From the NCBI RefSeq assembly GCF_008274785.1, contig NZ_VTPU01000012.1:1-64000 (forward strand): 64,000 nt of DNA, in the 5' to 3' direction. This stretch comes from Halomonas eurihalina (lineage in GTDB: Bacteria > Pseudomonadota > Gammaproteobacteria > Pseudomonadales > Halomonadaceae). The position numbers were made by a program, and so were the translations under genes. The notes beneath the pieces were generated by a model that saw only the letters and a program-made list of their open reading frames with translations, searched no databases and was not told where the DNA came from. Below, piece by piece: positions 1 through 64,000 of the stretch; positions within the stretch are counted from its first letter, which is position 1, and each line of letters starts with the position of its first letter.

Positions 1-77
1 CCCTGCTGCCCGAGGCACTCAAGGATGGCAACCCGGTCGGTGTCAGCCGCCTGGTCGATGGCAAGCGCGAGGCCTGA
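1..77 (+). CDS. C-terminal end of an unidentified protein (partial)
   Basis: An open frame enters from the left edge (codons in phase with position 3) and ends at a TGA at 75-77, giving about 24 residues ending in DGKREA. The last codons are GC-rich and have ordinary codon use, so this is probably the tail of a real gene. It is too short to name. The following gene starts about 105 bases downstream. Confidence 0.5.
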   Translation, partial: LLPEALKDGNPVGVSRLVDGKREA

Positions 78-182
78 AAGCTCTCTGTCTGACCGATATG
101 GTGATATCTCGGGCCGACGGCTTTGTCTGCTGGCCCCTTCACGACATAATGGCGCCACACTTCTCTGCTTGGTACGTCTGCC

Positions 183-923
183 ATGTCTGACTCTCGCCAT
201 CGCTCCGCTTCCCGCGCTGGCCATTCCCGTCGCGAGCCCATGCGCCGGGCCAGGGAGCCCAAGGCCAGTGTCGGCGATGTGGCCTATCTGCCGGTGGTGA
301 CAGTCAACGAGACGGGGGCCTTCCTCGATTGGGGCCATGCCCACGATCTCCTGCTGCCCTTTGGTGAGCAGCGCTTTCGCCCCACGGTGGGCCGCCGGGT
401 GCTGGTGATGATCGCCGAGGACGACCGTGGCCGGCCGTTCGCTTCCCAGCGGCTCGATCGCTACCTCGACGATCATGCCGAGGGGCTCTCCGCCGGTGAT
501 TCCGTGGCGTTGGTGATCGCCGAGCAGACCGATCTGGGCTACAAGGCGACGGTGGATGGCCGGTTCTGGGGGCTGCTCTACCATGACGATGTAACGCGGC
601 CACTGCGCCGTGGTCAGCGTCTGAAAGGTCATGTGAAACGGGTGCGCGATGATGGTCGTCTGGACCTGTCGCTGCTGCCGACCGGCTCGGCGCGGCTCGA
701 TGCGGTGGGTGAGACGGTGCTCAAGGCGTTGCGCGAGAGCGGCGGTTATCTGCCGTTGGGTGACAAGAGCTCGGCCGCCGAGATCAAGGCGCGGCTGGGG
801 GTCAGCAAGGGCGCCTTCAAGCAGGCCATCGGCCGGCTTTACAAGCAAGAGCGCATCAGCCTGGAGTCGACGGGTATCCGCCTGGTGCCTGGCGGGAATC
901 AGGACTCTCACGGCACCTCGTAG
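183..923 (+). CDS. S1-domain RNA-binding protein, CvfB/YitL-like
   Basis: This 246-residue protein looks like the CvfB/YitL family: tandem S1-like OB-fold segments (about residues 30-90 and 100-165) followed by a C-terminal winged-helix segment (about 180-235, with SAAEIKARLGVSKGAFKQAI). CvfB-type proteins bind RNA in the cytoplasm and influence virulence or expression phenotypes in Gram-positives; the role in gammaproteobacteria is less clear. The basic N-terminus (residues 1-25, rich in Ser, Arg and His) is poorly supported, and an ATG at 240 would give a form starting just before the first S1 domain. No convincing ribosome-binding site separates the two starts. Family assignment fairly sure, precise start not. 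Confidence 0.75.
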   Translation: MSDSRHRSASRAGHSRREPMRRAREPKASVGDVAYLPVVTVNETGAFLDWGHAHDLLLPFGEQRFRPTVGRRVLVMIAEDDRGRPFASQRLDRYLDDHAEGLSAGDSVALVIAEQTDLGYKATVDGRFWGLLYHDDVTRPLRRGQRLKGHVKRVRDDGRLDLSLLPTGSARLDAVGETVLKALRESGGYLPLGDKSSAAEIKARLGVSKGAFKQAIGRLYKQERISLESTGIRLVPGGNQDSHGTS

Positions 924-950
924 CGAAGCGCGCCGGGGGCAGGCCGTAAA

Positions 951-1006
951 GGAGGTCATTTGCCATGGATGGCAAATGTAGCGCCCATGGATGGGTTTAC
1001 AGCGCC
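951..1006 (-). repeat. Palindromic intergenic repeat, copy 1
   Basis: This segment contains a perfect 10-bp inverted repeat at 957-966 and 969-978 (CATTTGCCAT, two G, then its complement) next to a second short dyad around CCCATGGATGGG. Read on the minus strand, about 55 bases align with 17284-17336, with about six mismatches. Two of the mismatches are compensatory within the hairpin arm. It lies between the S1-domain gene and gshB and may also work as a transcript-end hairpin. Confidence 0.65.
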
Positions 1007-1127
1007 TCCTTGAAGGCCTGCCGACGGATCAGCGCTTTGCGTACTACTTGAGCCCGAGCGTCTTGGTGCGCTTGCCGGCCATGCGGCATACTGGCCGTAT
1101 TGACCCTAGACTCCGGAACCCGATTCG

Positions 1128-2087
1128 ATGAACGATCGTCCCCTCAAGGTCGGCGTGGTGATGGATCCCATCGCCGATCTTAGCTACAAGAAGGACACCA
1201 GCCTGGCGATGCTCTGGGCCGCCCAGGATCGCGGCTGGTCGCTGCACTACATGGAGCAGGAAGACCTGTTCCTGCGCGATGGCCGGGCCCATGCCCGCTG
1301 GCGCGAACTCGAAGTGTATCGCGATCCCGAGCACTGGTATGCGCTGGGCGAGTCCCGGGTCGCGCCGCTCGCCGAGCTGGACGTGGTGCTGATGCGCAAG
1401 GACCCGCCGGTGGACGGTCGCTTCCTCGATGCCGTGCACCTGCTCGGCTTTGCCGAACGTGAGGGTGTGCTGGTGGTCAATCCGACCCGCGCCCTGCTGG
1501 AGTGCAACGAGAAGCTGTTCGCCCAGCAGTTCCCTCAGTGCTGCGCGCCGACCCTGGTGTCCAGCCGCGATACCGAGATCCGCGCTTTCCACGCCGAACA
1601 TGGCGACGTTATCCTCAAGCCCCTGGACGGCATGGGTGGCAGCGGGATCTTCCACGTCGGCCCCGAAGGCCGCAACCTCGGAGCGGTGATCGAGACGCTG
1701 ACCGAGCGGGGCGCTCGCCAGGCCATGGTCCAGCGCTACCTGCCGGAGATCAAGGACGGTGACACCCGCATCCTCCTGGTGGAGGGCGAGCCGGTACCCT
1801 ATGGCCTGGCCCGAGTGCCCATGGCCGGCGAGACGCGAGGCAACCTGGCCGCCGGTGGCCGGGGTGTCAGCCGCGAGCTCACCGACAGGGACCGCTGGCT
1901 GGTCGAGCAGGTGCAGCCGGTGATCCGCGAAAAGGGGCTGATGTTCGTCGGCCTCGACGTCATCGGCGACTACATCACCGAAATTAACGTGACCAGCCCG
2001 ACCTGCGTGCGCGAGATCGATGATCAGCGCGGCACCGATATCGCCAGCTCCTTGATGGACGCTATCTCTCGGCGTCTCGCCGGGTAG
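1128..2087 (+). CDS. gshB: Glutathione synthetase
   Basis: ATP-dependent ligation of glycine to gamma-glutamylcysteine, the second step of glutathione synthesis, in the cytoplasm. The 319-residue length matches the E. coli-type enzyme (about 316). The N-terminal GSH-synthase domain carries MDPI near residue 12 and the MRKDPP stretch near 89. The ATP-grasp part has KPLDGMGGSGIF (about residues 161-172), and the C-terminus has the metal-binding EINVTSPT segment. The order gshB-algH-ruvX that follows is conserved in gammaproteobacteria and supports the call. A spaced 181-base gap to algH suggests a separate promoter for the next gene. Confidence 0.97.
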   Translation: MNDRPLKVGVVMDPIADLSYKKDTSLAMLWAAQDRGWSLHYMEQEDLFLRDGRAHARWRELEVYRDPEHWYALGESRVAPLAELDVVLMRKDPPVDGRFLDAVHLLGFAEREGVLVVNPTRALLECNEKLFAQQFPQCCAPTLVSSRDTEIRAFHAEHGDVILKPLDGMGGSGIFHVGPEGRNLGAVIETLTERGARQAMVQRYLPEIKDGDTRILLVEGEPVPYGLARVPMAGETRGNLAAGGRGVSRELTDRDRWLVEQVQPVIREKGLMFVGLDVIGDYITEINVTSPTCVREIDDQRGTDIASSLMDAISRRLAG

Positions 2088-2268
2088 GGGTGGTACAATC
2101 GGCGTGAAATGCCGAACTCGGCCAGGCTGCGCTGGAACCATTCAAAATGCCGTGCCCTGCCGGCCCTTCGATGGGGGCATGGGCAAGCGGCGAGTCGTTA
2201 TTCATGCGCGCCTGGCGCTTCGGCGAAGGTAAACATTACGGCGTTCACTAGGTCCGCCGGGGAGTCCC

Positions 2269-2826
2269 ATGCAAAGTTTGAAAAACCACTTCCTGATGGC
2301 AATGCCGCACCTGGAAGATCCCAATTTCGCCGGCACGCTGAGCTATCTATGTGATTACGACGAAAAAGGCACCATGGGGGTGATCGTCAACCGGCCACTG
2401 GAGCTGACCCTCGATGCGCTCTTTGAGCAGCTCGAACTCGAGGGGGGCGATAGCCCGCATCGCAATGTGCCCGTCTATTATGGTGGGCCGACGCACAAGG
2501 ATCGTGGTTTCATCCTGCACGAAGGGGGCAGCGAGGACTGGGATTCGAGTCTTCAGGTGGCCGATGACATCGCCCTGACCACCTCCATGGATATCCTGCA
2601 GGCCTTGGCCGCGGGCCGTGGCCCGGAACGTTTTCTGGTCTGCCTTGGCTGTGCGGGCTGGGAGTCCGGTCAGCTCGAGTCCGAACTCAAGGACAATGCC
2701 TGGCTCACCGTGGAAGGTCGGGCCGATATTCTCTTCGAGGTGGAGCCCGAGCAGCGTCTCGGCGCCAGCGCCGGCATTCTTGGCGTCGACCTCAACCTGA
2801 TGACCCGCGAGGCGGGGCATAGCTGA
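2269..2826 (+). CDS. algH: YqgE/AlgH family protein
   Basis: A 185-residue member of the YqgE/AlgH family (DUF179). Typical family signatures are visible: FLMAMPHLEDPNFAGTLSYL at the start, GTMGVIVNRPLEL near residue 37, VYYGGPTHKDRGFILH near 68, and CLGCAGWESGQLESEL near 125. The biochemical role of the family is not firmly established; in Pseudomonas it was linked to alginate regulation. GGGGAG at 2259-2264 fits the ATG at 2269. It sits between gshB and ruvX as in many gammaproteobacteria; a 56-base gap to ruvX suggests co-transcription. Confidence 0.95.
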   Translation: MQSLKNHFLMAMPHLEDPNFAGTLSYLCDYDEKGTMGVIVNRPLELTLDALFEQLELEGGDSPHRNVPVYYGGPTHKDRGFILHEGGSEDWDSSLQVADDIALTTSMDILQALAAGRGPERFLVCLGCAGWESGQLESELKDNAWLTVEGRADILFEVEPEQRLGASAGILGVDLNLMTREAGHS

Positions 2827-2882
2827 TATGCACGGAACGGCCTGCGCTCGCGGGGTAGACATGTCGATGGGGAAGGGTGCCG

Positions 2883-3317
2883 ATGAGTAGCCAGCGCCTG
2901 ATCCTGGGCTTCGATTTCGGTACCCGGCGCATCGGCGTGGCGGTGGGTAACGAGCTGACGCGCAGCGCCAGGCCACTGGACCCGCTGCCGGCGCGCGACG
3001 GCATTCCCGACTGGACGCGGGTCGCCCGGCTGGTCGATGAGTGGAGGCCGGATCTTTTCGTGGTTGGCCTGCCGCTCAACATGGATGGCACCGAGAGCGA
3101 CATGAGCACCCGGGCGCGCAAGTTTGGCAAGCGCTTGTTCGGTCGTTACGGCATTCCCTTCGAGATGGCCGATGAGCGTGGCTCGACCCGTGAGGCCAAG
3201 GCGATTGCCCGCGACGCCGGGCATCGTGGCAATTACCGTGACGACGGCGTCGATGGCCTGGCGGCCGTGCTGATCCTTGAAGGTTGGCTGGCCGACCGAG
3301 AGGGGCTGCCGCGCTAG
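2883..3317 (+). CDS. ruvX: RuvX/YqgF pre-16S rRNA nuclease
   Basis: A 144-residue RNase H-like protein of the YqgF/RuvX family, which takes part in 16S rRNA 5'-end maturation and was earlier described as a putative Holliday junction resolvase. Signatures are LGFDFGTRRIGVAVG near the start (first catalytic Asp), VVGLPLNMDGTES in the middle, and the DER near 95 plus the C-terminal D-D-GVDGLAA segment. I chose the ATG at 2883 (MSSQR) over the in-frame ATG at 2877 because the GGGGAAGGG upstream is better spaced. Its stop codon overlaps the stop of the convergent membrane gene inside the palindrome CTAG. Confidence 0.95.
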   Translation: MSSQRLILGFDFGTRRIGVAVGNELTRSARPLDPLPARDGIPDWTRVARLVDEWRPDLFVVGLPLNMDGTESDMSTRARKFGKRLFGRYGIPFEMADERGSTREAKAIARDAGHRGNYRDDGVDGLAAVLILEGWLADREGLPR

Positions 3318-3958
3318 GCCGGATCCGACCCGCCACGATACTTGGCCACGAAATCCCCCACCTCAATGCAGGTGAACTTCTCGATGAAGAAGGCGAGGGT
3401 CGAGGGGCGCTGGAAGCGCTCTTCGAAATGCTCTTCTTCGTCGCCCTGGCCACGAATCACGCTGGCGCGATAGCGCTCGCCCTCCAGGCGGACATTGACG
3501 GTGGCGGGGCGCGTGGTGTCGCGCTTTTCCACCTTCAGCTCGCCTTGTCGCTCGAGCAGCTCGCTCAATGTCTGACCGCCTTCGAGCTCGCCTGGGGTTG
3601 CCCAGATGTCCTGGTCGCGATTGCCGTAGCGGAACAGCAGCAGGGTTGGCAGTGCGGTGAAGATGATGTTGGCCAGTAGCCAGGTGAGTTCAGCGCTAGA
3701 GGGAGAGGTCGTGAACAGCAGCCAGAGGTTCGCCACGATGCTGAGGGCGAGCAGGCCGGCGAAAGGACGCCAGGTGCGCCAGCTCATGACCTGGCGACCG
3801 AGGAAGTAGCCCCAGAGTCCGGCGACGGCCACGACGCCGATGGCTAGCTGGACCAGCGAGAATGTCGTGCCGCCGCCCATCACGACGGCTATCACGCCCA
3901 CGGTGAGTAGCGCAGTATAGAAGATCGCCAGCAGGATATAGGCGCGTTGCAGGTTCAT
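3314..3958 (-). CDS. Membrane protein with four predicted transmembrane segments, unknown function
   Basis: A 214-residue protein I do not recognise. The N-terminal 110 residues form about four hydrophobic helices (around residues 7-27, 34-52, 62-82 and 89-108) with a short basic GRQVMSWRTWR loop. The C-terminal 100 residues are soluble, acidic-basic mixed, and rich in Glu and Arg, probably cytoplasmic. It is convergent with ruvX and overlaps it by four bases (both stop codons lie in CTAG at 3314-3317). It lies downstream of pyrB on the same strand with a 127-base gap. No catalytic motif is visible. Confidence 0.8.
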   Translation of the reverse strand: MNLQRAYILLAIFYTALLTVGVIAVVMGGGTTFSLVQLAIGVVAVAGLWGYFLGRQVMSWRTWRPFAGLLALSIVANLWLLFTTSPSSAELTWLLANIIFTALPTLLLFRYGNRDQDIWATPGELEGGQTLSELLERQGELKVEKRDTTRPATVNVRLEGERYRASVIRGQGDEEEHFEERFQRPSTLAFFIEKFTCIEVGDFVAKYRGGSDPA

Positions 3959-4085
3959 CGGCTCGCCTCTCCTTGTCGCAGGTTGTCGCGTTGAATCCGT
4001 GCAGGCCGCCGACTCATGTCGGCGGCCTTCCTGCCAGCTTAGGCGAAACTCGCCGATCAGGCCTCCCCTGTCAGTCAGCGGTCCT

Positions 4086-5114
4086 TCAGCGCTCGACGTC
4101 GTCCACGCCGACGGTCTTCGGCACGAACCAGGACACGTCGCGCAGGTCCTTCTCGATCAGGTCCTCGACCTGGAGAAGGGTCGCGAAGATCGCCATGCGC
4201 ATGGGGATGCCGTTGTCGGTCTGGCGGAAGATCGCCAGCCGAGGATCGCCGTTGAGGTCCACGTCCAGGTCGTTGGCCTCGGGGCGACTGTCGCGCGGTA
4301 GCGGGTGCATGACGATGGCATGGTCGTTGACGCGCTGGTCCATGAACGCCTTGTCCACGGTGTAGTCCCGCGAGAGGCTGAAGCCCTCGCTCATCTCGGC
4401 GGTGAAACGCTCCTTCTGGATGCGCGTGGTGTAGACCACGTCGACGTCCGAGAAGTCGGCGGCCAGATGCTCGCGGGTCTCGACGCGGTGGCCGCGCGAG
4501 GCGACCAGCTCGACCAGGTGCTGCGGCATTTCCAGCCCCGGCGGCGAGACCAGCGTGATCCGCATCGGTGCGTAGAGCGACAGCAGCTTGATCAGCGAAT
4601 GCACGGTGCGGCCGAACTTGAGGTCACCGGTGAGCAGGATATGGGCGCCGGCCAGCTGCTTGCCGCGCCGGGCGAATTCCTTGTCGATGGTGTAGATGTC
4701 GAGCAGCGCCTGACTGGGATGCTCGCCAGGGCCGTCGCCGCCGTTGATCACCGGCACATTGGTGGCCTGGGCGAATTCGGCCACCGAGCCTTGCTCCGGG
4801 TGGCGCATCACGATGGCGTCGCAGTAGCCGCTCATCACCCGGCTGGTGTCGTAGAGCGACTCTCCCTTGGCCATGGAGGAGAAGGTGAAGCCGGTGGTGT
4901 CGCAAACGCTGCCGCCCAGCCGGCAGAAGGCCGCGTGGAAGCTGACTCGGGTGCGGGTGCTGGCCTCGAAGAACAGATTGCCGAGGACCGCGCCTTCCAA
5001 CACTCTTGTGACCTTGCGCCGCTGGGCGACCGGTTCCATACGGGCGGCGACACGAATCAGGTGATCCACATCATCGCGTGACAGGGAATCAACGGAAAGC
5101 AGATGGGAGCTCAT
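4086..5114 (-). CDS. pyrB: Aspartate carbamoyltransferase catalytic chain
   Basis: First committed step of pyrimidine synthesis: carbamoyl phosphate plus L-aspartate gives N-carbamoyl-aspartate. The carbamoyl-phosphate site FFEASTRTRVSF (about residues 45-56), the SMAKGESLYDT loop (about 76-86), HPSQALLDIY, GDLKFGRTVHSL and HPLPR are all present, so the enzyme should be active. At 342 residues it is longer than the 311-residue E. coli chain. No regulatory chain (pyrI) or pyrC lies beside it. The frame stays open upstream to 5432, but the ATG at 5114 (MSSHLL) starts the conserved domain and the longer version would run through the mocR-like gene. Confidence 0.95.
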   Translation of the reverse strand: MSSHLLSVDSLSRDDVDHLIRVAARMEPVAQRRKVTRVLEGAVLGNLFFEASTRTRVSFHAAFCRLGGSVCDTTGFTFSSMAKGESLYDTSRVMSGYCDAIVMRHPEQGSVAEFAQATNVPVINGGDGPGEHPSQALLDIYTIDKEFARRGKQLAGAHILLTGDLKFGRTVHSLIKLLSLYAPMRITLVSPPGLEMPQHLVELVASRGHRVETREHLAADFSDVDVVYTTRIQKERFTAEMSEGFSLSRDYTVDKAFMDQRVNDHAIVMHPLPRDSRPEANDLDVDLNGDPRLAIFRQTDNGIPMRMAIFATLLQVEDLIEKDLRDVSWFVPKTVGVDDVER

Positions 5115-5157
5115 ACGGGCCTCGGCTGGCGGTTGAGATGGCGAGCCTAGTGTAACG

Positions 5158-6609
5158 TCACGGCAGGGTCGCTTCACTGTCTTGGTATTCCCGCATTTCC
5201 CCGGCGAGTTCGCCGACGCGGCGGATAGCGGCTTCGAGCGAGGCGGTGGGGCGCTCGGCGTAGTTGAGCCGCAGGCAGTGGCGATACTTGCCCGAGGCGG
5301 AGAACATCGGCCCCGGTGCCACGTGCAGGCGTTCGGCAGCGAGTCGTTCATTGAGCCGGGGAGTGTCGATGGGGCCGGGAAGCTCCACCCACAGCAGGAA
5401 GCCTCCCCGGGGTTGGCTGATGCGGGTGCCATCAGGGAAGCTCTCGCCGACCCAGTCGGTCATGATGTCGCGCTGGCGCTGGTAGCGGCGGGCGATCTCG
5501 CGAAGGTGGCGCTGGTAATGCCCCTTTTCGATGAAGGCGGCGACGGCGCGCTGGGGCTGGGTCGCCGAGGCGCCGGTGGAGACGTATTTCTCGTGCAGGG
5601 CGCGGTCGCGGTATCGCCCCGGTGCGATCCAGCCGACCCGCAGGCCCGGCATCAGGCTTTTCGATACGCCGCTGCACAGCAGCACCCGTCCCTCGTCGTC
5701 GAAGGCCTTGATGGCCTTGGGGCGGGGCGACTCGAAGGCCAGGTCACCATAGATATCGTCCTCGATGATCGCCACATCGTAGCGTCGGGCCAGCTTGACC
5801 AGCTCACGCTTGCGTGATTCGGGCATGGTGTAGCCGAGCGGGTTGTTGCAGGTCGGCGTGACCTGGATGGCCCGGATCGGCCACTGATCCAGCGCCAGCT
5901 CCAGTGCCTCGAGGCTGATGCCGCGGCGCGGGTCGGTGGGGATCTCCATCACCTTGAGGCCGTGCGCCTCGAGAATCTGCATGGCGCCGTAGAAGCTGGG
6001 CGAGTCCACGGCCACCACGTCGCCGGGGGCGGCGAGCATGCGCAGCGCGATGGCCAGGGCTTCCTGGCAGCCGGTGGTGATGACCACGTCATCGGGATGC
6101 AGCAGGCAGCCGGATGTCGTGGCCAGGCGCGCCACCTGCTGACGCAGTGGTGGGTGGCCGGCCAGGCTGTCGTAGCCGAGATCGCGAGGGTCCGGATCAC
6201 GGTGCAGACCGGATAGCAGACGGCCGAGCGGTTTGAGGGTCGCGGCGTCCAGGGCGGGCGTTCCGGCCCCCAGGCGACGCGGCTGATCGGCACTCGGCGC
6301 CGAGCCGACCATGGCCAGTACCTGATCCCATTGTGCGACCTCGAGAGGCCGCTGGGCGGGACGGGATACCGTCGGCAGGTCCCGGGGCCGGGGGCGCGGC
6401 AACACATAATGACCGGAGCGGGGGCGTGCGGCGGCAAGTCCCATTTCCTCCAGTCGCGCATAGGCGCTCTGCGCGGTGGTGACACTGATGCCCTGTTCGC
6501 GACACAACTCGCGAATCGAAGGGAGTCGGTCACCGACCGTATAGGTGCCCTGAGCGATACGGCGGGCGAGAAGGTCGGCGATATCGTCGTAGCGTGTCGA
6601 GGCTGTCAT
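5158..6609 (-). CDS. MocR-type regulator (GntR wHTH fused to aminotransferase fold)
   Basis: A 483-residue fusion typical of the MocR/PdxR/GabR subfamily. A GntR winged helix occupies about residues 1-75 (LPSIRELCREQGISVTTAQSAYARLEE), and a fold-type I aminotransferase domain follows from about 100 to the end. The PLP-lysine region is LLCSGVSKSLMPGLRVGW, with the NNPLGYTMPESRK and EDDIYGDLAFE motifs. Such proteins use PLP or an amino-acid adduct as the ligand and usually control a neighbouring gene. I use the ATG at 6609 because the longer frame to 6672 would run through three operator-like heptamers. The target could be itself or the divergent DUF1127 gene. Confidence 0.88.
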   Translation of the reverse strand: MTASTRYDDIADLLARRIAQGTYTVGDRLPSIRELCREQGISVTTAQSAYARLEEMGLAAARPRSGHYVLPRPRPRDLPTVSRPAQRPLEVAQWDQVLAMVGSAPSADQPRRLGAGTPALDAATLKPLGRLLSGLHRDPDPRDLGYDSLAGHPPLRQQVARLATTSGCLLHPDDVVITTGCQEALAIALRMLAAPGDVVAVDSPSFYGAMQILEAHGLKVMEIPTDPRRGISLEALELALDQWPIRAIQVTPTCNNPLGYTMPESRKRELVKLARRYDVAIIEDDIYGDLAFESPRPKAIKAFDDEGRVLLCSGVSKSLMPGLRVGWIAPGRYRDRALHEKYVSTGASATQPQRAVAAFIEKGHYQRHLREIARRYQRQRDIMTDWVGESFPDGTRISQPRGGFLLWVELPGPIDTPRLNERLAAERLHVAPGPMFSASGKYRHCLRLNYAERPTASLEAAIRRVGELAGEMREYQDSEATLP

Positions 6610-6629
6610 CGCGAAGCCCTGGTAGAAGC

Positions 6630-6684
6630 GGTACAGATGTGCGAAAAGCGCTCGGTACAGGTGGAGTGACAATACAACTGTACC
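6630..6684. promoter_or_regulatory. Three operator heptamers at exact 24-bp spacing upstream of the MocR gene
   Basis: GGTACAG occurs at 6630-6636 and 6654-6660, and its complement CTGTACC at 6678-6684. The starts are exactly 24 bp apart, giving two direct copies and one inverted copy. MocR-family regulators are known to bind direct repeats, in some cases with an additional inverted copy, so this is a plausible autoregulatory operator. A TATATA-like stretch (6686-6691) next to the last copy may be the -10 element of one of the divergent promoters. Confidence 0.6.
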
Positions 6685-6776
6685 CTATATAAAGAGTGAT
6701 TCTGAATCTGTATCGCTCATGATGTCGAGCCTAACCTGTCGAGACACCCTCGAAGGGCAACGACAGGAGTTCGGCC

Positions 6777-6944
6777 ATGATGCATGTTCGTTTGGCGAAC
6801 TGGAGGCTGGCCTGGCAGCGCCAGTGGCAGCGTCATCACACTCGGCGTCGGCTGGGTGACCTCGATGCGCGGCTTCTCGACGATGTCGGCATCAGTGCGG
6901 CCCGGGCCGAACGCGAAGCTCGCAAGCCGTTCTGGCGACGTTGA
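6777..6944 (+). CDS. Small DUF1127 (YjiS-like) protein
   Basis: A 55-residue, Arg-rich protein starting MMHVRLANWR and containing RRRLGDLDARLLDDVGIS, the hallmark of DUF1127 (YjiS-like) domains: a basic helix followed by a short R-L-D-L/D-x-G-I/L motif. Members of this family in alphaproteobacteria have been connected with RNA metabolism and phosphate or carbon adaptation; the function here is not known. GGAG at 6766-6769, seven bases before the ATG, supports translation. It is divergent from the MocR gene and lies immediately beyond its operator array, making it a candidate target. Confidence 0.8.
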   Translation: MMHVRLANWRLAWQRQWQRHHTRRRLGDLDARLLDDVGISAARAEREARKPFWRR

Positions 6945-7057
6945 ACATCGGCAGAGTCGCGCCATGGCCTCTATGCTGAAACCCCCTATGCTGTAAGGTC
7001 CGGGGGGCCGAGGTGGTGGCTTCGAGGGAAACACGACAATTCGATACAGGAGGTTTC

Positions 7058-7927
7058 ATGCCCAGTCCACTCTCGCGTTACTACCTGCTGGATGTGTTCA
7101 CCGATACACCACTGGCGGGCAATCCGCTGGCCGTGTTCCTCGATGCCGAGGGCATGGAGGCTTCGGACATGCAGGCGTTCGCCAACGAGCTCAACCTGGC
7201 GGAAACGGTCTTCGTGGGGGCGCGGCAGGCAGAGAACGACTTTCCGATACGTATCTTCACGCCGAGTCGCGAACTGCCGTTCGCAGGCCATCCGACCATA
7301 GGTACGGCACACCTGCTGGCTGCCCAGGGGTTGGTGGATACCACGCAGCCGTTGACACTGAGGGCGCCGGTGGGACCTCTGGAGGTACGTTTCGAGGGGG
7401 AGCGGGCGCGCTTCACCACTGCCGTGCCGGCCGAGGTCGGCGCGAGTTCGCTGGGATGCGCCGCTGCTGCCACGTTGCTTGGCCTCGAAGCGTCGGCGAT
7501 CGCCGGCGACCCGGTCCAGGCCTCCTGCGGGTTGCCGTTCCACCTCATTCCACTGGATAGTGAAGCCTCGCTGGCAAAGGTGGTGCCGGACATCGGGCAG
7601 TGGACGCTGCATGTCTCGCCCAGCGGGGTCGACCAGGTCTATCTGTATGTGGAGAAAGGTGAATCCCTGGCAACACGCACCTTCATTCGCGAGTTCGCCG
7701 GCTTGAAGGAAGACCCGGCCACCGGCAGCGCGGCATCGGCGCTGGCCGGCTACCTGGGCACCCGGGATCGGCTCGACGACCGCCAGTGGCGCATTCGCCA
7801 GGGGGTGGACATGGGGCGCCCCAGCGAGATTATCGCCCGGGCCCGACGCGACGGCGAACAGGTCTGGGTCGAGGTCGCCGGGCAAGCCTGCCTCGTCGGT
7901 GAGGGTGCCTTCTACCCCCGGGACTGA
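7058..7927 (+). CDS. PhzF-family epimerase/isomerase
   Basis: A 289-residue PhzF-like protein with the duplicated diaminopimelate-epimerase fold. Diagnostic stretches are YYLLDVFTDTPLAGNPLAVF at the N-terminus (with the catalytic Glu in NLAETVFV near residue 46), FTPSRELPFAGHPTIGTA near 70, and the C-terminal EDPATGSAASALAGYL. PhzF itself isomerises a dihydro-hydroxyanthranilate in phenazine synthesis, but most homologues are of unknown substrate and no phz genes are nearby. An AGGAGG just upstream supports the ATG at 7058 over an earlier GTG at 7013. Confidence 0.9.
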   Translation: MPSPLSRYYLLDVFTDTPLAGNPLAVFLDAEGMEASDMQAFANELNLAETVFVGARQAENDFPIRIFTPSRELPFAGHPTIGTAHLLAAQGLVDTTQPLTLRAPVGPLEVRFEGERARFTTAVPAEVGASSLGCAAAATLLGLEASAIAGDPVQASCGLPFHLIPLDSEASLAKVVPDIGQWTLHVSPSGVDQVYLYVEKGESLATRTFIREFAGLKEDPATGSAASALAGYLGTRDRLDDRQWRIRQGVDMGRPSEIIARARRDGEQVWVEVAGQACLVGEGAFYPRD

Positions 7928-7940
7928 GTCGGCGGTTTCC

Positions 7941-9170
7941 TCACTTCGCCAGTGAGGGGCGGGCTTCGGCCTGCCGGGAGGCGGGCCGGGCCAGGCACCA
8001 GAAGCTGGCCATCGAGAGCACGCCGGCCAGGCCGATCGTCAGAGCCATGGCGTGGGAGGTGCCGTCATGGAACTGGCCGACAAGGGCGCCGATCAGTGCT
8101 GCCACGGTCATCTGCAGAAAGCCGAACAGCGAGGAGGCCGAGCCGGCGCATTGCGGGTTGGGAGCGAGGGCTCCCGCCATGCTCTGGGGCATCAGGATGC
8201 CGAAGCCGACGAGAAACAGGATGTGCGGGCCGATCACTGCCCAGGCGGCGTAGACACCGGCGAAGGCCAGGCTGGCCATGGCGGTACCGGCCAGGGCGCA
8301 CATCAGGGTGGCGTATTGCAGCAGGCGGTCGCGTCCCAGGCGATGACTGTAGCGGCCGCTGACCAATGACCCGACGAAGAAGCCCGCGACGATCAGCATG
8401 AAGCCGATGCCGTACTGAAAGGGCGTCAACCCCATGAAGTCGATCAGCACGAAGGACGAGCCGGAGAGAAAGGCGAACAGGCCGGCAAACCCGGTGGCAT
8501 TGGTCAGGGTATAGCCGATGAAGGTGCGTTGGGTCAGCAGCATGCGGAAGTTGGCCAGGATCACGCTGGGCTGGATCGACTGGCGCCGCTCGATGGGGAG
8601 TGGTTCGGGCATCGCGAACACCAGCAACAGCAGCATGGCCACGGCGTACAGCGCCAGCAGCGTGAAGATGGCCTGCCAGCCGAAGAACAGCAGTAGGCCG
8701 GCACCGATGACCGGCGCCAATGCCGGTGCCAGCGCCATGGTGCTGGCCATGTAGGAGAGCACTCGGCTGGCCTCGATGGGGCCGAAGATGTCGCGTACCG
8801 CGGCGCGGGCCAGTACCGGCCCGGTGGCGCCCCCGAATGCCTGCAGGAAGCGGCCGACGAGCAGGGTTTCGATATTGCTGGCCAGCATGCACAACAGGCT
8901 GGCGAACAGGAACAGGGCGAATCCCGCGATCATCACCGGCCGGCGCCCGAAACGGTCGGAGATCGGGCCACAGAACAGCTGGGCCAGGGCGAAGCCGGCC
9001 ATGTAGAGGCTCAGCGTCAGCTGTATCTCGTCGGGTCCGGTCGACAGCGCCTCGGCCATGCTGGGCATGGCGGGCAGGTACATGTCGGTGGCCAAGGGGC
9101 CCAGTGCGGTCAGGGTGGCCAGTAGCGCTATGGTCGCGGTCGAGGTCAGCCTCAGCACGTGCTGCTCCAT
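7941..9170 (-). CDS. Bcr/CflA-family drug efflux MFS transporter
   Basis: A 409-residue inner-membrane transporter of the DHA1 major facilitator group, with about twelve transmembrane helices. The family signature LATDMYLPAMPSMAEAL lies in and after TM1, the A-motif GPISDRFGRRPVMIAGF between TM2 and TM3, and RAAVRDIFG after TM4, as in Bcr/CflA proteins that export bicyclomycin, chloramphenicol, cysteine or sulfonamides. The substrate cannot be read from sequence. It is convergent with the PhzF gene with only a 13-base gap. Confidence 0.9.
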   Translation of the reverse strand: MEQHVLRLTSTATIALLATLTALGPLATDMYLPAMPSMAEALSTGPDEIQLTLSLYMAGFALAQLFCGPISDRFGRRPVMIAGFALFLFASLLCMLASNIETLLVGRFLQAFGGATGPVLARAAVRDIFGPIEASRVLSYMASTMALAPALAPVIGAGLLLFFGWQAIFTLLALYAVAMLLLLVFAMPEPLPIERRQSIQPSVILANFRMLLTQRTFIGYTLTNATGFAGLFAFLSGSSFVLIDFMGLTPFQYGIGFMLIVAGFFVGSLVSGRYSHRLGRDRLLQYATLMCALAGTAMASLAFAGVYAAWAVIGPHILFLVGFGILMPQSMAGALAPNPQCAGSASSLFGFLQMTVAALIGALVGQFHDGTSHAMALTIGLAGVLSMASFWCLARPASRQAEARPSLAK

Positions 9171-9318
9171 GGATGAGTGATGATCGTCAGGGACGCGACA
9201 GGCGGGCCGGCCTGTGCCGTACCCGCCTGTCGTCTGCGGCGCCTGATGGATCGAGCTGTTCCAGACTCGTCAGCGTGATCGCCTGGGCATGGCGCTGGTG
9301 ACGAGATTGCTTAGACCG

Positions 9319-9455
9319 CTCATTATAACTCAGTTTGCATCTGGCTGCTCGCCGGGGCAGCGAGCCGGAAGGCATCCAGGGCGCGGGCGTTCTCGGTGAT
9401 GCGCCGGATCCGCGGGTAGGCCGAAAGGTCGCATTCGCAGCGTTCAAGCGTCTGC
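9319..9455 (-). pseudogene. Fragment of the maiA 3' end (duplicate, frameshifted)
   Basis: Positions 9337-9445 match the 3' end of the intact maiA gene (15521-15630) almost base for base, in the same orientation. A one-base deletion in a run of C (minus strand) near the end shifts the frame before the conserved EQPDA tail. Weaker similarity continues through the bases just past the stop (GCTCAT and CTCAG blocks at 9319-9333). Nothing of the upstream two thirds of maiA is present. The rest of the gap between 9171 and 9538 shows no gene, only a weak dyad next to the exporter start. Confidence 0.8.
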
Positions 9456-9538
9456 GGCTGGTTCTGTGATGCGCCGAATTCCACCTGGTCTGGCCGTCGC
9501 TCGTGACTTTTGTAAACACCCTCTAAGCGAGATCATCT

Positions 9539-10324
9539 CTAGGATGCGTGATGGGGACATTCATCCTCGCGCAGGGTGAGGACTTCATAGCCATCTGCCG
9601 TCACCGCGATAGTGTGCTCCCACTGGGCGGAAAGCTGCTTGTCACTAGTCACCACGGTCCATCCATCGCGCTTCGACTTCACCTTGGCCTTACCTTGATT
9701 GATCATCGGTTCGATAGTGAAGGTCATGCCTTCTTGCAGTACCAGGCCCTGCCCAGGGCGACCGTAATGCAGTACCTCGGGAGGCTCATGCATCTCCTGA
9801 CCGATACCGTGCCCGCAGTAGTCGCGAACTACCGAATAGCCATTGGCACTGGCATGCCGCTGGATCGCATGTCCCACATCGCCGAGAGTCGCCCCTGGCT
9901 TCACCATGCGAATGCCCTGCCACATGGCCTCGTAGGTCTTGTCCACCAAGCGCCTGGCTGCTGGTGACACGGCGCCAATCAGGTACATCTTGCTGGAGTC
10001 GGTGATATAGCCATGCTTTTCCAGGGTAATGTCGACATTGACGATATCACCGGACTTGAGGCGTTGCTTTGGCGATGGCACACCATGGCAGACGACCTGA
10101 TTCAGGGAAGTGTTGAGGACGAAGGGGAATCCGTATTGCCCTTTGCTGGCAGGGTGCGCCTGCAGGGTATGAGTGATGAACGCTTCCGCCAGGTCGTTGA
10201 TCTGCATCGTTGACATGCCTACCTCGATCCGGGTGTCGAGGTAGGCGAAAACCGAAGCGAGTAATTGGCCTGATCGGCGCATCAATGCGAGTTCGTCGGG
10301 CCCCTTGATCACAACCTCACTCAT
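9539..10324 (-). CDS. map: Type I methionine aminopeptidase
   Basis: A 261-residue enzyme that removes the initiator methionine from nascent proteins. All expected metal ligands are visible: two Asp in VDITLEKHGYITDSSKMY, His in YCGHGIGQE, and two Glu in FTIEPMIN and QWEHTI. The VCHGVP His is also present, so activity is expected. The main chromosomal map is normally beside rpsB; this copy instead overlaps the 3' end of a ParD-like gene by eight bases (10317-10324), forming a two-gene unit. By eye, base composition is less GC-rich than in flanking genes. It is probably an accessory paralogue, though no other copy can be seen within the window. Confidence 0.93.
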   Translation of the reverse strand: MSEVVIKGPDELALMRRSGQLLASVFAYLDTRIEVGMSTMQINDLAEAFITHTLQAHPASKGQYGFPFVLNTSLNQVVCHGVPSPKQRLKSGDIVNVDITLEKHGYITDSSKMYLIGAVSPAARRLVDKTYEAMWQGIRMVKPGATLGDVGHAIQRHASANGYSVVRDYCGHGIGQEMHEPPEVLHYGRPGQGLVLQEGMTFTIEPMINQGKAKVKSKRDGWTVVTSDKQLSAQWEHTIAVTADGYEVLTLREDECPHHAS

Positions 10325-10523
10325 GGATGACCTGCCTTGTGTTTACTGCGGCCTGCTTCATTTGCTCCTTCAGAAGATCGTGGAAGGTCATCTGGGGATT
10401 GGCCTCGGCGAGCATGCCGATTTTGATCCAATACTCGGCCTGGGCATTGATAGAGCGCAGCATGGGGCCGCTGGCCTTGCGAATCTCATCATGCAAGACA
10501 TCGCTGATCTTCACGATTCCCAT
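10317..10523 (-). CDS. ParD-like antitoxin-family protein
   Basis: A 68-residue protein starting MGIVKISDVLHDEIRKAS, a short ribbon-helix-helix-like beginning, followed by INAQAEYWIKIGMLAEANP. It fits the ParD_like group of putative type II antitoxins. No ParE-like toxin is adjacent; the partner position is taken by map, whose start overlaps its last codons. The frame could extend to an ATG at 10553, but that would place the palindromic operator inside the gene, so I use 10523. On the minus strand, the palindrome AGGTATACCT supplies an AGGT ribosome-binding site just upstream. Confidence 0.75.
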   Translation of the reverse strand: MGIVKISDVLHDEIRKASGPMLRSINAQAEYWIKIGMLAEANPQMTFHDLLKEQMKQAAVNTRQVIHE

Positions 10524-10563
10524 AGGTATACCTAATATACGATATGTATACATATCGTATATT
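10524..10563. promoter_or_regulatory. AT-rich palindromic operator/promoter of the ParD-like/map unit
   Basis: 10534-10563 is a perfect 30-bp palindrome (half-site AATATACGATATGTA), and 10524-10533 is a second perfect palindrome, AGGTATACCT, abutting the start codon. The region is very AT-rich compared with its surroundings and includes TATA-type -10 candidates on the minus strand. Antitoxins commonly repress their own operons through such dyads, so autoregulation by the ParD-like protein is the simplest reading. Confidence 0.75.
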
Positions 10564-10757
10564 TCGGTTGGGGAAATCGCAAGCTCAGTAGTGGGTCAGT
10601 CAGGGAGCGGCGCCGGGCGCGGTGGGGCGGAACGGTTTGCCGTCGGGAGTGAATAGCGCGACTTGCGCGGCTTAGTCCTGGCGATCGGTAGCGCCGGCGG
10701 CTGTCAGACACCAGGCGAGGCAGAGCCTAGCTCGACCCTCCCATTAAGTGGTTTGAG
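10564..10757. other. Intergenic stretch without a recognised gene
   Basis: About 190 bases between the palindromic operator and the end of the AraC-type gene. It contains GC-rich low-information sequence and no reading frame with recognisable similarity, ribosome-binding site or stable terminator. It may hold the upstream promoter region of the ParD-like unit. Confidence 0.4.
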
Positions 10758-11543
10758 TTAGCTGCGCTCTTTCCTTGGTGAGTAACCTGTGCGCCGTCGA
10801 AAGGCTCGCGAGAAGCTCGAGACATCTGCAAATCCCAAATCCATGGCGATGACGCCGATGGGGCGTTTGGTCTGGCGAAGCCAGTATTTTGCCCACAGAA
10901 GTCGCCGGTGCATGACATATTGCTGGGGCGACATGCCGAACAATCGCTGGCATAGCAAGTGGAGCTGGCTTTGACCGAGGTGCATGGCGTCTGCCAACTC
11001 CGCATTATTGGGAGGAGACTCGAGATGCTGGTCGATAAATTGATCCATGGCTTCGGCAGAGAGTCGCTGATGTGGTATGGGCGTCGCGTCAACATCCCCT
11101 ATGAGTTGACTGAATTGCCCCACAAACAACATGGCCAATTGATGATTGATCAGGCGAATTCGAGATTCGTCGCTGATCGATTTCACTTGGGCGGCGGCGA
11201 ATTCCACCATGGGTAGCAGTGTCGGTGGCAAACTGAGTGTACGAGGCTCGGCAAACAGGGATTCGCGAAGATCCAACGCACAGCTTTGTTCCAAGGATCT
11301 CAGGCAGGGATCGGCTGTATCGAGGTCAATCACGAAGACCTCGCACTCTTCCTGCCGTCCCAGATAGGAATGCGGCTCGCCGGCTGGTAGAACAGCGGCT
11401 TCACCCAGAACCAGCCTCCCTCCACCACGGGTGAATTCGTAATCCATGGCTCCCTGCCAGCCCAACATCAACTGGGCCGTATCATGACAATGTTCGCCAG
11501 ATGTGCGGGCAATTGGATTGCATCGAGCTTGGGTCTGCTGCAT
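10758..11543 (-). CDS. AraC-family transcriptional regulator
   Basis: A 261-residue activator: an N-terminal cupin-like ligand domain (about residues 10-130, with HCHDTAQLMLGWQG and LPAGEPHSY) and a C-terminal pair of HTH motifs (about 165-261), the second being IGVIAMDLGFADVSSFSRAFRRRTGYSP. The longer frame begins with TTG at 11606; the ATG at 11543 keeps the whole cupin. It is divergent, across 120 bases, from the ornithine cyclodeaminase-like operon and is its likely regulator, in the style of AraC proteins that control arginine/ornithine or hydroxyproline catabolism. Confidence 0.88.
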   Translation of the reverse strand: MQQTQARCNPIARTSGEHCHDTAQLMLGWQGAMDYEFTRGGGRLVLGEAAVLPAGEPHSYLGRQEECEVFVIDLDTADPCLRSLEQSCALDLRESLFAEPRTLSLPPTLLPMVEFAAAQVKSISDESRIRLINHQLAMLFVGQFSQLIGDVDATPIPHQRLSAEAMDQFIDQHLESPPNNAELADAMHLGQSQLHLLCQRLFGMSPQQYVMHRRLLWAKYWLRQTKRPIGVIAMDLGFADVSSFSRAFRRRTGYSPRKERS

Positions 11544-11663
11544 GGGAATGTTCCGGGCGAGTGGCGATTGCGGAGCCTGGGACAACGCTTTCGGAACCTG
11601 GGCCAAAAAACCTGCCGTTAGGCCTCATAAACTGGTTGCTGGCCAACTCCAAATGAGGTTGAC

Positions 11664-12626
11664 ATGTTTCTGAATGCCGAGCAAGTGAGCCAGGCGCTGC
11701 CCTGGTCTGCCCTCGTGGAAGCACTGGATGACGTCTTCACCCGAACCGTTCACTCCCCGGTACGTCACCACCATCACCTACAGGTGCCTGGTGATCCGGA
11801 CGCCACTCTGCTGCTGATGCCGGCCTGGATCGAAGGCAAATACCTTGGCGTCAAACAGGTCAATGTTTTCCCTGGCAACAGTACCCGGGGGCTACCCGGA
11901 CTCACAGGTCACTACCTGCTGAGCTGCGCGCGTACCGGCCATCACTTGGCACAGTTCGAGGCCAATGAGCTGACCGCCCGCCGCACGGCGGCTGCTTCCG
12001 CTCTGGCGGCCCGTTACCTGGCCCGCGAGGGCGCATGCGAGCTACTGATGGTCGGTGCCGGGCGCATGGCCCGTCGTCTCATTCCTGCGCACCAAGCCAT
12101 GCGGCCGATCCAACGAGTACGTATCTGGGATATTCGTGAGGCTTCGGCTCGCGACCTGGCGAATGAACTCCAGGCTGAGGGGATCGATGCCGAGGCGGTG
12201 CCGGAAAAGAGCTTGGCCGAGGCTGCTGGTCGAGCCGACATCATCAGCTGTGCCACTTTGAGTCGCGAACCCCTGATCCGTGGTGAGTGGCTGTCGCCTG
12301 GTACGCACCTGGACCTGGTCGGTAGCTTCACCCCCTTCATGCGCGAGGCCGATGATGAGGTGATGCGTCGTAGTGCGATCTTCGTCGATACCCGTGAGGG
12401 GGCCACGAGTGAAACCGGCGACCTGATCGATCCTCTGACGGCTGGTGTCATCCATGAGTCCGACATCCTGGCCGACTTCCCTGACCTGTGCAGCAAGCGC
12501 CATGCCGGTCGCAGTTCACTCCAGGATCCCGAACAGGCCATCACGGTGTTCAAGTCGGTGGGTGCCTCGGTGGAAGACCTGGCGGCGGCCATCCTGGCCT
12601 ATGAGCGCTGTAGAGAACAGTCCTGA
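11664..12626 (+). CDS. Ornithine cyclodeaminase/mu-crystallin family protein
   Basis: A 320-residue NAD(P)-binding protein. The Rossmann glycine motif is in LLMVGAGRMARRLIPAH (about residues 127-143) and the N-terminal domain has the substrate-binding GVKQVNVFPGN and TARRTAAASALAARYL segments. Members include ornithine cyclodeaminase, alanine dehydrogenase (archaeal), and delta1-pyrroline-2-carboxylate or ketimine reductases. Association with an FAD amino-acid oxidase and an NhaC transporter makes an imino-acid reductase role (for example in D-proline or hydroxyproline use) as likely as ornithine deamination. GAGG six bases upstream supports the start. Confidence 0.88.
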   Translation: MFLNAEQVSQALPWSALVEALDDVFTRTVHSPVRHHHHLQVPGDPDATLLLMPAWIEGKYLGVKQVNVFPGNSTRGLPGLTGHYLLSCARTGHHLAQFEANELTARRTAAASALAARYLAREGACELLMVGAGRMARRLIPAHQAMRPIQRVRIWDIREASARDLANELQAEGIDAEAVPEKSLAEAAGRADIISCATLSREPLIRGEWLSPGTHLDLVGSFTPFMREADDEVMRRSAIFVDTREGATSETGDLIDPLTAGVIHESDILADFPDLCSKRHAGRSSLQDPEQAITVFKSVGASVEDLAAAILAYERCREQS

Positions 12627-12701
12627 GCAGAGGCAAGTTTCCCGAACTCCTGACACAACGACAACAGGGTGGGCAACACCCACCCAGGAGGCCATAAAGG
12701 C

Positions 12702-14159
12702 ATGAAAGACTATTCGACTCCTGACATTCCCGTGCCGAGTCTACCGCTGGCATTGATCCCCATCGTGCTGACCATCGCGTTACTCGGCGTACAAATCTTC
12801 TACTATGATGACTTCACTCCGCATATCCCGCTCGCTATTGGCTTCGGGATCACCGCCGTGGTCGGGTGGCTGCAGGGGTATCGCTGGAAGGACATCGAAG
12901 CCGGTGCCTTCAAGGTACTTCACGTAGCGATGCCTTCCATTGCCACGTTGATCATCGTCGGCATGCTGGTGGGCACCTGGATCGCCAGTGGCACCGTGCC
13001 AATGCTGATCTATCTGGGCCTCGAATTGATCGACCCAAGCTGGTTCCTGGCGGCCGCCATGTTGCTATGCACGATGGTCTCACTGTCCATCGGCTCTTCC
13101 TGGACCACCGTCGGTACCGTAGGCCTGGCATTGGTCGGCATCGGGGATGCTTTCGGCGTGCCCATCTACTGGACTGCCGGTGCCGTCGTCTCGGGAGCCT
13201 TCTTCGGCGACAAGATCTCGCCCCTGTCCGATACCACCAACCTGACGCCAGCGGTCACCGAGACCAATATTTTCGACCATATCCGTTACATGATGCCGAC
13301 CACCGTCCCTGCCATGCTGATTGCCCTGGCAATCTACTGGTTTGTCGGCGGTGCGGAAGCCGGTGTGGGACATTCCCTCGAGCGCATCAATGTCATCAAG
13401 CAGGGATTGGCTAACAATTTCGAGATGGGCATTTGGCAACTGCTGCCGCTGGTGGTGGTCATCGGCCTGGCCTTCTTCAAGGTGGCACCGATCCCGGCAC
13501 TGTTCATCGGCGTGATGCTGGGTGGCGGTGTCGCCATCCTGACCCAAGGGGCATCCATTCACGATGCTCTGACCTTCGCCCACAGCGGCTATTCTATCGC
13601 CACCGACAACGAGGCGCTGGGCAACCTGCTCAACCGCGGTGGAGTCACCTCGATGACCTGGGTGGTGACGTTGATGATGTTCGCTTTGGCCTATGGTGGC
13701 GCCCTGGAACGTACCCGCTGCCTGGAAGCCATCGTCAACACCATCATGGCAAGGCTAAAGAGCTTCCGCGGGTTACAGACCAGTGCCATCATGACTTCTA
13801 TGGCGACCAACTTGGTATCTGGCGATGTGTACCTTTCCATTGCCTTGCCGGGGCGCATGTACAAGCCAGCCTACGATCAGATCGGCTATTCGAGACTGAA
13901 TTTGGCCCGGGCCGTCGAGGAGGGCGGTACCCTAGTTTCGCCGTTGGTGCCGTGGAATGCGGGAGGTGCCTTCGTGATGGGAGCCCTGGGGCTGACCGTG
14001 ACCGCCGGTGACTTCAGTCAGCTGCTGTATATTCCCTTGGCCTTCGCCTGCTGGTTGTCTCCCCTTATCGGCATCCTCTACGCCCAGCTCGGCTGGTTCT
14101 CCCGACGGGCCGAATCCGAGGTTCCAACTGAGACGGGTGTGGCGGAGGACCAGGCATGA
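12702..14159 (+). CDS. NhaC-family Na+/H+ (or amino-acid) antiporter
   Basis: A 485-residue membrane protein of the NhaC family with roughly eleven to thirteen transmembrane helices. The family signature GDKISPLSDTTNL (about residues 178-190) is present. NhaC proteins exchange Na+ for H+; related members exchange amino or organic acids such as malate/lactate. Placement between an ornithine cyclodeaminase-like gene and an FAD amino-acid oxidase suggests uptake of the substrate of that pathway. I use the ATG at 12702 (MKDYS), preceded by AGGAGG; an in-frame earlier start at 12669 has no clear ribosome site. Overlaps the next gene by four bases (ATGA). Confidence 0.88.
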   Translation: MKDYSTPDIPVPSLPLALIPIVLTIALLGVQIFYYDDFTPHIPLAIGFGITAVVGWLQGYRWKDIEAGAFKVLHVAMPSIATLIIVGMLVGTWIASGTVPMLIYLGLELIDPSWFLAAAMLLCTMVSLSIGSSWTTVGTVGLALVGIGDAFGVPIYWTAGAVVSGAFFGDKISPLSDTTNLTPAVTETNIFDHIRYMMPTTVPAMLIALAIYWFVGGAEAGVGHSLERINVIKQGLANNFEMGIWQLLPLVVVIGLAFFKVAPIPALFIGVMLGGGVAILTQGASIHDALTFAHSGYSIATDNEALGNLLNRGGVTSMTWVVTLMMFALAYGGALERTRCLEAIVNTIMARLKSFRGLQTSAIMTSMATNLVSGDVYLSIALPGRMYKPAYDQIGYSRLNLARAVEEGGTLVSPLVPWNAGGAFVMGALGLTVTAGDFSQLLYIPLAFACWLSPLIGILYAQLGWFSRRAESEVPTETGVAEDQA

Positions 14160-15424
14160 ATCAGGCCACTTCCCCGAGTCGGATTGCGGTGATTGGTGGC
14201 GGCGTGGTGGGGATGACCATTGCCCTGGCCCTGCAGCGCCAGGGGCATACGGTCAGCGTGCTGGACCCTCGTGGGCCAGGTGAAGGTGCCTCCTACGGTA
14301 ATGCCGGTTTTCTGGCCACCGAACTGATCGATCCATTGTCGACGCTGGCTACCCTGAGAAAGGCGCCACGCTTGTGGCTTGATCCCCACGGAGCCCTGGC
14401 CTTGCCGCTTCGCTATTTGCCGCGACTTGTGTCCTGGTTGGGACGTTTTATCGCGGCCGCCCGTCCCGCCCGGGCCACCAAAGGGCGCCAGGCACTGGCG
14501 GCCTTGAACGGAGTGTCGGTGGCTGCCTGGAAGCGCTGCCTGGCCGAGATCGGGGCGGAGGAAGAATTGCTGGCATCGGGATATCTCCTGGTCTGGGAGT
14601 CCACCCGAGGTCGGGTTGCGGCCAAGGCGCAGATGGAACATCTGCAGCGTTGGGGATACGAGGTGGAATGGCTCGAAGCGGCCGAGATTCGCGCACGCGA
14701 ACCGGGGCTCGCCGGTAAGCTCAGCCACGGACTCTACTTTCCCGGCGCCCACCAAGTGCGCGACCCCCACGCCCTGGTACGACGTCTGGCGGAGGTATTC
14801 GAGGCCCGTGGAGGTGGGCTGTGCTGGACGAGCGTCTCCCGGCTGGAACCCCGTGACGAAGGCGTACGGTTGCATACCGATGCGGGCCAGCGGGACGTGG
14901 ACCGGGCAGTGGTCGCGGCGGGCGCCTGGAGCCACTACCTGGCCGAGAGCCTGGGCCTCGAAGTGCCGCTGGAGACCGAGCGCGGCTACCACCTCACATT
15001 GCCTACGCGCGGGGAGGCGCTGTGCCAGCCGGTAGGCTCGGCGGAGCGTCACTGCGTGATGACGCCGATGAGTTGTGGCCTGCGGGTGGTCGGTTTCACC
15101 GAACTTGGAGGCTTGACGCTGCCGCCGCGGGCGCGGCGCTACGCTTCGCTGCGCCATCATGTCCAGGCGCTGCTATGCGACTCCGCTAACCTCGATGATG
15201 GTGCCGAGGAGTGGATGGGCTTTCGTCCGACGCTGCCCGACTCCCTGCCGGTGATCGACCGCCACCCGGATCACTCCCAGATATTTTTCGCCTTTGGCCA
15301 TCAGCATCTTGGTTTGACCCAGGCGGCAATCACGGCGGAGCTCATGGGCGCCTTGGTAGGTGAGAGAGCCCCTGCGATCGACCTCTCCCCGTATCGCATC
15401 ACGAGGTTCATGAATGGCTCGTAG
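14156..15424 (+). CDS. FAD-dependent D-amino acid dehydrogenase-like oxidoreductase
   Basis: A 422-residue DAO-family flavoprotein (DadA type). The FAD-binding Rossmann motif IAVIGGGVVGMTIALALQRQ is at residues 9-28, followed by GASYGNAGF; the C-terminal part has WMGFRPTLPDSLPVI and the FAFGHQHLGLTQA closure typical of DadA and D-hydroxyproline dehydrogenases. It oxidises D-amino or imino acids, passing electrons to the respiratory chain. Translationally coupled to the NhaC gene through ATGA. The exact substrate is unknown; D-proline or hydroxyproline is possible given the cyclodeaminase-like partner. Confidence 0.9.
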   Translation: MNQATSPSRIAVIGGGVVGMTIALALQRQGHTVSVLDPRGPGEGASYGNAGFLATELIDPLSTLATLRKAPRLWLDPHGALALPLRYLPRLVSWLGRFIAAARPARATKGRQALAALNGVSVAAWKRCLAEIGAEEELLASGYLLVWESTRGRVAAKAQMEHLQRWGYEVEWLEAAEIRAREPGLAGKLSHGLYFPGAHQVRDPHALVRRLAEVFEARGGGLCWTSVSRLEPRDEGVRLHTDAGQRDVDRAVVAAGAWSHYLAESLGLEVPLETERGYHLTLPTRGEALCQPVGSAERHCVMTPMSCGLRVVGFTELGGLTLPPRARRYASLRHHVQALLCDSANLDDGAEEWMGFRPTLPDSLPVIDRHPDHSQIFFAFGHQHLGLTQAAITAELMGALVGERAPAIDLSPYRITRFMNGS

Positions 15425-15492
15425 TGAAGCGTACCGACTTTCTCGAAGAGCCGTTGGTTTGAGTCAGGCCACTTTCTTGGCCTGACCCGGTT

Positions 15493-15652
15493 GCTCATAA
15501 TACAGAGGCTTGCTCAGCTGGCATCTGGCTGCTCGCCGGGGGCGGCAAGCCGGAAGGCATCCAGGGCGCGGGCGTTCTCGGTGATGCGCCGGATCCGCGG
15601 GTAGGCCGAGAGGTCGCATTCGAAGCGTTCGGCGTTGAAGACCTGCGGCACC
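15493..15652 (-). repeat. maiA 3' end, right copy of a direct repeat pair
   Basis: This stretch (the last codons of maiA and its downstream bases) has a direct-repeat partner at 9319-9455. The pair bounds about 6 kb that contains the ParD-like/map unit and the AraC-cyclodeaminase-NhaC-oxidase block. The arrangement resembles the duplicated gene end left by integration or by duplication; no integrase lies between the copies. Confidence 0.6.
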
Positions 15653-16158
15653 AGGCAGATATCGGCCAGGGTTGGTGCATCGCCGTGGCAGAAGTCGCCG
15701 CTGCCGGCCTCTCGGCTGAGCATGCTCTCCAGGGCGGAGAAGCCCTGGTGGATCCAGTGGCGATACCAGGTTTGCTTGGCGTCGTCCTCGACCCCGAGTT
15801 CATTCACCAGATACTTGAGCACTCGCAGGTTGTCGAGCGGGTGGATCTCGCAGGCCACCACCTGAGCCAGCGCCCGGACCCGGGCGCGCTCCTCGAGTTC
15901 GCTGGGCAGCAGGGCCGGCTCCGGGTAGCGCTCGTCCAGGTACTCGCAGATCGCCAGCGACTGGGTGAGCCGGATCCCGTTGTCGGTCATTAACATCGGC
16001 ACCAGGCCCTGTGGGTTGTGGGCGAGAAAGGCGTCGTCACGCTGTTCGCCCTTGACCAGGTTGATCGGGGCCTGGTCATAGGCCAGGTTCTTCAGGTTAA
16101 GCGCGATGCGTACCCGGTAGGCGGCCGACGAGCGGAAATAGCCGTAGAGTGTCGTCAT
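15514..16158 (-). CDS. maiA: Maleylacetoacetate isomerase
   Basis: A 214-residue zeta-class glutathione transferase that converts maleylacetoacetate to fumarylacetoacetate in tyrosine/homogentisate breakdown. The glutathione site YFRSSAAYRVRIALNLK (residues 7-23), including the zeta motif S-S-A-x-R-V-R, and the NPQGLVPML and QSLAICEYLDE segments are visible. It is the last gene of the hmgA-fah-maiA set, 19 bases after the fumarylacetoacetase gene. Its 3' 110 bases recur, damaged, at 9337-9445. Confidence 0.96.
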   Translation of the reverse strand: MTTLYGYFRSSAAYRVRIALNLKNLAYDQAPINLVKGEQRDDAFLAHNPQGLVPMLMTDNGIRLTQSLAICEYLDERYPEPALLPSELEERARVRALAQVVACEIHPLDNLRVLKYLVNELGVEDDAKQTWYRHWIHQGFSALESMLSREAGSGDFCHGDAPTLADICLVPQVFNAERFECDLSAYPRIRRITENARALDAFRLAAPGEQPDAS

Positions 16159-16177
16159 TTGCCTGCCTCCTTGAGGG

Positions 16178-17197
16178 TCATTGCGGTTGATATTTCACGA
16201 CCTGCTGGTCGATGGCGCCGAAGATGCTCTGGCCTTCGCGGTCGAACATCTCGATGCGCACCCGGTCGCCGAAGCGCATGAAGGGCGTCTTGCTGTCGCC
16301 GTGGAGGATCTTCTCGACCATGCGCACCTCGGCCAGACAACTGTAGCCGACTCCGCCGTCCTTGACCGGCTTGCCGGGTCCACCATTGGCATCCGGATTG
16401 GAGACGGTCCCCGAGCCGATGACGGCACCTGCGCCCAGATGGCGGGTGCGGGCGGCGTGGGCGACCAGCTCGGGAAAGCCGAAGATCATGTCGGGGCCGG
16501 CCTCGGGCTCGCCGAACTTGTCGCCGTTGAGATGAACGCTGAGCGGCAGGTGGACGCGACCGTCACGCCAGGCGTCGCCCAGCTCGTCAGGTGTCACGCA
16601 GATCGGCGAGAAACTGGAGGCCGGCTTGGCCTGGAAGAAGCCGAAACCCTTGGCCAGTTCCCCGGGGATCAGGCCGCGCAGGCTGACGTCGTTGACCAGC
16701 ATCACCAGCTTGATGTGGTCGGCGGCGGCCTCGGCACCGACGCCCATGGGCACGTCGTCGGTGATCACGGCGATCTCGCCCTCGAAATCGATGCCGTGCT
16801 CCTCGCTGACCGCCTCGATGTCCTCGGTGGGGGCGATGAAACGGTCGCCGCCGCCCTGGTACATCAGCGGGTCGGTCCAGAAGGTTTCCGGCATCTCGGC
16901 GCCCCGCGCCTGACGCACCAGCTGGACGTGGTTGAGGTAGGCCGAGCCGTCGGCCCAGTTGTAGGTGCGCGGCAAGGGGGAATGCAGTGCGGCCTGATCG
17001 AGCTCGAAGGCGGCTTCGGCCTGGCCGTCGTTGAGCTGGGCATAGCGCTGCTCGAGGCGCGCCGCCAGCGCATCCCAGTTCTCGATGGCGGCTTGCAGGG
17101 TCGGTGCGATGTCGGTGGCGCGCACGGCGCGGGTCAGGTCGCGCGAGACCACGATCAGTTCGCCGTCGCGGCCTTGGTTGAGAGAAGCGAGTTTCAT
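16178..17197 (-). CDS. Fumarylacetoacetase (FAH family)
   Basis: A 339-residue FAH-family hydrolase that splits fumarylacetoacetate to fumarate and acetoacetate, the last step of the homogentisate route. The metal-site Asp/Glu pattern is visible in DFEGEIAVITDDVPMG (about residues 154-169) and in the LVNDVSLR segment, followed by KPASSFSPICVTPDELG and GSGTVSN. The bacterial short form lacks part of the N-terminal SH3-like domain of the animal enzyme. The frame extends to 17329, but the ATG at 17197 (MKLASLNQGRDG) begins the conserved domain and avoids running into the repeat at 17284-17336. Confidence 0.93.
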   Translation of the reverse strand: MKLASLNQGRDGELIVVSRDLTRAVRATDIAPTLQAAIENWDALAARLEQRYAQLNDGQAEAAFELDQAALHSPLPRTYNWADGSAYLNHVQLVRQARGAEMPETFWTDPLMYQGGGDRFIAPTEDIEAVSEEHGIDFEGEIAVITDDVPMGVGAEAAADHIKLVMLVNDVSLRGLIPGELAKGFGFFQAKPASSFSPICVTPDELGDAWRDGRVHLPLSVHLNGDKFGEPEAGPDMIFGFPELVAHAARTRHLGAGAVIGSGTVSNPDANGGPGKPVKDGGVGYSCLAEVRMVEKILHGDSKTPFMRFGDRVRIEMFDREGQSIFGAIDQQVVKYQPQ

Positions 17198-17283
17198 GGG
17201 TGTCGTTCCTGTGCTGTCAGAGGGAGTGCGGATGTCGATTGCTGGAAAGTGATGAGCTTGTCCGTCGACAAGACTCCGCGAGG

Positions 17284-17336
17284 GCGCTGTAAACCCTTCC
17301 CTGGGCGCTACTTTTGCCATCCCTGGCAAAAGACCC
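17284..17336 (+). repeat. Palindromic intergenic repeat, copy 2
   Basis: Aligns with the reverse complement of 951-1006 over about 55 bases. It contains the dyad CTTTTGCCA...TGGCAAAAG; compared with copy 1 the second base of the left arm and its partner in the right arm are both changed (A-T to T-A), keeping the pair. It lies between hmgA and the fumarylacetoacetase gene, so both copies are intergenic. Confidence 0.65.
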
Positions 17337-17376
17337 TCGCTGCATCTTGTCCCCGGCGCTCATCACCGTCGTCAGC

Positions 17377-18684
17377 TCAGCGGGTCGTCGGGTCGAAGTG
17401 CGAGCGCAGGGTCGACCAGACATCAACGTAGTCGCGTTGCCGGAAGTCGGCGTCCAGGGCGGCCTTCGTGGGGTGGAAGACATAGCGGCTCTCGAACATG
17501 AACGCCAAGGTGTTGCCAAGGTGCTGCGGCGTCAATTCTGCCGTTGAGGCCTTCTCGAACGTCTCGGCATCCGGGCCATGGGGCGACATGCAGTTGTGCA
17601 GGCTGGCGCCGCCGGGCCGGAAACCTTCGGCCTTGGCATCGTAGGTGCCGTGGATCAGGCCCATGAATTCGCTCATCAGGTTGCGGTGGAACCAGGGCGG
17701 CCGGAAGGTGTGCTCGGCGACCATCCAGCGCGGTGGGAAGATGACGAAATCGATATTGGCCATGCCGTCGGTGTCCGACGGCGATGTCAGCACCGTGAAG
17801 ATCGAGGGATCGGGGTGATCGAAGCTCACCGTGTTGATGGTATTGAAGCACGCCAGGTCGTACTTGTAGGGCGCGTAATTGCCGTGCCAGGCCACCACAT
17901 CCAGGGGCGAGTGATCCAGGCGGGTGGTCCAGAAGTGGCCGGAGAACTTGGCCACCAGCTCAATGTCGCCTTCGCGATCCTCATAGGCGGCCACCGGGCT
18001 TTCGAAGTCACGCGGATTGGCCAGGCCATTGGCGCCGATGGGCCCCAGGCCCGGCAGCTCGAGGGGCATGCCGTAGTTCTCGCAGATATAGCCGCGGGCG
18101 GCGTCGCAGTCGGCAGCGAGGCGGACCTGGAACTTGACGCCACGCGGGATCACGGCGATCTCGCCGCCGCTGACGTCTAGCTCGCCCAGCTCGGTGCGCA
18201 GGCGCAGGCCGCCCTGTTGCGGAACGATCAACAGTTCACCATCGGCGTTGTAGAAGAAGCGCTCGACCATGTCGCGGTTGAAGGCGTAGACATGCACGCC
18301 ACAGCCGCGCTGCGCGTCGGCATCGCCGTTGACGGCCACGCTCAGCAGCCCATCGATGAAGTCGGTGGGCGCCTCGGGCAGCGGGGCGGGATCCCAGCGC
18401 ATCTGATTGGGATCGGCGGCGGGATTATCCAGTGGCGAGGTCGCCACCTTGCCCATCTCCAACGGCTCGTAGCCACTTTGTACCACCGAGGGACGAATGC
18501 GATATAGCCAGCTGCGCAGGTTGTGATGGCGCGGCGCGGTGAATGCCGAACCGGAGAGTTGTTCGGCATACAGGCCATAGGGGCAGCGTTGCGGTGAATT
18601 CTGTCCTTGGGGAAGCGCTCCGGGGAGGGCTTCAGTGGCGAAGTGGTTGCGAAAGCCACATTGATAGTCGAGCGATGTTGTCAT
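17377..18684 (-). CDS. hmgA: Homogentisate 1,2-dioxygenase
   Basis: A 435-residue non-heme Fe(II) enzyme that opens the homogentisate ring to maleylacetoacetate. Visible family segments are [19 protein letters not shown] at the start, [23 protein letters not shown], and near the C-terminus the iron-site region [19 protein letters not shown] with the conserved His, followed by the [11 protein letters not shown] loop. I start at the ATG at 18684 (MTTSLDYQ); an earlier frame start at 18714 would overlap the palindromic operator. First gene of hmgA-fah-maiA, divergent from a MarR gene. Confidence 0.96.
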
Positions 18685-18704
18685 TCTGGACGACCTCACG
18701 GCAT

Positions 18705-18764
18705 ATGGTTTCATGTGAAACTATATGGAGAAGGTTAGTCGTGCATGGTTTCATGTGCAACTAT
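18705..18764. promoter_or_regulatory. Two near-identical palindromic operators between hmgA and marR
   Basis: 18705-18724 (ATGGTTTCATGTGAAACTAT) carries the perfect dyad GTTTCA-TG-TGAAAC. 18745-18764 repeats the same 20 bases with one change (C for A in the right arm). The copies are 40 bp apart, about four helical turns, and lie 21 bases from the hmgA start and 34 bases from the marR start. This suits cooperative binding by a dimeric MarR repressor of both divergent genes; an IclR regulator nearby is the alternative binder. Confidence 0.75.
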
Positions 18765-18798
18765 TAGTTCGACGCACCTGCCGCCACCAGGATGACCC

Positions 18799-19257
18799 AT
18801 GACAGACGAGAATCTATCGACGGAGTTCGACCTCGAGCATTTTCTTCCCTATCGACTGGATCGACTGGCGGATCGCGTCAGCGAGGCCCTGGCACAGCTC
18901 TATGAAGCCCATTACGACTTGAATGTGGCGCAATGGCGGGTGCTGGCCTGGCTGCATCATCGCCACGAGCTGACCGCGAAGCAGATCTGTGCGGCGACCC
19001 GAATGGACAAGGCTCGGGTGTCGCGGGCTATTCAGGTTCTCGAGGGGCGCGGCTTGATGGTTCGCCGCCCGTCGCCCCGGGACCAGCGTTGGCAAGATCT
19101 ACGCCTGACCGAGGCCGGCCAGGCGCTGATGGTGGAATTGGTCCCGCAGGTAAGGGCATGGGAGGCGGAGTTGGTCGCGCCGCTGGCGACGGAGGAATAC
19201 CACCGGCTGCTCGACATGATGGAGCGGCTCGAGCGGCCACTGAGAGACGACGAGTAG
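18799..19257 (+). CDS. MarR-family regulator, probable homogentisate-operon repressor
   Basis: A 152-residue MarR protein. The winged helix spans about residues 45-105, with LTAKQICAATRMDKARVSRAIQVLEGRGLMVRRPSPRDQRWQDLRLT as recognition helix and wing (split here by function, not shown whole elsewhere); flanking helices make the dimer interface. Such repressors sense phenolic ligands. It is divergent from hmgA across the twin palindromes, which argues for autoregulation and control of homogentisate degradation. AGGA upstream of the ATG at 18799 supports the start. Confidence 0.9.
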   Translation: MTDENLSTEFDLEHFLPYRLDRLADRVSEALAQLYEAHYDLNVAQWRVLAWLHHRHELTAKQICAATRMDKARVSRAIQVLEGRGLMVRRPSPRDQRWQDLRLTEAGQALMVELVPQVRAWEAELVAPLATEEYHRLLDMMERLERPLRDDE

Positions 19258-19281
19258 CCGGCGCGCGGAAAACCCCGGGTA

Positions 19282-20118
19282 TCAGGCCGGAATTTCGTCC
19301 GGGGCGGGCACGCGACCGCCGAGCTGGGCGGTGATGTCGCTGGCGGCATCGCGAACCAGCTCGCCGAGTTCCAACAGCCGGGCTTCGGGAATGCGGGCCA
19401 CCGGGCCGGAAACGGAGATAGCGGCCAGCGGCGTGCCGTGTTCGTCGTGAATGCAGGCGGCCACACAGTGCAGGCCGACGGCATGTTCTTCGCGGTCGCA
19501 GGCATAACCCTGCTCGCGGATTTGAGCCATGCTTTCGCGCAGCGCCACGGGGTCGTGCAGGGTATTGTTGGTGACCCGCGCCAGGCCTCGTTCTTCGAGA
19601 ATGCGCTCGAGTTCATCGTCCGGCAGCCAGGCCATCAACGCCTTGCCGACGCCGGAGGCGTGCAGGGGAGCACGGGAACCCAGGCGAGTGATCATGCGCA
19701 TCATCTGCGGCGATTCGCTCTGGGCGAGGAAGACGGCCGTGCTGCCCTCGCGGACACCGAGGTTGGCGGTTTCGCCGGTCTGGTTGGTCAGTCGGCGCAG
19801 GAATGGGCGGCTGGTGCCGACGAAGTCCCGCGCTTCGAGGAAGCTGTTGCCGATGCGGAAGGTCTTGACGTCGATCTTCCACACGCCGAGCTCGTTGTCC
19901 TGGGTGACATAGCCCTGGCTCTGCAGGGCCTGCAGCAGCCGGTGGGTCGTCGAGGGGGCGAGTTCCGACTGTTCGGCGATCTCGGAAAGGGCCAGGCCGC
20001 CAGGGCTGCCTGCCAGGCGTTCGAGCAGATTGAGCCCGCGCACCAGCGATTGGCTATGCCCGCCGCTGCTCTTGCCGGTTGCCGGTCGTCCCGCTGTTCT
20101 GCGCCTGCCTTCGGTCAC
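19282..20118 (-). CDS. IclR-family transcriptional regulator
   Basis: A 278-residue IclR protein. After a basic, low-complexity N-terminus, the winged HTH covers about residues 22-80 (LALSEIAEQSELAPSTTHRL), and the GAF-like ligand domain about 95-260 (SRAPLHASGVGKALMAWLP, YACDREEHAVGLHCVAA). It is convergent with the MarR gene. In Pseudomonas the homogentisate operon is controlled by an IclR protein (HmgR), so this could be a second regulator of hmgA, or could control the genes beyond; neither can be decided here. Confidence 0.9.
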   Translation of the reverse strand: MTEGRRRTAGRPATGKSSGGHSQSLVRGLNLLERLAGSPGGLALSEIAEQSELAPSTTHRLLQALQSQGYVTQDNELGVWKIDVKTFRIGNSFLEARDFVGTSRPFLRRLTNQTGETANLGVREGSTAVFLAQSESPQMMRMITRLGSRAPLHASGVGKALMAWLPDDELERILEERGLARVTNNTLHDPVALRESMAQIREQGYACDREEHAVGLHCVAACIHDEHGTPLAAISVSGPVARIPEARLLELGELVRDAASDITAQLGGRVPAPDEIPA

Positions 20119-20363
20119 CTCGTCGTCTCCCGCATTGCTGCCGTTGTTATTGACCTGGCGTCAAGGCGTTGCTCCTGATCGCCTTGATGGAGCCGGCTTG
20201 AAAGCGTACCGGCTCGATGACTCGTCAGCATACCGTGTCGTGGCCGATCTGTCTCGCTTTCGGAAATGGTTTCCAGACTCACCTTTGGTGGAAGATGTGC
20301 CCGCTCGGCGCTTCGGTTGACGTATCATCGAGCGTTCGCCTCGTTATCGGGAGTAGAGTGGCG

Positions 20364-21740
20364 ATGCCAGAACAAGATCAAGAGCATGATGGAGTGCGCC
20401 CGAATGAATTGACCGGGCTGCTGGCCCAGGCTGCCGTGCTGGTGATCGACGACGAGCCGGGCATGCGCAACTTCCTGGTGAAGACGTTGCGACTCTATTG
20501 TCGCGAGGTCGTCGAGGCCGAGGATGTCGAGCAGGCCGAGGCCCGGATGCGTCAGGCAAGCTTCGATGTCGTGTTGCTCGACAACGTCATGCCCGGGCGC
20601 AATGGTATCGAGTGGCTGGCCGAGCGACATCGCCAGGGTGCCATCGCCGATACCATCGTCGTCACGGCCTACGCCGATCTGGATACCGCCATCGAGGCCA
20701 TGCGCGCCGGGGCCCGGGACTTCATTCTCAAGCCGGTGCGTTCCAACCAGGTACTGAATGCCGTGCGTCGCTGCATCGAGTTTGGCCAGCTCAAGCGGGA
20801 GAACGCCCTGCTGCGCCACGAGCTGCAGAGCGTTGATATCTGGCGACGGCGTCGCAGTGAGCTCATCGGCGATTCCGAAGAGATCGAGGACGTTCGACGC
20901 ACCCTCGACCGGGTGACCAACATGCCGACGCCGATCCTGATCCGAGGCGAGTCCGGTACCGGCAAGGAGGTGGCGGCGCGACACCTGCACGCTGCCTCGG
21001 AGCGGGCTTCGCGTCCCTTCGTGGCGGTGAATTGCGCGGCGATCCCTGCCGACATGCTGGAAATCGAGCTGTTCGGTCATACGCGCAATGCCTTTGCCGG
21101 TGCCGAAGAGCATCGCGAGGGCCTGCTGGTTTCCGCCCAGGGCGGCACGGTCTTTCTCGATGAAATCGGGGAGTTGTCGTCTGCCGCGCAGTTGGCGCTG
21201 ACCCGAGTGCTCGAGGATCGCACCGTGCGGCCGGTGGGCGGCGAGCAGGAGGTGCCGCTGGACCTGCGCTTTGTGTGTGCGACGTCCAAGGATCTGGCCC
21301 ATGAGGTCGCGGCGGGGCGTTTCCGGGAGGACCTCTATTTTCGGGTCAATGTCATCGAGATCAAGATGCCGCCGCTGCGACTGCGCGGCGCGGATACCCT
21401 GGCACTGGCTGAGCTGTTCATGTGCGAAATTTCCCGCCAGCTGGGGCTCGCTCGATTGGAAATCGATGCCTCGACCCGAACGGCGATCCTGCGCCATCGC
21501 TGGCCGGGCAATATCCGCGAGTTGCTGAACTTCATCGAGCGCTCGTTGATCTTCGGTCGCTTTCCGCTCGAGACGCTGGCGCCTCCGCCAGAGACCGAGA
21601 TCGAGACGCTGGAGGTCGTCGAGCGCCGCCAGATTCTCGATGCCCTGGAGGCGACTCATGGCAATCGTGCCGAGGCCGCTCGACGGCTAGGAGTCTCGCG
21701 CAAGACCGTGGATCGCAAGTGCGCCGCCTGGGGCCTCTGA
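20364..21740 (+). CDS. Response regulator with AAA+ (NtrC-type) and Fis domains, GAFTGA motif altered
   Basis: A 458-residue NtrC-like protein: receiver domain (about residues 20-140; VLVIDDEPG and phospho-acceptor Asp73 in VVLLDNVMPG), AAA+ domain (about 165-390; Walker A GESGTGKE, Walker B GGTVFLDEIGEL) and C-terminal Fis HTH (HGNRAEAARRLGVSRKTVDRK). The sigma-54 contact loop, normally GAFTGA, reads NAFAGA at residues 242-247, so direct sigma-54 activation is in doubt. ATG at 20364 chosen because the frame upstream (to 20217) has no domain. The stop is followed immediately by the histidine kinase start (one base between). Confidence 0.92.
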   Translation: MPEQDQEHDGVRPNELTGLLAQAAVLVIDDEPGMRNFLVKTLRLYCREVVEAEDVEQAEARMRQASFDVVLLDNVMPGRNGIEWLAERHRQGAIADTIVVTAYADLDTAIEAMRAGARDFILKPVRSNQVLNAVRRCIEFGQLKRENALLRHELQSVDIWRRRRSELIGDSEEIEDVRRTLDRVTNMPTPILIRGESGTGKEVAARHLHAASERASRPFVAVNCAAIPADMLEIELFGHTRNAFAGAEEHREGLLVSAQGGTVFLDEIGELSSAAQLALTRVLEDRTVRPVGGEQEVPLDLRFVCATSKDLAHEVAAGRFREDLYFRVNVIEIKMPPLRLRGADTLALAELFMCEISRQLGLARLEIDASTRTAILRHRWPGNIRELLNFIERSLIFGRFPLETLAPPPETEIETLEVVERRQILDALEATHGNRAEAARRLGVSRKTVDRKCAAWGL

Positions 21741-21741
21741 C

Positions 21742-23751
21742 ATGAAGCGGCTGCTGCCTTCCTGGGCGCGGTCGGTGCGTGTGCGCCTGCTGGTCATTGC
21801 CCTGCTGCCGATGCTAGTGCTGTTGCCGTTGTTGCTGGGCATGGCCGTATGGCGCTGGTCCGGAAAGGTGGATGACCTGCTGACGGTCAAGGTCAATGGC
21901 GATCTGACCATCGCCCATCAGTACATGGCTCGGCTCCGCGAGAATTCGGGGGACCGTATCGAGGCCCTGGGCGCGTCCGTCGCCTTTGCCGAGGGAATGG
22001 CTCGGCCGGAAACCGGTTCAGCGGCGGATTTCCTCGAGCAGAGTCGCCATGAGCTGGGATTCGATTTCCTTTACGTGACGACCCGCGATGGGCGCATCAT
22101 TCCTTCCGATACGCCGTCCGGGACGGATTTTGCGGCCCAGGGCTGGCCGGTGGTGCGGGCGGCGCTCGATGGCACAACGCGCAGTGCGGTCGATGTCTTC
22201 GATCATGAGCAATTGACGGCCCTGTCACCGACCCTGGCCGAGCGGGCACGGGTCGAGGTTGTCCCGACCCGCGCGGCGGCACCCACCTCTCGCCGTGTGG
22301 TCGAGAACGGCATGGTGCTGCATGCGGCGGCGCCGGTCCGGCTGCCGGACGGTCGGCGTGCGGCTCTGGTCGGAGGGCGCTTGCTCAACCGCAACCTCGA
22401 TTTCATCGATACCATCAACGACCTGGTCTATCGCGATCGTAGCCTGCCCGAGGGCAGCCAGGGCACGGCCACCCTGTTCCTCGACGATGTTCGCGTGTCG
22501 ACCAATGTGCGACTCTTCGAGGGCTCGCGGGCGCTCGGCACCCAGGTCTCGGCCGAAGTCCGGTCGCAGGTGCTGGAGCGGGGCGAGGTCTGGCTCGATC
22601 GTGCCTTCGTGGTCAACGACTGGTATGTCTCCGCCTATGAACCCATCGTCGATAGCCATGGCGAGCGGGTCGGGATGCTCTATGTCGGCTTCCTCGAGGC
22701 ACCATTTCGCGAGGCGCGCACCTCCAGCATCATTCTCATCGCCGTGATCTTCCTGGCGATCACCGCGATCTCCGTGCCGATCTTCCTGCGCTGGGCGCGG
22801 CGCATCTTTCGCCCGCTGGAACGCATGAACGACACTATCGGACGCGTCGAGTCGGGCGATTTGGGCGCGCGCATCGGAACGGGAGGCGGCCGTGGCGAGA
22901 TCAGTCGGGTGGCCCGTCATCTCGATGACCTGCTCGATCAGGTCCAGGAGCGGGATCGTCGGCTGCGTGACTGGGCGAGCGAACTGAATGACAAGGTCGA
23001 GGAGCGTACCCGTGATCTCCAGGAGGCCAACCGGCGCCTGGAGCGCACCACCGAGCAGTTGGTGATGTCGGAGAAACTGGCGGCGGTCGGTGAAATCACC
23101 GCCGGTGTCGCCCACGAGATCAACAATCCCGTGGCGGTCATCCAGGGCAATCTGGATGTGGCCCGCCAGAGCCTCGGTTCGCGGGTCGATGAGGTCGCCA
23201 CCGAGTTCGATCTGATCGATGACCAGGTGCATCGCATTTCGGCGATCATCTCCAAGCTGCTGCAATTCGCGCGCCCCGGTGAGTTCTCGGGCTCGGCCAA
23301 TCGCCTGGTGCCTGCCGAGGTGATCGACGACTGCCTGGTGCTGACCCGCCACCTGTCGAGCAAGGCCGGCGTCACCGTCGAGCGGGATGATCGGAGCATG
23401 GCCAGCATCCTGGTGGAGCGAACCGAGTTGCAGCAGGTCATCATCAACCTGGTGGTGAATGCGATCCACGCCATGCCCGAAGGCGGTACCCTGACCCTGG
23501 AGACCAAGGATCGCGATGTCGAGGGCGCACCTTGGGTGGCGATCATCGTGATGGATACCGGACGTGGAATGGCGCCCGAAGTGCTCAAGCGTATCTTCGA
23601 TCCCTTCTTTACCACCAAGCGCTCCCAGGGCACGGGGCTCGGTCTGTCGATCAGTCAGACGCTCATGGGCCGTGCTGGGGGCTGGATCGAGGCGACCAGC
23701 GAGGAGGGCTCCGGCAGCCGGTTCACCGTCTGGATACCGGCTTGCCAGTGA
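21742..23751 (+). CDS. Membrane sensor histidine kinase
   Basis: A 669-residue kinase: N-terminal membrane helix (about residues 13-35), a large periplasmic Cache-like sensor (about 36-325), second membrane helix (about 330-350), HAMP (IFRPLERMNDTIGRVESGDL), coiled-coil, HisKA with H-box SEKLAAVGEITAGVAHEINN (His about residue 458), then HATPase_c with N-box VVNAIHAMPEGG, G1 DTGRGMAP and GTGLGLSIS. Partner of the adjacent response regulator. The following OFA transporter suggests that the pair responds to a small carboxylate such as oxalate or formate, but no ligand contact can be read. Confidence 0.93.
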   Translation: MKRLLPSWARSVRVRLLVIALLPMLVLLPLLLGMAVWRWSGKVDDLLTVKVNGDLTIAHQYMARLRENSGDRIEALGASVAFAEGMARPETGSAADFLEQSRHELGFDFLYVTTRDGRIIPSDTPSGTDFAAQGWPVVRAALDGTTRSAVDVFDHEQLTALSPTLAERARVEVVPTRAAAPTSRRVVENGMVLHAAAPVRLPDGRRAALVGGRLLNRNLDFIDTINDLVYRDRSLPEGSQGTATLFLDDVRVSTNVRLFEGSRALGTQVSAEVRSQVLERGEVWLDRAFVVNDWYVSAYEPIVDSHGERVGMLYVGFLEAPFREARTSSIILIAVIFLAITAISVPIFLRWARRIFRPLERMNDTIGRVESGDLGARIGTGGGRGEISRVARHLDDLLDQVQERDRRLRDWASELNDKVEERTRDLQEANRRLERTTEQLVMSEKLAAVGEITAGVAHEINNPVAVIQGNLDVARQSLGSRVDEVATEFDLIDDQVHRISAIISKLLQFARPGEFSGSANRLVPAEVIDDCLVLTRHLSSKAGVTVERDDRSMASILVERTELQQVIINLVVNAIHAMPEGGTLTLETKDRDVEGAPWVAIIVMDTGRGMAPEVLKRIFDPFFTTKRSQGTGLGLSISQTLMGRAGGWIEATSEEGSGSRFTVWIPACQ

Positions 23752-23839
23752 AAAGGGTCAGAATGTCCTGTTCTACTGCGATCGAGTGGAGGGTCGAGGA
23801 CTATTCGACCACGACAATGCTGTCGAGGGCGTGGTGGTG

Positions 23840-23854
23840 ATGACAAGATGTCAT
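23840..23854. promoter_or_regulatory. Small inverted repeat upstream of the OFA transporter
   Basis: ATGACA-AGA-TGTCAT is a perfect 6-bp dyad with a three-base spacer, located about 145 bases upstream of the transporter start and in a locally AT-rich stretch. It could be the binding site of the upstream response regulator. No -24/-12 (sigma-54) promoter was found in the interval 23752-23997. Confidence 0.35.
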
Positions 23855-23997
23855 TCTATCTAGTTGATAATAAAGGGGTTTGATTTGACGGCGATGGGCC
23901 GGAGACCCATTCTTCCGTGGGTGTGACAGCGTGTCGCATCACGACCAGAAAGCGCTTCCGAAGAGGACGCGCGGTCAACACGGGAGATATGACAACA

Positions 23998-25734
23998 ATG
24001 AGCAACGCCAACTCTCGCGGCATGTTCTCTTTCCTGCTGAAAGAGCACATCGTCGCCAAACCTGGTTTTAATCGCTGGCTGGTGCCCTTGGCATCGATCG
24101 CGATACACCTGTGCATCGGCTCGGTGTACGCCTGGTCCGTCTTCAATCCGGCCTTGACCCAGCAGTTCGGGGTGGTGGCGCCGGCCGCCGGTGACTGGGA
24201 CCTGTCATCCGTCGTCTGGATCTTTTCCGTGGCCATCTTCACCCTCGGTCTTGCTGCGGCGTTCGGCGGCAAGTGGCTCGAGGAGGTTGGGCCGCGCATG
24301 GTCGGCGTGGTCTCTGCCTTCTGCTGGGGTGGCGGTTTCCTGGTCGGCTCGCTGGGCATCGTCAGCCATCAGTTGTGGCTGATCTATCTCGGCTATGGGG
24401 TCATCGGCGGCTGTGGGCTGGGGCTGGCCTACGTCTCGCCTGTCTCGACCTTGATCCGCTGGTTTCCCGATCGTCGGGGGATGGCGACCGGCATGGCGAT
24501 CATGGGCTTCGGGGGTGGTGCGATGATCGGTGCGCCGCTGATCGGCTACCTGTTGAACACCTTCGCCGAGGCGCCGACCTATCTCGGCAGCGCGGATACG
24601 ATGGAGCTGATGACCGAGGCGGGGCGCCGTTTCGCCGAGACGGCCAACGGCCAGGTCGAGGTGGTCGTTGCCTCGGCTGCTCAGGCCGCGGAGCTGCCGG
24701 GCGGTGGCGAGGCCGGTGTCTACGCAGTGGGCACGGGGGACACCGGGGCCGCCGCGACCTTCCTCACTCTTGGCGTTGTCTACTTCGTCATCATGATGAT
24801 CGCCTCCTTCAGCTATCGGGTGCCGCCGGCCGACTGGAAGCCGGAGGGCTGGACGCCGCCCGAGAAGCACGATGACAAGGCGATGATCACCCGCAATCAC
24901 GTGCACATCAATCAAGCACTCAAGACACGGCAGTTCTGGCAGATGTGGATCATGCTGTGCTTCAACGTGACAGCGGGCATCGGTGTTATCGGCGTGGCCA
25001 AGACCATGATGACCGAGATATTCGGTTCCACGATGCCGGGCATCGTCACCGCGGCCTTCGCTTCGACCTATGTGCTGATGATATCGGTCTTCAACATGGT
25101 GGGGCGCTTCTTCTGGGCCTCGACATCGGACTATATCGGCCGCAAGAACACCTACCATTGCTTCTTCGTGCTGGGCACGCTGCTCTACATGTCGATTCCC
25201 TTCCTGGCATCGGCCGTCAGCAGCAATCCGACTGTCATCTATCTGGCGGGCTTCTATGCGGCGACCATGGTGATCTTCACCATGTACGGGGGCGGTTTCG
25301 CGACCATTCCGGCCTATCTGGCCGATGTCTTCGGCACCCTGCATGTCGGCGGCATTCACGGGCGTATTCTCACGGCCTGGTCGACCGCCGGCGTGCTGGG
25401 GCCCTTCGCCATCACCTTCCTGCGTGACATGTCGCGCCACAATGCCATCACCGAGCTGGTTGCCAAGATCGATCCAGCGGTGTTCCGCGAGGCGTTCGGG
25501 GCGCCGGTGGCACAGCTTGAGGCGCTGGTCGAGGCGAATACGGTCACCATCGCGCGGTTGATGGAGATCGCGCCGCCCGGAACGGTGGACCCGACGTCCA
25601 GCCTCTACAACACCACCATGTATGCCATGGCGGCACTGCTGGTGATCGCCTTCTTCGCCAATCTGTTCATCCGTCCGGTGGGTGAGCGGCATCATGTGGA
25701 GAACACGCACCCCGAGGCGGCGCCGGCGAAATAA
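23998..25734 (+). CDS. OFA-family MFS transporter (oxalate/formate antiporter-like)
   Basis: A 578-residue major facilitator with about twelve membrane helices. N-terminal NRWLVPLASIAIHLCIGSVYAWSVF is the start of TM1 characteristic of the OFA family, and GGCGLGLAYVSPVSTLIRWFPD follows TM4. A long, acidic, poorly conserved loop is present at about residues 185-265, and another loop near the C-terminus (KIDPAVFREAFG). OFA members exchange oxalate for formate or move other monocarboxylates. ATG at 23998 is ten bases after GGGAGA; an ATG at 23989 is possible but too close to it. Apparently regulated by the two-component system upstream. Confidence 0.88.
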   Translation: MSNANSRGMFSFLLKEHIVAKPGFNRWLVPLASIAIHLCIGSVYAWSVFNPALTQQFGVVAPAAGDWDLSSVVWIFSVAIFTLGLAAAFGGKWLEEVGPRMVGVVSAFCWGGGFLVGSLGIVSHQLWLIYLGYGVIGGCGLGLAYVSPVSTLIRWFPDRRGMATGMAIMGFGGGAMIGAPLIGYLLNTFAEAPTYLGSADTMELMTEAGRRFAETANGQVEVVVASAAQAAELPGGGEAGVYAVGTGDTGAAATFLTLGVVYFVIMMIASFSYRVPPADWKPEGWTPPEKHDDKAMITRNHVHINQALKTRQFWQMWIMLCFNVTAGIGVIGVAKTMMTEIFGSTMPGIVTAAFASTYVLMISVFNMVGRFFWASTSDYIGRKNTYHCFFVLGTLLYMSIPFLASAVSSNPTVIYLAGFYAATMVIFTMYGGGFATIPAYLADVFGTLHVGGIHGRILTAWSTAGVLGPFAITFLRDMSRHNAITELVAKIDPAVFREAFGAPVAQLEALVEANTVTIARLMEIAPPGTVDPTSSLYNTTMYAMAALLVIAFFANLFIRPVGERHHVENTHPEAAPAK

Positions 25735-25758
25735 CGGCGTTCGGGTCTCGCTCACAAA

Positions 25759-25789
25759 AACGGGGCCTCGCTGCGCGCGAGGCCCCGTT
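25759..25789 (-). terminator. Rho-independent terminator of the purine permease unit
   Basis: A perfect 12-bp stem (AACGGGGCCTCG and its complement, 25759-25770 and 25778-25789) with a 7-base loop. Read on the minus strand it is followed by TTTTT. It ends the leftward permease transcript and, as the stem is symmetric, probably blocks read-through from the OFA transporter too. Confidence 0.85.
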
Positions 25790-25815
25790 GTGTCGAAGGG
25801 TAGGGTCGCTGCGGT

Positions 25816-27162
25816 TCAGACGTCGTCGCGGAAGACGCGATCCTGGCGCGGCAGCACGAGGTTGAGCACGATGGCGCACAGCGCACCAGGGATCAGGCCG
25901 GATTCGATGATCGCCTGGACGTTCTCGCTGTAGTCGGCGTAGATGCCTTCCTGAGCCGGCAGGCCGATGGCCGCCGACAGCGAGACCCCGATGATCACCA
26001 TGTTGCGCTTGTTGAAGTCGATATGGGAAAGCATCTTGATGCCGGCGCTGGCGATCATGCCGAACATGATCAGCACCGTGCCGCCCAGTACGGCATTCGG
26101 AATGCCCGAGACCAGCCCGCCCAGCTTGGGCAGCAGCCCGGCCAACATCAGGAAACCACCGCCGATGGCCACCACATAGCGGCTGACCACCCCGGTCAGG
26201 GCGACGATGCCGACGTTCTGGCTGAAACTGATCTGCGGATAGGCGTTGAAGATGGCGGCGAAGACACTGGCCAGGCCATCGGCCATTACGCCGCCGGAGA
26301 GTTCTTTCTTGGTGGGCTCGCGATCCATGCCACCCGAGGTGGTGCCGACGATGTCGCCGATCGATTCGGCGCAGGTGACCACCGCCAGCAGGACCACTGG
26401 CACGATGGCGGCCAAGTGGAATTCGAGCCCGATGGCGAAGGGTACCGGCAGCGAGAACCAGTCCGCCTGGGCGACCGAGCCGAAGTCCACATAGCCCATG
26501 GCCGCCGCGACGATGAAGCCGATGATCAGCCCGATCAGTGGCGCCGTCTCGGACCAGATGCCGCGACCGAACTGGTGCAGCCCGAGGATGATCACCAGCA
26601 CCAGGGCCGCCAGGATCAAGTTGTGGGCGGCCCCGAAGTCCTCGGCGCCGAAGCCCCCGGCGGCATAGGCGAAGCCGACCGGCATCAGCAAGGTGCCGAT
26701 CATGATCACGAAGGTGCCGGTCACCACTGGCGGGAACAGGAAGCGCACCCAGGGCAGGAACAGGCCCACCAGGGCCATGGCGACCCCGCCGCACAGGGCA
26801 GCGCCCAAGGCCGCAGGCACGCCCATGCCCACGGCGATGGGAATCAACACTGGCACGAAGCCGAAGCTGGTGCCCATCACGATGGGCAGGCGGGCGCCGA
26901 TGGGACCCAGACCCAGCGACTGCACCAGAGTGGCGGCACCGGCCACGAACATCGCCGCCTGGATCATCAGGGTAGTCTGGGCCTCCGAGAGACCGGCGGC
27001 GCCGGCGATGATGATGGGCACGGTGACGTTACTGACGAACATCGCCAGCACGTGCTGGATACCCAGTGGAATGGCCCGTGACAGGGGCGGCATGGCATTG
27101 ACGTCGTGGGTGCTGCGTACCTTCGGCTGCTTGGCCTCGGTGGCGGCATCGGGTGTCGACAT
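25816..27162 (-). CDS. NCS2-family uracil/xanthine permease
   Basis: A 448-residue nucleobase-cation symporter of the NCS2 (UraA/XanQ) family with twelve or more membrane helices. Visible are the N-terminal PLGIQHVLAMFVSNVTVPIIIAGAAG, the substrate-site segment CAESIGDIVGTTSGG, and ISFSQNVGIVALTGVVSR near residue 320. Transport of uric acid, xanthine or uracil with H+ is expected. It follows the 8-oxoguanine deaminase-like gene on the same strand after 62 bases, suggesting a purine uptake/deamination unit. Leftward terminator downstream. Confidence 0.92.
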   Translation of the reverse strand: MSTPDAATEAKQPKVRSTHDVNAMPPLSRAIPLGIQHVLAMFVSNVTVPIIIAGAAGLSEAQTTLMIQAAMFVAGAATLVQSLGLGPIGARLPIVMGTSFGFVPVLIPIAVGMGVPAALGAALCGGVAMALVGLFLPWVRFLFPPVVTGTFVIMIGTLLMPVGFAYAAGGFGAEDFGAAHNLILAALVLVIILGLHQFGRGIWSETAPLIGLIIGFIVAAAMGYVDFGSVAQADWFSLPVPFAIGLEFHLAAIVPVVLLAVVTCAESIGDIVGTTSGGMDREPTKKELSGGVMADGLASVFAAIFNAYPQISFSQNVGIVALTGVVSRYVVAIGGGFLMLAGLLPKLGGLVSGIPNAVLGGTVLIMFGMIASAGIKMLSHIDFNKRNMVIIGVSLSAAIGLPAQEGIYADYSENVQAIIESGLIPGALCAIVLNLVLPRQDRVFRDDV

Positions 27163-27224
27163 TGGGTATCTCCTGTTGTCGTTGTTGGGAACCCGTTGGT
27201 GAGCCGTCCCGCGATGGCGCTATC

Positions 27225-28580
27225 TCAGAGCGCCCGTCTCAACGCGGTGGCGGCTGCATCGTGGCGGGCCAGCAGGGCGTCGAGATCGACGTCCACCGGC
27301 TGACCCTCGGTCACCCGCCATTGCCCGGCGACCATCACGCGGTCCGCGCGATGGGCGCCGCACAGCAGCAGGGCGGCGATGGGATGATCGGCGCCGGAAA
27401 AGCGCGCCTCGTCCAGGCTGAACAGCGCCAGGTCGGCCTGCTGACCGGGCGCCAGGCCACCGATGTCGGTACGCCCCAGACAGGCGGCGGAGCCGCGGGT
27501 CGCCCAGCGGATCACGTCGTCGTGGGTGACCTGGCTGGGGGAATAACGCAGGCGTCCGAGCAGTAGCGCCTGGCGCATCTCCTCGGCGAGGTTGGAATGG
27601 TCGTTGGAGGCAGAGCCATCCACGGCCAGGCCCACCGGGCAGCCGGCAGCTTCCAGGTCCAGGGTGCGGCACATGCCGGAGCCGAGCACCATGTTCGACG
27701 AAGGGCAGTGGGCGATGCCGGTGCCGGCGGCGCCGAGGCGTGCCACTTCATCGTCATTGAAGTGGATGCCGTGGGCCAGCCAGGTACGGTCGCCCAGCCA
27801 ACCGGTCGCCTCCAGGTAGTCCAGCGGACGCATGCCAAACAAGCGCTGGCAGTAAGCCGTTTCGTCCTCGGTTTCGGCCAGGTGGGTATGCAGGCGCACG
27901 TCACGCGTCTCGGCCAGGTGCGCGCTTTCCTGCATCAGTTCGCGACTGACCGAGAAGGGCGAGCAGGGGGCCAGCGCCAGGGTGATCATGGCGCCGTCGC
28001 CACGCTCATGATAGGCGTCGATCAGGCGGGCGCTCTCGTCGAGGATGGTGGCTTCATCCTGCACCACCGACTGGGGCGGCAGGCCGCCATCGTCGCGACC
28101 GACGCTCATCGAGCCGCGGGTCAGGGCGGCGCGCACGCCGAGGCGGCGGGCGGTTTCCACCTGTACGTCGATGGCCCGGGTCAGGGCACCGGAGAACACG
28201 TAGTGGTGATCGGCCACCGTGGTGCAGCCGGACATCAGCAGTTCGACCATGGCCAACTCGCTGGCCAGGGCCATCTGCGCTTCGTCGAGATTGGCCCAGA
28301 CGTCGTAGAGGGTGGTCAGCCAGGGAAAGAGTTCCTTGTTCAGGGCCGGAGAATAGGCCCGGGTCAGGGTCTGGTAGAAGTGATGATGGGTGTTGACCAG
28401 CCCCGGCAACAGGACATGGCAAGAAGCATCGAAGGTGGCATCGACCCGGCTCTGGGGGTGAGCTCCCGCGGGTATCGCTTCGATGATACGCGAGCCCTGG
28501 ACGACCACGCCGCCGGCGGCGCCCGTGTCACTGCAGGCGAGTGGATGTTTGATCCAGAGAGTCTGTTCGTTCGAGGTCAT
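27225..28580 (-). CDS. 8-oxoguanine deaminase-like amidohydrolase
   Basis: A 451-residue amidohydrolase-superfamily deaminase. Metal ligands: NTHHHFYQTLTRAY (HxH motif), LHTHLAETEDE, LAHGIHFN and the final Asp in AVDGSASND. The length and the NTHHHFYQTLTR and LFPWL segments resemble bacterial 8-oxoguanine/guanine deaminases (8-oxoguanine to uric acid). The cytoplasmic role in purine salvage fits the downstream NCS2 permease. ATG at 28580 is preceded by GAGGAGG nine bases upstream; the in-frame start at 28643 is not needed. Confidence 0.88.
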   Translation of the reverse strand: MTSNEQTLWIKHPLACSDTGAAGGVVVQGSRIIEAIPAGAHPQSRVDATFDASCHVLLPGLVNTHHHFYQTLTRAYSPALNKELFPWLTTLYDVWANLDEAQMALASELAMVELLMSGCTTVADHHYVFSGALTRAIDVQVETARRLGVRAALTRGSMSVGRDDGGLPPQSVVQDEATILDESARLIDAYHERGDGAMITLALAPCSPFSVSRELMQESAHLAETRDVRLHTHLAETEDETAYCQRLFGMRPLDYLEATGWLGDRTWLAHGIHFNDDEVARLGAAGTGIAHCPSSNMVLGSGMCRTLDLEAAGCPVGLAVDGSASNDHSNLAEEMRQALLLGRLRYSPSQVTHDDVIRWATRGSAACLGRTDIGGLAPGQQADLALFSLDEARFSGADHPIAALLLCGAHRADRVMVAGQWRVTEGQPVDVDLDALLARHDAAATALRRAL

Positions 28581-29032
28581 CAGTGGAGTCCTCCTCGGGT
28601 CCCGCGCGCACGCGGCCCCTGCCAGTGGCAAAGGGTTACCCAAGTCTCACGATCCGACCTGAGCCTTGGTTCAGGTGCCTTTGTATTTGTGTGTACCCAC
28701 CATTCAACAATAATGGGTGGTGATTGTGTACAAAATGCGAGTCGCAGGCGCGGCTGTCAAGTCATACCGGTGGGAGCAGGCGCTGTGGATCCTGCTTTCA
28801 ACGCTTCGTGATCCAGCACGGATGTTTAACTTGATGAAAAGGTTTGGCTTCGTGTGGGCCTGCCGGGAATCAGGGGTGGAATGTGGATTGGCACTACCTT
28901 GACGTGGCGACGATTTTCCACCATAGCTACGGCAATATAAATATGAATTACTGTTTCCTCACATGACGTCGACCATGTTGAAGGCAGGCGGTCGAAGCAT
29001 GCATTGCGCGCAAGGGACAAAGGAGAAATGTC
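28581..29032. other. Divergent intergenic region, purine unit and pilus operon
   Basis: About 450 bases between two divergent transcripts. Near the purine side, TGTGTAC occurs twice (about 28688 and 28725) around an imperfect hairpin (CCACCATT with a bulged complement), suggestive of an operator for the deaminase unit. Near the pilus side the sequence becomes AT-rich (ATATAAATATGAATT, about 28934-28949), a likely -10 region for the pilin gene. No gene or known riboswitch was recognised. Confidence 0.4.
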
Positions 29033-29590
29033 ATGTTGAAATGGCAATGTGGCCTACTGCTCAAGAGGGGTGTTCTCATTCCATCTCTCCTTCCATTCTT
29101 GATGACCGGCTCGGCGTTTGCCCAGAGCGTCACCGGTACCGTCGATGTCTCGATCGAGTTGGCGGCAGCTTGTGAGGTCAATGGTTCGACGGCCACCAGC
29201 GGCGTGGATTTCGGGAGTCTGGAGTTTGGCAGCCATACCACGCTGTTCTCTGAAGCTGACTCCGAGGTGCTCAATGATGGCGCCGCCATCGAGGTATTAT
29301 GTTCGCCTGGGGTCACGCCCTCCTTCCAGATCACCGGCGGGGCAAACGATGTCGAAAGCGGCGCACAGAATCATGCCATGGCCAATGGCAGTGGCAGCTT
29401 CGTGCCCTACTCGATCTACACCGATGCCGCGCGCACCAGCGCCCTTGAGTCCGGTACGCCATATGATCTGTCTGGCACGGCCGATGGCATAACGCCCCAG
29501 ACCTTGCCGCTGTATGGCCGGGCCTATGGCCAGTCAGGGCTGGCGGCAGGCAGCTATAGCGACACCTTGAACGTCGAACTGTCATTTTGA
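29033..29590 (+). CDS. Csu-type spore coat U (SCPU) domain pilin, major subunit candidate
   Basis: A 185-residue secreted protein. A signal peptide (about residues 1-30, ending near GSAFA) precedes one SCPU domain with two conserved Cys (AACEVNG, VLCSPG), the FGS.EFG motif (DFGSLEFGS), and the C-terminal AAGSYSDTLNVELSF, a donor-strand-type end. Such subunits polymerise by donor-strand exchange into archaic chaperone-usher (Csu) pili that aid attachment and biofilm formation. First gene of the operon; the strong ribosome site (AAGGAGAAA) fits high expression. It corresponds to the CsuA/B role by position. Confidence 0.9.
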   Translation: MLKWQCGLLLKRGVLIPSLLPFLMTGSAFAQSVTGTVDVSIELAAACEVNGSTATSGVDFGSLEFGSHTTLFSEADSEVLNDGAAIEVLCSPGVTPSFQITGGANDVESGAQNHAMANGSGSFVPYSIYTDAARTSALESGTPYDLSGTADGITPQTLPLYGRAYGQSGLAAGSYSDTLNVELSF

Positions 29591-30120
29591 GTCGAAGTGC
29601 GTCGTGGGCGGCGCTGTTGGCGAGCTTAATGCCGGTGCAGGAGGGGATGGCGCAGACAGCCCCCCAGACCAGCTTTCAGGTCGCTGCCACCATCAGCGAG
29701 GGTTGCCTGGTCGACAACGGAATCCCTGGGGATGGTGCATCGCTGGGAAGTCTGGGGTCGCTGGATTTCGGCACTGCTTCTTCATTATCGCAACAAACCC
29801 GTACGTCGATGTTGGTCGATACCGCCGGTGTGACCCTGAGCTGCACGCCGGGGCTCGCTCTGATCATGCGTATTGACGGCGGGCTTCACGCCAGTGGTGG
29901 CGTACGCCACATGGAGAACGATGCTGGTGTGGGCCTGGCCTATGCCCTGTTTGCTGATGCCAGCCATCAGCAGGCCATTGGTATCGACGCCTCGGTTGCC
30001 GTCGACACATTTTCCGACCCGAACAATATTTCCCTGCCGATACATGGGCGGCTGACGTTGCCCGGCGCTCGACCGCCGGGTGTTTACACGGATCGTTTAG
30101 CGGTGACGCTGGAGTGGTAA
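29587..30120 (+). CDS. Csu-type SCPU-domain minor pilin
   Basis: A 177-residue second SCPU protein with a signal peptide (about residues 1-22) and two conserved Cys (EGCLVDN, LSCTPG). The C-terminal PPGVYTDRLAVTLEW is the typical strand. It appears to start with TTG at 29587, whose last bases overlap the preceding TGA stop (TTGA); an ATG at residue 15 would remove the hydrophobic signal core. This translational coupling argues for stoichiometric minor-subunit production. Acinetobacter Csu operons have three pilin genes before the chaperone; here there are two. Confidence 0.85.
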   Translation: MSRSASWAALLASLMPVQEGMAQTAPQTSFQVAATISEGCLVDNGIPGDGASLGSLGSLDFGTASSLSQQTRTSMLVDTAGVTLSCTPGLALIMRIDGGLHASGGVRHMENDAGVGLAYALFADASHQQAIGIDASVAVDTFSDPNNISLPIHGRLTLPGARPPGVYTDRLAVTLEW

Positions 30121-30884
30121 TGACAATGAGACGGTGGAGTCTCGCGATGAAAGGCTTGCTGATGGCTGGCCTTTTGGTGATGGCCTTGCCGGCCAGCGCT
30201 AGCGCCTTGCTGATCTGGCCGATTCATCCGGTCATCGAGAACGGGCGATCGGCGACGGCGTTGTGGCTGGAGAACCGTGGCAGCGAGCCGACACTGATTC
30301 AGCTACGCATCTTCGATTGGCAGCAGCGTGATGGCAAGGATCAGTACCAGAGTCAGGACGACCTCGTTGGCAGTCCCCCGATGATGGAGATAGCGCCAGG
30401 ACAGCAGCAACTCGTGCGCCTGATTCGGAGGACATCTCCACCGCCCTCGGGTGGTGAGCGGGCCTGGCGCGTCATCCTGGACGAGGTTCCGACCTCCTCC
30501 TCATCCGACGAGCCGGCTGGTCAGACCCGAGCCGGTGTCGAGCTGCAGATGCGCTACTCCTTGCCATTGTTCGATTACGGCGAGGGTGCCGCGCCCGAGG
30601 ATGGCGCTGAGGCCAGTGAGGTTGCGAACATGCTCGGCTGGCGCATCATTCGCGAGAACGGTCGACGCTACCTGGAGGTGCGCAATCGTGGCGAGCGACA
30701 TGCGCGTCTCACCGAAGTGGCGTTTGATCAGGGAGCCACCATCACCAAGGGGCTTTTGGGGTATGTGCTGGCCGACAGCTACCGTCGCTGGCCACTCGAA
30801 GAGACGACTCCAGGCGACACCCTGTTCGCCCGCGTCAATGGTGGGGAGCCAGTGCGCCTCGCGAGATGGTCTTCGGCACCTTGA
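30120..30884 (+). CDS. csuC: Csu-type periplasmic pilus chaperone
   Basis: A 254-residue chaperone: signal peptide (about residues 1-26, ending PASASA), then a PapD-like immunoglobulin domain with LLIWPIHPVIENGRSATALWLENRG and the VRLIRR strand that donates to pilin subunits, and a second beta domain. It folds pilins in the periplasm and delivers them to the usher. ATG at 30120 overlaps the preceding TAA (TAATG), five bases after GGAG; this is preferable to the GTG at 30114. Assigned to CsuC by position and domain. Confidence 0.88.
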   Translation: MTMRRWSLAMKGLLMAGLLVMALPASASALLIWPIHPVIENGRSATALWLENRGSEPTLIQLRIFDWQQRDGKDQYQSQDDLVGSPPMMEIAPGQQQLVRLIRRTSPPPSGGERAWRVILDEVPTSSSSDEPAGQTRAGVELQMRYSLPLFDYGEGAAPEDGAEASEVANMLGWRIIRENGRRYLEVRNRGERHARLTEVAFDQGATITKGLLGYVLADSYRRWPLEETTPGDTLFARVNGGEPVRLARWSSAP

Positions 30885-30909
30885 TCCCGGATTCGGATAG
30901 GGCTTGCCG

Positions 30910-33273
30910 ATGCAAAGGCTGCAACGACTGTGCCGAGATGGCCTCTGCCTGGGATGGCTCGCCGTGTCACCTCATGCTGTCGGCCAGGACTTGCCACCGC
31001 CACCGGTCGCCGATGCCGCCCAGAACCGTGAGGCTCTGTTGCACCTGGAACTGGTGCTCAACCAGCGGCCGACCGGACGGGTGATATCGGTGACGCGTCG
31101 CGGGGGGCATCTACTGGTAACGCCGGAGGCGTTTGGTGAGATCAGGTTTCCCGAACGGCTGGCGTCGATGGAGCACCTTGATCTGATGCACCTTGAGGAG
31201 GTCGAGGCGCACTATGACGCGCTTCGCCAGCGCCTGGAGGTGACAGTGCCAACGGCATGGTTGCCCCGACAGCAGTTGGGCGGCCGGCAGGCAGGAGCCT
31301 CCTCCGAGGCGTTGAGCAGCCCCGGTGCACTGGTCAATTACGACCTGCATGTCAGCAAGGCGCGTCAGGGAACCACGCGCGCTTCGCTATGGCATGAGGC
31401 GCGGCTGTTCGGCCTGGGAGGAAGCTGGCGCAGTAGTGGTGCCTGGCGCGAGGCTCTGGAGTCGGTGCCTGACGGTTCAGGCGACGAATCGGCCTATGTG
31501 CGTTACGACACGACCTGGCGCCATGATGATCAGCAACGCCTGTTGAGCTACGAAGCAGGGGATGTCGTCACCCGTCCTCTAAGCTGGACGCGGGCCGTGC
31601 GGTTGGGCGGTGTGCAGGTGTCGCGCGATTTTGCGATTCGCCCGGATCTGATCACCTACCCGCTGCCGAGCTTCTCCGGCGATGCCGAGGTACCCACCAC
31701 CCTGGACCTGTTCGTCAACGGCAATCGGGTCGAGCGCCGGGATATCGAGCCAGGCCCCTTCACGCTGTCCGATGTCCCGAGTATCAACGGGGCCGGCGAG
31801 GCAACGCTGGTCACCGAGGATATCCAGGGGCGTCGGGAAGTCAGGACCCTGCCTTTTTATGTGACCAACGAGCTGCTGCGGCCGGGGCTGGCGAGCTTCA
31901 GCATTGCTGCCGGCGCGTTGAGGCGAGGCTATGGGCAGCGCAGTTTTGATTACGATGAAGCGGCGGCCAGTGTCTCGCAGCGCATCGGGGTCACCGATCA
32001 ACTGTCGCTTGGCGGACATGCCGAGTTGGCCGATTCCCTGGCGCTGGGCGGCGCGGGCGTGACTCTCGGTTTATGGCGTGCCGGCACTCTGGAGATGGCC
32101 TACCAATATAGCGATAGTGAATTCGGCACGGCGGCGGCTCACAGCCTGGGGTATCAGTACCGGGGCCGAAACGTCAGTCTGGGGGCGCGTCATGAGCGCA
32201 GGGAGGCGGGGTTCGCCGATTTGTCCGATGTCTTGGCTCGGCAGATCCCTGAACATGCCCGCACTCGGACCCAAGTGACCGCCAGCACGTCGCTGGGGAG
32301 GTGGGGCAGCATGGCCGCCGGATACTTCGAGGTCGACGACGGTGTGTCGACCCGGCTGCTGAATCTCTCCTATCAGCGTCCGCTGTGGCGTAACGCGCAT
32401 CTGTCGTTGAGTGCCAACCGCGAGATGGGTGGGGCCGGGGGCTGGGGCGGGTTGCTGCAGGTCACGCTCGCCCTCGACCATGGCCGTGGCGTTGTGAGCG
32501 CTGGCATGGAGCGCGATGCCGAGGGCAATGCGGCACAGCAGCTGCAGTACTCGCGCGCCGCCCCCCTGGAAGGGGGCTGGGGCTGGAATCTGGGAGTACG
32601 TCGCCGCGAGGGGCAAGCAATCTATCGTCAGGCGGATGTTCGCCACCGTGGGGAAAGCGCCTCCTGGCGGTTGGGCCTGCAAGGGGCCGGCGAGGACGAT
32701 ACCTATTTCGGCGGCCTGAGCGGGTCGGCCGTCTTCATGGCCGGGCGCAGCTTTCTGGCCAACGAGGTCAATGACAGTTTTGTGGTGGTGTCCACAGACG
32801 GCGAGGCCGGTGTGCCGGTGCGTTATGAAAATCAGACGGTCGGCCACACTGATGAGGATGGCTACCTGCTGGTGCCCTGGGGGACCGCCTATTATCCAGG
32901 CAAGTACGAAATCGACCCGCTTGAGCTGCCTGTCGAGGTGGCCACACCGGAAGTCGAGCGGCGTGTGGCCGTCGAGCCGCGCAGCGGTTACTTGCTATCG
33001 TTTGATCTGCCGCGTCGTACATCCGCCAGTCTTCACCTGGTGGATGCCGATGGCAAGGATCTGCCGCTTGGTGCGAAGGTGCGCTCGTCGAGTGGCGAAC
33101 GCGCCGTGGTCGGCTGGGATGGCATGACGTATCTCGAGACGGTGTCGATGGGAATGCGCCTGAGGGTGTCGCTACCGGATGGCAGCGAGTGCCTGGCACC
33201 TCTGTCCTTGCCCGATGAGGTGTCGGGGCGCCTGGATCTGGCGTCTGTGACGTGTCGTATGGAGGAGACGTGA
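30910..33273 (+). CDS. csuD: Csu-type outer membrane usher
   Basis: A 787-residue outer-membrane usher, the assembly platform and channel of the pilus. The signal peptide is short (about residues 1-26), followed by the N-terminal chaperone-binding domain, a long beta-barrel (many alternating aromatic/glycine strands; DLFVNGNRVERRDIEPGPF near residue 270 in the FimD/PapC signature region), a plug and C-terminal domains (FDLPRRTSASLHLVDADGKD). The ATG at 30910 is used instead of the TTG at 30904. Its TGA overlaps the next ATG (TGATG). Confidence 0.92.
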   Translation: MQRLQRLCRDGLCLGWLAVSPHAVGQDLPPPPVADAAQNREALLHLELVLNQRPTGRVISVTRRGGHLLVTPEAFGEIRFPERLASMEHLDLMHLEEVEAHYDALRQRLEVTVPTAWLPRQQLGGRQAGASSEALSSPGALVNYDLHVSKARQGTTRASLWHEARLFGLGGSWRSSGAWREALESVPDGSGDESAYVRYDTTWRHDDQQRLLSYEAGDVVTRPLSWTRAVRLGGVQVSRDFAIRPDLITYPLPSFSGDAEVPTTLDLFVNGNRVERRDIEPGPFTLSDVPSINGAGEATLVTEDIQGRREVRTLPFYVTNELLRPGLASFSIAAGALRRGYGQRSFDYDEAAASVSQRIGVTDQLSLGGHAELADSLALGGAGVTLGLWRAGTLEMAYQYSDSEFGTAAAHSLGYQYRGRNVSLGARHERREAGFADLSDVLARQIPEHARTRTQVTASTSLGRWGSMAAGYFEVDDGVSTRLLNLSYQRPLWRNAHLSLSANREMGGAGGWGGLLQVTLALDHGRGVVSAGMERDAEGNAAQQLQYSRAAPLEGGWGWNLGVRRREGQAIYRQADVRHRGESASWRLGLQGAGEDDTYFGGLSGSAVFMAGRSFLANEVNDSFVVVSTDGEAGVPVRYENQTVGHTDEDGYLLVPWGTAYYPGKYEIDPLELPVEVATPEVERRVAVEPRSGYLLSFDLPRRTSASLHLVDADGKDLPLGAKVRSSSGERAVVGWDGMTYLETVSMGMRLRVSLPDGSECLAPLSLPDEVSGRLDLASVTCRMEET

Positions 33274-34283
33274 TGGGTCATACCGGCGTAATCCGCCTTG
33301 GCTGGCGGAGTCTCGTCACGTTCTGCCTGCTGCTGGCCGTGGTATGTGGCACGAACTCCGCTCTGGCTTGCGATGTGGTGGCGCCGAACCCTTTGGCGAG
33401 TTTTGGTGTCGCGAGCTCGCTGACGGTGGCCGGCAGTGCCCAGCAGACATCGGCACAGCCCAACGCCGGGGTGGAGTGCTCGGCTCCGCTATTGTCGGTG
33501 CTTGGCAGCGACTACGTGAATGCGACGATCACCAGCGCCAACGGCGGCCAACTCCAGGTGCCAACCGGCGACACCATCGACTATGACATCTCGGCCGACC
33601 CCGGCGGCGAGGTGCCCCTGACGCTTGGTACTACCTACGATTACTACAACGCTACCTTGTTGGATTTGCTCGGTCTGCTGGGGAGCAGCGGCCCGATCGA
33701 ACTGCCGATGTATTTCCGCACCCTGCCGGGCTCTGCGGATAATGTCGCCGCCGGTCTCTATATCGATACCCTGACCGTCAACTGGAACTGGTCCGTCTGC
33801 GAGGGGATCGGGATCGGTGGGTTATGCCTGGGGCGAGACAACGGGAGTGGTACCAGTACTATCACTCTGCAGCTCGAGGTCCTGCCGGATTGCGTGATTG
33901 ATGCCCCCGATCTGGATTTCGGCTCGGCACCGCTGGTGGCCGGCTTTAGCCCGGTCACCCGGACGCTTTCGGTGCGTTGTACCAAAGGGCAGGCCTACAG
34001 CGTGGGGTTGAGCGATGGTCAGCATGCTGCGTCCGGCCAACGGCGCATGGCATCGTCGGGAGAGTATCTGCGCTATGAGCTCTACAAGGGGGCCAGCGGG
34101 CTGTCACGCTGGGGACCCCAAGGGGCTGAGCGACGCGATTCGACCCAGGCTGACAACGCGCCGGGCAACCATGATGGCGTGACCGCTCAGGGGTTCATCT
34201 ACCGTGGCATCATCGATGAGACTCAATCGACGCCACCCGCTGGCGTCTATACGGATACCGTCGTCGTGGATGTCGAGTTCTGA
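33273..34283 (+). CDS. csuE: Csu-type tip adhesin (two-domain SCPU protein)
   Basis: A 336-residue secreted protein: signal peptide (about residues 1-34, ending NSALA), an N-terminal domain (about 35-180) with hydrophobic loop stretches (LLDLLGLLGS, GIGIGGLCLG), and a C-terminal SCPU domain (about 190-336; LPDCVIDAPDLDFGSAPL, PPAGVYTDTVVVDVEF). Two-domain tip subunits such as CsuE bind hydrophobic surfaces. ATG 33273, six bases after GGAGGA, overlaps the usher stop. Last gene of the operon. Confidence 0.88.
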   Translation: MGHTGVIRLGWRSLVTFCLLLAVVCGTNSALACDVVAPNPLASFGVASSLTVAGSAQQTSAQPNAGVECSAPLLSVLGSDYVNATITSANGGQLQVPTGDTIDYDISADPGGEVPLTLGTTYDYYNATLLDLLGLLGSSGPIELPMYFRTLPGSADNVAAGLYIDTLTVNWNWSVCEGIGIGGLCLGRDNGSGTSTITLQLEVLPDCVIDAPDLDFGSAPLVAGFSPVTRTLSVRCTKGQAYSVGLSDGQHAASGQRRMASSGEYLRYELYKGASGLSRWGPQGAERRDSTQADNAPGNHDGVTAQGFIYRGIIDETQSTPPAGVYTDTVVVDVEF

Positions 34284-34288
34284 ACGCA

Positions 34289-34312
34289 AGGCGCCGCCTT
34301 CTGGCGGCGCCT
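34289..34312 (+). terminator. GC-rich hairpin after the pilus operon
   Basis: AGGCGCCGCC, a four-base loop, and its complement form a perfect 10-bp stem just after the adhesin stop. There is no U-run on either side, so it may be a weak, bidirectional or Rho-assisted terminator between this operon and the convergent serA. Confidence 0.55.
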
Positions 34313-34331
34313 GCGGCGGGAGGAGAGCGGA

Positions 34332-35582
34332 TCAACCCTCGAAGCTGGTTTCCGAGTAGAGCACCCGTACGCGCAAGGTGTGCGTCACCTTGCTCAGGGC
34401 CTCCAGGGCGCGGGGGCCATACTCCTTGTCCACGTCGATGACCACGTAGCCGATGCGCTCGTTGGTCTGCAGGTACTGGCCGAGGATGTTGATGTTGTCC
34501 TCGGAAAGCACCCGGTTGATCTCGGACATCACGCCGGGCACGTTCTCGTGGATGTGCAGCAGGCGGTGCTTTCCGGGGTGGGCCGGCAGAGCGACCTCGG
34601 GGAAGTTCACCGAGGTGATGGTGGTGCCGTTGTCGGAGAAGGTCACCAGCTTCTCGGCGACTTCAATGCCGATGTTTTCCTGGGCCTCCAGGGTGGAACC
34701 GCCGATGTGAGGCGTGAGGATGACGTTGTTCAGGCCGCGCAGCGGGCTGACGAACTCCTCGTTGTTACCCTTGGGCTCGACCGGGAAGACATCGACGGCC
34801 GCACCGTTGAGGCGGCCGGCCTGGAGGGCCTCGGCCAGTGCCTCGATCACTACCACGCTGCCGCGGGAGGCATTGATCAAGATGCTGCCCGGCTTCATCA
34901 GGCCGATCTGTTCTTCACCGATCATCCAGCGTGTGGAAGGCAGGTCCGGCACGTGCAGGGTGACGATGTCGGCGCGGGCCAACAGCTCCTCGAGGCTGCC
35001 CACCTGGCGAGCATTGCCCATGCCGAGCTTGGTTACCACGTCGTAGTAGATGACGTCGAAGCCCAGGGCTTCCGAGAGTACCGAGAGCTGGGCGCCGATG
35101 CTGCCGTAACCGATGATGCCGAGCGTCTTGCCGCGGGCCTCGTGGGAATTCTTGGCTGACTTCAGCCAACCTCCCTGATGGGCGCTGGCGCTCTTCTCGG
35201 GGATGCCGCGCAGCAGCATGATGGCCTCTGCCAGTACCAGTTCGGCCACCGAGCGGGTGTTGGAATAGGGTGCGTTGAAGACGGGGATGCCGCGCACCAG
35301 TGCCGCGTCGAGATCGACCTGATTGGTACCGATGCAGAAACAGCCCACGGCCACGAGCTTCTCGGCGGCGGCGAAGACGCGCTCGTTGAGCTGGGTACGT
35401 GAACGGATGCCGATGAAGTGGACGTCGCGGATCTTCTCGATCAGCGTTTCTTCGTCCAGCGAAGTCGACAGGTGTTCGATGTTGGTGTACCCGGCATTCA
35501 AGAAATTGTCCACCGCGCTCTGGTGGACGCCCTCGAGCAGCAGGATCTTGATCTTGCTCTTGTCCAGGGACGTTTTGGCCAT
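34332..35582 (-). CDS. serA: D-3-phosphoglycerate dehydrogenase
   Basis: A 416-residue NAD-dependent dehydrogenase, first step of serine synthesis. It has the substrate domain (IGIRSRTQLNE), the Rossmann glycines (LGIIGYGSIGAQL, about residues 154-166), the catalytic Arg/Glu/His region (LINASRGSVVVIEAL, TPHIGGSTLEAQENI) and a C-terminal ACT domain (LLHIHENVPGVMSEINRVLSE, NILGQYLQT) for feedback by serine. Length is close to E. coli SerA (410). I start at the ATG at 35582 (MAKTSLDK); the upstream frame to 35681 is not conserved-looking. Convergent with the pilus operon. Confidence 0.96.
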   Translation of the reverse strand: MAKTSLDKSKIKILLLEGVHQSAVDNFLNAGYTNIEHLSTSLDEETLIEKIRDVHFIGIRSRTQLNERVFAAAEKLVAVGCFCIGTNQVDLDAALVRGIPVFNAPYSNTRSVAELVLAEAIMLLRGIPEKSASAHQGGWLKSAKNSHEARGKTLGIIGYGSIGAQLSVLSEALGFDVIYYDVVTKLGMGNARQVGSLEELLARADIVTLHVPDLPSTRWMIGEEQIGLMKPGSILINASRGSVVVIEALAEALQAGRLNGAAVDVFPVEPKGNNEEFVSPLRGLNNVILTPHIGGSTLEAQENIGIEVAEKLVTFSDNGTTITSVNFPEVALPAHPGKHRLLHIHENVPGVMSEINRVLSEDNINILGQYLQTNERIGYVVIDVDKEYGPRALEALSKVTHTLRVRVLYSETSFEG

Positions 35583-35851
35583 GGTCGAATCAACCCCTTC
35601 TATGGTGCGCGCCGCATGCAGTTCAGCAGGTGAAGCCCGAGCTTGCCAGACGCCCTTGGCCCTGGCCGCGACAGGCTCCAAACGAGGGCCAACATGCTAC
35701 CACAGCCCGGCCCGTTGCGGATGAAAATGCCGCGTCGTCTGGATGAGTGGCGTGCATGATGACCAAGACGCGCCGGGCGCGGGGCAGACGACCCCCCCGG
35801 GGGAGCGTGTATACTATCGCCCTCATGGTGAGATGGCCGACGAGGGTAGCC

Positions 35852-36136
35852 ATGGCGGGACAGGACAAGCAGCGGCAGGATAGCGAAGAGACGGCGCCGG
35901 AGGATTTCGCGGCGACCGTGGAGCGTCTGGAGGCGCTGGTGGAACGACTGGAATCCGGTGAATTGTCGCTGGAGGCGTCGCTGACGGCCTTCGAGCAGGG
36001 CATTCGCCTGACCCGCGACGCCCAGCGTCGGCTCGACGAGGCGGAACTCAAGGTCCGCACCCTGACCGAGGGAGAGGAAGGCGGCATCGACCTCAAGCCC
36101 TTCGCGTCACCCGAGGAGGATGACGGTGAACATTGA
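35852..36136 (+). CDS. xseB: Exodeoxyribonuclease VII small subunit
   Basis: A 94-residue helical protein with FAATVERLEALVERLESGEL and LEASLTAFEQGIRLTRDAQRRLDEAELKV, the two-helix core of XseB. It forms with XseA the single-strand exonuclease VII that degrades displaced DNA. Start at the ATG at 35852 (MAGQD), not the longest frame at 35747. A TATACT at 35810-35815 could be its -10 element. It overlaps ispA, completing the conserved xseB-ispA-dxs order. Confidence 0.93.
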   Translation: MAGQDKQRQDSEETAPEDFAATVERLEALVERLESGELSLEASLTAFEQGIRLTRDAQRRLDEAELKVRTLTEGEEGGIDLKPFASPEEDDGEH

Positions 36137-37004
36137 ACGCTTGATGGCCGCGGATCGTCGCCGCGTGGACGAATGCCTGGAAACGCTCTTCGCGCGCGGT
36201 GAGTCGGCGCCTTCGGAGCAGCTGGACGCGGCCATGCGTCATGGCGTGCTGGTCGGTGGCAAGCGCTTGCGGCCGGTGCTGCTCTATGCCACGGGGCGTG
36301 CCCTGGGGGCGAGCGACGAAGCGCTCGACGGTCCGGCGATGGCGGTCGAGCTGGTGCATGCCTATTCCCTGGTGCACGACGACCTGCCGGCCATGGATGA
36401 CGATGACGTGCGCCGTGGCCGGCCCACCGTGCATCGCGCCTATGACGAGGCCACCGCCATCCTGGCCGGCGATGCGCTGCAGACCCTGGCCTTCGAAGTG
36501 CTGGCCGATACCGGCCACCCGCGTCTGGCGGCGATGGTCGGCACCCTGGCCCAAGCCGCCGGGCGTGATGGCATGGCGGCCGGCCAGGCACTGGATCTGG
36601 ATGCCGTGGGGGGCCACCCCGACCTGACGGCGCTGGCGACGATGCATCGCCACAAGACTGGCGCGCTGATCCATGCCGCCGTGCGCCTGGGAGGCCTGGT
36701 GGCGGTACCCGAGGACGATGAACGTCTGCTGGCGCTGGGGCGATACGCCGCCGCCATCGGGCTGGCGTTCCAGATTCGCGATGACGTGCTCGACGTAACC
36801 GGCGACACGGCCGTCCTCGGCAAGACCTCGGGGGCGGACGCCGCCCGAGACAAACCGACCTATCCCACCCTGCTGGGGCTGAAGGGGGCCGATGACAAGG
36901 CCCGATCCCTGGTGGACGAGGCCGTATCGGCCCTGGCGCCGCTGGGCGAGGCCGGCAGCGTGCTGGCTAACCTGGCCCGATACATGATCGAGCGTGACCA
37001 CTGA
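36126..37004 (+). CDS. ispA: Farnesyl diphosphate synthase
   Basis: A 292-residue polyprenyl synthetase making farnesyl diphosphate from DMAPP/GPP plus IPP, in the cytoplasm. First Asp-rich motif [14 protein letters not shown] (about residues 82-95) and second motif [11 protein letters not shown] (about 218-228). An ATG at 36120 immediately follows GAGGAGG with no spacing; the GTG at 36126 is six bases after AGGAGG, so GTG is the likelier start. Overlaps the xseB end by 11 bases; dxs follows 14 bases after the stop. Confidence 0.95.
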
Positions 37005-37018
37005 ACCACAGGGCCAAC

Positions 37019-38959
37019 ATGAAGCTGTTCGATGACATCCCGGTCGAGCGTCCGGCCACGCCGCTGCTCGACACCCTGGAAATACCGGCCGCACTGCGCG
37101 CCATGAACGAGGCTCAGCTGGTACAGGTGGCCGACGAGTTGCGTGCTTACCTGCTCTACAGCGTGGGCGTTTCCGGCGGCCATTTCGGCGCCGGGCTCGG
37201 CGTCGTGGAGCTGACCGTGGCGCTGCATCATGCCTTGGAGACGCCCCACGACCGTCTTGTCTGGGACGTGGGCCACCAGGCGTATCCGCACAAGATTCTC
37301 ACCGGCCGCCGCGAGGCGATGCAGAGCATCCGCCAGTTCGGCGGCCTGGCAGCCTTCCCGCGACGCAGCGAGTCGGAGTACGACACCTTCGGTGTGGGGC
37401 ATTCCAGCACCTCCGTTTCCGCCGCCCTGGGCATGGCGCTGGCCGCTCGCACGCGCGGCGAGAAGCGTCGGGTCTGCGCGGTGATCGGCGACGGTGCCCT
37501 GTCCGCCGGCATGGCCTTCGAAGCCCTGGCCCATGCCGGTCATGTGGATGCCAATCTGCTGGTGATTCTCAACGACAACGAGATGTCGATCTCCGAGAAC
37601 GTCGGCGGCATGGCCAGTTATCTGGCGCGCATCCTGGCCAGCAAGCCCTACACCAGCATGCGCGAAGGCGGCAAGAAGGTGCTCTCGCACCTGCCCGGCG
37701 CCCTGGAGCTGGCCCGGCGCACCGAGGAACACATGAAGGGCATGGTCAGCCCGGCCACGCTGTTCGAGGAAATGGGCTTCAACTACATCGGCCCGATCGA
37801 TGGCCATGACCTGCCGACCCTGGCCCAGACCTTGCGCAACATGTGCGACATGGACGGGCCGCAGTTCCTGCACGTGAAGACGCGCAAGGGGCGGGGCTTC
37901 TTGCCCGCCGAGGCCGATCCCATCGGCTACCACGCCATCACCAAGCTCGAGAAGAACGGCGAAACGCCGCCACCGTTCAAACCGACTCAGCCGGCCGCCA
38001 CGCCCGGGGAAAAGAACGAGGCATCGCCCCCGAAGCCGCGCAAGTATTGCAACGTCTTCGGCGACTGGCTGTGCGACATGGCGGCGGCGGACGAGCGTCT
38101 GATTGGCATCACGCCGGCCATGCGCGAGGGCTCGGATCTGGTCCGTTTCTCCCAGGAATATCCCGAACGCTATTACGACGTGGCGATCGCCGAACAGCAC
38201 GCGGTGACGCTGGCGGCCGGCCTGGCCTGCGAGGCGATGAAGCCGGTGGTGGCCATCTACTCCACCTTCCTGCAACGCGGCTACGACCAGCTCATTCATG
38301 ACGTGGCGGTGCAGGAGCTGGACGTGACCTTCGCCATCGATCGCGCCGGTGTGGTGGGCGAAGACGGTCCGACTCACCACGGTGCGCTGGATCTGAGTTA
38401 CCTGCGCTGTGTACCGGGCATGGTGGTGCTGGCGCCGGCCGACGAGGCCGAGTGCCGTGCACTGCTCAGTGCCGCCTATCATCATCCCGGCCCGGCTGCG
38501 GTGCGTTATCCGCGCGGTACCGGGCCCGGCACGCTGATTCCCGAGCATCTAGAGGCGCTGCCCATCGGCAAGGCCGAGATGCGTCGCCGGGCCGGCGGCG
38601 AGGGCCCGAAAGTGGCGCTGCTGGCCTTCGGCAGTCTCAACGGGCCGGCCGCCGAGGTGGCCGAGCGCCTCGATGCCACCCACCTCAACATGCGCTCGGT
38701 CAAGCCGCTGGATCGCGAGGAGGTACTGGCTGCGGCCGACGAGCATGACCTGCTGGTGACCCTGGAGGAAAACGTGGTCGCCGGTGGTGCCGGTAGTGGC
38801 GTCGGCGAGCTGCTGGCCGCGGCAGGCCGCCGCACGGCGCTGCTGCATCTGGGCCTGCCCGATGTCTTCGTCGAGCATGGCAAGCCGGCGGAACTGCTGG
38901 CCGAATGCGGCCTCGATGCCGAAGGAATCGAGGCCTCGATCAGGCGCCGCCTCGGTTGA
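37019..38959 (+). CDS. dxs: 1-Deoxy-D-xylulose-5-phosphate synthase
   Basis: A 646-residue thiamine-diphosphate enzyme that condenses pyruvate and glyceraldehyde-3-phosphate, the entry step of the non-mevalonate isoprenoid pathway. Visible motifs: [15 protein letters not shown], the ThDP motif [18 protein letters not shown]...NDN (about residues 158-190), [10 protein letters not shown], and the transketolase-like [32 protein letters not shown]. Supplies IspA and the downstream pathway, in line with the operon order. Confidence 0.97.
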
Positions 38960-39077
38960 ATATCCTCCTGGACTCGATGCGCGCACTCCTGGATGAGATA
39001 TCGCGCATCGCGCCCGTCCTTGGCGGAGTGCTATGCTCCCGCCATCTTTTTTGCGAGACGTGTTTCAAGGAGTCGAC

Positions 39078-39848
39078 ATGCTGGCCATGGTGCTGATTGG
39101 TGGGGTGCTGGGATTCCTGATCGGTGGTCCCGTGGGTCTGTTGATCGGGGGGGGCCTCGGCTACTGGCTCGTCCGGCGTTTGCGCCGGAGCATGCTGGGC
39201 CGCCTGGCCGGCGTGCAAGCCCAGTTTCTCGAGTCGACCTTTGCGGTCATGGGCTGCATGTGCAAGGCCGATGGGCGCGTCTCCGAGGCCGAGCTGGACG
39301 CGTCCCGTCAGTTGTGGGACCGCCTGCGGCTGAGCGAGGAACAACGTACCAAGGCGCGGGCCGATTTCAACCGTGGCAAGAGCGAGGATTTCGACCTCGA
39401 AGCTGAGCTGGCCAAGATTCGTCAGATCGTGGGCAGCCAGCCGGCCTTGCGGCAAGTGTTCCTGCAAGTGCAGCTCGCGGCCATCACCGCCGACGGTCAG
39501 CTTCATCCCGCCGAGCGTGACATGCTGATGCGGGTGGTGCGTGGGTTGGGTTGCTCTGAGGCCGAGATTGCCCAGATCGAGGCCATGCTGCGAGGCGCGG
39601 CCGAGGGCGGCGGTGCCCCGCACGAAACCTCGCTGGAGGATGCCTACCAGGTGCTGGGCGTATCGTCGGAGGCCAGCGATGCCGAGATCAAGCGTCAGTA
39701 CCGTCGCCTGATGAGCGAGAACCATCCCGATAAGCTGGCCGCCAAGGGGCTACCGGAGAACATGCGCGAAGTGGCCAAGGAGCGCACCAGCGAGATCGGC
39801 AATGCTTATGAGCGTATCCGCAAGGCGCGCTCCGCTGACGCCGCTTGA
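39078..39848 (+). CDS. djlA: DjlA-type membrane-anchored J-domain co-chaperone
   Basis: A 256-residue protein: one N-terminal hydrophobic membrane segment rich in Gly (about residues 2-28), a TerB-like helical domain (about 40-160; MGCMCKADGRVSEAELD, ITADGQLHPAERDML) and a C-terminal J domain (about 188-256; AYQVLGVSSEASDAEIKRQY, HPD in ENHPDKLAAKG). It recruits DnaK to the inner membrane. AAGGAG before the ATG at 39078 fixes the start; the longer frame from 39033 lacks one. Confidence 0.93.
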   Translation: MLAMVLIGGVLGFLIGGPVGLLIGGGLGYWLVRRLRRSMLGRLAGVQAQFLESTFAVMGCMCKADGRVSEAELDASRQLWDRLRLSEEQRTKARADFNRGKSEDFDLEAELAKIRQIVGSQPALRQVFLQVQLAAITADGQLHPAERDMLMRVVRGLGCSEAEIAQIEAMLRGAAEGGGAPHETSLEDAYQVLGVSSEASDAEIKRQYRRLMSENHPDKLAAKGLPENMREVAKERTSEIGNAYERIRKARSADAA

Positions 39849-40061
39849 TCGATACGCGGCGCATTCCTCTCGATGACCTTTCTTCACGACGGCCCGCGTT
39901 TTCCGGAATGTGACATGACGGTTGCCGGGGCGCTCGTACCCGCCTAGGATGCGCGGCGACCCGCCGACCCGGTGGGGACGACGCCTCTGCCTCGATCCGG
40001 CCAAACAACGGATGCCGAGGCATTCTTGTGGTGATCGACAAGAATTCCAAGGAGACCCTCG

Positions 40062-41615
40062 ATGTCTTTCGGTCCGTTTTCCCTCCTGCCGCCTGTGCTG
40101 GCCATCGTGCTGGCGCTGGCGACGCGCAACGTGATTCCGGCGCTGTTCTGTGGCGTCTGGCTGGGTGCCACCATGCTCAGCGGTGGCAACCCGGCCGCTG
40201 GCCTCTATGCCAGCTTCAATGACTTCATCATCCCGAGTGTGGGCGATGAGTGGAGCGTTACCGTCCTGATCTACTGCGGCCTGTTCGGCGTGTTGATCAT
40301 GGTGCTGCAGCGCACCGGCGGTGCCCAGGCCATTGCCCGGGCGATTTCCGAGCGGGTCGTCTCGCGCCGTGGGGCCCAGGGCGCGACCCTGGGGCTCGGT
40401 GTGCTGATCTTCTTCGAGGATTACTTCAATGCCCTGACGGTGGGCAGCGTGATGCGCCCGATCACCGACCGCATGAGGGTCTCCCGGGAGAAGCTGGCCT
40501 ATATCGTCGATTCGACCTCGGCCCCGATGTGCCTGCTGGGTCCGGTGTCCACCTGGGTCGTCTTCGTGATGGGACTGATCGGCACGCAGCTGACGGAGAT
40601 GAATATCAGCGGCTCGGAGTACCTGATCTATCTTTCTTCCATTCCGCTGAACTTCTATGCCTGGCTGGCGCTTGGCCTGATCGCCTTCATCGTCATCACC
40701 CAGTGGGACTTCGGGCCCATGGCACGCGCCGAACATCGTGCCCGGACCACCGGCGAAGTGCTGGCCAAGGACGCCACGCCGCCTTCCGACCGGGAGGTCG
40801 CCGAGATGGAGGTGATTCCGGAGGCCCAGGCACGCAAGCGCAACATGCTGGTGCCGATCGCCGTGCTGGTGCTGATGATTCCGCCGATGTTCCTGTGGAC
40901 CGGCAATTATCCCGAGAACGACCTGGTCACCGCCGTGGGCGAGGCCAATGGCGGCCTGTCGATCCTGATCGCCACCTTCGTGGCAGTGGTCGTCGGCCTG
41001 GTCATGGGCATGCAGCAGAAGCTCTTCGACTTCCGTGAGTCCATGGACATCGTCGTCTCCGGGATCAAGAGCATGACGCTGGTCTACATCATCCTGACAT
41101 TGGCCTGGTCGATCGGCAGCGTGACCTCGGAGCTTGGCACCGCTGATTATCTGGTGACCCTGGCGGAGGCGAACATTGCGCCCAGCCTGGTGCCGGTGCT
41201 GCTGTTCCTGATCGGTGCCCTGGTCGCTTTCACGACCGGTACGTCCTACGGCACCTTCGCGATCATGATTCCCATCGCCATGCCGGTGGCGATGGCCATG
41301 GACCTACCGCTGTCGCTGGCGATCGCCGCAGTGCTCAGCGGCGGCATCTTCGGCGATCACTGTTCGCCGATTTCCGATACGACGATTCTCTCCTCGGCGG
41401 GTTCCTCCTGCGATCATATCGACCACGTGCGCACCCAACTGCCCTACGCGATATCCGCCGGATTGGCCGGTATCCTGGCCTTCTTCGTCGCCGGCCTGAC
41501 CGGTAGCGCTCTGGTCGGTGGTCTCGCCGGTGCCGGGGCCCTGGTGACGACGGTGGTGCTGCTGCGCCTCCTCTGGGGCGGAGTGAAGTCGCGTGACGAG
41601 GCGCTTGCCGATTGA
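40062..41615 (+). CDS. Na+/H+ antiporter NhaC-family protein
   Basis: A 517-residue inner-membrane transporter with about twelve helices, of the NhaC Na+/H+ antiporter family. Recognisable are FFEDYFNALTVGSVMRPITDR (about residues 115-135), VDSTSAPMCLLGPVSTWVVF, GTSYGTFAIMIPIAMP, and GIFGDHCSPISDTTILSS near residue 438. It could export Na+ or carry small organic acids. The ATG is preceded by AAGGAGA. It stands alone with a terminator behind it. It is related to, but not a close copy of, the NhaC protein at 12.7 kb. Confidence 0.88.
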   Translation: MSFGPFSLLPPVLAIVLALATRNVIPALFCGVWLGATMLSGGNPAAGLYASFNDFIIPSVGDEWSVTVLIYCGLFGVLIMVLQRTGGAQAIARAISERVVSRRGAQGATLGLGVLIFFEDYFNALTVGSVMRPITDRMRVSREKLAYIVDSTSAPMCLLGPVSTWVVFVMGLIGTQLTEMNISGSEYLIYLSSIPLNFYAWLALGLIAFIVITQWDFGPMARAEHRARTTGEVLAKDATPPSDREVAEMEVIPEAQARKRNMLVPIAVLVLMIPPMFLWTGNYPENDLVTAVGEANGGLSILIATFVAVVVGLVMGMQQKLFDFRESMDIVVSGIKSMTLVYIILTLAWSIGSVTSELGTADYLVTLAEANIAPSLVPVLLFLIGALVAFTTGTSYGTFAIMIPIAMPVAMAMDLPLSLAIAAVLSGGIFGDHCSPISDTTILSSAGSSCDHIDHVRTQLPYAISAGLAGILAFFVAGLTGSALVGGLAGAGALVTTVVLLRLLWGGVKSRDEALAD

Positions 41616-41649
41616 GAGAGTCCACGCATGACGGCGCTCGCCCATGAAA

Positions 41650-41672
41650 AAGGCCCCTCGATGAGGGGCCTT
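41650..41672. terminator. Bidirectional Rho-independent terminator
   Basis: AAGGCCCCTC, a 3-base loop and its complement form a 10-bp stem; an A-run (41647-41651) precedes it and TTCTT follows. It can end both the rightward NhaC transcript and the leftward small secreted-protein transcript. Confidence 0.8.
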
Positions 41673-41713
41673 CTTGCGTCTGGAGCAAGTCTGAGCGCTT
41701 CAGTGCCGGCGGC

Positions 41714-42004
41714 TCAGGTGGTGGCTTCGCGAGCCGGCGCCAGGGAATCGCCGCTGTCGGCGATATCGGTCTCGTGCTGCTGCTGGGCGCGCAGCTTGAG
41801 ACGGGCCTTGGCCATGGCATCGCTGCCACCTTCGGCGACGATGTCGGAAGAGGCGTCGGCCTGGGCCTGGGTGGCCGGTGCGTGCTGGCTTACTGCAGCC
41901 AGCGGCTCGTTGAGCTGCAGGGTCCGCTCGGTGGCCGGATCGGCCTGGGCGGCCAGGGGCAGGGCGGCGAACAGCAGGCTGGCGGTCATCAGTTTGGCTT
42001 TCAT
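41714..42004 (-). CDS. Small secreted/periplasmic protein, unknown function
   Basis: A 96-residue protein with a clear signal peptide (MKAKLMTASLLFAALPLAAQA, cleavage after AQA) and a short, Ala/Gln/Asp-rich mature part that looks disordered. No family recognised. Terminator on its 3' side and a GAGGA upstream of the ATG support it as a real gene. It lies between the NhaC transporter and ribA. Confidence 0.7.
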   Translation of the reverse strand: MKAKLMTASLLFAALPLAAQADPATERTLQLNEPLAAVSQHAPATQAQADASSDIVAEGGSDAMAKARLKLRAQQQHETDIADSGDSLAPAREATT

Positions 42005-42127
42005 CTCTGGGTCCTCGCTTGCGATGATTTGATAACTTGCATGTTATTAGCAAGCTAAGTGTAAGGCCAGAGAAATATTTCGATCGGTTCGATCAATACA
42101 GGCTATCTGGACTGCTGGAGCGCGATC

Positions 42128-42763
42128 TCAGGGTTTGCGTTCTATGTCCACATCGCTGGCCGGAGTGAAATCGCCTAGTGCCATCATGTGGCCGAGTTTG
42201 CCGGCCTTGGTGGACAGGTAGTGTTCGTTGTGCGGGTTGAGGCCCGTGGTCAGCCCCACGCGCTCGACGACATCCACGCCGACACGGGTCAGGGCCTCGA
42301 CCTTGCGGGGGTTGTTGGTCATCAGCCTGAGCGAGTCGATGCCCAGGTGCTCAAGCATCGGCAGGCAGAGGTCGTAGCGACGCAGGTCGGCGGAGAAGCC
42401 CAGTTGCTCGTTGGCCTCGACGGTGTCGGCGCCCTGGTCCTGAAGATGATAGGCGCGGATCTTGTTGAGCAGGCCGATACCGCGACCTTCCTGGCGCAGG
42501 TAGAGCAGCACGCCGCGTCCCGCCTCGGCAATGCGCTTGAGCGCCTCCTGAAGCTGGTAGCCGCAGTCGCAGCGCATCGAGAACAGGGCATCACCGGTGA
42601 GGCATTCGGAATGCACACGGCCGAGCACCGGCTGGCCGTCGCCGACCTCACCGAGGGTGAGGACGACGTGATCCTTGCCGGTGGCTTCGTCCTCGAAGCC
42701 GTGCATGGTGAAGGTGGCCCAGGGTGTGGGGAGCCGGGAGGCGGCGATGTAGCGAATCGTCAC
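42128..42763 (-). CDS. ribA: GTP cyclohydrolase II
   Basis: A 211-residue enzyme opening GTP to the pyrimidine precursor of riboflavin. Zinc-site cysteines and substrate segments are visible: [22 protein letters not shown] (three Cys, about residues 51-72), [17 protein letters not shown] (about 88-104), and [12 protein letters not shown]. Single-domain form, without a fused DHBP synthase. It is divergent from hemE; no FMN riboswitch structure was noticed in the short gap (42764-42880). Confidence 0.96.
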
Positions 42764-42880
42764 GATATACCTCGATGAAGGACCGGGCGTGGCCGTCGGG
42801 ATGATTTCATTCTATCAGGAAGGTGAGGCGGGCTCACGGTCGAGCCGGATGGGTTACAATGGCGACCACATTTTCCGTGG

Positions 42881-43957
42881 ATGAGCGAACGCATGGAACT
42901 CGAGAACGACCGCCTGCTGCGCGCCCTGGCGCGTCAGCCCGTGGACCGCACGCCGGTCTGGATGATGCGTCAGGCAGGCCGTTACCTGCCGGAATATCGC
43001 GAAGTTCGCGCCCAGGCGGGCAGCTTCATGGATCTCTGTCGTGATCGTGACAGGGCCTGTGAGGTGACGCTGCAGCCACTGGAGCGCTATCCGCTGGATG
43101 CCGCCATCCTGTTCTCGGACATCCTGACCATTCCCGATGCCATGGGCCTGGGCCTGTATTTCGAGACCGGCGAGGGGCCGAAATTCCGCAAGCCGGTGCG
43201 CACGCCCGAGGCAGTGGAAGCGCTCAGTGTGCCCGATGCCGAACGCGACCTGGATTACGTGATGAATGCCGTCACCACCATCCGTCGCGAGTTGAATGGA
43301 CGTGTGCCGCTGATCGGGTTTTCCGGCAGCCCCTGGACGCTCGCCACCTATATGGTGGAAGGCGCCTCGAGCAAGGATTTCCGCCATGTGAAGGCCATGC
43401 TCTACGACACGCCGGACACCATGCATCGACTGCTCGACCTGCTGGCCCGGGCGGTGACGGATTACCTCAATGCCCAGATCCGCGCCGGCGCCCAGGTCGT
43501 GCAGATATTCGACACTTGGGGCGGAGCGCTATCGACGCCGGCCTACGAGGCCTTCTCGCTGCGCTACATGAAGCAGATCGTGGATGGCCTGATCCGCGAG
43601 CGCGAGGGACGGCGCGTGCCGGTGATCCTGTTCACCAAGAACGGTGGCCAGTGGCTTGAGGCCCAGGCGGAGTCCGGCGCCGATGCGCTGGGCCTGGACT
43701 GGAGCACCGAGCTTTCCGGCGCCCGGGCCCGGGTCGGGCAGCGTGTCGCGCTGCAGGGCAACCTGGATCCCAATGTGCTGTTCGCCCATCCCCGGGCGAT
43801 CCGTGACGAAGTGGCGCGGATTCTCGACAGTTACGGTGCGGGACCTGGCCATGTCTTCAACCTGGGGCATGGCATCAGCCAGTTCACCGACCCCGAGCGT
43901 GTCACGGCCTTCGTCGAGGCGCTGCACGAGCTGAGCCCCGCCTACCATCGGGGATGA
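42881..43957 (+). CDS. hemE: Uroporphyrinogen decarboxylase
   Basis: A 358-residue cytoplasmic enzyme converting uroporphyrinogen III to coproporphyrinogen III in heme synthesis. Signatures: [17 protein letters not shown] (about residues 24-40), [37 protein letters not shown], and [11 protein letters not shown]. The preferred start could also be the second Met at residue 5; both lie behind a weak ribosome site. Followed by the spermidine synthase gene. Confidence 0.97.
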
Positions 43958-44039
43958 TGGCGTGCCGGATCACACTATCTTGCGGGCCGTCGCGGACATG
44001 CATGCGCGGCCCGTCACCATTCGTTTACCTCGAGGGTTC

Positions 44040-44903
44040 ATGATGAGCACGTCTCTTGATTCCGGCTGGTTTACCGAAGTCTTTGACAGCCAGGGCAGTG
44101 CCTTTTCGTTGAAGGTCACCGGCAAGCTGCACGATGTGCAGAGCGACTATCAGCATCTCGAGGTCTATGCGACCGAGACCTTCGGCAACCTGATGGTGCT
44201 CGATGGCTGCGTGATGCTGACCGACCGCGACAATTTTCTCTATCACGAGATGATCGCGCACCCTGCGCTTTTTACCCACGCCGATCCGAAACGCGTGGTA
44301 ATCATCGGCGGTGGTGACTGCGGTACGCTGCGTGAAGTGCTGCGTCATCCCGGTGTCGAGAAGGTGACCCAGATTGACATCGACGAGGAGGTGACCCGGG
44401 CCGCCGAGCGCTTCTTCCCTTCCCTGACCGAGTCGAACGACGATCCCCGCGCCGAGTTGGCCTTTACCGACGGCGTGCGCTGGGTCGACGAGGCGGAGGC
44501 CGAGAGCGTCGATGTGCTGATCATCGACTCCACCGACCCGGTGGGGCCGGCAGAAGGGCTGTTCACGACCGACTTCCTGCGTCGCTGTCATCGCATTCTG
44601 CGCCCCGGAGGAGTGATGGTGCAGCAGAGCGAGTCGCCTCTCTACCATAGCGGCTCGATCATCCGCTCATTGCGTCGCGACATGCGCGAGGCGGGGTTCG
44701 ACAGCGTGGCGACCCTGCCATTTCCGCAGCCTGTCTATCCCTCCGGCTGGTGGAGCGTCACCCTGGCCGGCAAGGGCGGCGAGGTGAATGACTTCCGCGA
44801 GCAGGATGCACGAGAGGCTGGCCTGCCGCTCGACTACTACACCGCCGACATTCACCGTGGCGCCCTGGCATTGCCGCCGTTCATGCGTCGGGCATTTGAT
44901 TGA
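44040..44903 (+). CDS. speE: Polyamine aminopropyltransferase (spermidine synthase)
   Basis: A 287-residue enzyme that transfers an aminopropyl group from decarboxylated S-adenosylmethionine to putrescine. Visible: YQHLEVYATETFGNLMVLDG, NFLYHEMIAHPAL, the Rossmann-like GGGDCGTLREVLRH (about residues 83-96), and the catalytic-loop region VLIIDSTDPVGPAEGLFT. The longer frame starts with GTG at 43962; the ATG at 44040 begins the typical domain. An ATG one codon later (44043) is possible. Confidence 0.94.
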   Translation: MMSTSLDSGWFTEVFDSQGSAFSLKVTGKLHDVQSDYQHLEVYATETFGNLMVLDGCVMLTDRDNFLYHEMIAHPALFTHADPKRVVIIGGGDCGTLREVLRHPGVEKVTQIDIDEEVTRAAERFFPSLTESNDDPRAELAFTDGVRWVDEAEAESVDVLIIDSTDPVGPAEGLFTTDFLRRCHRILRPGGVMVQQSESPLYHSGSIIRSLRRDMREAGFDSVATLPFPQPVYPSGWWSVTLAGKGGEVNDFREQDAREAGLPLDYYTADIHRGALALPPFMRRAFD

Positions 44904-44924
44904 GGCCCGACGCCGGCGGTGCCT

Positions 44925-45416
44925 TCATAGTCGTGGTTCGTGACGAGAGTCGGGTTCCGCCTCGCCGTCGCTCGGGTTCAGGGTCGGTTCGTTGCCCGCG
45001 TGGCGCTGGCGTGATCCCGGTTGGGCGACGCGAGCGCTGCCGATGACCTCATCGTCCATCGATACCGAGCGTGCCGCGGAGGTCCAGGCGCGCTCGTTGT
45101 CGTGGACGGCCGGGCGCCGATCGAAGGAGCGGGTGACCACATCGCCCGGAGCGAAGCCGGAGCGCAGGCCCGCCAGGTGGTAGGGCAGCAGCCACAGTTC
45201 GGCGATCAAGCGAACGCCGACCATGGCCAGCAACAGCACACCGCCCCCGAGGGCGAGGTGTGGCCAGGCGGCCAACCAGGTGGTATCGGCGAGCCAGGGG
45301 GTGCGCGGCGCCAGCCACAGCCCGCCGGCCACCAGCAAGCCGAGCTGGATGACGGCGTGGCAGAACAGCAGGGTGCGCCGTGGCAGGGGTTGGCGCGGAA
45401 ACAGGAATTGCCGCAT
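44925..45416 (-). CDS. Small inner-membrane protein, unknown function
   Basis: A 163-residue protein that I do not recognise. It begins MRQFLFPRQPLPRR, then shows two hydrophobic segments (about residues 18-38 and 54-75), followed by a polar, low-complexity tail rich in Arg, Asp and Ser. I start at the Met at 45416; the frame is open to 45437. It is convergent with speE. Confidence 0.65.
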   Translation of the reverse strand: MRQFLFPRQPLPRRTLLFCHAVIQLGLLVAGGLWLAPRTPWLADTTWLAAWPHLALGGGVLLLAMVGVRLIAELWLLPYHLAGLRSGFAPGDVVTRSFDRRPAVHDNERAWTSAARSVSMDDEVIGSARVAQPGSRQRHAGNEPTLNPSDGEAEPDSRHEPRL

Positions 45417-45603
45417 GTTGAGTCCTCTGAATAGCATCGGCGGTTGAAGTGCCGAGGTTGCGCCGGCGCTCCTTGCCGGTGAGCCCGCATCCTACCCTAG
45501 ACGACGACGGTCGGGCAGTGTCCGCGAAGACCGACGCCGGGTGTCGCCAACTGCCGTCTATCGTGCCGCCGAACGGGCGGTGGGCCCTCAGGAGTACAGA
45601 TCC

Positions 45604-46530
45604 TCAAGAATAATAGGGCAGGTCGATCTGGTCGCTGCTGCGAATGCCTTCCGTCATGTGACGGCATTGCTTGAGGAATTCCCGCATGCCGGTCGCCAGG
45701 TACTTGTGGCGATGCCAGATGAAGGCGAACTGGCGGCTCAGGTCCAGCTCGGGCGTCGGGATCTGCACCAGGCTGCCGCGACGGAAGGCGTCGCGCAGGG
45801 CCAGCTTGGAGACGCAGCCGATACCCAGCCCCGACTCCACGGCACGCTTGATGCCCTCGGTATGTTCCAGCTCGAGCAGGGTGTTGAAGCGCCCGCGGCG
45901 ATGACGTGCGGCCTGTTCCAGCGTCAGGCGGGTGCCCGACCCCTGTTCGCGCATGATCCAGGCCTCCCGCAGCAGGCGATCCAGTTCCACCGGCCCCTGG
46001 TTCGCCAAGTGGTGGCGCGGTGAGCAGAACACTGCCAGTTCGTCCTCCACCCAGGGCTGGGTGATGACATCGTCCTCCTCGCACTGGCCTTCGATCAGCC
46101 CCAGGTCGAGCTCATGCTGGCGAACCTCCTCGATGATGGTGCGCGTATTGCGGACCTGCAGACGAACGCGGCTGCCGGGATGGCGTTGCATGAAGTCGCT
46201 GATCAGCAAGGTGGCCAGGTAGTTGCCGATGGTCAGCGTGGCTCCTACGTCCAGAGTGCCAATGCCTTGCTGCCCGCGCAGCAACTCTTCGACCTCTTCG
46301 GCACGGTCGAGCAGTGCCACGGCCTTGGGAAGCAGTTGGAAGCCCAGCGCGTTGAGCTTGAGCCGCTTGCCGATGCGGTCCAGCAATCGGCAGTCGAACT
46401 GTCGCTCGAGCTCGGCCAGGGCGGTACTGGCGGCCGACTGGGAGAGTGCCAGGGCGCGGGCGGCTCGGGAGACACTCTCGTGCTGGGCCACGGCCACGAA
46501 GACCTCGAGCTGACGCAGGGTATAGCGCAT
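45604..46530 (-). CDS. LysR-family regulator, FinR-like
   Basis: A 308-residue LysR protein: HTH at about residues 3-60 (ALSQSAASTALAELERQFDCRLLDR) and a periplasmic-binding-like effector domain (about 90-300). It is divergent from fpr, and this pairing is known in Pseudomonas, where FinR activates the ferredoxin-NADP+ reductase gene under oxidative and sulfur-related stress. This supports but does not prove the same role here. Confidence 0.88.
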   Translation of the reverse strand: MRYTLRQLEVFVAVAQHESVSRAARALALSQSAASTALAELERQFDCRLLDRIGKRLKLNALGFQLLPKAVALLDRAEEVEELLRGQQGIGTLDVGATLTIGNYLATLLISDFMQRHPGSRVRLQVRNTRTIIEEVRQHELDLGLIEGQCEEDDVITQPWVEDELAVFCSPRHHLANQGPVELDRLLREAWIMREQGSGTRLTLEQAARHRRGRFNTLLELEHTEGIKRAVESGLGIGCVSKLALRDAFRRGSLVQIPTPELDLSRQFAFIWHRHKYLATGMREFLKQCRHMTEGIRSSDQIDLPYYS

Positions 46531-46552
46531 TCGGCTGGCTCCAGAGCATTTC

Positions 46553-46569
46553 TATCCAAAGTATAGATA
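46553..46569. promoter_or_regulatory. LysR-type dyad between the FinR-like gene and fpr
   Basis: TATC-N9-GATA (46553-46569), containing the T-N11-A pattern of LysR boxes, lies 23 bases from the regulator start and about 107 bases before fpr; a second TATCCA follows at 46576. It is a candidate binding site for the FinR-like protein. Confidence 0.45.
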
Positions 46570-46675
46570 AGCTTTATCCATACAATCCATTTAACAGATA
46601 TTCTGGCCTTGCTTAGAATCAGTTGCAAAGAGTGAATGGCGCATATATGCGCTTCCGGAATATGTAGGAGTCGAC

Positions 46676-47452
46676 ATGAGCAAGTTTGCCGAGGAAGAAG
46701 TCCTCAGCGTGCATCACTGGAACGACACGCTGTTCAGCTTTCGCACCACCCGCGAGCGTAGCCTGCGCTTCAAGAACGGCCAGTTCGTGATGATCGGCCT
46801 GGAGGTGGAGGGCAAGCCGTTGATGCGTGCCTACTCCGTCGCCAGCCCCAACTACGAGGATCATCTCGAGTTCTTCAGCATCAAGGTACCGGATGGCCCG
46901 CTGACCTCACGGCTCCAGCATCTTCAGGTCGGCGACAAGATCATGGTCAGCCGCAAGCCCACCGGTACGCTGGTCACCGACGATTTGCTGCCAGGCCGCA
47001 ACCTCTACCTGCTGTCCACCGGCACGGGGCTGGCGCCGTTCATAAGCCTGATCCAGGATCCCGAGGCCTACGAGCGCTTCGAAAAGATCGTGCTGGTCCA
47101 TGGTGTGCGTACCGTCAGCGAGCTTGCCTATGCCGACTTCATCTCCAAGGAGCTGCCCGCGCACGAATACCTGGGCGAGGAGATCAGCGAAAAGCTCGTC
47201 TACTATCCGACGGTGACGCGGGAAGACTTCCACACCACCGGCCGCCTGACCGATCATATCCGTACGGAAAAACTGTTCGAGGACACCGGCCTGCCGACCA
47301 TCGACCCCAAGCAGGACCGCGCCATGCTCTGCGGCAGCCCGGCGATGCTCGACGAGACCAGCTCGCTGCTCGACGAACTGGGCTTCAACATCTCGCCGCG
47401 CATGGGCGACCCGGGCGACTACGTCATCGAACGGGCCTTCGTCGAGAAGTAA
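46676..47452 (+). CDS. fpr: Ferredoxin-NADP+ reductase
   Basis: A 258-residue flavoprotein moving electrons between NADPH and ferredoxin or flavodoxin, in the cytoplasm. FAD site MRAYSVASPNYEDHLEFFSI (about residues 50-69), NADP site LLSTGTGLAPFISLI (about 111-125), and the C-terminal CGSPAMLDETSSLL. AGGAGTCGAC precedes the ATG at 46676. It may help replenish electrons for Rieske/ferredoxin systems such as the one at 48.8 kb, though that cluster has its own reductase. Confidence 0.95.
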   Translation: MSKFAEEEVLSVHHWNDTLFSFRTTRERSLRFKNGQFVMIGLEVEGKPLMRAYSVASPNYEDHLEFFSIKVPDGPLTSRLQHLQVGDKIMVSRKPTGTLVTDDLLPGRNLYLLSTGTGLAPFISLIQDPEAYERFEKIVLVHGVRTVSELAYADFISKELPAHEYLGEEISEKLVYYPTVTREDFHTTGRLTDHIRTEKLFEDTGLPTIDPKQDRAMLCGSPAMLDETSSLLDELGFNISPRMGDPGDYVIERAFVEK

Positions 47453-47456
47453 GCCG

Positions 47457-47690
47457 CCCGGCTGCGCCGGGAGCGGTAAACCGTAAGTTGGAAGAACGCC
47501 CGGACGTTGTCCGGGCGGGAAGTCTGAAGAACGCGGCTTCGCCGCTGGAAGCAACTCAGCTGCGAGATACGGGAAACGAGCCACGAAAATCAACCCCGGC
47601 TCCGAACGACTCGTTGCTCGCCGCTCGTATCTCGTGTCCCGCCGCTCGTATGCTTTCCTCTTCGAGCTTCGAGCCCCCAACCTTGCTACC
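47457..47690. repeat. Hairpin-rich intergenic repeat region
   Basis: About 230 bases after fpr made of short dyads: CCCGG-CTGCG-CCGGG (47457-47471, possible fpr terminator), a 9-bp stem CGCCCGGAC/GTCCGGGCG (47497-47517), GCGGC-TTC-GCCGC (47533-47545), an inverted CGAGATACG/CGTATCTCG pair, and CGCCGCTCGTAT twice as a direct repeat near the 3' end. No gene is seen. The style resembles dispersed extragenic repeats. Confidence 0.5.
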
Positions 47691-48509
47691 ATGTCTCTCC
47701 TTCATGTTCCCGGTCAGGACGTTGCCGTGTTGACGCTGCTTGCCGAGCGTGTCTCGCGACATCTCGAGCGCTCCCCCAAGTCTCCCAAGTATCTGTGCAT
47801 GCGTGATGCGCTCATCGAGCTGATCGTCGAAGGGCAGTTGCGCGAGGGCACTCGCTTGCCCACCGAACAGGCGCTGGCCGAGGCACTTCCCCTTAGCCTG
47901 GGTACGGTACAGAAGGCGCTGCGGGATCTGGTGGAGAGCGGCGAACTGTATCGGCGTCGTCGTCTGGGGACCTTCGTCGCCGCGGGCGATCATCGGCGCG
48001 AGATCACCACGCCGGCCTTCCGCTTTCTGCGTCCCGATGGTTCTCGGGTACGCATGGTCTTCATCCGACTGATGAAGCGGGAACGGGTCGGAGCGGAGCG
48101 GCCCGGAGGGTGGAGCGAAGCGCTCGGCCACTGCGAAGCGGGCTATGTTCGCCTGGTGCGTCAGGATCGTATCGATGGCGCCTTCGACTGCCACACCGAG
48201 ATCTATCTACGTGCGGACCAGGCCGAGGCCCTGCTTGAGGCGCCGGTCGAGGCATTCGAGCACGAAAGCGTCCTGCCCCTGTTGCAGGCACGTACTCGTA
48301 TGGTCGTCGACCATGCCGACAATCGAGTGCGCCTGGTGCGCCTGCCCCGAGCCGTGGCCAGGGCTATCGCACCCGATGCGGAGCAGCCGGCATCCGGCCT
48401 GCGGCTCGAAACCTTCTATTGCCATCAGGACGGCACGGTCGTCGCCTGGCAAGTCATGCACATTCCCGCCAACGATTACTCTCTCTCGCTGCATACTGAA
48501 TTGCGCTAA
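47691..48509 (+). CDS. GntR/UTRA-family transcriptional regulator
   Basis: A 272-residue HutC-type regulator: winged HTH about residues 25-95 (LREGTRLPTEQALAEALPLSLGTVQKAL split by function) and a UTRA effector domain about 100-270. It lies upstream, in the same direction, of the Rieske oxygenase operon, whose promoter carries a 16-bp palindrome at 48692-48707. It probably controls this operon, with a small-molecule effector. Start at the ATG at 47691 (MSLLHVPGQ) rather than the frame start at 47634, which lies in the repeat region. Confidence 0.88.
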   Translation: MSLLHVPGQDVAVLTLLAERVSRHLERSPKSPKYLCMRDALIELIVEGQLREGTRLPTEQALAEALPLSLGTVQKALRDLVESGELYRRRRLGTFVAAGDHRREITTPAFRFLRPDGSRVRMVFIRLMKRERVGAERPGGWSEALGHCEAGYVRLVRQDRIDGAFDCHTEIYLRADQAEALLEAPVEAFEHESVLPLLQARTRMVVDHADNRVRLVRLPRAVARAIAPDAEQPASGLRLETFYCHQDGTVVAWQVMHIPANDYSLSLHTELR

Positions 48510-48691
48510 GGCTGTACGAACAGTGCCTGCACTCGCTGCTTACCGCGTTGAAATCGGCCTGAAAATGCTCATTTACCCCTCGTAGACTGCGCTTTTCTCG
48601 GCCGATTTCGCCTAGCCTCACCTTCGTTCGTCGACTTTTCGTACAAGACCTGTCCCCAGGTCGTCAGGTGCTGGGCATTTCGTGTGCCCTT
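48510..48691. other. Upstream region of the oxygenase operon, no gene
   Basis: Part of a 303-base gap between the GntR gene and the ferredoxin gene. This portion contains no recognisable gene or strong hairpin; the promoter elements lie downstream of it. Confidence 0.5.
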
Positions 48692-48707
48692 AATACTATA
48701 TAGTATT
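48692..48707. promoter_or_regulatory. 16-bp perfect palindrome, probable GntR operator
   Basis: AATACTATATAGTATT is its own reverse complement and overlaps the first two bases of the TTGACA (-35) element at 48706. Its position fits repression by the GntR/UTRA protein encoded just upstream. Confidence 0.6.
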
Positions 48708-48778
48708 GACATGCGCGGCAGTGCTCCTATACTGCCGCCAAGGATCATATAAAAAACAAAGTTCCATAATTGATGCAT
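48706..48778 (+). promoter_or_regulatory. Promoter and 35-bp regulon block of the Rieske oxygenase operon
   Basis: TTGACA (48706-48711), 16 bp, then TATACT (48728-48733). The 35-bp block 48744-48778 begins where transcription should start. It matches 28 of 35 bases with 52739-52773 and shares the frame ATCA...ATAA...AAA...TTGAT/ATGAT...CAT with 58677-58711. The inverted ATCA...TGAT ends resemble a long dyad for a dimeric or tetrameric IclR protein. Confidence 0.75.
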
Positions 48779-48812
48779 GCAGCTCATGCATCCGACCGAT
48801 GAGGACTACGTC

Positions 48813-49130
48813 ATGAGTTGGACGACCGTCTGCAAGACCGCCCAGGTGCAGGAAGATTTCCCGTATTCCGCCAAGCTCGATGGCAAGGAAGTCGGCGTGT
48901 ACGTGCTGGATGGCGAATATTACGCCCTCGAGGATGTCTGCCCTCACGCCTATGCGCTGTTGTCCCAGGGGTTCGTCGAGGACGGGCAGGTCGAATGCCC
49001 CCTGCACGAGGCGACCTTCGATATCCGGACCGGGAAGTGCCTTCGTGAGCCGGCCGACCGTGACCTGCATGTCTATCCGGTCCGCATCATCGACGATCAG
49101 ATACAACTCCAAGTCAGCGAGGAGCACTGA
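48813..49130 (+). CDS. Rieske-type [2Fe-2S] ferredoxin
   Basis: A 105-residue Rieske ferredoxin with ligands Cys43, His45, Cys62 and His65 (CPHAYALLS, ECPLHEATFD). It carries electrons from the reductase at 51.3 kb to the oxygenase at 49.5 kb. Start at the ATG at 48813 (MSWTTV), behind GAGGA; the longer frame begins at 48777 inside the regulon block. First gene of the operon ferredoxin/small protein/oxygenase/SDR/reductase. Confidence 0.92.
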   Translation: MSWTTVCKTAQVQEDFPYSAKLDGKEVGVYVLDGEYYALEDVCPHAYALLSQGFVEDGQVECPLHEATFDIRTGKCLREPADRDLHVYPVRIIDDQIQLQVSEEH

Positions 49131-49133
49131 GCC

Positions 49134-49439
49134 ATGGCCCAGCAGGATTACAACCCCCAGTTGAAGAACTGGCAGCGCATCATTCCGTCCAGCGAGCCCG
49201 ATCAGGGATACATCGAAGCGCCGGGAGACTTTGCCAACCCGGTGTGGCAGACCCGGCCGAGTGCGCCGGGGCCATTCGAGCTGGCGCTGGTGGATGCCCT
49301 GGAAGTGGTCTTCGCCGATGGCGTCACCGAGCTGGATGCCCTGGTCGAAGGCCTTAATGCCCGCCAGTGCCATGATCGCCAAGGGCATCCCTGGACCCAG
49401 GAGAGCTTTCTCCAGGAAATGGCGATCCTGGGCCAGTAA
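49134..49439 (+). CDS. Small protein with recombinase-linker-like C-terminal half
   Basis: A 101-residue protein, no signal peptide. The C-terminal half (about residues 50-100: ALVDALEVVFADGVTELDAL then LNARQCHDRQGHPWTQESF) resembles the LNARG...G.PWT region found in the linker/HTH domain of large serine recombinases, but there is no catalytic domain. From memory, similar stand-alone proteins are annotated beside ring-hydroxylating oxygenases. It starts four bases after the ferredoxin stop. The role is unknown: assembly factor, oxygenase subunit-like partner or regulator are possibilities. Confidence 0.75.
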   Translation: MAQQDYNPQLKNWQRIIPSSEPDQGYIEAPGDFANPVWQTRPSAPGPFELALVDALEVVFADGVTELDALVEGLNARQCHDRQGHPWTQESFLQEMAILGQ

Positions 49440-49488
49440 TCCCCTTCACGCCACGCCTGTCAGTACACAATCAATAACGAGGTCGATC

Positions 49489-50514
49489 ATGACTAGTGCA
49501 TCTACCGACGCCGTGCAGGACTATCTGGACAGCGGCCTGCGTTCGCTGTGGTATCCCGTTGCCGCCAGCTGGGAAGTGGGCAGCCACCCTCTGGGAATCA
49601 CCCGGCTGGGCGAGAACCTGGTGTTGTGGCGCGGCTACGACGGCACCCTGCATGCCATCGAGGATCGCTGCCCCCACCGTGGCGCTCGCCTCTCCAAGGG
49701 CTGGAATCTGGGCGACCGTCTGGCCTGTTGGTATCACGGTGTTGAAGTCAATGGTGCGGGCGAGGTCTGCGACGTGCCGGCGATCAGCAACAGCCCCCTG
49801 GTCGGGCAACCCTGCGTGCGCCGCTATCATGTGCAGGAAGCTCAGGGCGCCATCTTCGTCTACTTTGGTGTCACTCCCGACGAGGCGCCCGGCGAGCTGG
49901 AATTGCCGGAGCAACTGACCGATGGCGAGACATACGGCCACTTCCTGTGCACCGCGACCTGGAAGTGCAATTACCAGTATGCCATCGACAATGTCATGGA
50001 CCCCATGCATGGCACCTACCTGCATGCCGATTCCCACTCCATGGCGGATGGTGATCGTCAGGCCGAGATGGAGCTCGAGCCCACCCCGAGCGGTTTCATC
50101 TTCAAGAAGACGGGGCAGGCCGGGGTCAACTTCGACTGGGTGGAATACGGCAACACCGGTGTCATGTGGTTGCGCCTTTCGATCCCCTATCAGCAGCGCT
50201 TCGGACCGGGCGGTCCCTTCTGGATCGTGGGCATGGCCGTGCCCGAGGACAAGGAGAACACCCGGGTTTTCTTCTGGCGGATCCGCAAGGCGGACGGTTG
50301 GCAACGCCAAGTGTGGCGTTTCTTCTATCGCACCAAGCTGGAAGGACTGCACTGGGACGTGCTCGAGCAGGATCGTGTCATTCTCGAAAATCTCGCGCCG
50401 GACGCCCGCCATCACGAGAACCTCTATCAGCATGACGTGGGCCTTTCCCGGTTGCGGCGTGTGATGCTCAAGGCAGCCAAGAAGCAGCTGGCCGAGCGCC
50501 AGCAGGCGGCCTGA
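49489..50514 (+). CDS. Rieske non-heme iron oxygenase, catalytic subunit
   Basis: A 341-residue ring-hydroxylating or demethylating oxygenase. Rieske ligands Cys61, His63, Cys80, His83 (CPHRGARLS, CWYHG) and the mononuclear iron triad region with Asp171, His174 and His179 (NVMDPMHGTYLH) are intact. The short length and motif spacing are like vanillate demethylase/phthalate-type oxygenases that work with a reductase and ferredoxin. ATG at 49489 follows the small-protein stop by 49 bases; the frame is open to 49231 but overlaps the previous gene. Substrate unknown; probably an aromatic or N-heteroaromatic compound. Confidence 0.93.
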   Translation: MTSASTDAVQDYLDSGLRSLWYPVAASWEVGSHPLGITRLGENLVLWRGYDGTLHAIEDRCPHRGARLSKGWNLGDRLACWYHGVEVNGAGEVCDVPAISNSPLVGQPCVRRYHVQEAQGAIFVYFGVTPDEAPGELELPEQLTDGETYGHFLCTATWKCNYQYAIDNVMDPMHGTYLHADSHSMADGDRQAEMELEPTPSGFIFKKTGQAGVNFDWVEYGNTGVMWLRLSIPYQQRFGPGGPFWIVGMAVPEDKENTRVFFWRIRKADGWQRQVWRFFYRTKLEGLHWDVLEQDRVILENLAPDARHHENLYQHDVGLSRLRRVMLKAAKKQLAERQQAA

Positions 50515-50515
50515 G

Positions 50516-51271
50516 ATGACCGAGATGCTATCCGGCAAGCGCATCCTGGTGACCGGTGCCGCCCGCGGCCTGGGACGTAGCGTCGCCGAAGCCGCCGCCG
50601 CCGAAGGGGCGCGGTTGGTGATCAGCGATATCCTCGCCGACGAACTGCAAGCGACCGCCGAGGCGTTGCGCGCCCGGGGTGCCGAGGTGGAGGCCCTGAG
50701 CATCGACCAGGCCGACCCGGCCTCCATCGAGGCGGGCATGGCCAGGGTTGCCGGGGGTGGAGGCCTGGATGGCCTGGTCAATAATGCCGCCATTGCTACG
50801 GGTGTCGGCGGCGAGACCCTGATGGACTACGACGCGGACCTCTGGGACCGCGTCATGACGGTCAACGTGAAAGGGACCTGGCTGATGACACGGGCAGCGA
50901 TGCCATTGCTCGAGTCGGGAGATGGCGGCCGGATCGTCAATCTGGCCTCGGATACCGCCCTGTGGGGCGCTCCCAGGCTGATGGCCTACGTGGCCAGCAA
51001 GGGCGCGGTGATCTCCATGACGCGAGCCATGGCCCGCGAGCTCGGCGAGCGTGGTATCGGCGTCAATGCCGTGGCGCCGGGGCTGACCCACTGCGAGGCC
51101 ACCGAGTACGTGCCCCAGGAACGCTACGACTTCTATGCCCAGGGCCGAGCCCTGAAACGCGAACAGCAGCCCGACGACGTGGACGGCACCATTCTCTACC
51201 TGTTGTCGAACTGGTCGACCTTCGTTACCGGCCAGGTGATTCCCGTCAATGGCGGCTTCGTCTTCAACTGA
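50516..51271 (+). CDS. Short-chain dehydrogenase/reductase
   Basis: A 251-residue classical SDR. Cofactor motif TGAARGLGRSVAE (residues 13-25, TGxxxGxG), NNAAIATG near residue 88, catalytic Ser in NLASDTA, and YVASKGAV (YxxxK, about residues 158-165). It probably oxidises or reduces an alcohol or dihydrodiol made by the oxygenase. It begins one base after the oxygenase stop, indicating tight co-translation. Confidence 0.93.
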   Translation: MTEMLSGKRILVTGAARGLGRSVAEAAAAEGARLVISDILADELQATAEALRARGAEVEALSIDQADPASIEAGMARVAGGGGLDGLVNNAAIATGVGGETLMDYDADLWDRVMTVNVKGTWLMTRAAMPLLESGDGGRIVNLASDTALWGAPRLMAYVASKGAVISMTRAMARELGERGIGVNAVAPGLTHCEATEYVPQERYDFYAQGRALKREQQPDDVDGTILYLLSNWSTFVTGQVIPVNGGFVFN

Positions 51272-51283
51272 GGAGCGGCGAAC

Positions 51284-52489
51284 ATGACAGACGATATCCA
51301 GCGCATCGTGGTGATCGGTGGCGGTCAGGCCGGCGGACATGCCTGCAAGGCATTGCGGGGCGAGGGCTTCGCGGGAAGGCTGATGGTGGTCGCCGACGAA
51401 CCCCATGACTTCTACGAGCGGCCGCCGCTTTCCAAGGGCGTGGTGACCGACGACGCACCACTGCCCAGGTTATTCCCCGAGGACAGCCAGGCTGCCCTCG
51501 ACATCGAATGGCGGCGTCCGCGACATGCCGCCGCGATCGATCGCGACGCGCGCGAGGTAGTGCTCGATGATGGCGAGAGCCTTCCCTATGACCGTCTCTT
51601 GATCGCCACGGGCAGCCGCCCCCGCATGCCGGTACCCGAGTGGGCCGAGATCGGCAATGTCATGACCCTGCGGACCTGGGACGATGCCTCCCGGCTCAGG
51701 AAACAGCTTGAGCAGAGCCGTCGCATCGGCATCATCGGCGGTGGCTGGATCGGTCTCGAGGTGGCCTCCAGTGCCCGCAAGTTGGGCGTCGAGGTGGATG
51801 TCTTCGAGCGTGCCCCGGCGCTGTGCGGTCGCAGCGTGGGTGCCGAGGTGGCGGAAGCGATCCGTGAGCTCCACGAGCGTAACGGTGTGGGCCTGGCGCT
51901 TGAGCGACAGGATACCCGGCTCGACGAGCAGGTCGACGGCCGGGTGGCGATCACGGCTGACGGCGAGGCCCGTGAGCCCTACGACCTGGTCGTGGTCGGC
52001 GTCGGTGTCGAGATCAACCGGGAGCTGGCGAGCGAGGCGGGGCTCGAGATCGGCCAGGGCATCGTGGTCGACGCTGCGGGGCGTACCTCGGACCCGCGAA
52101 TCTTCGCCGCCGGCGATGTCGCCCAGCATCCTCACCTGGGGCTCTGCCTGCAGTCCTGGGCCTATGCCCAGAACCAGGCCTGCGTGGTGGCCGATGCCAT
52201 GCTCGGCAAGGACGCGCATTACGATGAGCCGGCCTGGCTGTGGTCGGACCAGCACGGCGTCAATATCCAGATTCTCGGGGTGCCGGGAGGGCAGGTGCGG
52301 TGCGTGGAGCGTCGGGATGCTCAGGGAACGGTATTCTTTTATCTGGATGGCGAGCAGCGGCTGGCCCAGATGGTGGCATTCGATCAGCCGCGCGCCATCA
52401 AGCTCGGCAAGCGCTGGCTGGCCGCCGGGCGGGTCCTCGATCCGGAGGCGCTGGGAGATCCCGAGTACAACCTGATGCAATTACGTTGA
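51284..52489 (+). CDS. FAD-dependent ferredoxin reductase
   Basis: A 401-residue pyridine-nucleotide reductase of the rhodocoxin/putidaredoxin reductase type. FAD motif IVVIGGGQAGGHACKAL (about residues 6-22), NAD motif IGIIGGGWIGLEVASSA (about 147-163), FAAGDVAQHPH near 272. It passes NADH electrons to the operon's Rieske ferredoxin. A 12-base gap follows the SDR gene. The operon therefore encodes a complete three-component oxygenase. Confidence 0.93.
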   Translation: MTDDIQRIVVIGGGQAGGHACKALRGEGFAGRLMVVADEPHDFYERPPLSKGVVTDDAPLPRLFPEDSQAALDIEWRRPRHAAAIDRDAREVVLDDGESLPYDRLLIATGSRPRMPVPEWAEIGNVMTLRTWDDASRLRKQLEQSRRIGIIGGGWIGLEVASSARKLGVEVDVFERAPALCGRSVGAEVAEAIRELHERNGVGLALERQDTRLDEQVDGRVAITADGEAREPYDLVVVGVGVEINRELASEAGLEIGQGIVVDAAGRTSDPRIFAAGDVAQHPHLGLCLQSWAYAQNQACVVADAMLGKDAHYDEPAWLWSDQHGVNIQILGVPGGQVRCVERRDAQGTVFFYLDGEQRLAQMVAFDQPRAIKLGKRWLAAGRVLDPEALGDPEYNLMQLR

Positions 52490-52702
52490 AAACGGACGAG
52501 CCACATTGATCGTCGCGGGAGTTGCGGCTCCCGCCATCTCGCTCCTGGCCAACTACCGTGCCTCATCCACCCGACTGGCGTGCCGGTCATGGGCCAGCAT
52601 CCTTCGCTTCTGTCACCTTGCCGAGCCAGCCTTGTCGACGGCCCCGCATCCGTCGGTATGCCGGCAGAATTACCGAGCCTCATGCGCATCGATAACCGCT
52701 GT
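52490..52702. other. Intergenic region behind the oxygenase operon
   Basis: Between the reductase and the next promoter. It has a hairpin GCGGGAG-TTGCGG-CTCCCGC (52515-52534) that could end the oxygenase transcript (no U-run). Two related short strings, TACCGTGCCTCAT and TACCGAGCCTCAT, occur at 52556 and 52673; no gene is seen. Confidence 0.45.
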
Positions 52703-52773
52703 TTGACAACGTGGGTGCAGCGACTTATCTTTGCCTTAATCAAATAATAAACAAAGTTTCAAATATGATCCAT
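52703..52773 (+). promoter_or_regulatory. Promoter and 35-bp regulon block of the hydroxylase/TRAP operon
   Basis: TTGACA (52703-52708), exactly 17 bp, then TATCTT (52726-52731). The 35-bp block 52739-52773 sits at the predicted transcription start. It matches 31 of 35 bases with 58677-58711 and 28 of 35 with 48744-48778. Binding here would occlude transcription initiation, so repression is the simplest model. Confidence 0.82.
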
Positions 52774-52803
52774 CAGCCCGCAGTCGTGGGCAGGAACAAG
52801 AAT

Positions 52804-53931
52804 ATGACAAAGCTGAAAATCGGAATATGTGGTGGTGGTATCGGTGGGCTGTGCGCGGCGTTGGCGTTGCGTCGGCAGGGCCATGAGGCCGTCGTCTTCG
52901 AGCGCGCCAAACAATTTCTGCGCATCGGTGCCGACGTTAACCTCACTCCCAATGCCGTACGCGCCCTGGATCGTCTGGGTGTCGGCGAGGTCCTGCGCGA
53001 GACGGCGGCGCGTCCCACCCATCGCATCAGTCGCACCTGGGACACCGGGGAGGAGACCTCGCGTCTGCCCATGAGCGAGGCCGCCGAGCAGCGCTATGGT
53101 GCGCCGCAACTGACGATCCATCGGGGCGACTTGCTCACGGCCCTCGAGGCGTCGCTTCCGCAGGAGGCCATTCGCCTGGGCAAGCAGGCCGAGCGCATCG
53201 AAGATGGCGAGCCGATGCGCATTCACTTCGCCGATGGCAGCCACGAGGACGTCGACCTGGTGGTCGGCGGCGACGGTATTCACTCGGCTGTGCGTCGCGA
53301 GCTGTTCGGTGCGGATCGGCCCGAGTTCACTGGCCTGGTGTCCTATCGCGCGGTGGTGCCACGTAGCGCCGTGCCCGAGGTCGAGAACCTGGATGCTTTC
53401 ACCAAGTGGTGGGGACCGACGCCCGACGTCCAGGTCGTGGTCTTCCCCCTGACGCGCGGCGAAGAGGTTTTCGTCTTCGCGACCACCCCTCAGGACGACT
53501 GGCGCGATGAATCCTGGACGTTGCCCGGCGACGTCGAGGAACTGAGAGAAGTCTACAAGGACTTTCATCCCAATGTTCGCGCCCTGCTGGCGGCCTGTGA
53601 CAGCGTGACCAAGTCGGCGCTCTACGTGCGGGAACCCATGTCGCGCTGGTCGGTTGGGCACGCCACCCTGCTCGGCGATGCGGCTCATCCGATGGTGCCC
53701 TTCATGGCCCAGGGGGCCTGCATGGCGATCGAGGATGCCGTGGTGCTGTCGCGCTGCCTGGAAGGTGTCGGTCGCGATGACCTGACGTTGGCCCTGGAGC
53801 GCTATGAGCAGGCCAGGAAAGAGCGTACCGCTCAGGTACAGCGAGGCTCGCGCGCCAATGACTGGCTCAAGGGCGAAGGCAATGCCGACTGGGTCTATGG
53901 CTATGATGCCTGGGGCCTGGAACTGCCCTGA
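52804..53931 (+). CDS. FAD-dependent aromatic hydroxylase, NicC/salicylate hydroxylase-like
   Basis: A 375-residue single-component flavin monooxygenase. FAD motif IGICGGGIGGLCAALALRRQ at residues 5-24, the DG motif GGDGIHSAVRREL (about 158-170), and GDAAHPMVPFMAQGACMAIE (about 297-316). The last third, including NDWLKGEGNADWVYGYD, closely resembles 6-hydroxynicotinate 3-monooxygenase (NicC), from memory of that sequence. An ATG at 52765 lies inside the operator block and has no ribosome site; the ATG at 52804 follows AGGAA. It begins the operon with the TRAP transporter and sulfatase. Confidence 0.9.
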   Translation: MTKLKIGICGGGIGGLCAALALRRQGHEAVVFERAKQFLRIGADVNLTPNAVRALDRLGVGEVLRETAARPTHRISRTWDTGEETSRLPMSEAAEQRYGAPQLTIHRGDLLTALEASLPQEAIRLGKQAERIEDGEPMRIHFADGSHEDVDLVVGGDGIHSAVRRELFGADRPEFTGLVSYRAVVPRSAVPEVENLDAFTKWWGPTPDVQVVVFPLTRGEEVFVFATTPQDDWRDESWTLPGDVEELREVYKDFHPNVRALLAACDSVTKSALYVREPMSRWSVGHATLLGDAAHPMVPFMAQGACMAIEDAVVLSRCLEGVGRDDLTLALERYEQARKERTAQVQRGSRANDWLKGEGNADWVYGYDAWGLELP

Positions 53932-53988
53932 TATCGCCCGGGCACCGACTCATCGAACTCAATAACAACACCCGAGGAAAGACCGACC

Positions 53989-54966
53989 ATGACCAAGCAG
54001 CTCCTGTTCAAGTCCCTGTTGAGCCTGTCGTTGATCGGGGCGGCCACGGTCGCTCACGCCGAGGAGGTAACGCTCAACGCCGTTTCCTTCACGCCCAAGA
54101 CGGCGGTGGTGTCCCACGGTTTCAAAGAATTCGTCACGGCCATCAACGAGAAGTTCGATGGTGAGCTCGAGATCAACTGGCGCGGTGGCCCCGAGGTGAT
54201 GCCGCCTTTCCGGTTGGCCGATGCCGTGCGCAATGGCTCCATCGACATGGCGCTGACCAGTCCCAGCTACTATTCCGGGCTCGTGCCGTCGGCCACGGCG
54301 TCCAACCTTTCCTTCAAGACCTATGAGGAAATCGCCGAAACCGACTACCTGGAGCGCATGACCCAGGTGCATGCCGAGCGTGGCCTGCATTTGCTCGGCG
54401 AGATTCCGGCCAGCCCGGTGAAGTTCTTCCTGTTCTTCAAGGATGAGGTGACCGGCCTCGACGACCTGGAAGGCAAGCGCATTCGTGTCTTCCCGACCAT
54501 CCTGCCGTTCGTGGAATCCCTGGGCGCCGAACCCTTGGTGATGCCCATGGGCGAGATCTACACCGCCATGGAGCGGGGTGTCATCGATGGCTTCGCCCAG
54601 AGCAACCTGGGTTGGGTCGACCAGTTCGAGGACGTGGTCAACTACTACATCACGCCCCCCTACTATCGCGCCGGCTTCAGCGTGCTGGTCAATCCGGATG
54701 CCTGGAGCGAACTGCCCGAGGAACTGCGCGGCCGGGTGCAAACCTATCTGCGCGAGGAATTGGCGTCGGAGATCGATCAGAGCTGGGACGAGATCATCGC
54801 TACCGGCTACCAGCAGATGGAAGACGCCGGGTTCCAGGAGGTCAAGCTGACCGGGGACGCTGCCGACGAGTACCTGAATACCGCGATCGAGGCCGCCTGG
54901 CAGCATCTCGCCGAAGATGTCGACCCTGAGCTGCATGCCGAACTCAAGGCGATGCTCGTCGACTGA
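53989..54966 (+). CDS. dctP: TRAP transporter substrate-binding protein (DctP type)
   Basis: A 325-residue periplasmic protein with a signal peptide (about residues 1-24, ending ATVAHAEE). It has the DctP fold, with GGPEVMPPFRLADAVRNGSIDMA (about residues 67-89) and KRIRVFPTILPFVESLGAEPLVM (conserved Arg for carboxylate substrates). It captures the substrate for the DctQM permease encoded next. Carboxylate-containing aromatic substrates are plausible. Confidence 0.92.
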   Translation: MTKQLLFKSLLSLSLIGAATVAHAEEVTLNAVSFTPKTAVVSHGFKEFVTAINEKFDGELEINWRGGPEVMPPFRLADAVRNGSIDMALTSPSYYSGLVPSATASNLSFKTYEEIAETDYLERMTQVHAERGLHLLGEIPASPVKFFLFFKDEVTGLDDLEGKRIRVFPTILPFVESLGAEPLVMPMGEIYTAMERGVIDGFAQSNLGWVDQFEDVVNYYITPPYYRAGFSVLVNPDAWSELPEELRGRVQTYLREELASEIDQSWDEIIATGYQQMEDAGFQEVKLTGDAADEYLNTAIEAAWQHLAEDVDPELHAELKAMLVD

Positions 54967-55030
54967 AATGTGACCCGATGCCGGTGCCGGTCGTGGCGCC
55001 GGTATCCATCCACTTCCCGGGGCTTTCGCT

Positions 55031-55543
55031 ATGGATGATTCCCTCACCGTCGAGCACGCGACGTCCAACGCCTTCATGCGTGGCGTCAGTCGACTCAACC
55101 TGTGGCTGGCCTGGTTCAGTGGCCTGGTGCTGGTGCTCGCCACCGGGCTGGTATTCCTGGAAATCCTGTCGCGGCTGATCTTCGATCGTTCGCTGGTCTG
55201 GGTCGTCGAGCTCAGCGAGTATGCGCTGCTCTACATGACCTTTCTCGGCGCGCCCTACCTGCTCGAAAAGCATCGGCATGTGGCCATCGACCTGGTGACC
55301 GAAGCCCTGCCCGAGTGGCCGCGGCGCCTGCTGGTCGCGGCCATGAGCGCGCTGGCCGCGGTGGCCTGCGGCTACTGCGCCTGGGTAGGCGGGCTGGTGA
55401 CGCTCGACCAGCTCGAGCACGGGATGCGCGAAACCACACTGATGCGCCCGCCGAGCTACCTGATCACCCTGGTCTTTCCCCTCGGCATGCTGCTGCTCGC
55501 GATCCAGTTCGTGGCGCAGACTTTCGACAGTTTCAAGCGCTGA
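55031..55543 (+). CDS. dctQ: TRAP transporter small permease (DctQ type)
   Basis: A 170-residue membrane protein with four hydrophobic helices (about residues 24-46, 60-80, 98-118, 137-157), standard for DctQ. It has RLIFDRSLVWVVELSEYALLYMTFLG around TM2. Forms the inner-membrane complex with DctM. Lies 64 bases after the binding protein and before DctM. Confidence 0.88.
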   Translation: MDDSLTVEHATSNAFMRGVSRLNLWLAWFSGLVLVLATGLVFLEILSRLIFDRSLVWVVELSEYALLYMTFLGAPYLLEKHRHVAIDLVTEALPEWPRRLLVAAMSALAAVACGYCAWVGGLVTLDQLEHGMRETTLMRPPSYLITLVFPLGMLLLAIQFVAQTFDSFKR

Positions 55544-55586
55544 GCCCCGTCGGCTCGCGCAACAATAATCTCCTCTGGAGGCTGAT

Positions 55587-56903
55587 ATGGACTGGTGGCT
55601 GACGCTGCTCCTGCTCATGGGACCGCTCCTGCTACTGATGATGCTTGGCATGCCGGTGGCGTTCGCCTTCCTGGTTGTCAATCTGGTGGGCGCCTATGTG
55701 CTGCTGGGCGGCATGTCGGGCGTCGAGCAACTGGTGATCAACACCACCGGCGCGCTGACCAGTTTCACGCTGGTTCCCATTGCCATGTTCATGATCATGG
55801 GCGAGGTGATGTTCCGTTCGGGCATTGCCAATGACCTGCTGGACACGCTCGACAAGTGGTTCGGCAAGCTTCGTGGACGCCTGGCCTTCATGGCCGTGGG
55901 CGGCGGGGTGCTGTTTTCCACCCTGACCGGCAACAGCATGGGCTCCATCGCGCTGCTGGGCTCCAGCCTGGTGCCCGAGATGGAGAAGCGCGGTTACCAG
56001 AAGCCCATGTCGCTGGGGCCGATTCTTGGCTCTGCCGGCCTGGCGATCATGATTCCACCAAGCTCGCTGGCCGTCGTGCTGGGGGTCGTGGCCGAATTGC
56101 CGATCGGCCGGTTGCTGATTGCCATCATTCTGCCCGGCTTGCTGATGGCGGTGCTCTATACCATCTACATCCTCGGTCGCTGCACGCTGCAGCCGGAAGT
56201 GGCGCCATCCTTCGACGTCGCGCCCACGCCGATGCGGGTCAAACTCGAGGCCGGGGCACGCAACATCCTGCCCATCGGCATCATCGTCTTCGCCGTGGTC
56301 GGTGTGATCTTCCTGGGCCTGGCCACGCCCACCGAGGCGGCCGCCTCGGGCGCCGTGGCGACGGTGTTGCTGGCGCTGTTCAAGCGCCGCCTGAGCCTCG
56401 ATATCTTCAAGAGCTCGATGTTCGAAAGCGCCGCCATCTCGGTGATGGTGCTGTTGATCGTCGCCGGCGCCATCGCCTTTACCCAGCTGCTGTCCTTCAC
56501 CGGGGCGACCTTCGGCCTGATGGATGCCGTGCTCGGACTGCCCTTCGGCAACAAGACCATCGTGCTGGCCATGGTGCTGACTATCGTGGTGCTCGGCATG
56601 TTCATGGGGCCCTTGCCGATCATGATGATCACCCTGCCGATCTTCGTGCCGGTGGTGGAACAGTTCGGTTTCGACCCCCTGTGGTTCGCCGTCCTTTTCC
56701 TGATCGCCATCGAGACTGGCTCCACCTCGCCGCCGCTGGGTGCGGCGCTGTTCGTGATGAAGGCGGTGGCGCCCGAGGGCACGCGAATGGGCAGCATCTA
56801 CAAGTCGGCGTTGCCTTTCCTGGCCTGCGACTTCCTGGCCATCGGTATCGTTTTCGCCTTTCCCGAGATCGTCACCTGGCCGGTCGCCCTGATGTTCGAC
56901 TGA
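55587..56903 (+). CDS. dctM: TRAP transporter large permease (DctM type)
   Basis: A 438-residue permease with about twelve helices. Family features: LGMPVAFAFLVVNLVGAY, GEVMFRSGIANDLLDTLDKWFG, GNSMGSIALLGSSLVPEM, and the C-terminal GSTSPPLGAALFVMK. It uses the sodium gradient for uptake. Completes the DctPQM transporter between the FAD hydroxylase and the sulfatase, so substrate import and processing are co-expressed. Confidence 0.93.
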   Translation: MDWWLTLLLLMGPLLLLMMLGMPVAFAFLVVNLVGAYVLLGGMSGVEQLVINTTGALTSFTLVPIAMFMIMGEVMFRSGIANDLLDTLDKWFGKLRGRLAFMAVGGGVLFSTLTGNSMGSIALLGSSLVPEMEKRGYQKPMSLGPILGSAGLAIMIPPSSLAVVLGVVAELPIGRLLIAIILPGLLMAVLYTIYILGRCTLQPEVAPSFDVAPTPMRVKLEAGARNILPIGIIVFAVVGVIFLGLATPTEAAASGAVATVLLALFKRRLSLDIFKSSMFESAAISVMVLLIVAGAIAFTQLLSFTGATFGLMDAVLGLPFGNKTIVLAMVLTIVVLGMFMGPLPIMMITLPIFVPVVEQFGFDPLWFAVLFLIAIETGSTSPPLGAALFVMKAVAPEGTRMGSIYKSALPFLACDFLAIGIVFAFPEIVTWPVALMFD

Positions 56904-56960
56904 GTGTTCGATTGAGCCGGTGCCCGGCGAGCGACGCCGGACATCCCTGAGGAAGCCATC

Positions 56961-58535
56961 ATGCGACGCCCGAATTTCGTCATCTTCGTCACCGACCAGC
57001 AGCGCGCCGAGCATCTGGGATGCTATGGGGATCCCACCGTGAGGACGCCTAACCTGGATGGCCTGGCCGCCGAAGGCGTGCGCTTCGAGCGTTTCCATGT
57101 CGCCACGCCAATCTGCCAGCCCAATCGGGCCTGTCTGGTCACCGGACAGCAACCCTCGGTCAACGGCGTCCGTCAGAACGGGATTCCGCTGGATCTGGAC
57201 AGCGTCACCTTCGCCGACGTGTTGCGCGATGCCGGCTACAACACCGGCTATATCGGCAAGGCCCACTTCCAGAACGTCACCGACATTGCGGCGCCCGAGC
57301 GTCGCCAGAAGGGGAAGGGAGAGTCCTTGCCCGACGCGCTGGGCCATAGCCTGCGCCGACAGCGAACGGGGGATGCCTATCGCTGGGAAGTACGCCGCCG
57401 CTGGGCGGATAATCCCGACCTGGAACTGCCGACCCCTTATTACGGCTTCGACCACGTGCGCCTGTGTATCGGCCATGGCGATCAGGTGGAGGGGCACTAT
57501 ACGGCCTGGCTGCGCGCGCGTCGGGGGGATTCCGAGAGTCTGCGCGGCCCGGAGAATGCCCTGCCGGATGCGGGCATCACGGCCCCGCAATGCTGGCGTA
57601 CGGCACTGCCGGAGGCCGATTATCCGACTCGTTATGTCGCCGAGCAGGCCTGCGATTTCCTCGAACAACAGCAGGCCGACACCCCCTTTGCGCTGGTGGT
57701 GTCCTTTCCCGACCCACATCATCCCTTCACGCCTCCGGGACGTTACTGGTCAATGTATGACCCCGACGATGTCGTGTTGCCTCCCAATGCCGGCGAGTCC
57801 GTCGCAGGGATTCCCGGGCTGCCCGCCTCGGCGCTGACGGCCTATCGCTGGGGCCTGGACGAGCCGGACAGCCATTGGCCGCTGACGCTTTCCGAGCGGC
57901 AGATCCGGGAAATCATCGCCCTCAACTACGGCAGCATCAGCATGATCGATGACGCCGTGGGCGAGGTGATGACACGCCTTGAGGCGTTGGGGCTGAACGA
58001 CGATACCGTGGTGGCCTTCACGTCCGACCATGGCGATTACATGGGCGATCACGGCACCGTGCTCAAGCTCGGCCTGCACTTCCAGAGTGTCGTGCGCGTG
58101 CCCTTGATCTGGCGCGACCCGCATGCTCCCGGGGCGGGCGGGTGCGTGTCCCGTCGCCTGGGCAGCGCCATCGATCTGGCTCCGACCCTGCTGCAGCGGG
58201 CCGGTCTGCGTATTCCGATCGGCATGCAGGGGCGTGATCTCTTCGATGGAGCGCCCGCCGACCCGGTGCTCATCGAGGATGCTGGTATCGAGGTGTTTCG
58301 CGATGGCGATGCGGGGCGTGGCATCACCACCCTGGTGACGGATGAGTGGCGGCTCAGCCTTTTCGAAGGTGCGCCGGGCGGTGAGCTCTATCACCTGGCC
58401 GAGGATCCGCATGAGACGCGCAATCTCTGGGAGGATCCGGACAGCCAGTCGCGCAAGGCGAGCCTGCTCGAGTGCCTGGTTCGACGCATGGCCGAGCTGC
58501 GTGACAAGCGCCTTTCGGCATCGGCCAGAGCCTGA
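56961..58535 (+). CDS. Type I sulfatase (CxPxR), cytoplasmic
   Basis: A 524-residue arylsulfatase-superfamily enzyme. The formylglycine site is CQPNRACLVTG with Cys52, Pro54, Arg56 (CxPxR). Metal-site Asp residues are in FVIFVTDQQRA and in FTSDHGDYMGDHG; HHPFTPPG is present. There is no signal peptide, so it acts in the cytoplasm on an imported sulfate (or possibly phosphonate or phosphate) ester. It needs a formylglycine-generating enzyme, none of which is in the window. It follows DctM by 57 bases. Alternative: a phosphonate monoester hydrolase of the same superfamily. Confidence 0.88.
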   Translation: MRRPNFVIFVTDQQRAEHLGCYGDPTVRTPNLDGLAAEGVRFERFHVATPICQPNRACLVTGQQPSVNGVRQNGIPLDLDSVTFADVLRDAGYNTGYIGKAHFQNVTDIAAPERRQKGKGESLPDALGHSLRRQRTGDAYRWEVRRRWADNPDLELPTPYYGFDHVRLCIGHGDQVEGHYTAWLRARRGDSESLRGPENALPDAGITAPQCWRTALPEADYPTRYVAEQACDFLEQQQADTPFALVVSFPDPHHPFTPPGRYWSMYDPDDVVLPPNAGESVAGIPGLPASALTAYRWGLDEPDSHWPLTLSERQIREIIALNYGSISMIDDAVGEVMTRLEALGLNDDTVVAFTSDHGDYMGDHGTVLKLGLHFQSVVRVPLIWRDPHAPGAGGCVSRRLGSAIDLAPTLLQRAGLRIPIGMQGRDLFDGAPADPVLIEDAGIEVFRDGDAGRGITTLVTDEWRLSLFEGAPGGELYHLAEDPHETRNLWEDPDSQSRKASLLECLVRRMAELRDKRLSASARA

Positions 58536-58639
58536 CGTGCGGACCGCCGATTCGAGGCGTGCCAGTAAGCATTGAGACGCCATATATTTTCTTTTAATTC
58601 AGGTAGTTACTGGTTGTTCCGACAGCCCGGAAACGTGCC
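58536..58639. other. Gap between the sulfatase and the iclR promoter
   Basis: First part of a 311-base gene-free interval. It contains an AT-rich stretch (CATATATTTTCTTTTAATTC, about 58580-58600) but no recognisable gene or strong terminator; the iclR promoter and regulon block follow. Confidence 0.4.
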
Positions 58640-58711
58640 TTGACAAAGCAGGCATCGACGGCTATTTTTGAGTTGTATCAAATAAGAAATATGGTTTCAA
58701 ATATGATCCAT
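58640..58711 (+). promoter_or_regulatory. Promoter and 35-bp regulon block of the IclR gene
   Basis: TTGACA (58640-58645), exactly 17 bp, then TATTTT (58663-58668). The 35-bp block 58677-58711 sits at the start site and matches 31 of 35 bases with the block before the hydroxylase operon. It points to autoregulation of iclR and, as the downstream genes run in the same direction, to control of the second catabolic operon as well. Confidence 0.82.
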
Positions 58712-58846
58712 TAAGGATCGGCATCGGACAAGCAGTGCATCGGCTCGCGGGTTGCGATCCGGTATCTTGGGCTCAGGGGCGCCACACGCCTTGCATGAAT
58801 GGACAGGTTGGCGCGAACGATCCCGACACCAAGCGACGAGGATGCA

Positions 58847-59659
58847 ATGAACGATAGTGAAAAGGATGCACGCAAATACATGATTCCGGGCCTGGAGCGC
58901 GGTTTGATCATCCTGATGGAGCTGAGTCGCAACCATCGGGAGATGAGCTTCGCCGAGATCGTCAAGCGCGTCGATATTCCCAAGGCAACGGCCTATCGTG
59001 CGATCCAGACCCTCGAGTACATGGGGTTCATTCGGCGCCATCCCTCTACCGGCCTGTATACGCTCGGCGTCAACGTGCTGCGCCTGGGTTTCGAGTATGT
59101 CGCGTCCCTGGATGTCGTCCAGGTCGGCCAGCCGGTGATCGAGTCGCTGCGGGACCAGACCGGCTGTTCGAGTCACATCGCCATTCGCGATGGACGCGAT
59201 GTCATCTACGTGGCCAGGGTCAGTGCGGCCAACGCCACGATTCGGCGAGTCAGCGTCGGTACCCGGTTGCCGGTTCACCGTACCTCCCTGGGGAGGATGC
59301 TGCTGACCGGCCTGAGCCGTGAGGCATTCGAGGAGCTCTATCCCGAGGAGGCGCTGCCGGACAATGAGCCCGGCGCGCCGGCGGATCGGGAGGCGCTGTG
59401 GCAACTGGTCCAGGAGGATCGCCAGCGCGGCTATGTGATCGGGGAGTCCTTCTTCCAGTTCGGCATCTCCTCCATCGTCTATCCGCTGTTCAATCACGAC
59501 GGCGAGGTCGAAGGCGTGGTCAGCATCATGGTGCCGGTGCACGAGATCCCGGAAGGCGATCGCGAGCGCCTGCGTCACAGCGTCGCCGAAGCGGCCGACA
59601 ACATTTCGAATCTACTGGGATATCAGGGCCATCCCGGGGAGCGCAGTCAGATGACATGA
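58847..59659 (+). CDS. IclR-family regulator of the catabolic supercluster
   Basis: A 270-residue IclR protein: winged HTH about residues 13-75 (MSFAEIVKRVDIPKATAYRAIQ, split by helices) and effector domain about 90-260 (PVHRTSLGRMLLTGLS, GYVIGESFFQFGISS). Start at the ATG at 58847 (MNDSEKD) behind GAGG; the longer frame from 58799 has no ribosome site. It lies just behind a 35-bp block repeated before the two other catabolic operons and is the strongest candidate to bind it. Its ligand is probably the pathway substrate or a ring-cleavage intermediate. Confidence 0.9.
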   Translation: MNDSEKDARKYMIPGLERGLIILMELSRNHREMSFAEIVKRVDIPKATAYRAIQTLEYMGFIRRHPSTGLYTLGVNVLRLGFEYVASLDVVQVGQPVIESLRDQTGCSSHIAIRDGRDVIYVARVSAANATIRRVSVGTRLPVHRTSLGRMLLTGLSREAFEELYPEEALPDNEPGAPADREALWQLVQEDRQRGYVIGESFFQFGISSIVYPLFNHDGEVEGVVSIMVPVHEIPEGDRERLRHSVAEAADNISNLLGYQGHPGERSQMT

Positions 59660-59823
59660 CGACAGTCTGACTCCATTGCCGGATGCCCATCGAGTCCGTG
59701 TCCGGCCAGAACCACAGATCACCACGCAGTCGTCGCGATGCCCAGGCGCCGCGAAGAGGGGCTTCGTGTGTCTGAAACATCCAACAAGAGTGACGCTCGA
59801 GGTCACGTCAGCAGGAGATCGAC

Positions 59824-60753
59824 ATGAGTATCGTGGGTATCGAAGCGCTGGAGTTCGGCGCCGAAGACATCGAGACCGGCAAGCGGTTCGCCGAGGATTT
59901 CGGCCTGACCTGCATCGAGGAAGGCGCCGAGGGGGCGACCTTCGAAGCGCTCAACGGCGCCCGCCTGGCGGTCCGTGGCATCGATGATCCGACGCTTCCC
60001 GAGGCGTTCGAGGCAGGTTCGACCCTGCGCCGCATGACCTGGGGCGTGGCGGGTGCCGAGGCGCTGGCGGCATTGCGTGAACGCCTGCGCGATCAGCCGG
60101 GCTTCGTCGACCATGGCGACAGCCTCGAGTGCCGCGACCCCAACGGCCTGGCCGTGCGCATTCAGCCCACCTCGCTGCGTGATGTGGAACTGGAAGTGAC
60201 GCCGATCAACCAATGGGGCGACATGCGTCGGGTCGACCAGCCGAGCCCGGTCTATGAACGCGCCACGCCGGCCAGCATCGGCCATGCGGTCTTCTTCGTC
60301 GACGACCTGGAGGCCAGTGAACACTTCTATCGTGACTTGCTGGGGTTCTCCGTCTCCGACCGCTATATCGATCGTGCCGTCTTCCTGCGCATGCAGGCGC
60401 GTGGCGGGCACCACAACCTCTTTCTCCTGAAGCTGCCGCATCGCGGTGCGGGGCTCAATCACGTGGCCTTCACGGTGCGCGACATCCATGAGGTGATCGG
60501 CGGTGGCCTGGCCATGAACCGGCGCCAGTGGAGCACCTTCATCGGCCCGGGGCGTCACCCGGTTTCCTCCGCCTACTTCTGGTACTTCAACAGCCCGCTG
60601 GGCGGCGCTTTCGAGTATTACACCAACGAAGACTATCTGACCGAGGCCTGGGAACCGAGAGAGATGCAGCACTCCCTGGAGTCCTTCACCGAATGGGCCA
60701 TCGAGGGGGGTATCGACGCCGATACCCGACGCCAGAAGAAGCCCGAAGCCTGA
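59824..60753 (+). CDS. Extradiol dioxygenase-like VOC-family protein
   Basis: A 309-residue two-domain vicinal-oxygen-chelate protein. The C-terminal domain has the complete 2-His-1-carboxylate set His154 (SIGHAVFFV), His213 (LNHVAFTV) and Glu264 (GAFEYYTNED), as in type I extradiol ring-cleavage dioxygenases such as catechol 2,3-dioxygenase. The N-terminal domain (residues 1-130) lacks the ligands. It could cleave a dihydroxylated ring formed upstream. AGGAGATCGAC precedes the ATG. First gene of the second catabolic operon, 164 bases after iclR. Confidence 0.9.
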   Translation: MSIVGIEALEFGAEDIETGKRFAEDFGLTCIEEGAEGATFEALNGARLAVRGIDDPTLPEAFEAGSTLRRMTWGVAGAEALAALRERLRDQPGFVDHGDSLECRDPNGLAVRIQPTSLRDVELEVTPINQWGDMRRVDQPSPVYERATPASIGHAVFFVDDLEASEHFYRDLLGFSVSDRYIDRAVFLRMQARGGHHNLFLLKLPHRGAGLNHVAFTVRDIHEVIGGGLAMNRRQWSTFIGPGRHPVSSAYFWYFNSPLGGAFEYYTNEDYLTEAWEPREMQHSLESFTEWAIEGGIDADTRRQKKPEA

Positions 60754-60928
60754 TTCCGGCCGGGCCATGACGGCCCGGCAGTCGACAGTCGAGAACCAGA
60801 GCCGATCGCCTGCGGGCGACCGGTCCGGGGAGCCTTTGTCCCGACGTTCGGCATGGAGCCGTCGGAGCGCATGCAAGAAGGCATCTTCCGGACACCGACG
60901 ACAACCGCACTACCCGAGGAGACATACC

Positions 60929-61450
60929 ATGTCCGCACAGTTCGAAACCTGGAAAAAACCCGACGATCTATCCTTCAACGACTGGATCGAGTCCCGCATC
61001 GCGCGCTTCAAGGGCCGCAAGTATGACTGGAACGCCCTGAAGTTCCAGGCCGATTACGATCCCAAGTATCGCCGCGCCCAGATGCGCTACATCGGTACCG
61101 GGGCCACCGGCGTGGCCAATGACACCAACACCATCCCGGCCGAGCACTTCACCTTCTCGACCATGGTGCTGCCCTCCAAGTGCGAGGGGCCGTTGCACGT
61201 GCATGACGACGTCGAGGAAGTGTTCTTCGTGCTCAAGGGCTCGATCCGCCTGTTCCTCAAGGATGGTGATCACTATACCGAGACCGTGCTCGAGGAGCGT
61301 GACGTGGTCTCCGTGCCGCCGGGCATCTATCGCGGCCTGCTCAACGAGAGCGAGGAAGAGGCGCTGATGTGCGTAATGCTGGGCACGCCCACGCCGCAGA
61401 TCCCGACCTACCCGGACGATCACCCGCTTTCCAAGGTCAAGCGCAACTGA
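60929..61450 (+). CDS. Single-domain cupin, putative dioxygenase or isomerase
   Basis: A 173-residue cupin. The metal motif is present in GPLHVHDDVEEVFFVLKG (about residues 87-104: H-x-H...E) and the second motif in VSVPPGIYRGLLNES, though the second motif's usual His is replaced near Y-R-G. It could be an accessory enzyme acting on a ring-cleavage product. ATG at 60929 follows GAGGAGAC; the frame upstream to 60767 has no support. Next gene follows by 14 bases. Confidence 0.85.
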   Translation: MSAQFETWKKPDDLSFNDWIESRIARFKGRKYDWNALKFQADYDPKYRRAQMRYIGTGATGVANDTNTIPAEHFTFSTMVLPSKCEGPLHVHDDVEEVFFVLKGSIRLFLKDGDHYTETVLEERDVVSVPPGIYRGLLNESEEEALMCVMLGTPTPQIPTYPDDHPLSKVKRN

Positions 61451-61464
61451 TGACGGAGGCGGCC

Positions 61465-62313
61465 ATGACACCCTGGGCGATGAACCCCAAGTGCCTGACG
61501 CTCGACACCGGCCCCCAGGCCTACCGCGAGAGTGGCGAGGGCGAGGCCATCGTGCTGCTGCATGGCATCAGCTCCGGCGCGGCGTCCTGGGAGCCGCTGG
61601 TGGCGCACCTGCCCGGTTATCGCCTGCTGGCCTGGGATGCCCCCGGTTATGGCGACAGCCAATCGTTGGCCGAGGCCGAACCCATGGCGGCCGACTATGC
61701 GGCGCGCCTCGATGCCTGGCTCGACGCCCTCGGCGTCGAACGCTGCGTGCTGGTCGGCCATTCGCTCGGGGCAATGATGGCCACTGCCTTGACGGCCCGC
61801 CGGCCCGGGCGACTGGCCGGGGTGGTGCTGGCCGACCCGGCGCTGGGGTATCGCGATGCCGATGATGCCAAGCGTGACGAGGTCTATCGCAGCCGCTGGA
61901 CTCTGCTGGCCGAGCAGGGCCACGACGCCTATGCCGAGGCGCGCGCACCACGCTTGCTGCGTGACGATGCCGACCCGGCCGATATCGACCGGGTGCGTGA
62001 GGGCATGCGTCGTCTTCATATCGAAGGGTTCGCCCAGGCGAGCTGGATGCTGGCCAACGACGATCTCGAGGGCTATGTGCCCGAGGGGCTGCCGGTGCCG
62101 GCCACGGTGCTGTGCGGTACCGAAGATGCCATCACCACCCCCGAATCATCACGCGACCTGGCCGAGCGCCTGGGGCTGAGCTATCACGCTATCCCGCGGG
62201 CCGGGCACGCCAGTTACATCGACGCCCCCGGCGCCTTTGCCGCGGCTGTCGATACCTTTGCCCGGCCCCTGCTGGCGCTATCCCCGGGGAACCGAAAGAG
62301 GACGACACCATGA
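61465..62313 (+). CDS. Alpha/beta hydrolase (meta-cleavage product hydrolase-like)
   Basis: A 282-residue alpha/beta hydrolase. Oxyanion region VLLHGISSGAASWEPL, nucleophile Ser100 in LVGHSLGAMMA, acid Asp in LCGTEDAITTP, and His in PRAGHASYIDAP. Related to hydrolases that split 2-hydroxy-6-oxo-dienoate ring-cleavage products, and to formyl-amide hydrolases such as NicD. Start at the ATG at 61465, five bases after GGAGG; a second ATG at 61450 overlaps the cupin stop. Its stop overlaps the next ATG (ATGA). Confidence 0.88.
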   Translation: MTPWAMNPKCLTLDTGPQAYRESGEGEAIVLLHGISSGAASWEPLVAHLPGYRLLAWDAPGYGDSQSLAEAEPMAADYAARLDAWLDALGVERCVLVGHSLGAMMATALTARRPGRLAGVVLADPALGYRDADDAKRDEVYRSRWTLLAEQGHDAYAEARAPRLLRDDADPADIDRVREGMRRLHIEGFAQASWMLANDDLEGYVPEGLPVPATVLCGTEDAITTPESSRDLAERLGLSYHAIPRAGHASYIDAPGAFAAAVDTFARPLLALSPGNRKRTTP

Positions 62314-63104
62314 GTTTTATGATCGAAGACCGGGTGGCGGTGGTCACCGGCGGTTCCTCGGGGATCGGCCTCGAGACCGTGCGCCTGCTGCTGACCCACG
62401 GCGCCAGGGTGGCGCTGTGTGGCCGCAATTCCGAACGCCTCGAGGGGGCGCGCGTCGCGCTCACCCAGGAGTTTCCCCAGGCCGAGCTGCTGGCCGAGAC
62501 CTGCGACGTGCTCGATGAGGCTTCCTGCCAGGCCTTTGCCGCCGTGGTGCAGGAACGCTTCGGTGGCACCGACATGCTGATCGCCAACGCCGGTCAGGGC
62601 TACGTGGCCCATTTCGATGACACCCCGCGCGATGCCTGGCTGTCCGAGGCCAATCTCAAGCTGTTCGGGGTCATCAATCCGCTGGGCGCCTTCCGCGAAC
62701 AACTGGTGGCCTCGGACATCGGTTCGCTGACCTGCGTCAACTCCTTGCTGGCGTTGCAACCGGAGCCGCACATGATCGCCACCTCGGCGGCACGGGCGGC
62801 CTTGCTCAACATGACCCACTCGCTGGCGCACGAACTGATCGATGAGGGCATCCGCGTCAACGCCATCCTGCTCGGCATGGTCGAGTCCGGCCAGTGGCGG
62901 CGCCGCTTCGAGCAGCGCGACGACCCGAGCCAAAGCTGGGAGGAGTGGATCGGCGCCATCGCCGCCAAGCGCGGGATTCCCATGGGCCGCCTGGGGCGTC
63001 CGGAAGAGCCGGCTCGCGCCCTGGTATTCCTGGCCTCGCCGATGGCTTCCTTCACCACCGGCGCCGCCCTGGACGTCTCCGGTGGCTTCAATCGCCACCT
63101 GTGA
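62310..63104 (+). CDS. SDR-family protein with substituted catalytic Tyr/Lys
   Basis: A 264-residue SDR with a normal cofactor motif (VVTGGSSGIGLE, TGxxxGIG) and IANAGQG. The catalytic tetrad is altered: Ser145 is present, but the Tyr and Lys positions are Thr158 and Arg162 (ATSAARAALLNM instead of Y-x-A-S-K). It may be a non-oxidoreductase relative or a dehydrogenase with a different mechanism. Translationally coupled to the hydrolase (ATGA). The position suggests a step on the ring-cleavage product. Confidence 0.85.
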   Translation: MSFMIEDRVAVVTGGSSGIGLETVRLLLTHGARVALCGRNSERLEGARVALTQEFPQAELLAETCDVLDEASCQAFAAVVQERFGGTDMLIANAGQGYVAHFDDTPRDAWLSEANLKLFGVINPLGAFREQLVASDIGSLTCVNSLLALQPEPHMIATSAARAALLNMTHSLAHELIDEGIRVNAILLGMVESGQWRRRFEQRDDPSQSWEEWIGAIAAKRGIPMGRLGRPEEPARALVFLASPMASFTTGAALDVSGGFNRHL

Positions 63105-63121
63105 CACGACGGAGTATCACC

Positions 63122-63916
63122 ATGTCGAAACGACTACTGATGATCGGCTATGGCGCCATGGGCAGCGAAGTGCATCGGCTGTTGCCCGACGGCATGACAT
63201 TGGGCTGGGTCGTGGTGCCGGAGGCCTTCGCCGTCGAGGTCCGCGACCGCTTGGCCGGTCGTGCCGAGGTGCTGACGGCCATCGACCAGTGTGCCGAGGC
63301 GCCCGATCTGGTGGTGGAATGCGCCGGACAGCCGGGGCTCGCCGAGCACGGCGAGGCGGTACTGCGTCGCGGCTGGACGCTGGCGGTGGTCGCCACCGGT
63401 GCCCTGGCCGATGAGGCGCTGTACGCGCGGCTCACCACCGCGGCTCGCGAGGGCAACGGCCGCATGCAGTTGCTGTCCGGCGCCGTGGCCGGCATGGACG
63501 GCCTGACGGCGGCCCGCGAGGGCGGTCTCGACGAGGTCACCTACGAGGCTTGCAAGGCGCCGCGTAGCTGGAAGGGCAGCCATGCCGAGCAACTCGTTGA
63601 TCTCGATGCCGTCGCCGAGAGGACGGTGTTCTTCGAGGGCGACGCCGGCGAGGCGGCTCGTCTCTTCCCGGCCAACTCCAATGTCGCCGCCACGATAGCG
63701 CTGGCGGGCGTGGGAATGCGTGACACGCGGGTCAGGCTGACCGTGGATCCGTCGACCACGCGCAATACCCATCGCATCCATGCCAGGGGGCGTTTCGGCG
63801 AGTTCGATATCGAGCTCAACGGCTATCCCCTGGAAAGCAATCCCAAGACCTCGACTCTCGCCGCCCTGTCGGTGGTACGCGCCTGTCGCCAGGCGCTCGA
63901 GCCGGTTTCGTTCTAA
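63122..63916 (+). CDS. L-aspartate dehydrogenase-like protein (NadX/DUF108 type)
   Basis: A 264-residue NAD(P)-binding protein: Rossmann motif LLMIGYGAMGSEVHRLL (residues 5-21), AGQPGLAEHGEAVLRRG, and the C-terminal DIELNGYPLESNPKTST, which resembles the NPKTS signature of aspartate dehydrogenases. These reduce an imino acid (iminoaspartate or oxaloacetate plus ammonia) or the reverse. In a catabolic operon it may act on an amino/imino ring-cleavage product. From memory, P. aeruginosa has a similar grouping of aldehyde dehydrogenase, aspartate dehydrogenase, SDR, IclR, hydrolase and cupin genes (around PA3504-PA3511). Confidence 0.88.
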   Translation: MSKRLLMIGYGAMGSEVHRLLPDGMTLGWVVVPEAFAVEVRDRLAGRAEVLTAIDQCAEAPDLVVECAGQPGLAEHGEAVLRRGWTLAVVATGALADEALYARLTTAAREGNGRMQLLSGAVAGMDGLTAAREGGLDEVTYEACKAPRSWKGSHAEQLVDLDAVAERTVFFEGDAGEAARLFPANSNVAATIALAGVGMRDTRVRLTVDPSTTRNTHRIHARGRFGEFDIELNGYPLESNPKTSTLAALSVVRACRQALEPVSF

Positions 63917-63929
63917 GGGAGGTGACCCG

Positions 63930-64000
63930 ATGACTCAACAGATTTTCGTCGCCGGCGAATGGCGAGAGGGCCGTGGCGATCCCATGGTGTCGCGCTTCCC
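63930..64000 (+). CDS. Aldehyde dehydrogenase, N-terminal fragment
   Basis: The first 23 codons (MTQQIFVAGEWREGRGDPM...) run off the window. F-V-A-G-E-W is the usual start of NAD(P)-dependent aldehyde dehydrogenases. GGGAGG eight bases upstream of the ATG at 63930 supports the start. It would oxidise an aldehyde product of the operon's pathway. Confidence 0.7.
   Translation, partial: MTQQIFVAGEWREGRGDPMVSRF

Follow-up and report, generated by a model that had tools for sequence, protein, structure and literature searches.

A proposed IclR operator shared by three promoters of an aromatic-compound degradation cluster in Halomonas eurihalina

The window analyzed here, a stretch of 64,000 nucleotides of Halomonas eurihalina DNA, carries three promoters followed by nearly the same short sequence, which raises the question of what this sequence does. 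According to our analysis, the 31-bp site is very probably the place where the neighboring IclR-type protein shuts off a pathway for the degradation of aromatic compounds. The genes downstream are those that the sequence-only reading had named, namely a Rieske oxygenase operon, a hydroxylase/TRAP/sulfatase operon, and iclR with a dioxygenase operon behind it (Table 1). The VOC dioxygenase gene is probably transcribed by read-through from promoter C. The closest solved relatives of the Rieske oxygenase alpha subunit are carbazole 1,9a-dioxygenase oxygenases (1.2e-23); domain and literature searches gave no name for the pathway substrate.

Table 1. Promoter elements, proposed operators and genes of the cluster (positions in the window)
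Feature	Position	Strand	Remarks
GntR-family regulator with UTRA domain	47634..48509	+	Pfam GntR 8.9e-14, UTRA 2.1e-7
Perfect palindrome AATACTATATAGTATT, proposed GntR operator	48692..48707	.	overlaps promoter A -35
Promoter A -35 TTGACA	48706..48711	+	kept in relatives
Promoter A -10 TATACT	48728..48733	+	16-bp spacer; kept in relatives; 10 nt to block
Proposed IclR operator A, 31-bp pseudo-palindrome	48744..48774	.	Rieske oxygenase operon
Rieske ferredoxin	48813..49130	+	PF00355 3.6e-22 on longer frame 48777-49130
Small HTH_62 protein	49134..49439	+	PF20552 1.6e-25
Rieske oxygenase alpha subunit	49450..50514	+	putative start; PF00355 and VanA_C
SDR dehydrogenase	50516..51271	+	in Rieske operon
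Ferredoxin reductase	51284..52489	+	AndAa/HcaD-like, scores under those models' cut-offs
Promoter B -35 TTGACA	52703..52708	+	
Promoter B -10 TATCTT	52726..52731	+	17-bp spacer; 7 nt to block
Proposed IclR operator B, 31-bp pseudo-palindrome	52739..52769	.	FAD hydroxylase/TRAP/sulfatase operon
FAD hydroxylase	52804..53931	+	3-hydroxybenzoate 6-monooxygenase-like, under that model's cut-off
TRAP solute-binding protein	53989..54966	+	TRAP_S1, over cut-off
TRAP small permease	55031..55543	+	single weak match, 4e-8
TRAP large permease	55587..56903	+	DctM 4.1e-78, slightly under cut-off
Sulfatase	56961..58535	+	PF00884 2.8e-47
Promoter C -35 TTGACA	58640..58645	+	
Promoter C -10 TATTTT	58663..58668	+	17-bp spacer; 8 nt to block
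Proposed IclR operator C, autoregulatory, 31-bp pseudo-palindrome	58677..58707	.	iclR promoter
IclR-family regulator, recognition helix PKATAYR	58847..59659	+	PcaR/PcaU/PobR model 5.6e-45, under cut-off
VOC extradiol-type dioxygenase	59824..60753	+	
Cupin protein	60767..61450	+	
Alpha/beta hydrolase	61420..62313	+	putative start
Second SDR dehydrogenase	62250..63104	+	putative start
Aspartate-dehydrogenase-like protein	63101..63916	+	putative start; PF01958 5.8e-32

The repeated element and its position at promoters

The sequence-only reading had described 35-bp blocks with 31/35 (52739 vs 58677) and 28/35 (48744 vs 52739) identical positions; recomputation returned the same counts, and the third pair (48744 vs 58677) shares 25/35. 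It had considered such similarity unlikely by chance, and this is borne out by shuffles, which peak at 22/35 against block B for the window (dinucleotide shuffles, n = 60) and at 23/35 for any pair drawn from the three upstream regions (n = 200). The best other 35-mer in the window, on both strands and with the blocks' own inverted matches set aside, reaches at most 21/35. A search for the 31-bp site over the whole genome (3,843,950 bases), in which as many as 3 mismatches were allowed, matched at the three promoters alone, and a reversed-pattern control gave 0. The shared geometry was also recovered, with TTGACA, 16–17 bp, TATnnT and then the block 7–10 nt on at all three promoters, whose -35 and -10 hexamers are near consensus. 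The inverted block ends proved to be part of a 31-bp pseudo-palindrome (centers at 48759, 52754, and 58692), whereas the final four of the 35 bases fall outside it.

The element was then followed through 107 promoters (67 Fd, 18 FMO, 21 IclR, and 1 probable Fd), taken where the site score was >17 and the next gene was Fd, FMO or IclR; Fd sites >200 nt away were excluded, and for 14 of the 107 (13 Fd and 1 IclR) the stretches were picked from gene maps or site matches. For 57 representatives with flanks <60% identical, the information content was 1.36 bits/column in the site vs 0.16 upstream and 0.11 downstream, for sites that had been found through similarity to the three window sites. The best -10 ends 6–13 nt ahead of the site in 101/107 promoters. 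In enteric promoters the distance from the site to the ferredoxin match is 21–28 nt in 46 of 47 cases and 73 nt in the remaining one (L110). Between the site and the gene, no hexamer pair was better than the promoter upstream of the site. Based on this, and on the fact that the site begins at the expected start of transcription, we infer repression rather than activation.

Association of the site with the IclR protein

A survey of 90 genomes of the genus revealed the site in 17 and the IclR orthologue in 18, with both in 17 and the site in none of the 72 genomes without the orthologue (one-sided Fisher 1.9e-17, the genomes being counted as independent despite their kinship); the reversed-pattern control matched 3/90 genomes, once each. 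In the enteric family the orthologue occurs in 13 of 119 sampled genomes, and in 13/13 the site lies ~2.5 kb upstream of it. The pattern was also matched in 24 of the 106 enteric-family genomes without the orthologue, 20 of them small (0.3–2.4 Mb), and many small orthologue-free genomes match the reversed control too. A search of the window's iclR DNA against E. coli genomes gave no match. The sequence-only reading was confined to this genome and did not include the spread of the regulon into other bacteria.

Among 76 IclR loci, fetched by peptide words from the window's IclR, one of which (QTLEYMGF) adjoins the recognition helix, the site accompanies the helix PKAT[AV]YR in 67/68 loci, the sole exception being a contig cut at the promoter; with other recognition helices, 0/8 loci pass the site cut, one of them failing narrowly. 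Given the kinship of the sampled genomes and the fact that the cluster mostly moves as a block, co-occurrence does not by itself distinguish IclR from a different cluster-linked factor. The number of sites tracks the number of operons, with three here and one directly ahead of the single enteric gene run, in which iclR sits behind that lone site. Where operons are split, moved or rearranged, the operator accompanies the promoters as separate sites. Some lineages also have an extra site copy at genes for uptake or hydrolysis (TctCBA, TAXI-TRAP, a porin-like protein, MFS, an esterase). Operator C lies at the regulator's own promoter, and 19/20 of the loci L036–L055 likewise show a site ahead of iclR; in H. 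halocynthiae (L051) no site over the cut was found ahead of iclR. Taken together, the co-occurrence, the match between helix and site, the operator moving with the promoters, and the likeness to operators with alternating boxes (PMC8222616) support the binding of IclR at all three sites.

Some sites are weak, namely those at Fd of L039, L054, and L055, at FMO of L046 and at IclR of L053, and in L135 and L136 (from the same genomes as L054 and L055) no site was found before Fd at 4 mismatches. In distant homologues, whose IclR is 38–42% identical, a similar site was looked for and is not claimed: L107 has a candidate 16 bp before HTH_62 (score 16.9 vs the cut of 17), L108 has none before HTH_62, and Caballeronia (L118) and Cupriavidus (L119) show weak matches.

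The regulator, its mode of action and the alternatives

IclR-family models span residues 22–278 of the 286-aa frame, which places the protein in the IclR family, whose members have ~250 aa with a winged HTH at the N-terminus and an effector domain at the C-terminus; solved structures of the family align over most of the protein's length. The best solved chain carries the name pca-regulon regulator, and among NCBIfam models the PcaR/PcaU/PobR one matches best. The protein nevertheless falls outside this subfamily, as TIGR02431 gives 153.6 bits vs a curated cut-off of 284.75, and the operator is an AT-rich AAAC-N3-GTTTCATATATGAA instead of the subfamily type GTNCG-N5-6-CGNAC. The genome contains four further IclR-family matches.

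The IclR family includes activators as well, among them PcaU and PobR. That IclR binds the sites in their manner, as an activator or a dual regulator, would fit the top model, although under its cut-off, and the name of the best solved chain. We consider this unlikely, as the -35 and -10 hexamers are near consensus, the site is downstream of the best -10 in 101 of the 107 promoters, and the short distance to the ferredoxin match in the enteric ones leaves no room for a promoter behind the site. Binding by another protein, either the GntR/UTRA regulator, whose gene adjoins the cluster, or one of the IclR paralogues, appears very unlikely. The presence or absence of the site follows the recognition helix of this IclR, GntR partners a different palindrome, and its orthologue was not found in three site-bearing enteric genomes (E up to 1e-20) or in the site-bearing H. 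halocynthiae G001 (E up to 1e-40); this distribution led us to reject GntR as the binder of the 31-mer.

The location of the element at the predicted transcript start, in constant orientation relative to the promoter, would also suit a 5' hairpin or leader that acts as RNA instead of a protein-binding DNA site. However, across 56 distinct sites the arms pair in just 9% at positions 8/22, 30% at 9/21, 32% at 0/30, and 39% at 4/26, and the mean folding energy is a mere -2.2 kcal/mol. An RNA structure is thus highly improbable and was rejected, most distinct sites having non-complementary arms. An AT-rich element in GC-rich surroundings might be debris of a mobile element or a chance AT-rich match; this is scarcely credible, given that shuffles do not exceed 23/35 and that the element keeps one position across families with unrelated flanks. 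A chance repeat was rejected by the shuffles, the window scan and the genome search.

The promoter of the Rieske operon may have a second regulator. The GntR/UTRA protein has both a GntR HTH and a UTRA domain, as in the GntR/HutC (UTRA) class, and the palindrome AATACTATATAGTATT is proposed as its binding site. In the genome the palindrome is unique within 2 mismatches, with one further match at 3. It adjoins the GntR/UTRA gene (≤2 mismatches) in 15/15 GntR-bearing genomes among the 90 of the genus and, with one mismatch, beside GntR in 5/5 genomes of Saccharospirillum/Natronospirillum; its position at the Rieske promoter is kept in GntR-bearing relatives. This GntR-linked palindrome was absent from the sequence-only reading.

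In the mechanism that we regard as very likely as a whole, IclR, probably as a dimer of dimers, would occupy the alternating half-sites, which extend roughly from +1 to +31, and block the start or departure of RNA polymerase at three sigma-70-type promoters. Its targets would be the operons of the Rieske oxygenase and of the FAD hydroxylase, TRAP transporter and sulfatase, together with iclR and the ring-cleavage genes that follow it, so that the repressor would limit its own level through operator C. A pathway metabolite is proposed to free the operator of IclR and thereby turn on uptake, sulfate removal, ring hydroxylation and ring cleavage together. GntR bound to the palindrome over the -35 may act as a second lock on the Rieske promoter.

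A broader reading, which we put forward tentatively and hold to be somewhat doubtful, is that one repressor and one +1 operator unite a modular catabolic regulon that extends over several bacterial families. Genes for ring degradation would form its constant core, to which lineages would attach an operon for uptake or deprotection (TRAP plus sulfatase, TctCBA, TAXI-TRAP, porin-like protein, MFS, esterase) through an operator copy at the promoter of that operon. The Vreelandella regulator, 69–75% identical and with the altered helix PQ[AS][TS][ST][HY]R, would then have been moved to urate/allantoin/glyoxylate genes and may be a natural specificity switch that recognizes ATGGAAA-N3-TTTCCAT in place of the AAAC-N3-GTTTCAT type. 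This box was found at the gcl-like promoter in L056–L060 and L113, with a weaker match in L062. Its whole-genome counts are not specific (4–6 in each of 6 Vreelandella-type genomes, 2–5 in each of 4 Halomonas genomes with a PKATAYR orthologue, and 0–5 for the reversed control), and the switch is therefore kept solely as part of this speculative reading. In a tree of 37 rows out of the 76 loci (L073 and L088 were removed because the matched range overran a stop), the six Vreelandella-type regulators group together in a single clade (100/100), whose placement among the rest is not settled by the tree.

Under the IclR reading, loosely annotated enzymes become one defined regulon in halophiles and many Enterobacterales, and in the salt-loving species the removal of sulfate esters becomes linked to the degradation of the ring. 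The specific operator would offer a means to find more members, such as transporters, porins and esterases, and the way in which recognition helix and operator pair could readily be used to test how proteins of the IclR family select their target DNA.

Comparison with known IclR-family systems

The operator boxes alternate in direction (AAAC / GTTTCAT / ATGAA), and the operator is lopsided, as its left arm breaks the symmetry at two positions; the pair 8/22 is A/A in 50/56 distinct sites. In comparison with the group 2 operator TGRAACA-N1-2-TGTTYCA, the right arm GTTTCA is present in most sites, whereas the left arm reads AAAC or AAAT and the consensus T before it is missing. The GTTTC..GAAAC pair falls short of the group 1 consensus by one base (PMC8222616). 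Like the operators of KdgR, IclR, and AllR (PMC8222616 Table 1), the site is AT-rich and near the gene start, and its core AAAC-N3-GTTT resembles KdgR RWWGAAACGNCGTTTCAKKA (PMC8222616 Table 1). Unlike them, it is extended by outer boxes to 31 bp, has an asymmetric left arm, and belongs to another pathway.

Three-box sites are known from 32 IclR-family groups (PMC8222616). The present site is similar to the three-box or tandem sites of PcaU, PobR, and HmgR (PMC8222616), with boxes that here alternate in direction; PcaU and PobR have motifs of the GTNCG-N5-6-CGNAC type (PMC8222616). Both are activators, whereas the site described here begins near +1, in a repressor-like position. Members of the family generally control themselves and one or two neighboring operons (PMC8222616). 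As in the aromatic-acid regulons of PcaR, HmgR, MhpR, IphR, and PbaR (PMC8222616 Table 1), an IclR gene stands beside genes for ring hydroxylation and ring cleavage. Among these regulons, none was found described with the following gene set (Fd, HTH_62, Rieske oxygenase, SDR, VOC, cupin, hydrolase, AspDH-like, ALDH, and TPP enzyme). The proposed regulon would be a new one, of a type that is already known.

Three promoters with a common putative operator

Similar 35-bp blocks occupy three promoters of the window (A, B and C), as the sequence-only reading had proposed, with identities of 28/35 for A–B, 31/35 for B–C and 25/35 for A–C. All three share the described geometry, namely TTGACA, a spacer of 16–17 bp and TATnnT, followed by the block 7–10 nt further on. 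The judgment that such a likeness is improbable by chance was borne out: the maximum was 22/35 to block B in 60 dinucleotide shuffles of the window and 23/35 when the three upstream regions were shuffled 200 times, below all three pairwise scores, and the rest of the window gave at best ≤21/35 to any block on both strands. The inverted ends were also confirmed, but the symmetric unit is 31 bp rather than 35 bp (ATCA...AAAC/T-N3-GTT...TGAT). In the window's genome, a search with this unit at ≤3 mismatches returned these three sites and no others; the reversed control gave 0 matches.

The operons expected behind the promoters were found by domain searches (see the table). The best solved relatives of the oxygenase alpha subunit are carbazole dioxygenases. 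The small HTH_62 (PF20552) protein is present in nearly all complete clusters, and in the database protein P0145 this domain is fused to an oxygenase. An inverted repeat in the 5' leader, GATGCATG-CAGCT-CATGCATC, overlaps the final three bases of operator A.

Features of the regulon in and directly past the window
Feature	Coordinates	Genes behind it or remarks
GntR/UTRA gene	47634-48509	
Palindrome AATACTATATAGTATT	48692-48707	
Operator A	48744-48774	Rieske ferredoxin (Fd), small HTH_62 protein, oxygenase alpha subunit, SDR, ferredoxin reductase
Leader inverted repeat	48772-48792	
HTH_62 protein	49134-49439	Between ferredoxin and oxygenase
Operator B	52739-52769	FAD hydroxylase, TRAP transporter, sulfatase
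Operator C	58677-58707	iclR, extradiol-type VOC dioxygenase, cupin protein, alpha/beta hydrolase, SDR, aspartate-dehydrogenase-like protein
iclR	58847-59659	
Directly past window		Aldehyde dehydrogenase, TPP enzyme, porin, then DctP protein on opposite strand

Distribution of the site across loci and genomes

A public-genome search with peptide words of the window's IclR yielded 76 loci, the closest from Halomonas elongata (94%). A matrix built from the three window sites alone detected near-copies in Halomonas-type, Saccharospirillum, Natronospirillum and enteric loci. Where enteric loci are complete (Klebsiella, Enterobacter, Serratia and others), the genes form a single run, Fd-HTH_62-oxygenase-SDR-IclR-VOC-reductase-cupin-hydrolase-SDR-AspDH; the annotated Klebsiella copy also contains an MFS gene as well as genes for an aldehyde dehydrogenase and a TPP enzyme. 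Of the 48 enteric loci, 47 carry one site immediately upstream of Fd. The distance to the ferredoxin match is 21–28 nt in 46 of them and 73 nt in locus L110. The sole exception, L093, starts 24 bases before the ferredoxin match and lacks the site because its promoter is cut off by the contig start. Three of the 48 enteric loci (L071 7223, L088 7222, L102 7264) show a weaker site-like palindrome 214–319 nt upstream of Fd; a divergent MFS gene occupies the matching region of a related Klebsiella locus.

The gene set is divided in Halomonadaceae and Saccharospirillum, where separate units have their own site, before Fd, the hydroxylase or iclR. The site precedes iclR in 19 of the 20 loci L036–L055 (the exception is L051), and the loci L041, L052 and L116, which lack the hydroxylase operon, have two sites each. 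The first fetch missed the Fd promoter in many split loci; when this stretch was fetched in 13 genus genomes, mostly chosen where a site match was already present, a site was found before Fd in 13/13. It also precedes Fd in L131, whose Rieske and hydroxylase operons are ~15 kb apart, and in L132, whose Rieske operon is inverted.

Among 90 genus genomes, the site pattern occurs in 17 and the IclR orthologue in 18, with 17 common to both (kinship uncorrected); the orthologue without a site (genome G084) is 70% identical. The reversed pattern matched once in each of three of these 90 genomes. In an enteric-family sample, the orthologue was found in 13 of 119 genomes, with the site ~2.5 kb upstream of it in 13/13 (kinship uncorrected). 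A further 24 enteric-family genomes without the orthologue match the pattern at two mismatches; 20 of these are small (0.3–2.4 Mb), and in these small ones the reversed control often matches too.

Nine further enteric stretches from genomes with the orthologue were fetched; beyond these nine, remote matches occur in G147, G152 and G198. Two contain the Fd site itself (L143, L144), and the other seven have remote sites, with TTGAC roughly as far away as expected in every case. The gene behind the remote site encodes a porin-like protein (L139, L141, L146), a hormone-sensitive-lipase type esterase, below the model cut-off where scored (L140, L142, L147), or an MFS transporter (L145). A weaker site precedes TctCBA in Billgrantia campisalis (L046), and one precedes a TAXI-TRAP transporter in Natronospirillum (L053).

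The TtgV specificity residues listed in Table 5 of PMC8222616 were mapped by eye onto the PKATAYR motif of the recognition helix. PKAT[AV]YR occurs in 68 of the 76 loci, 67 of which have the site. The other eight read PQATSHR, PQSTTYR, PQSTSYR, PQSSSYR or PRSTVFR, and no site exceeds the cut (score 17) in any of them; a candidate before HTH_62 in L107 scores 16.9. Since L107 and L108, both from Rhodospirillales and among these eight, keep related catabolic genes with another helix, the site seems, in these few cases, to go with the helix more than with the enzymes.

A palindrome beside the GntR gene

The perfect palindrome AATACTATATAGTATT overlaps the -35 of promoter A; it has one match in the genome within two mismatches and a second at three. 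The GntR/UTRA orthologue is found in 15 of the 90 genus genomes, and the palindrome (≤2 mismatches) adjoins it in 15/15, perfectly in 11. The pattern matches in 18 of the 90, including a lone two-mismatch match elsewhere in each of G073, G021 and G024; G088 has a second two-mismatch match. A second perfect copy in G023 (L138 4168, G023:C1:42167) lies ~30 kb away, ~25 bp before an ATG, with no cluster gene nearby. Many of the 90 genomes also match the reversed control and the two-mismatch pattern alone is weak, so the evidence for the palindrome is its place beside GntR. All 5 tested Saccharospirillum/Natronospirillum genomes have GntR together with a one-mismatch copy of the palindrome; no GntR match was found in the three enteric and two Vreelandella-type genomes tested. 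In L124 (G063), the GntR match shows two in-frame stops and the palindrome is intact.

Predicted action of IclR and related regulators

The best -10 ends 6–13 nt before the site in 101 of 107 promoters, for which reason transcription should begin at or beside the first base of the site. For the window's three sites, the hexamer pair with the highest score between site and gene reaches 5–7 of 12, versus 10–11 for the upstream promoters. In 57 promoters with flanks <60% identical, the site holds 1.36 bits per column versus 0.16 and 0.11 in the flanks, values that mark where conservation ends and do not prove it, the sites having been found by similarity. As IclR bound at such a position would block initiation or promoter escape, its position suggests that it acts as a repressor, in line with the proposal that it binds and represses all three promoters. 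In most sites, the same two positions of the left arm break the symmetry; nearness to the transcription start is the only account offered.

Regulators 69–75% identical to the window's IclR occur without the cluster in L056–L060, L062 and L113. In L058, the neighbors are urate oxidase, ureidoglycolate lyase, a TPP (gcl-like) enzyme and a glycerate-kinase-like (MOFRL) gene, and the palindrome ATGGAAA-N3-TTTCCAT lies immediately next to the -35 of the TPP-enzyme promoter; it stands at like places in L056, L057, L059, L060 and L113.

Overall, our analysis describes a new regulon very probably controlled by an IclR-family protein. The protein scores under the cut-off in each of the 8 NCBIfam models that it matched. 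Domain and literature searches named no substrate for the regulon, and searches of the open literature turned up no publication describing it; it may be listed in the regulog table of the PMC8222616 supplement. In the putative operator, the boxes AAAC, GTTTCAT and ATGAA alternate in direction, resembling the three-box sites of the IclR family described in PMC8222616, where tandem sites are reported and tetramer binding is cited for this family.
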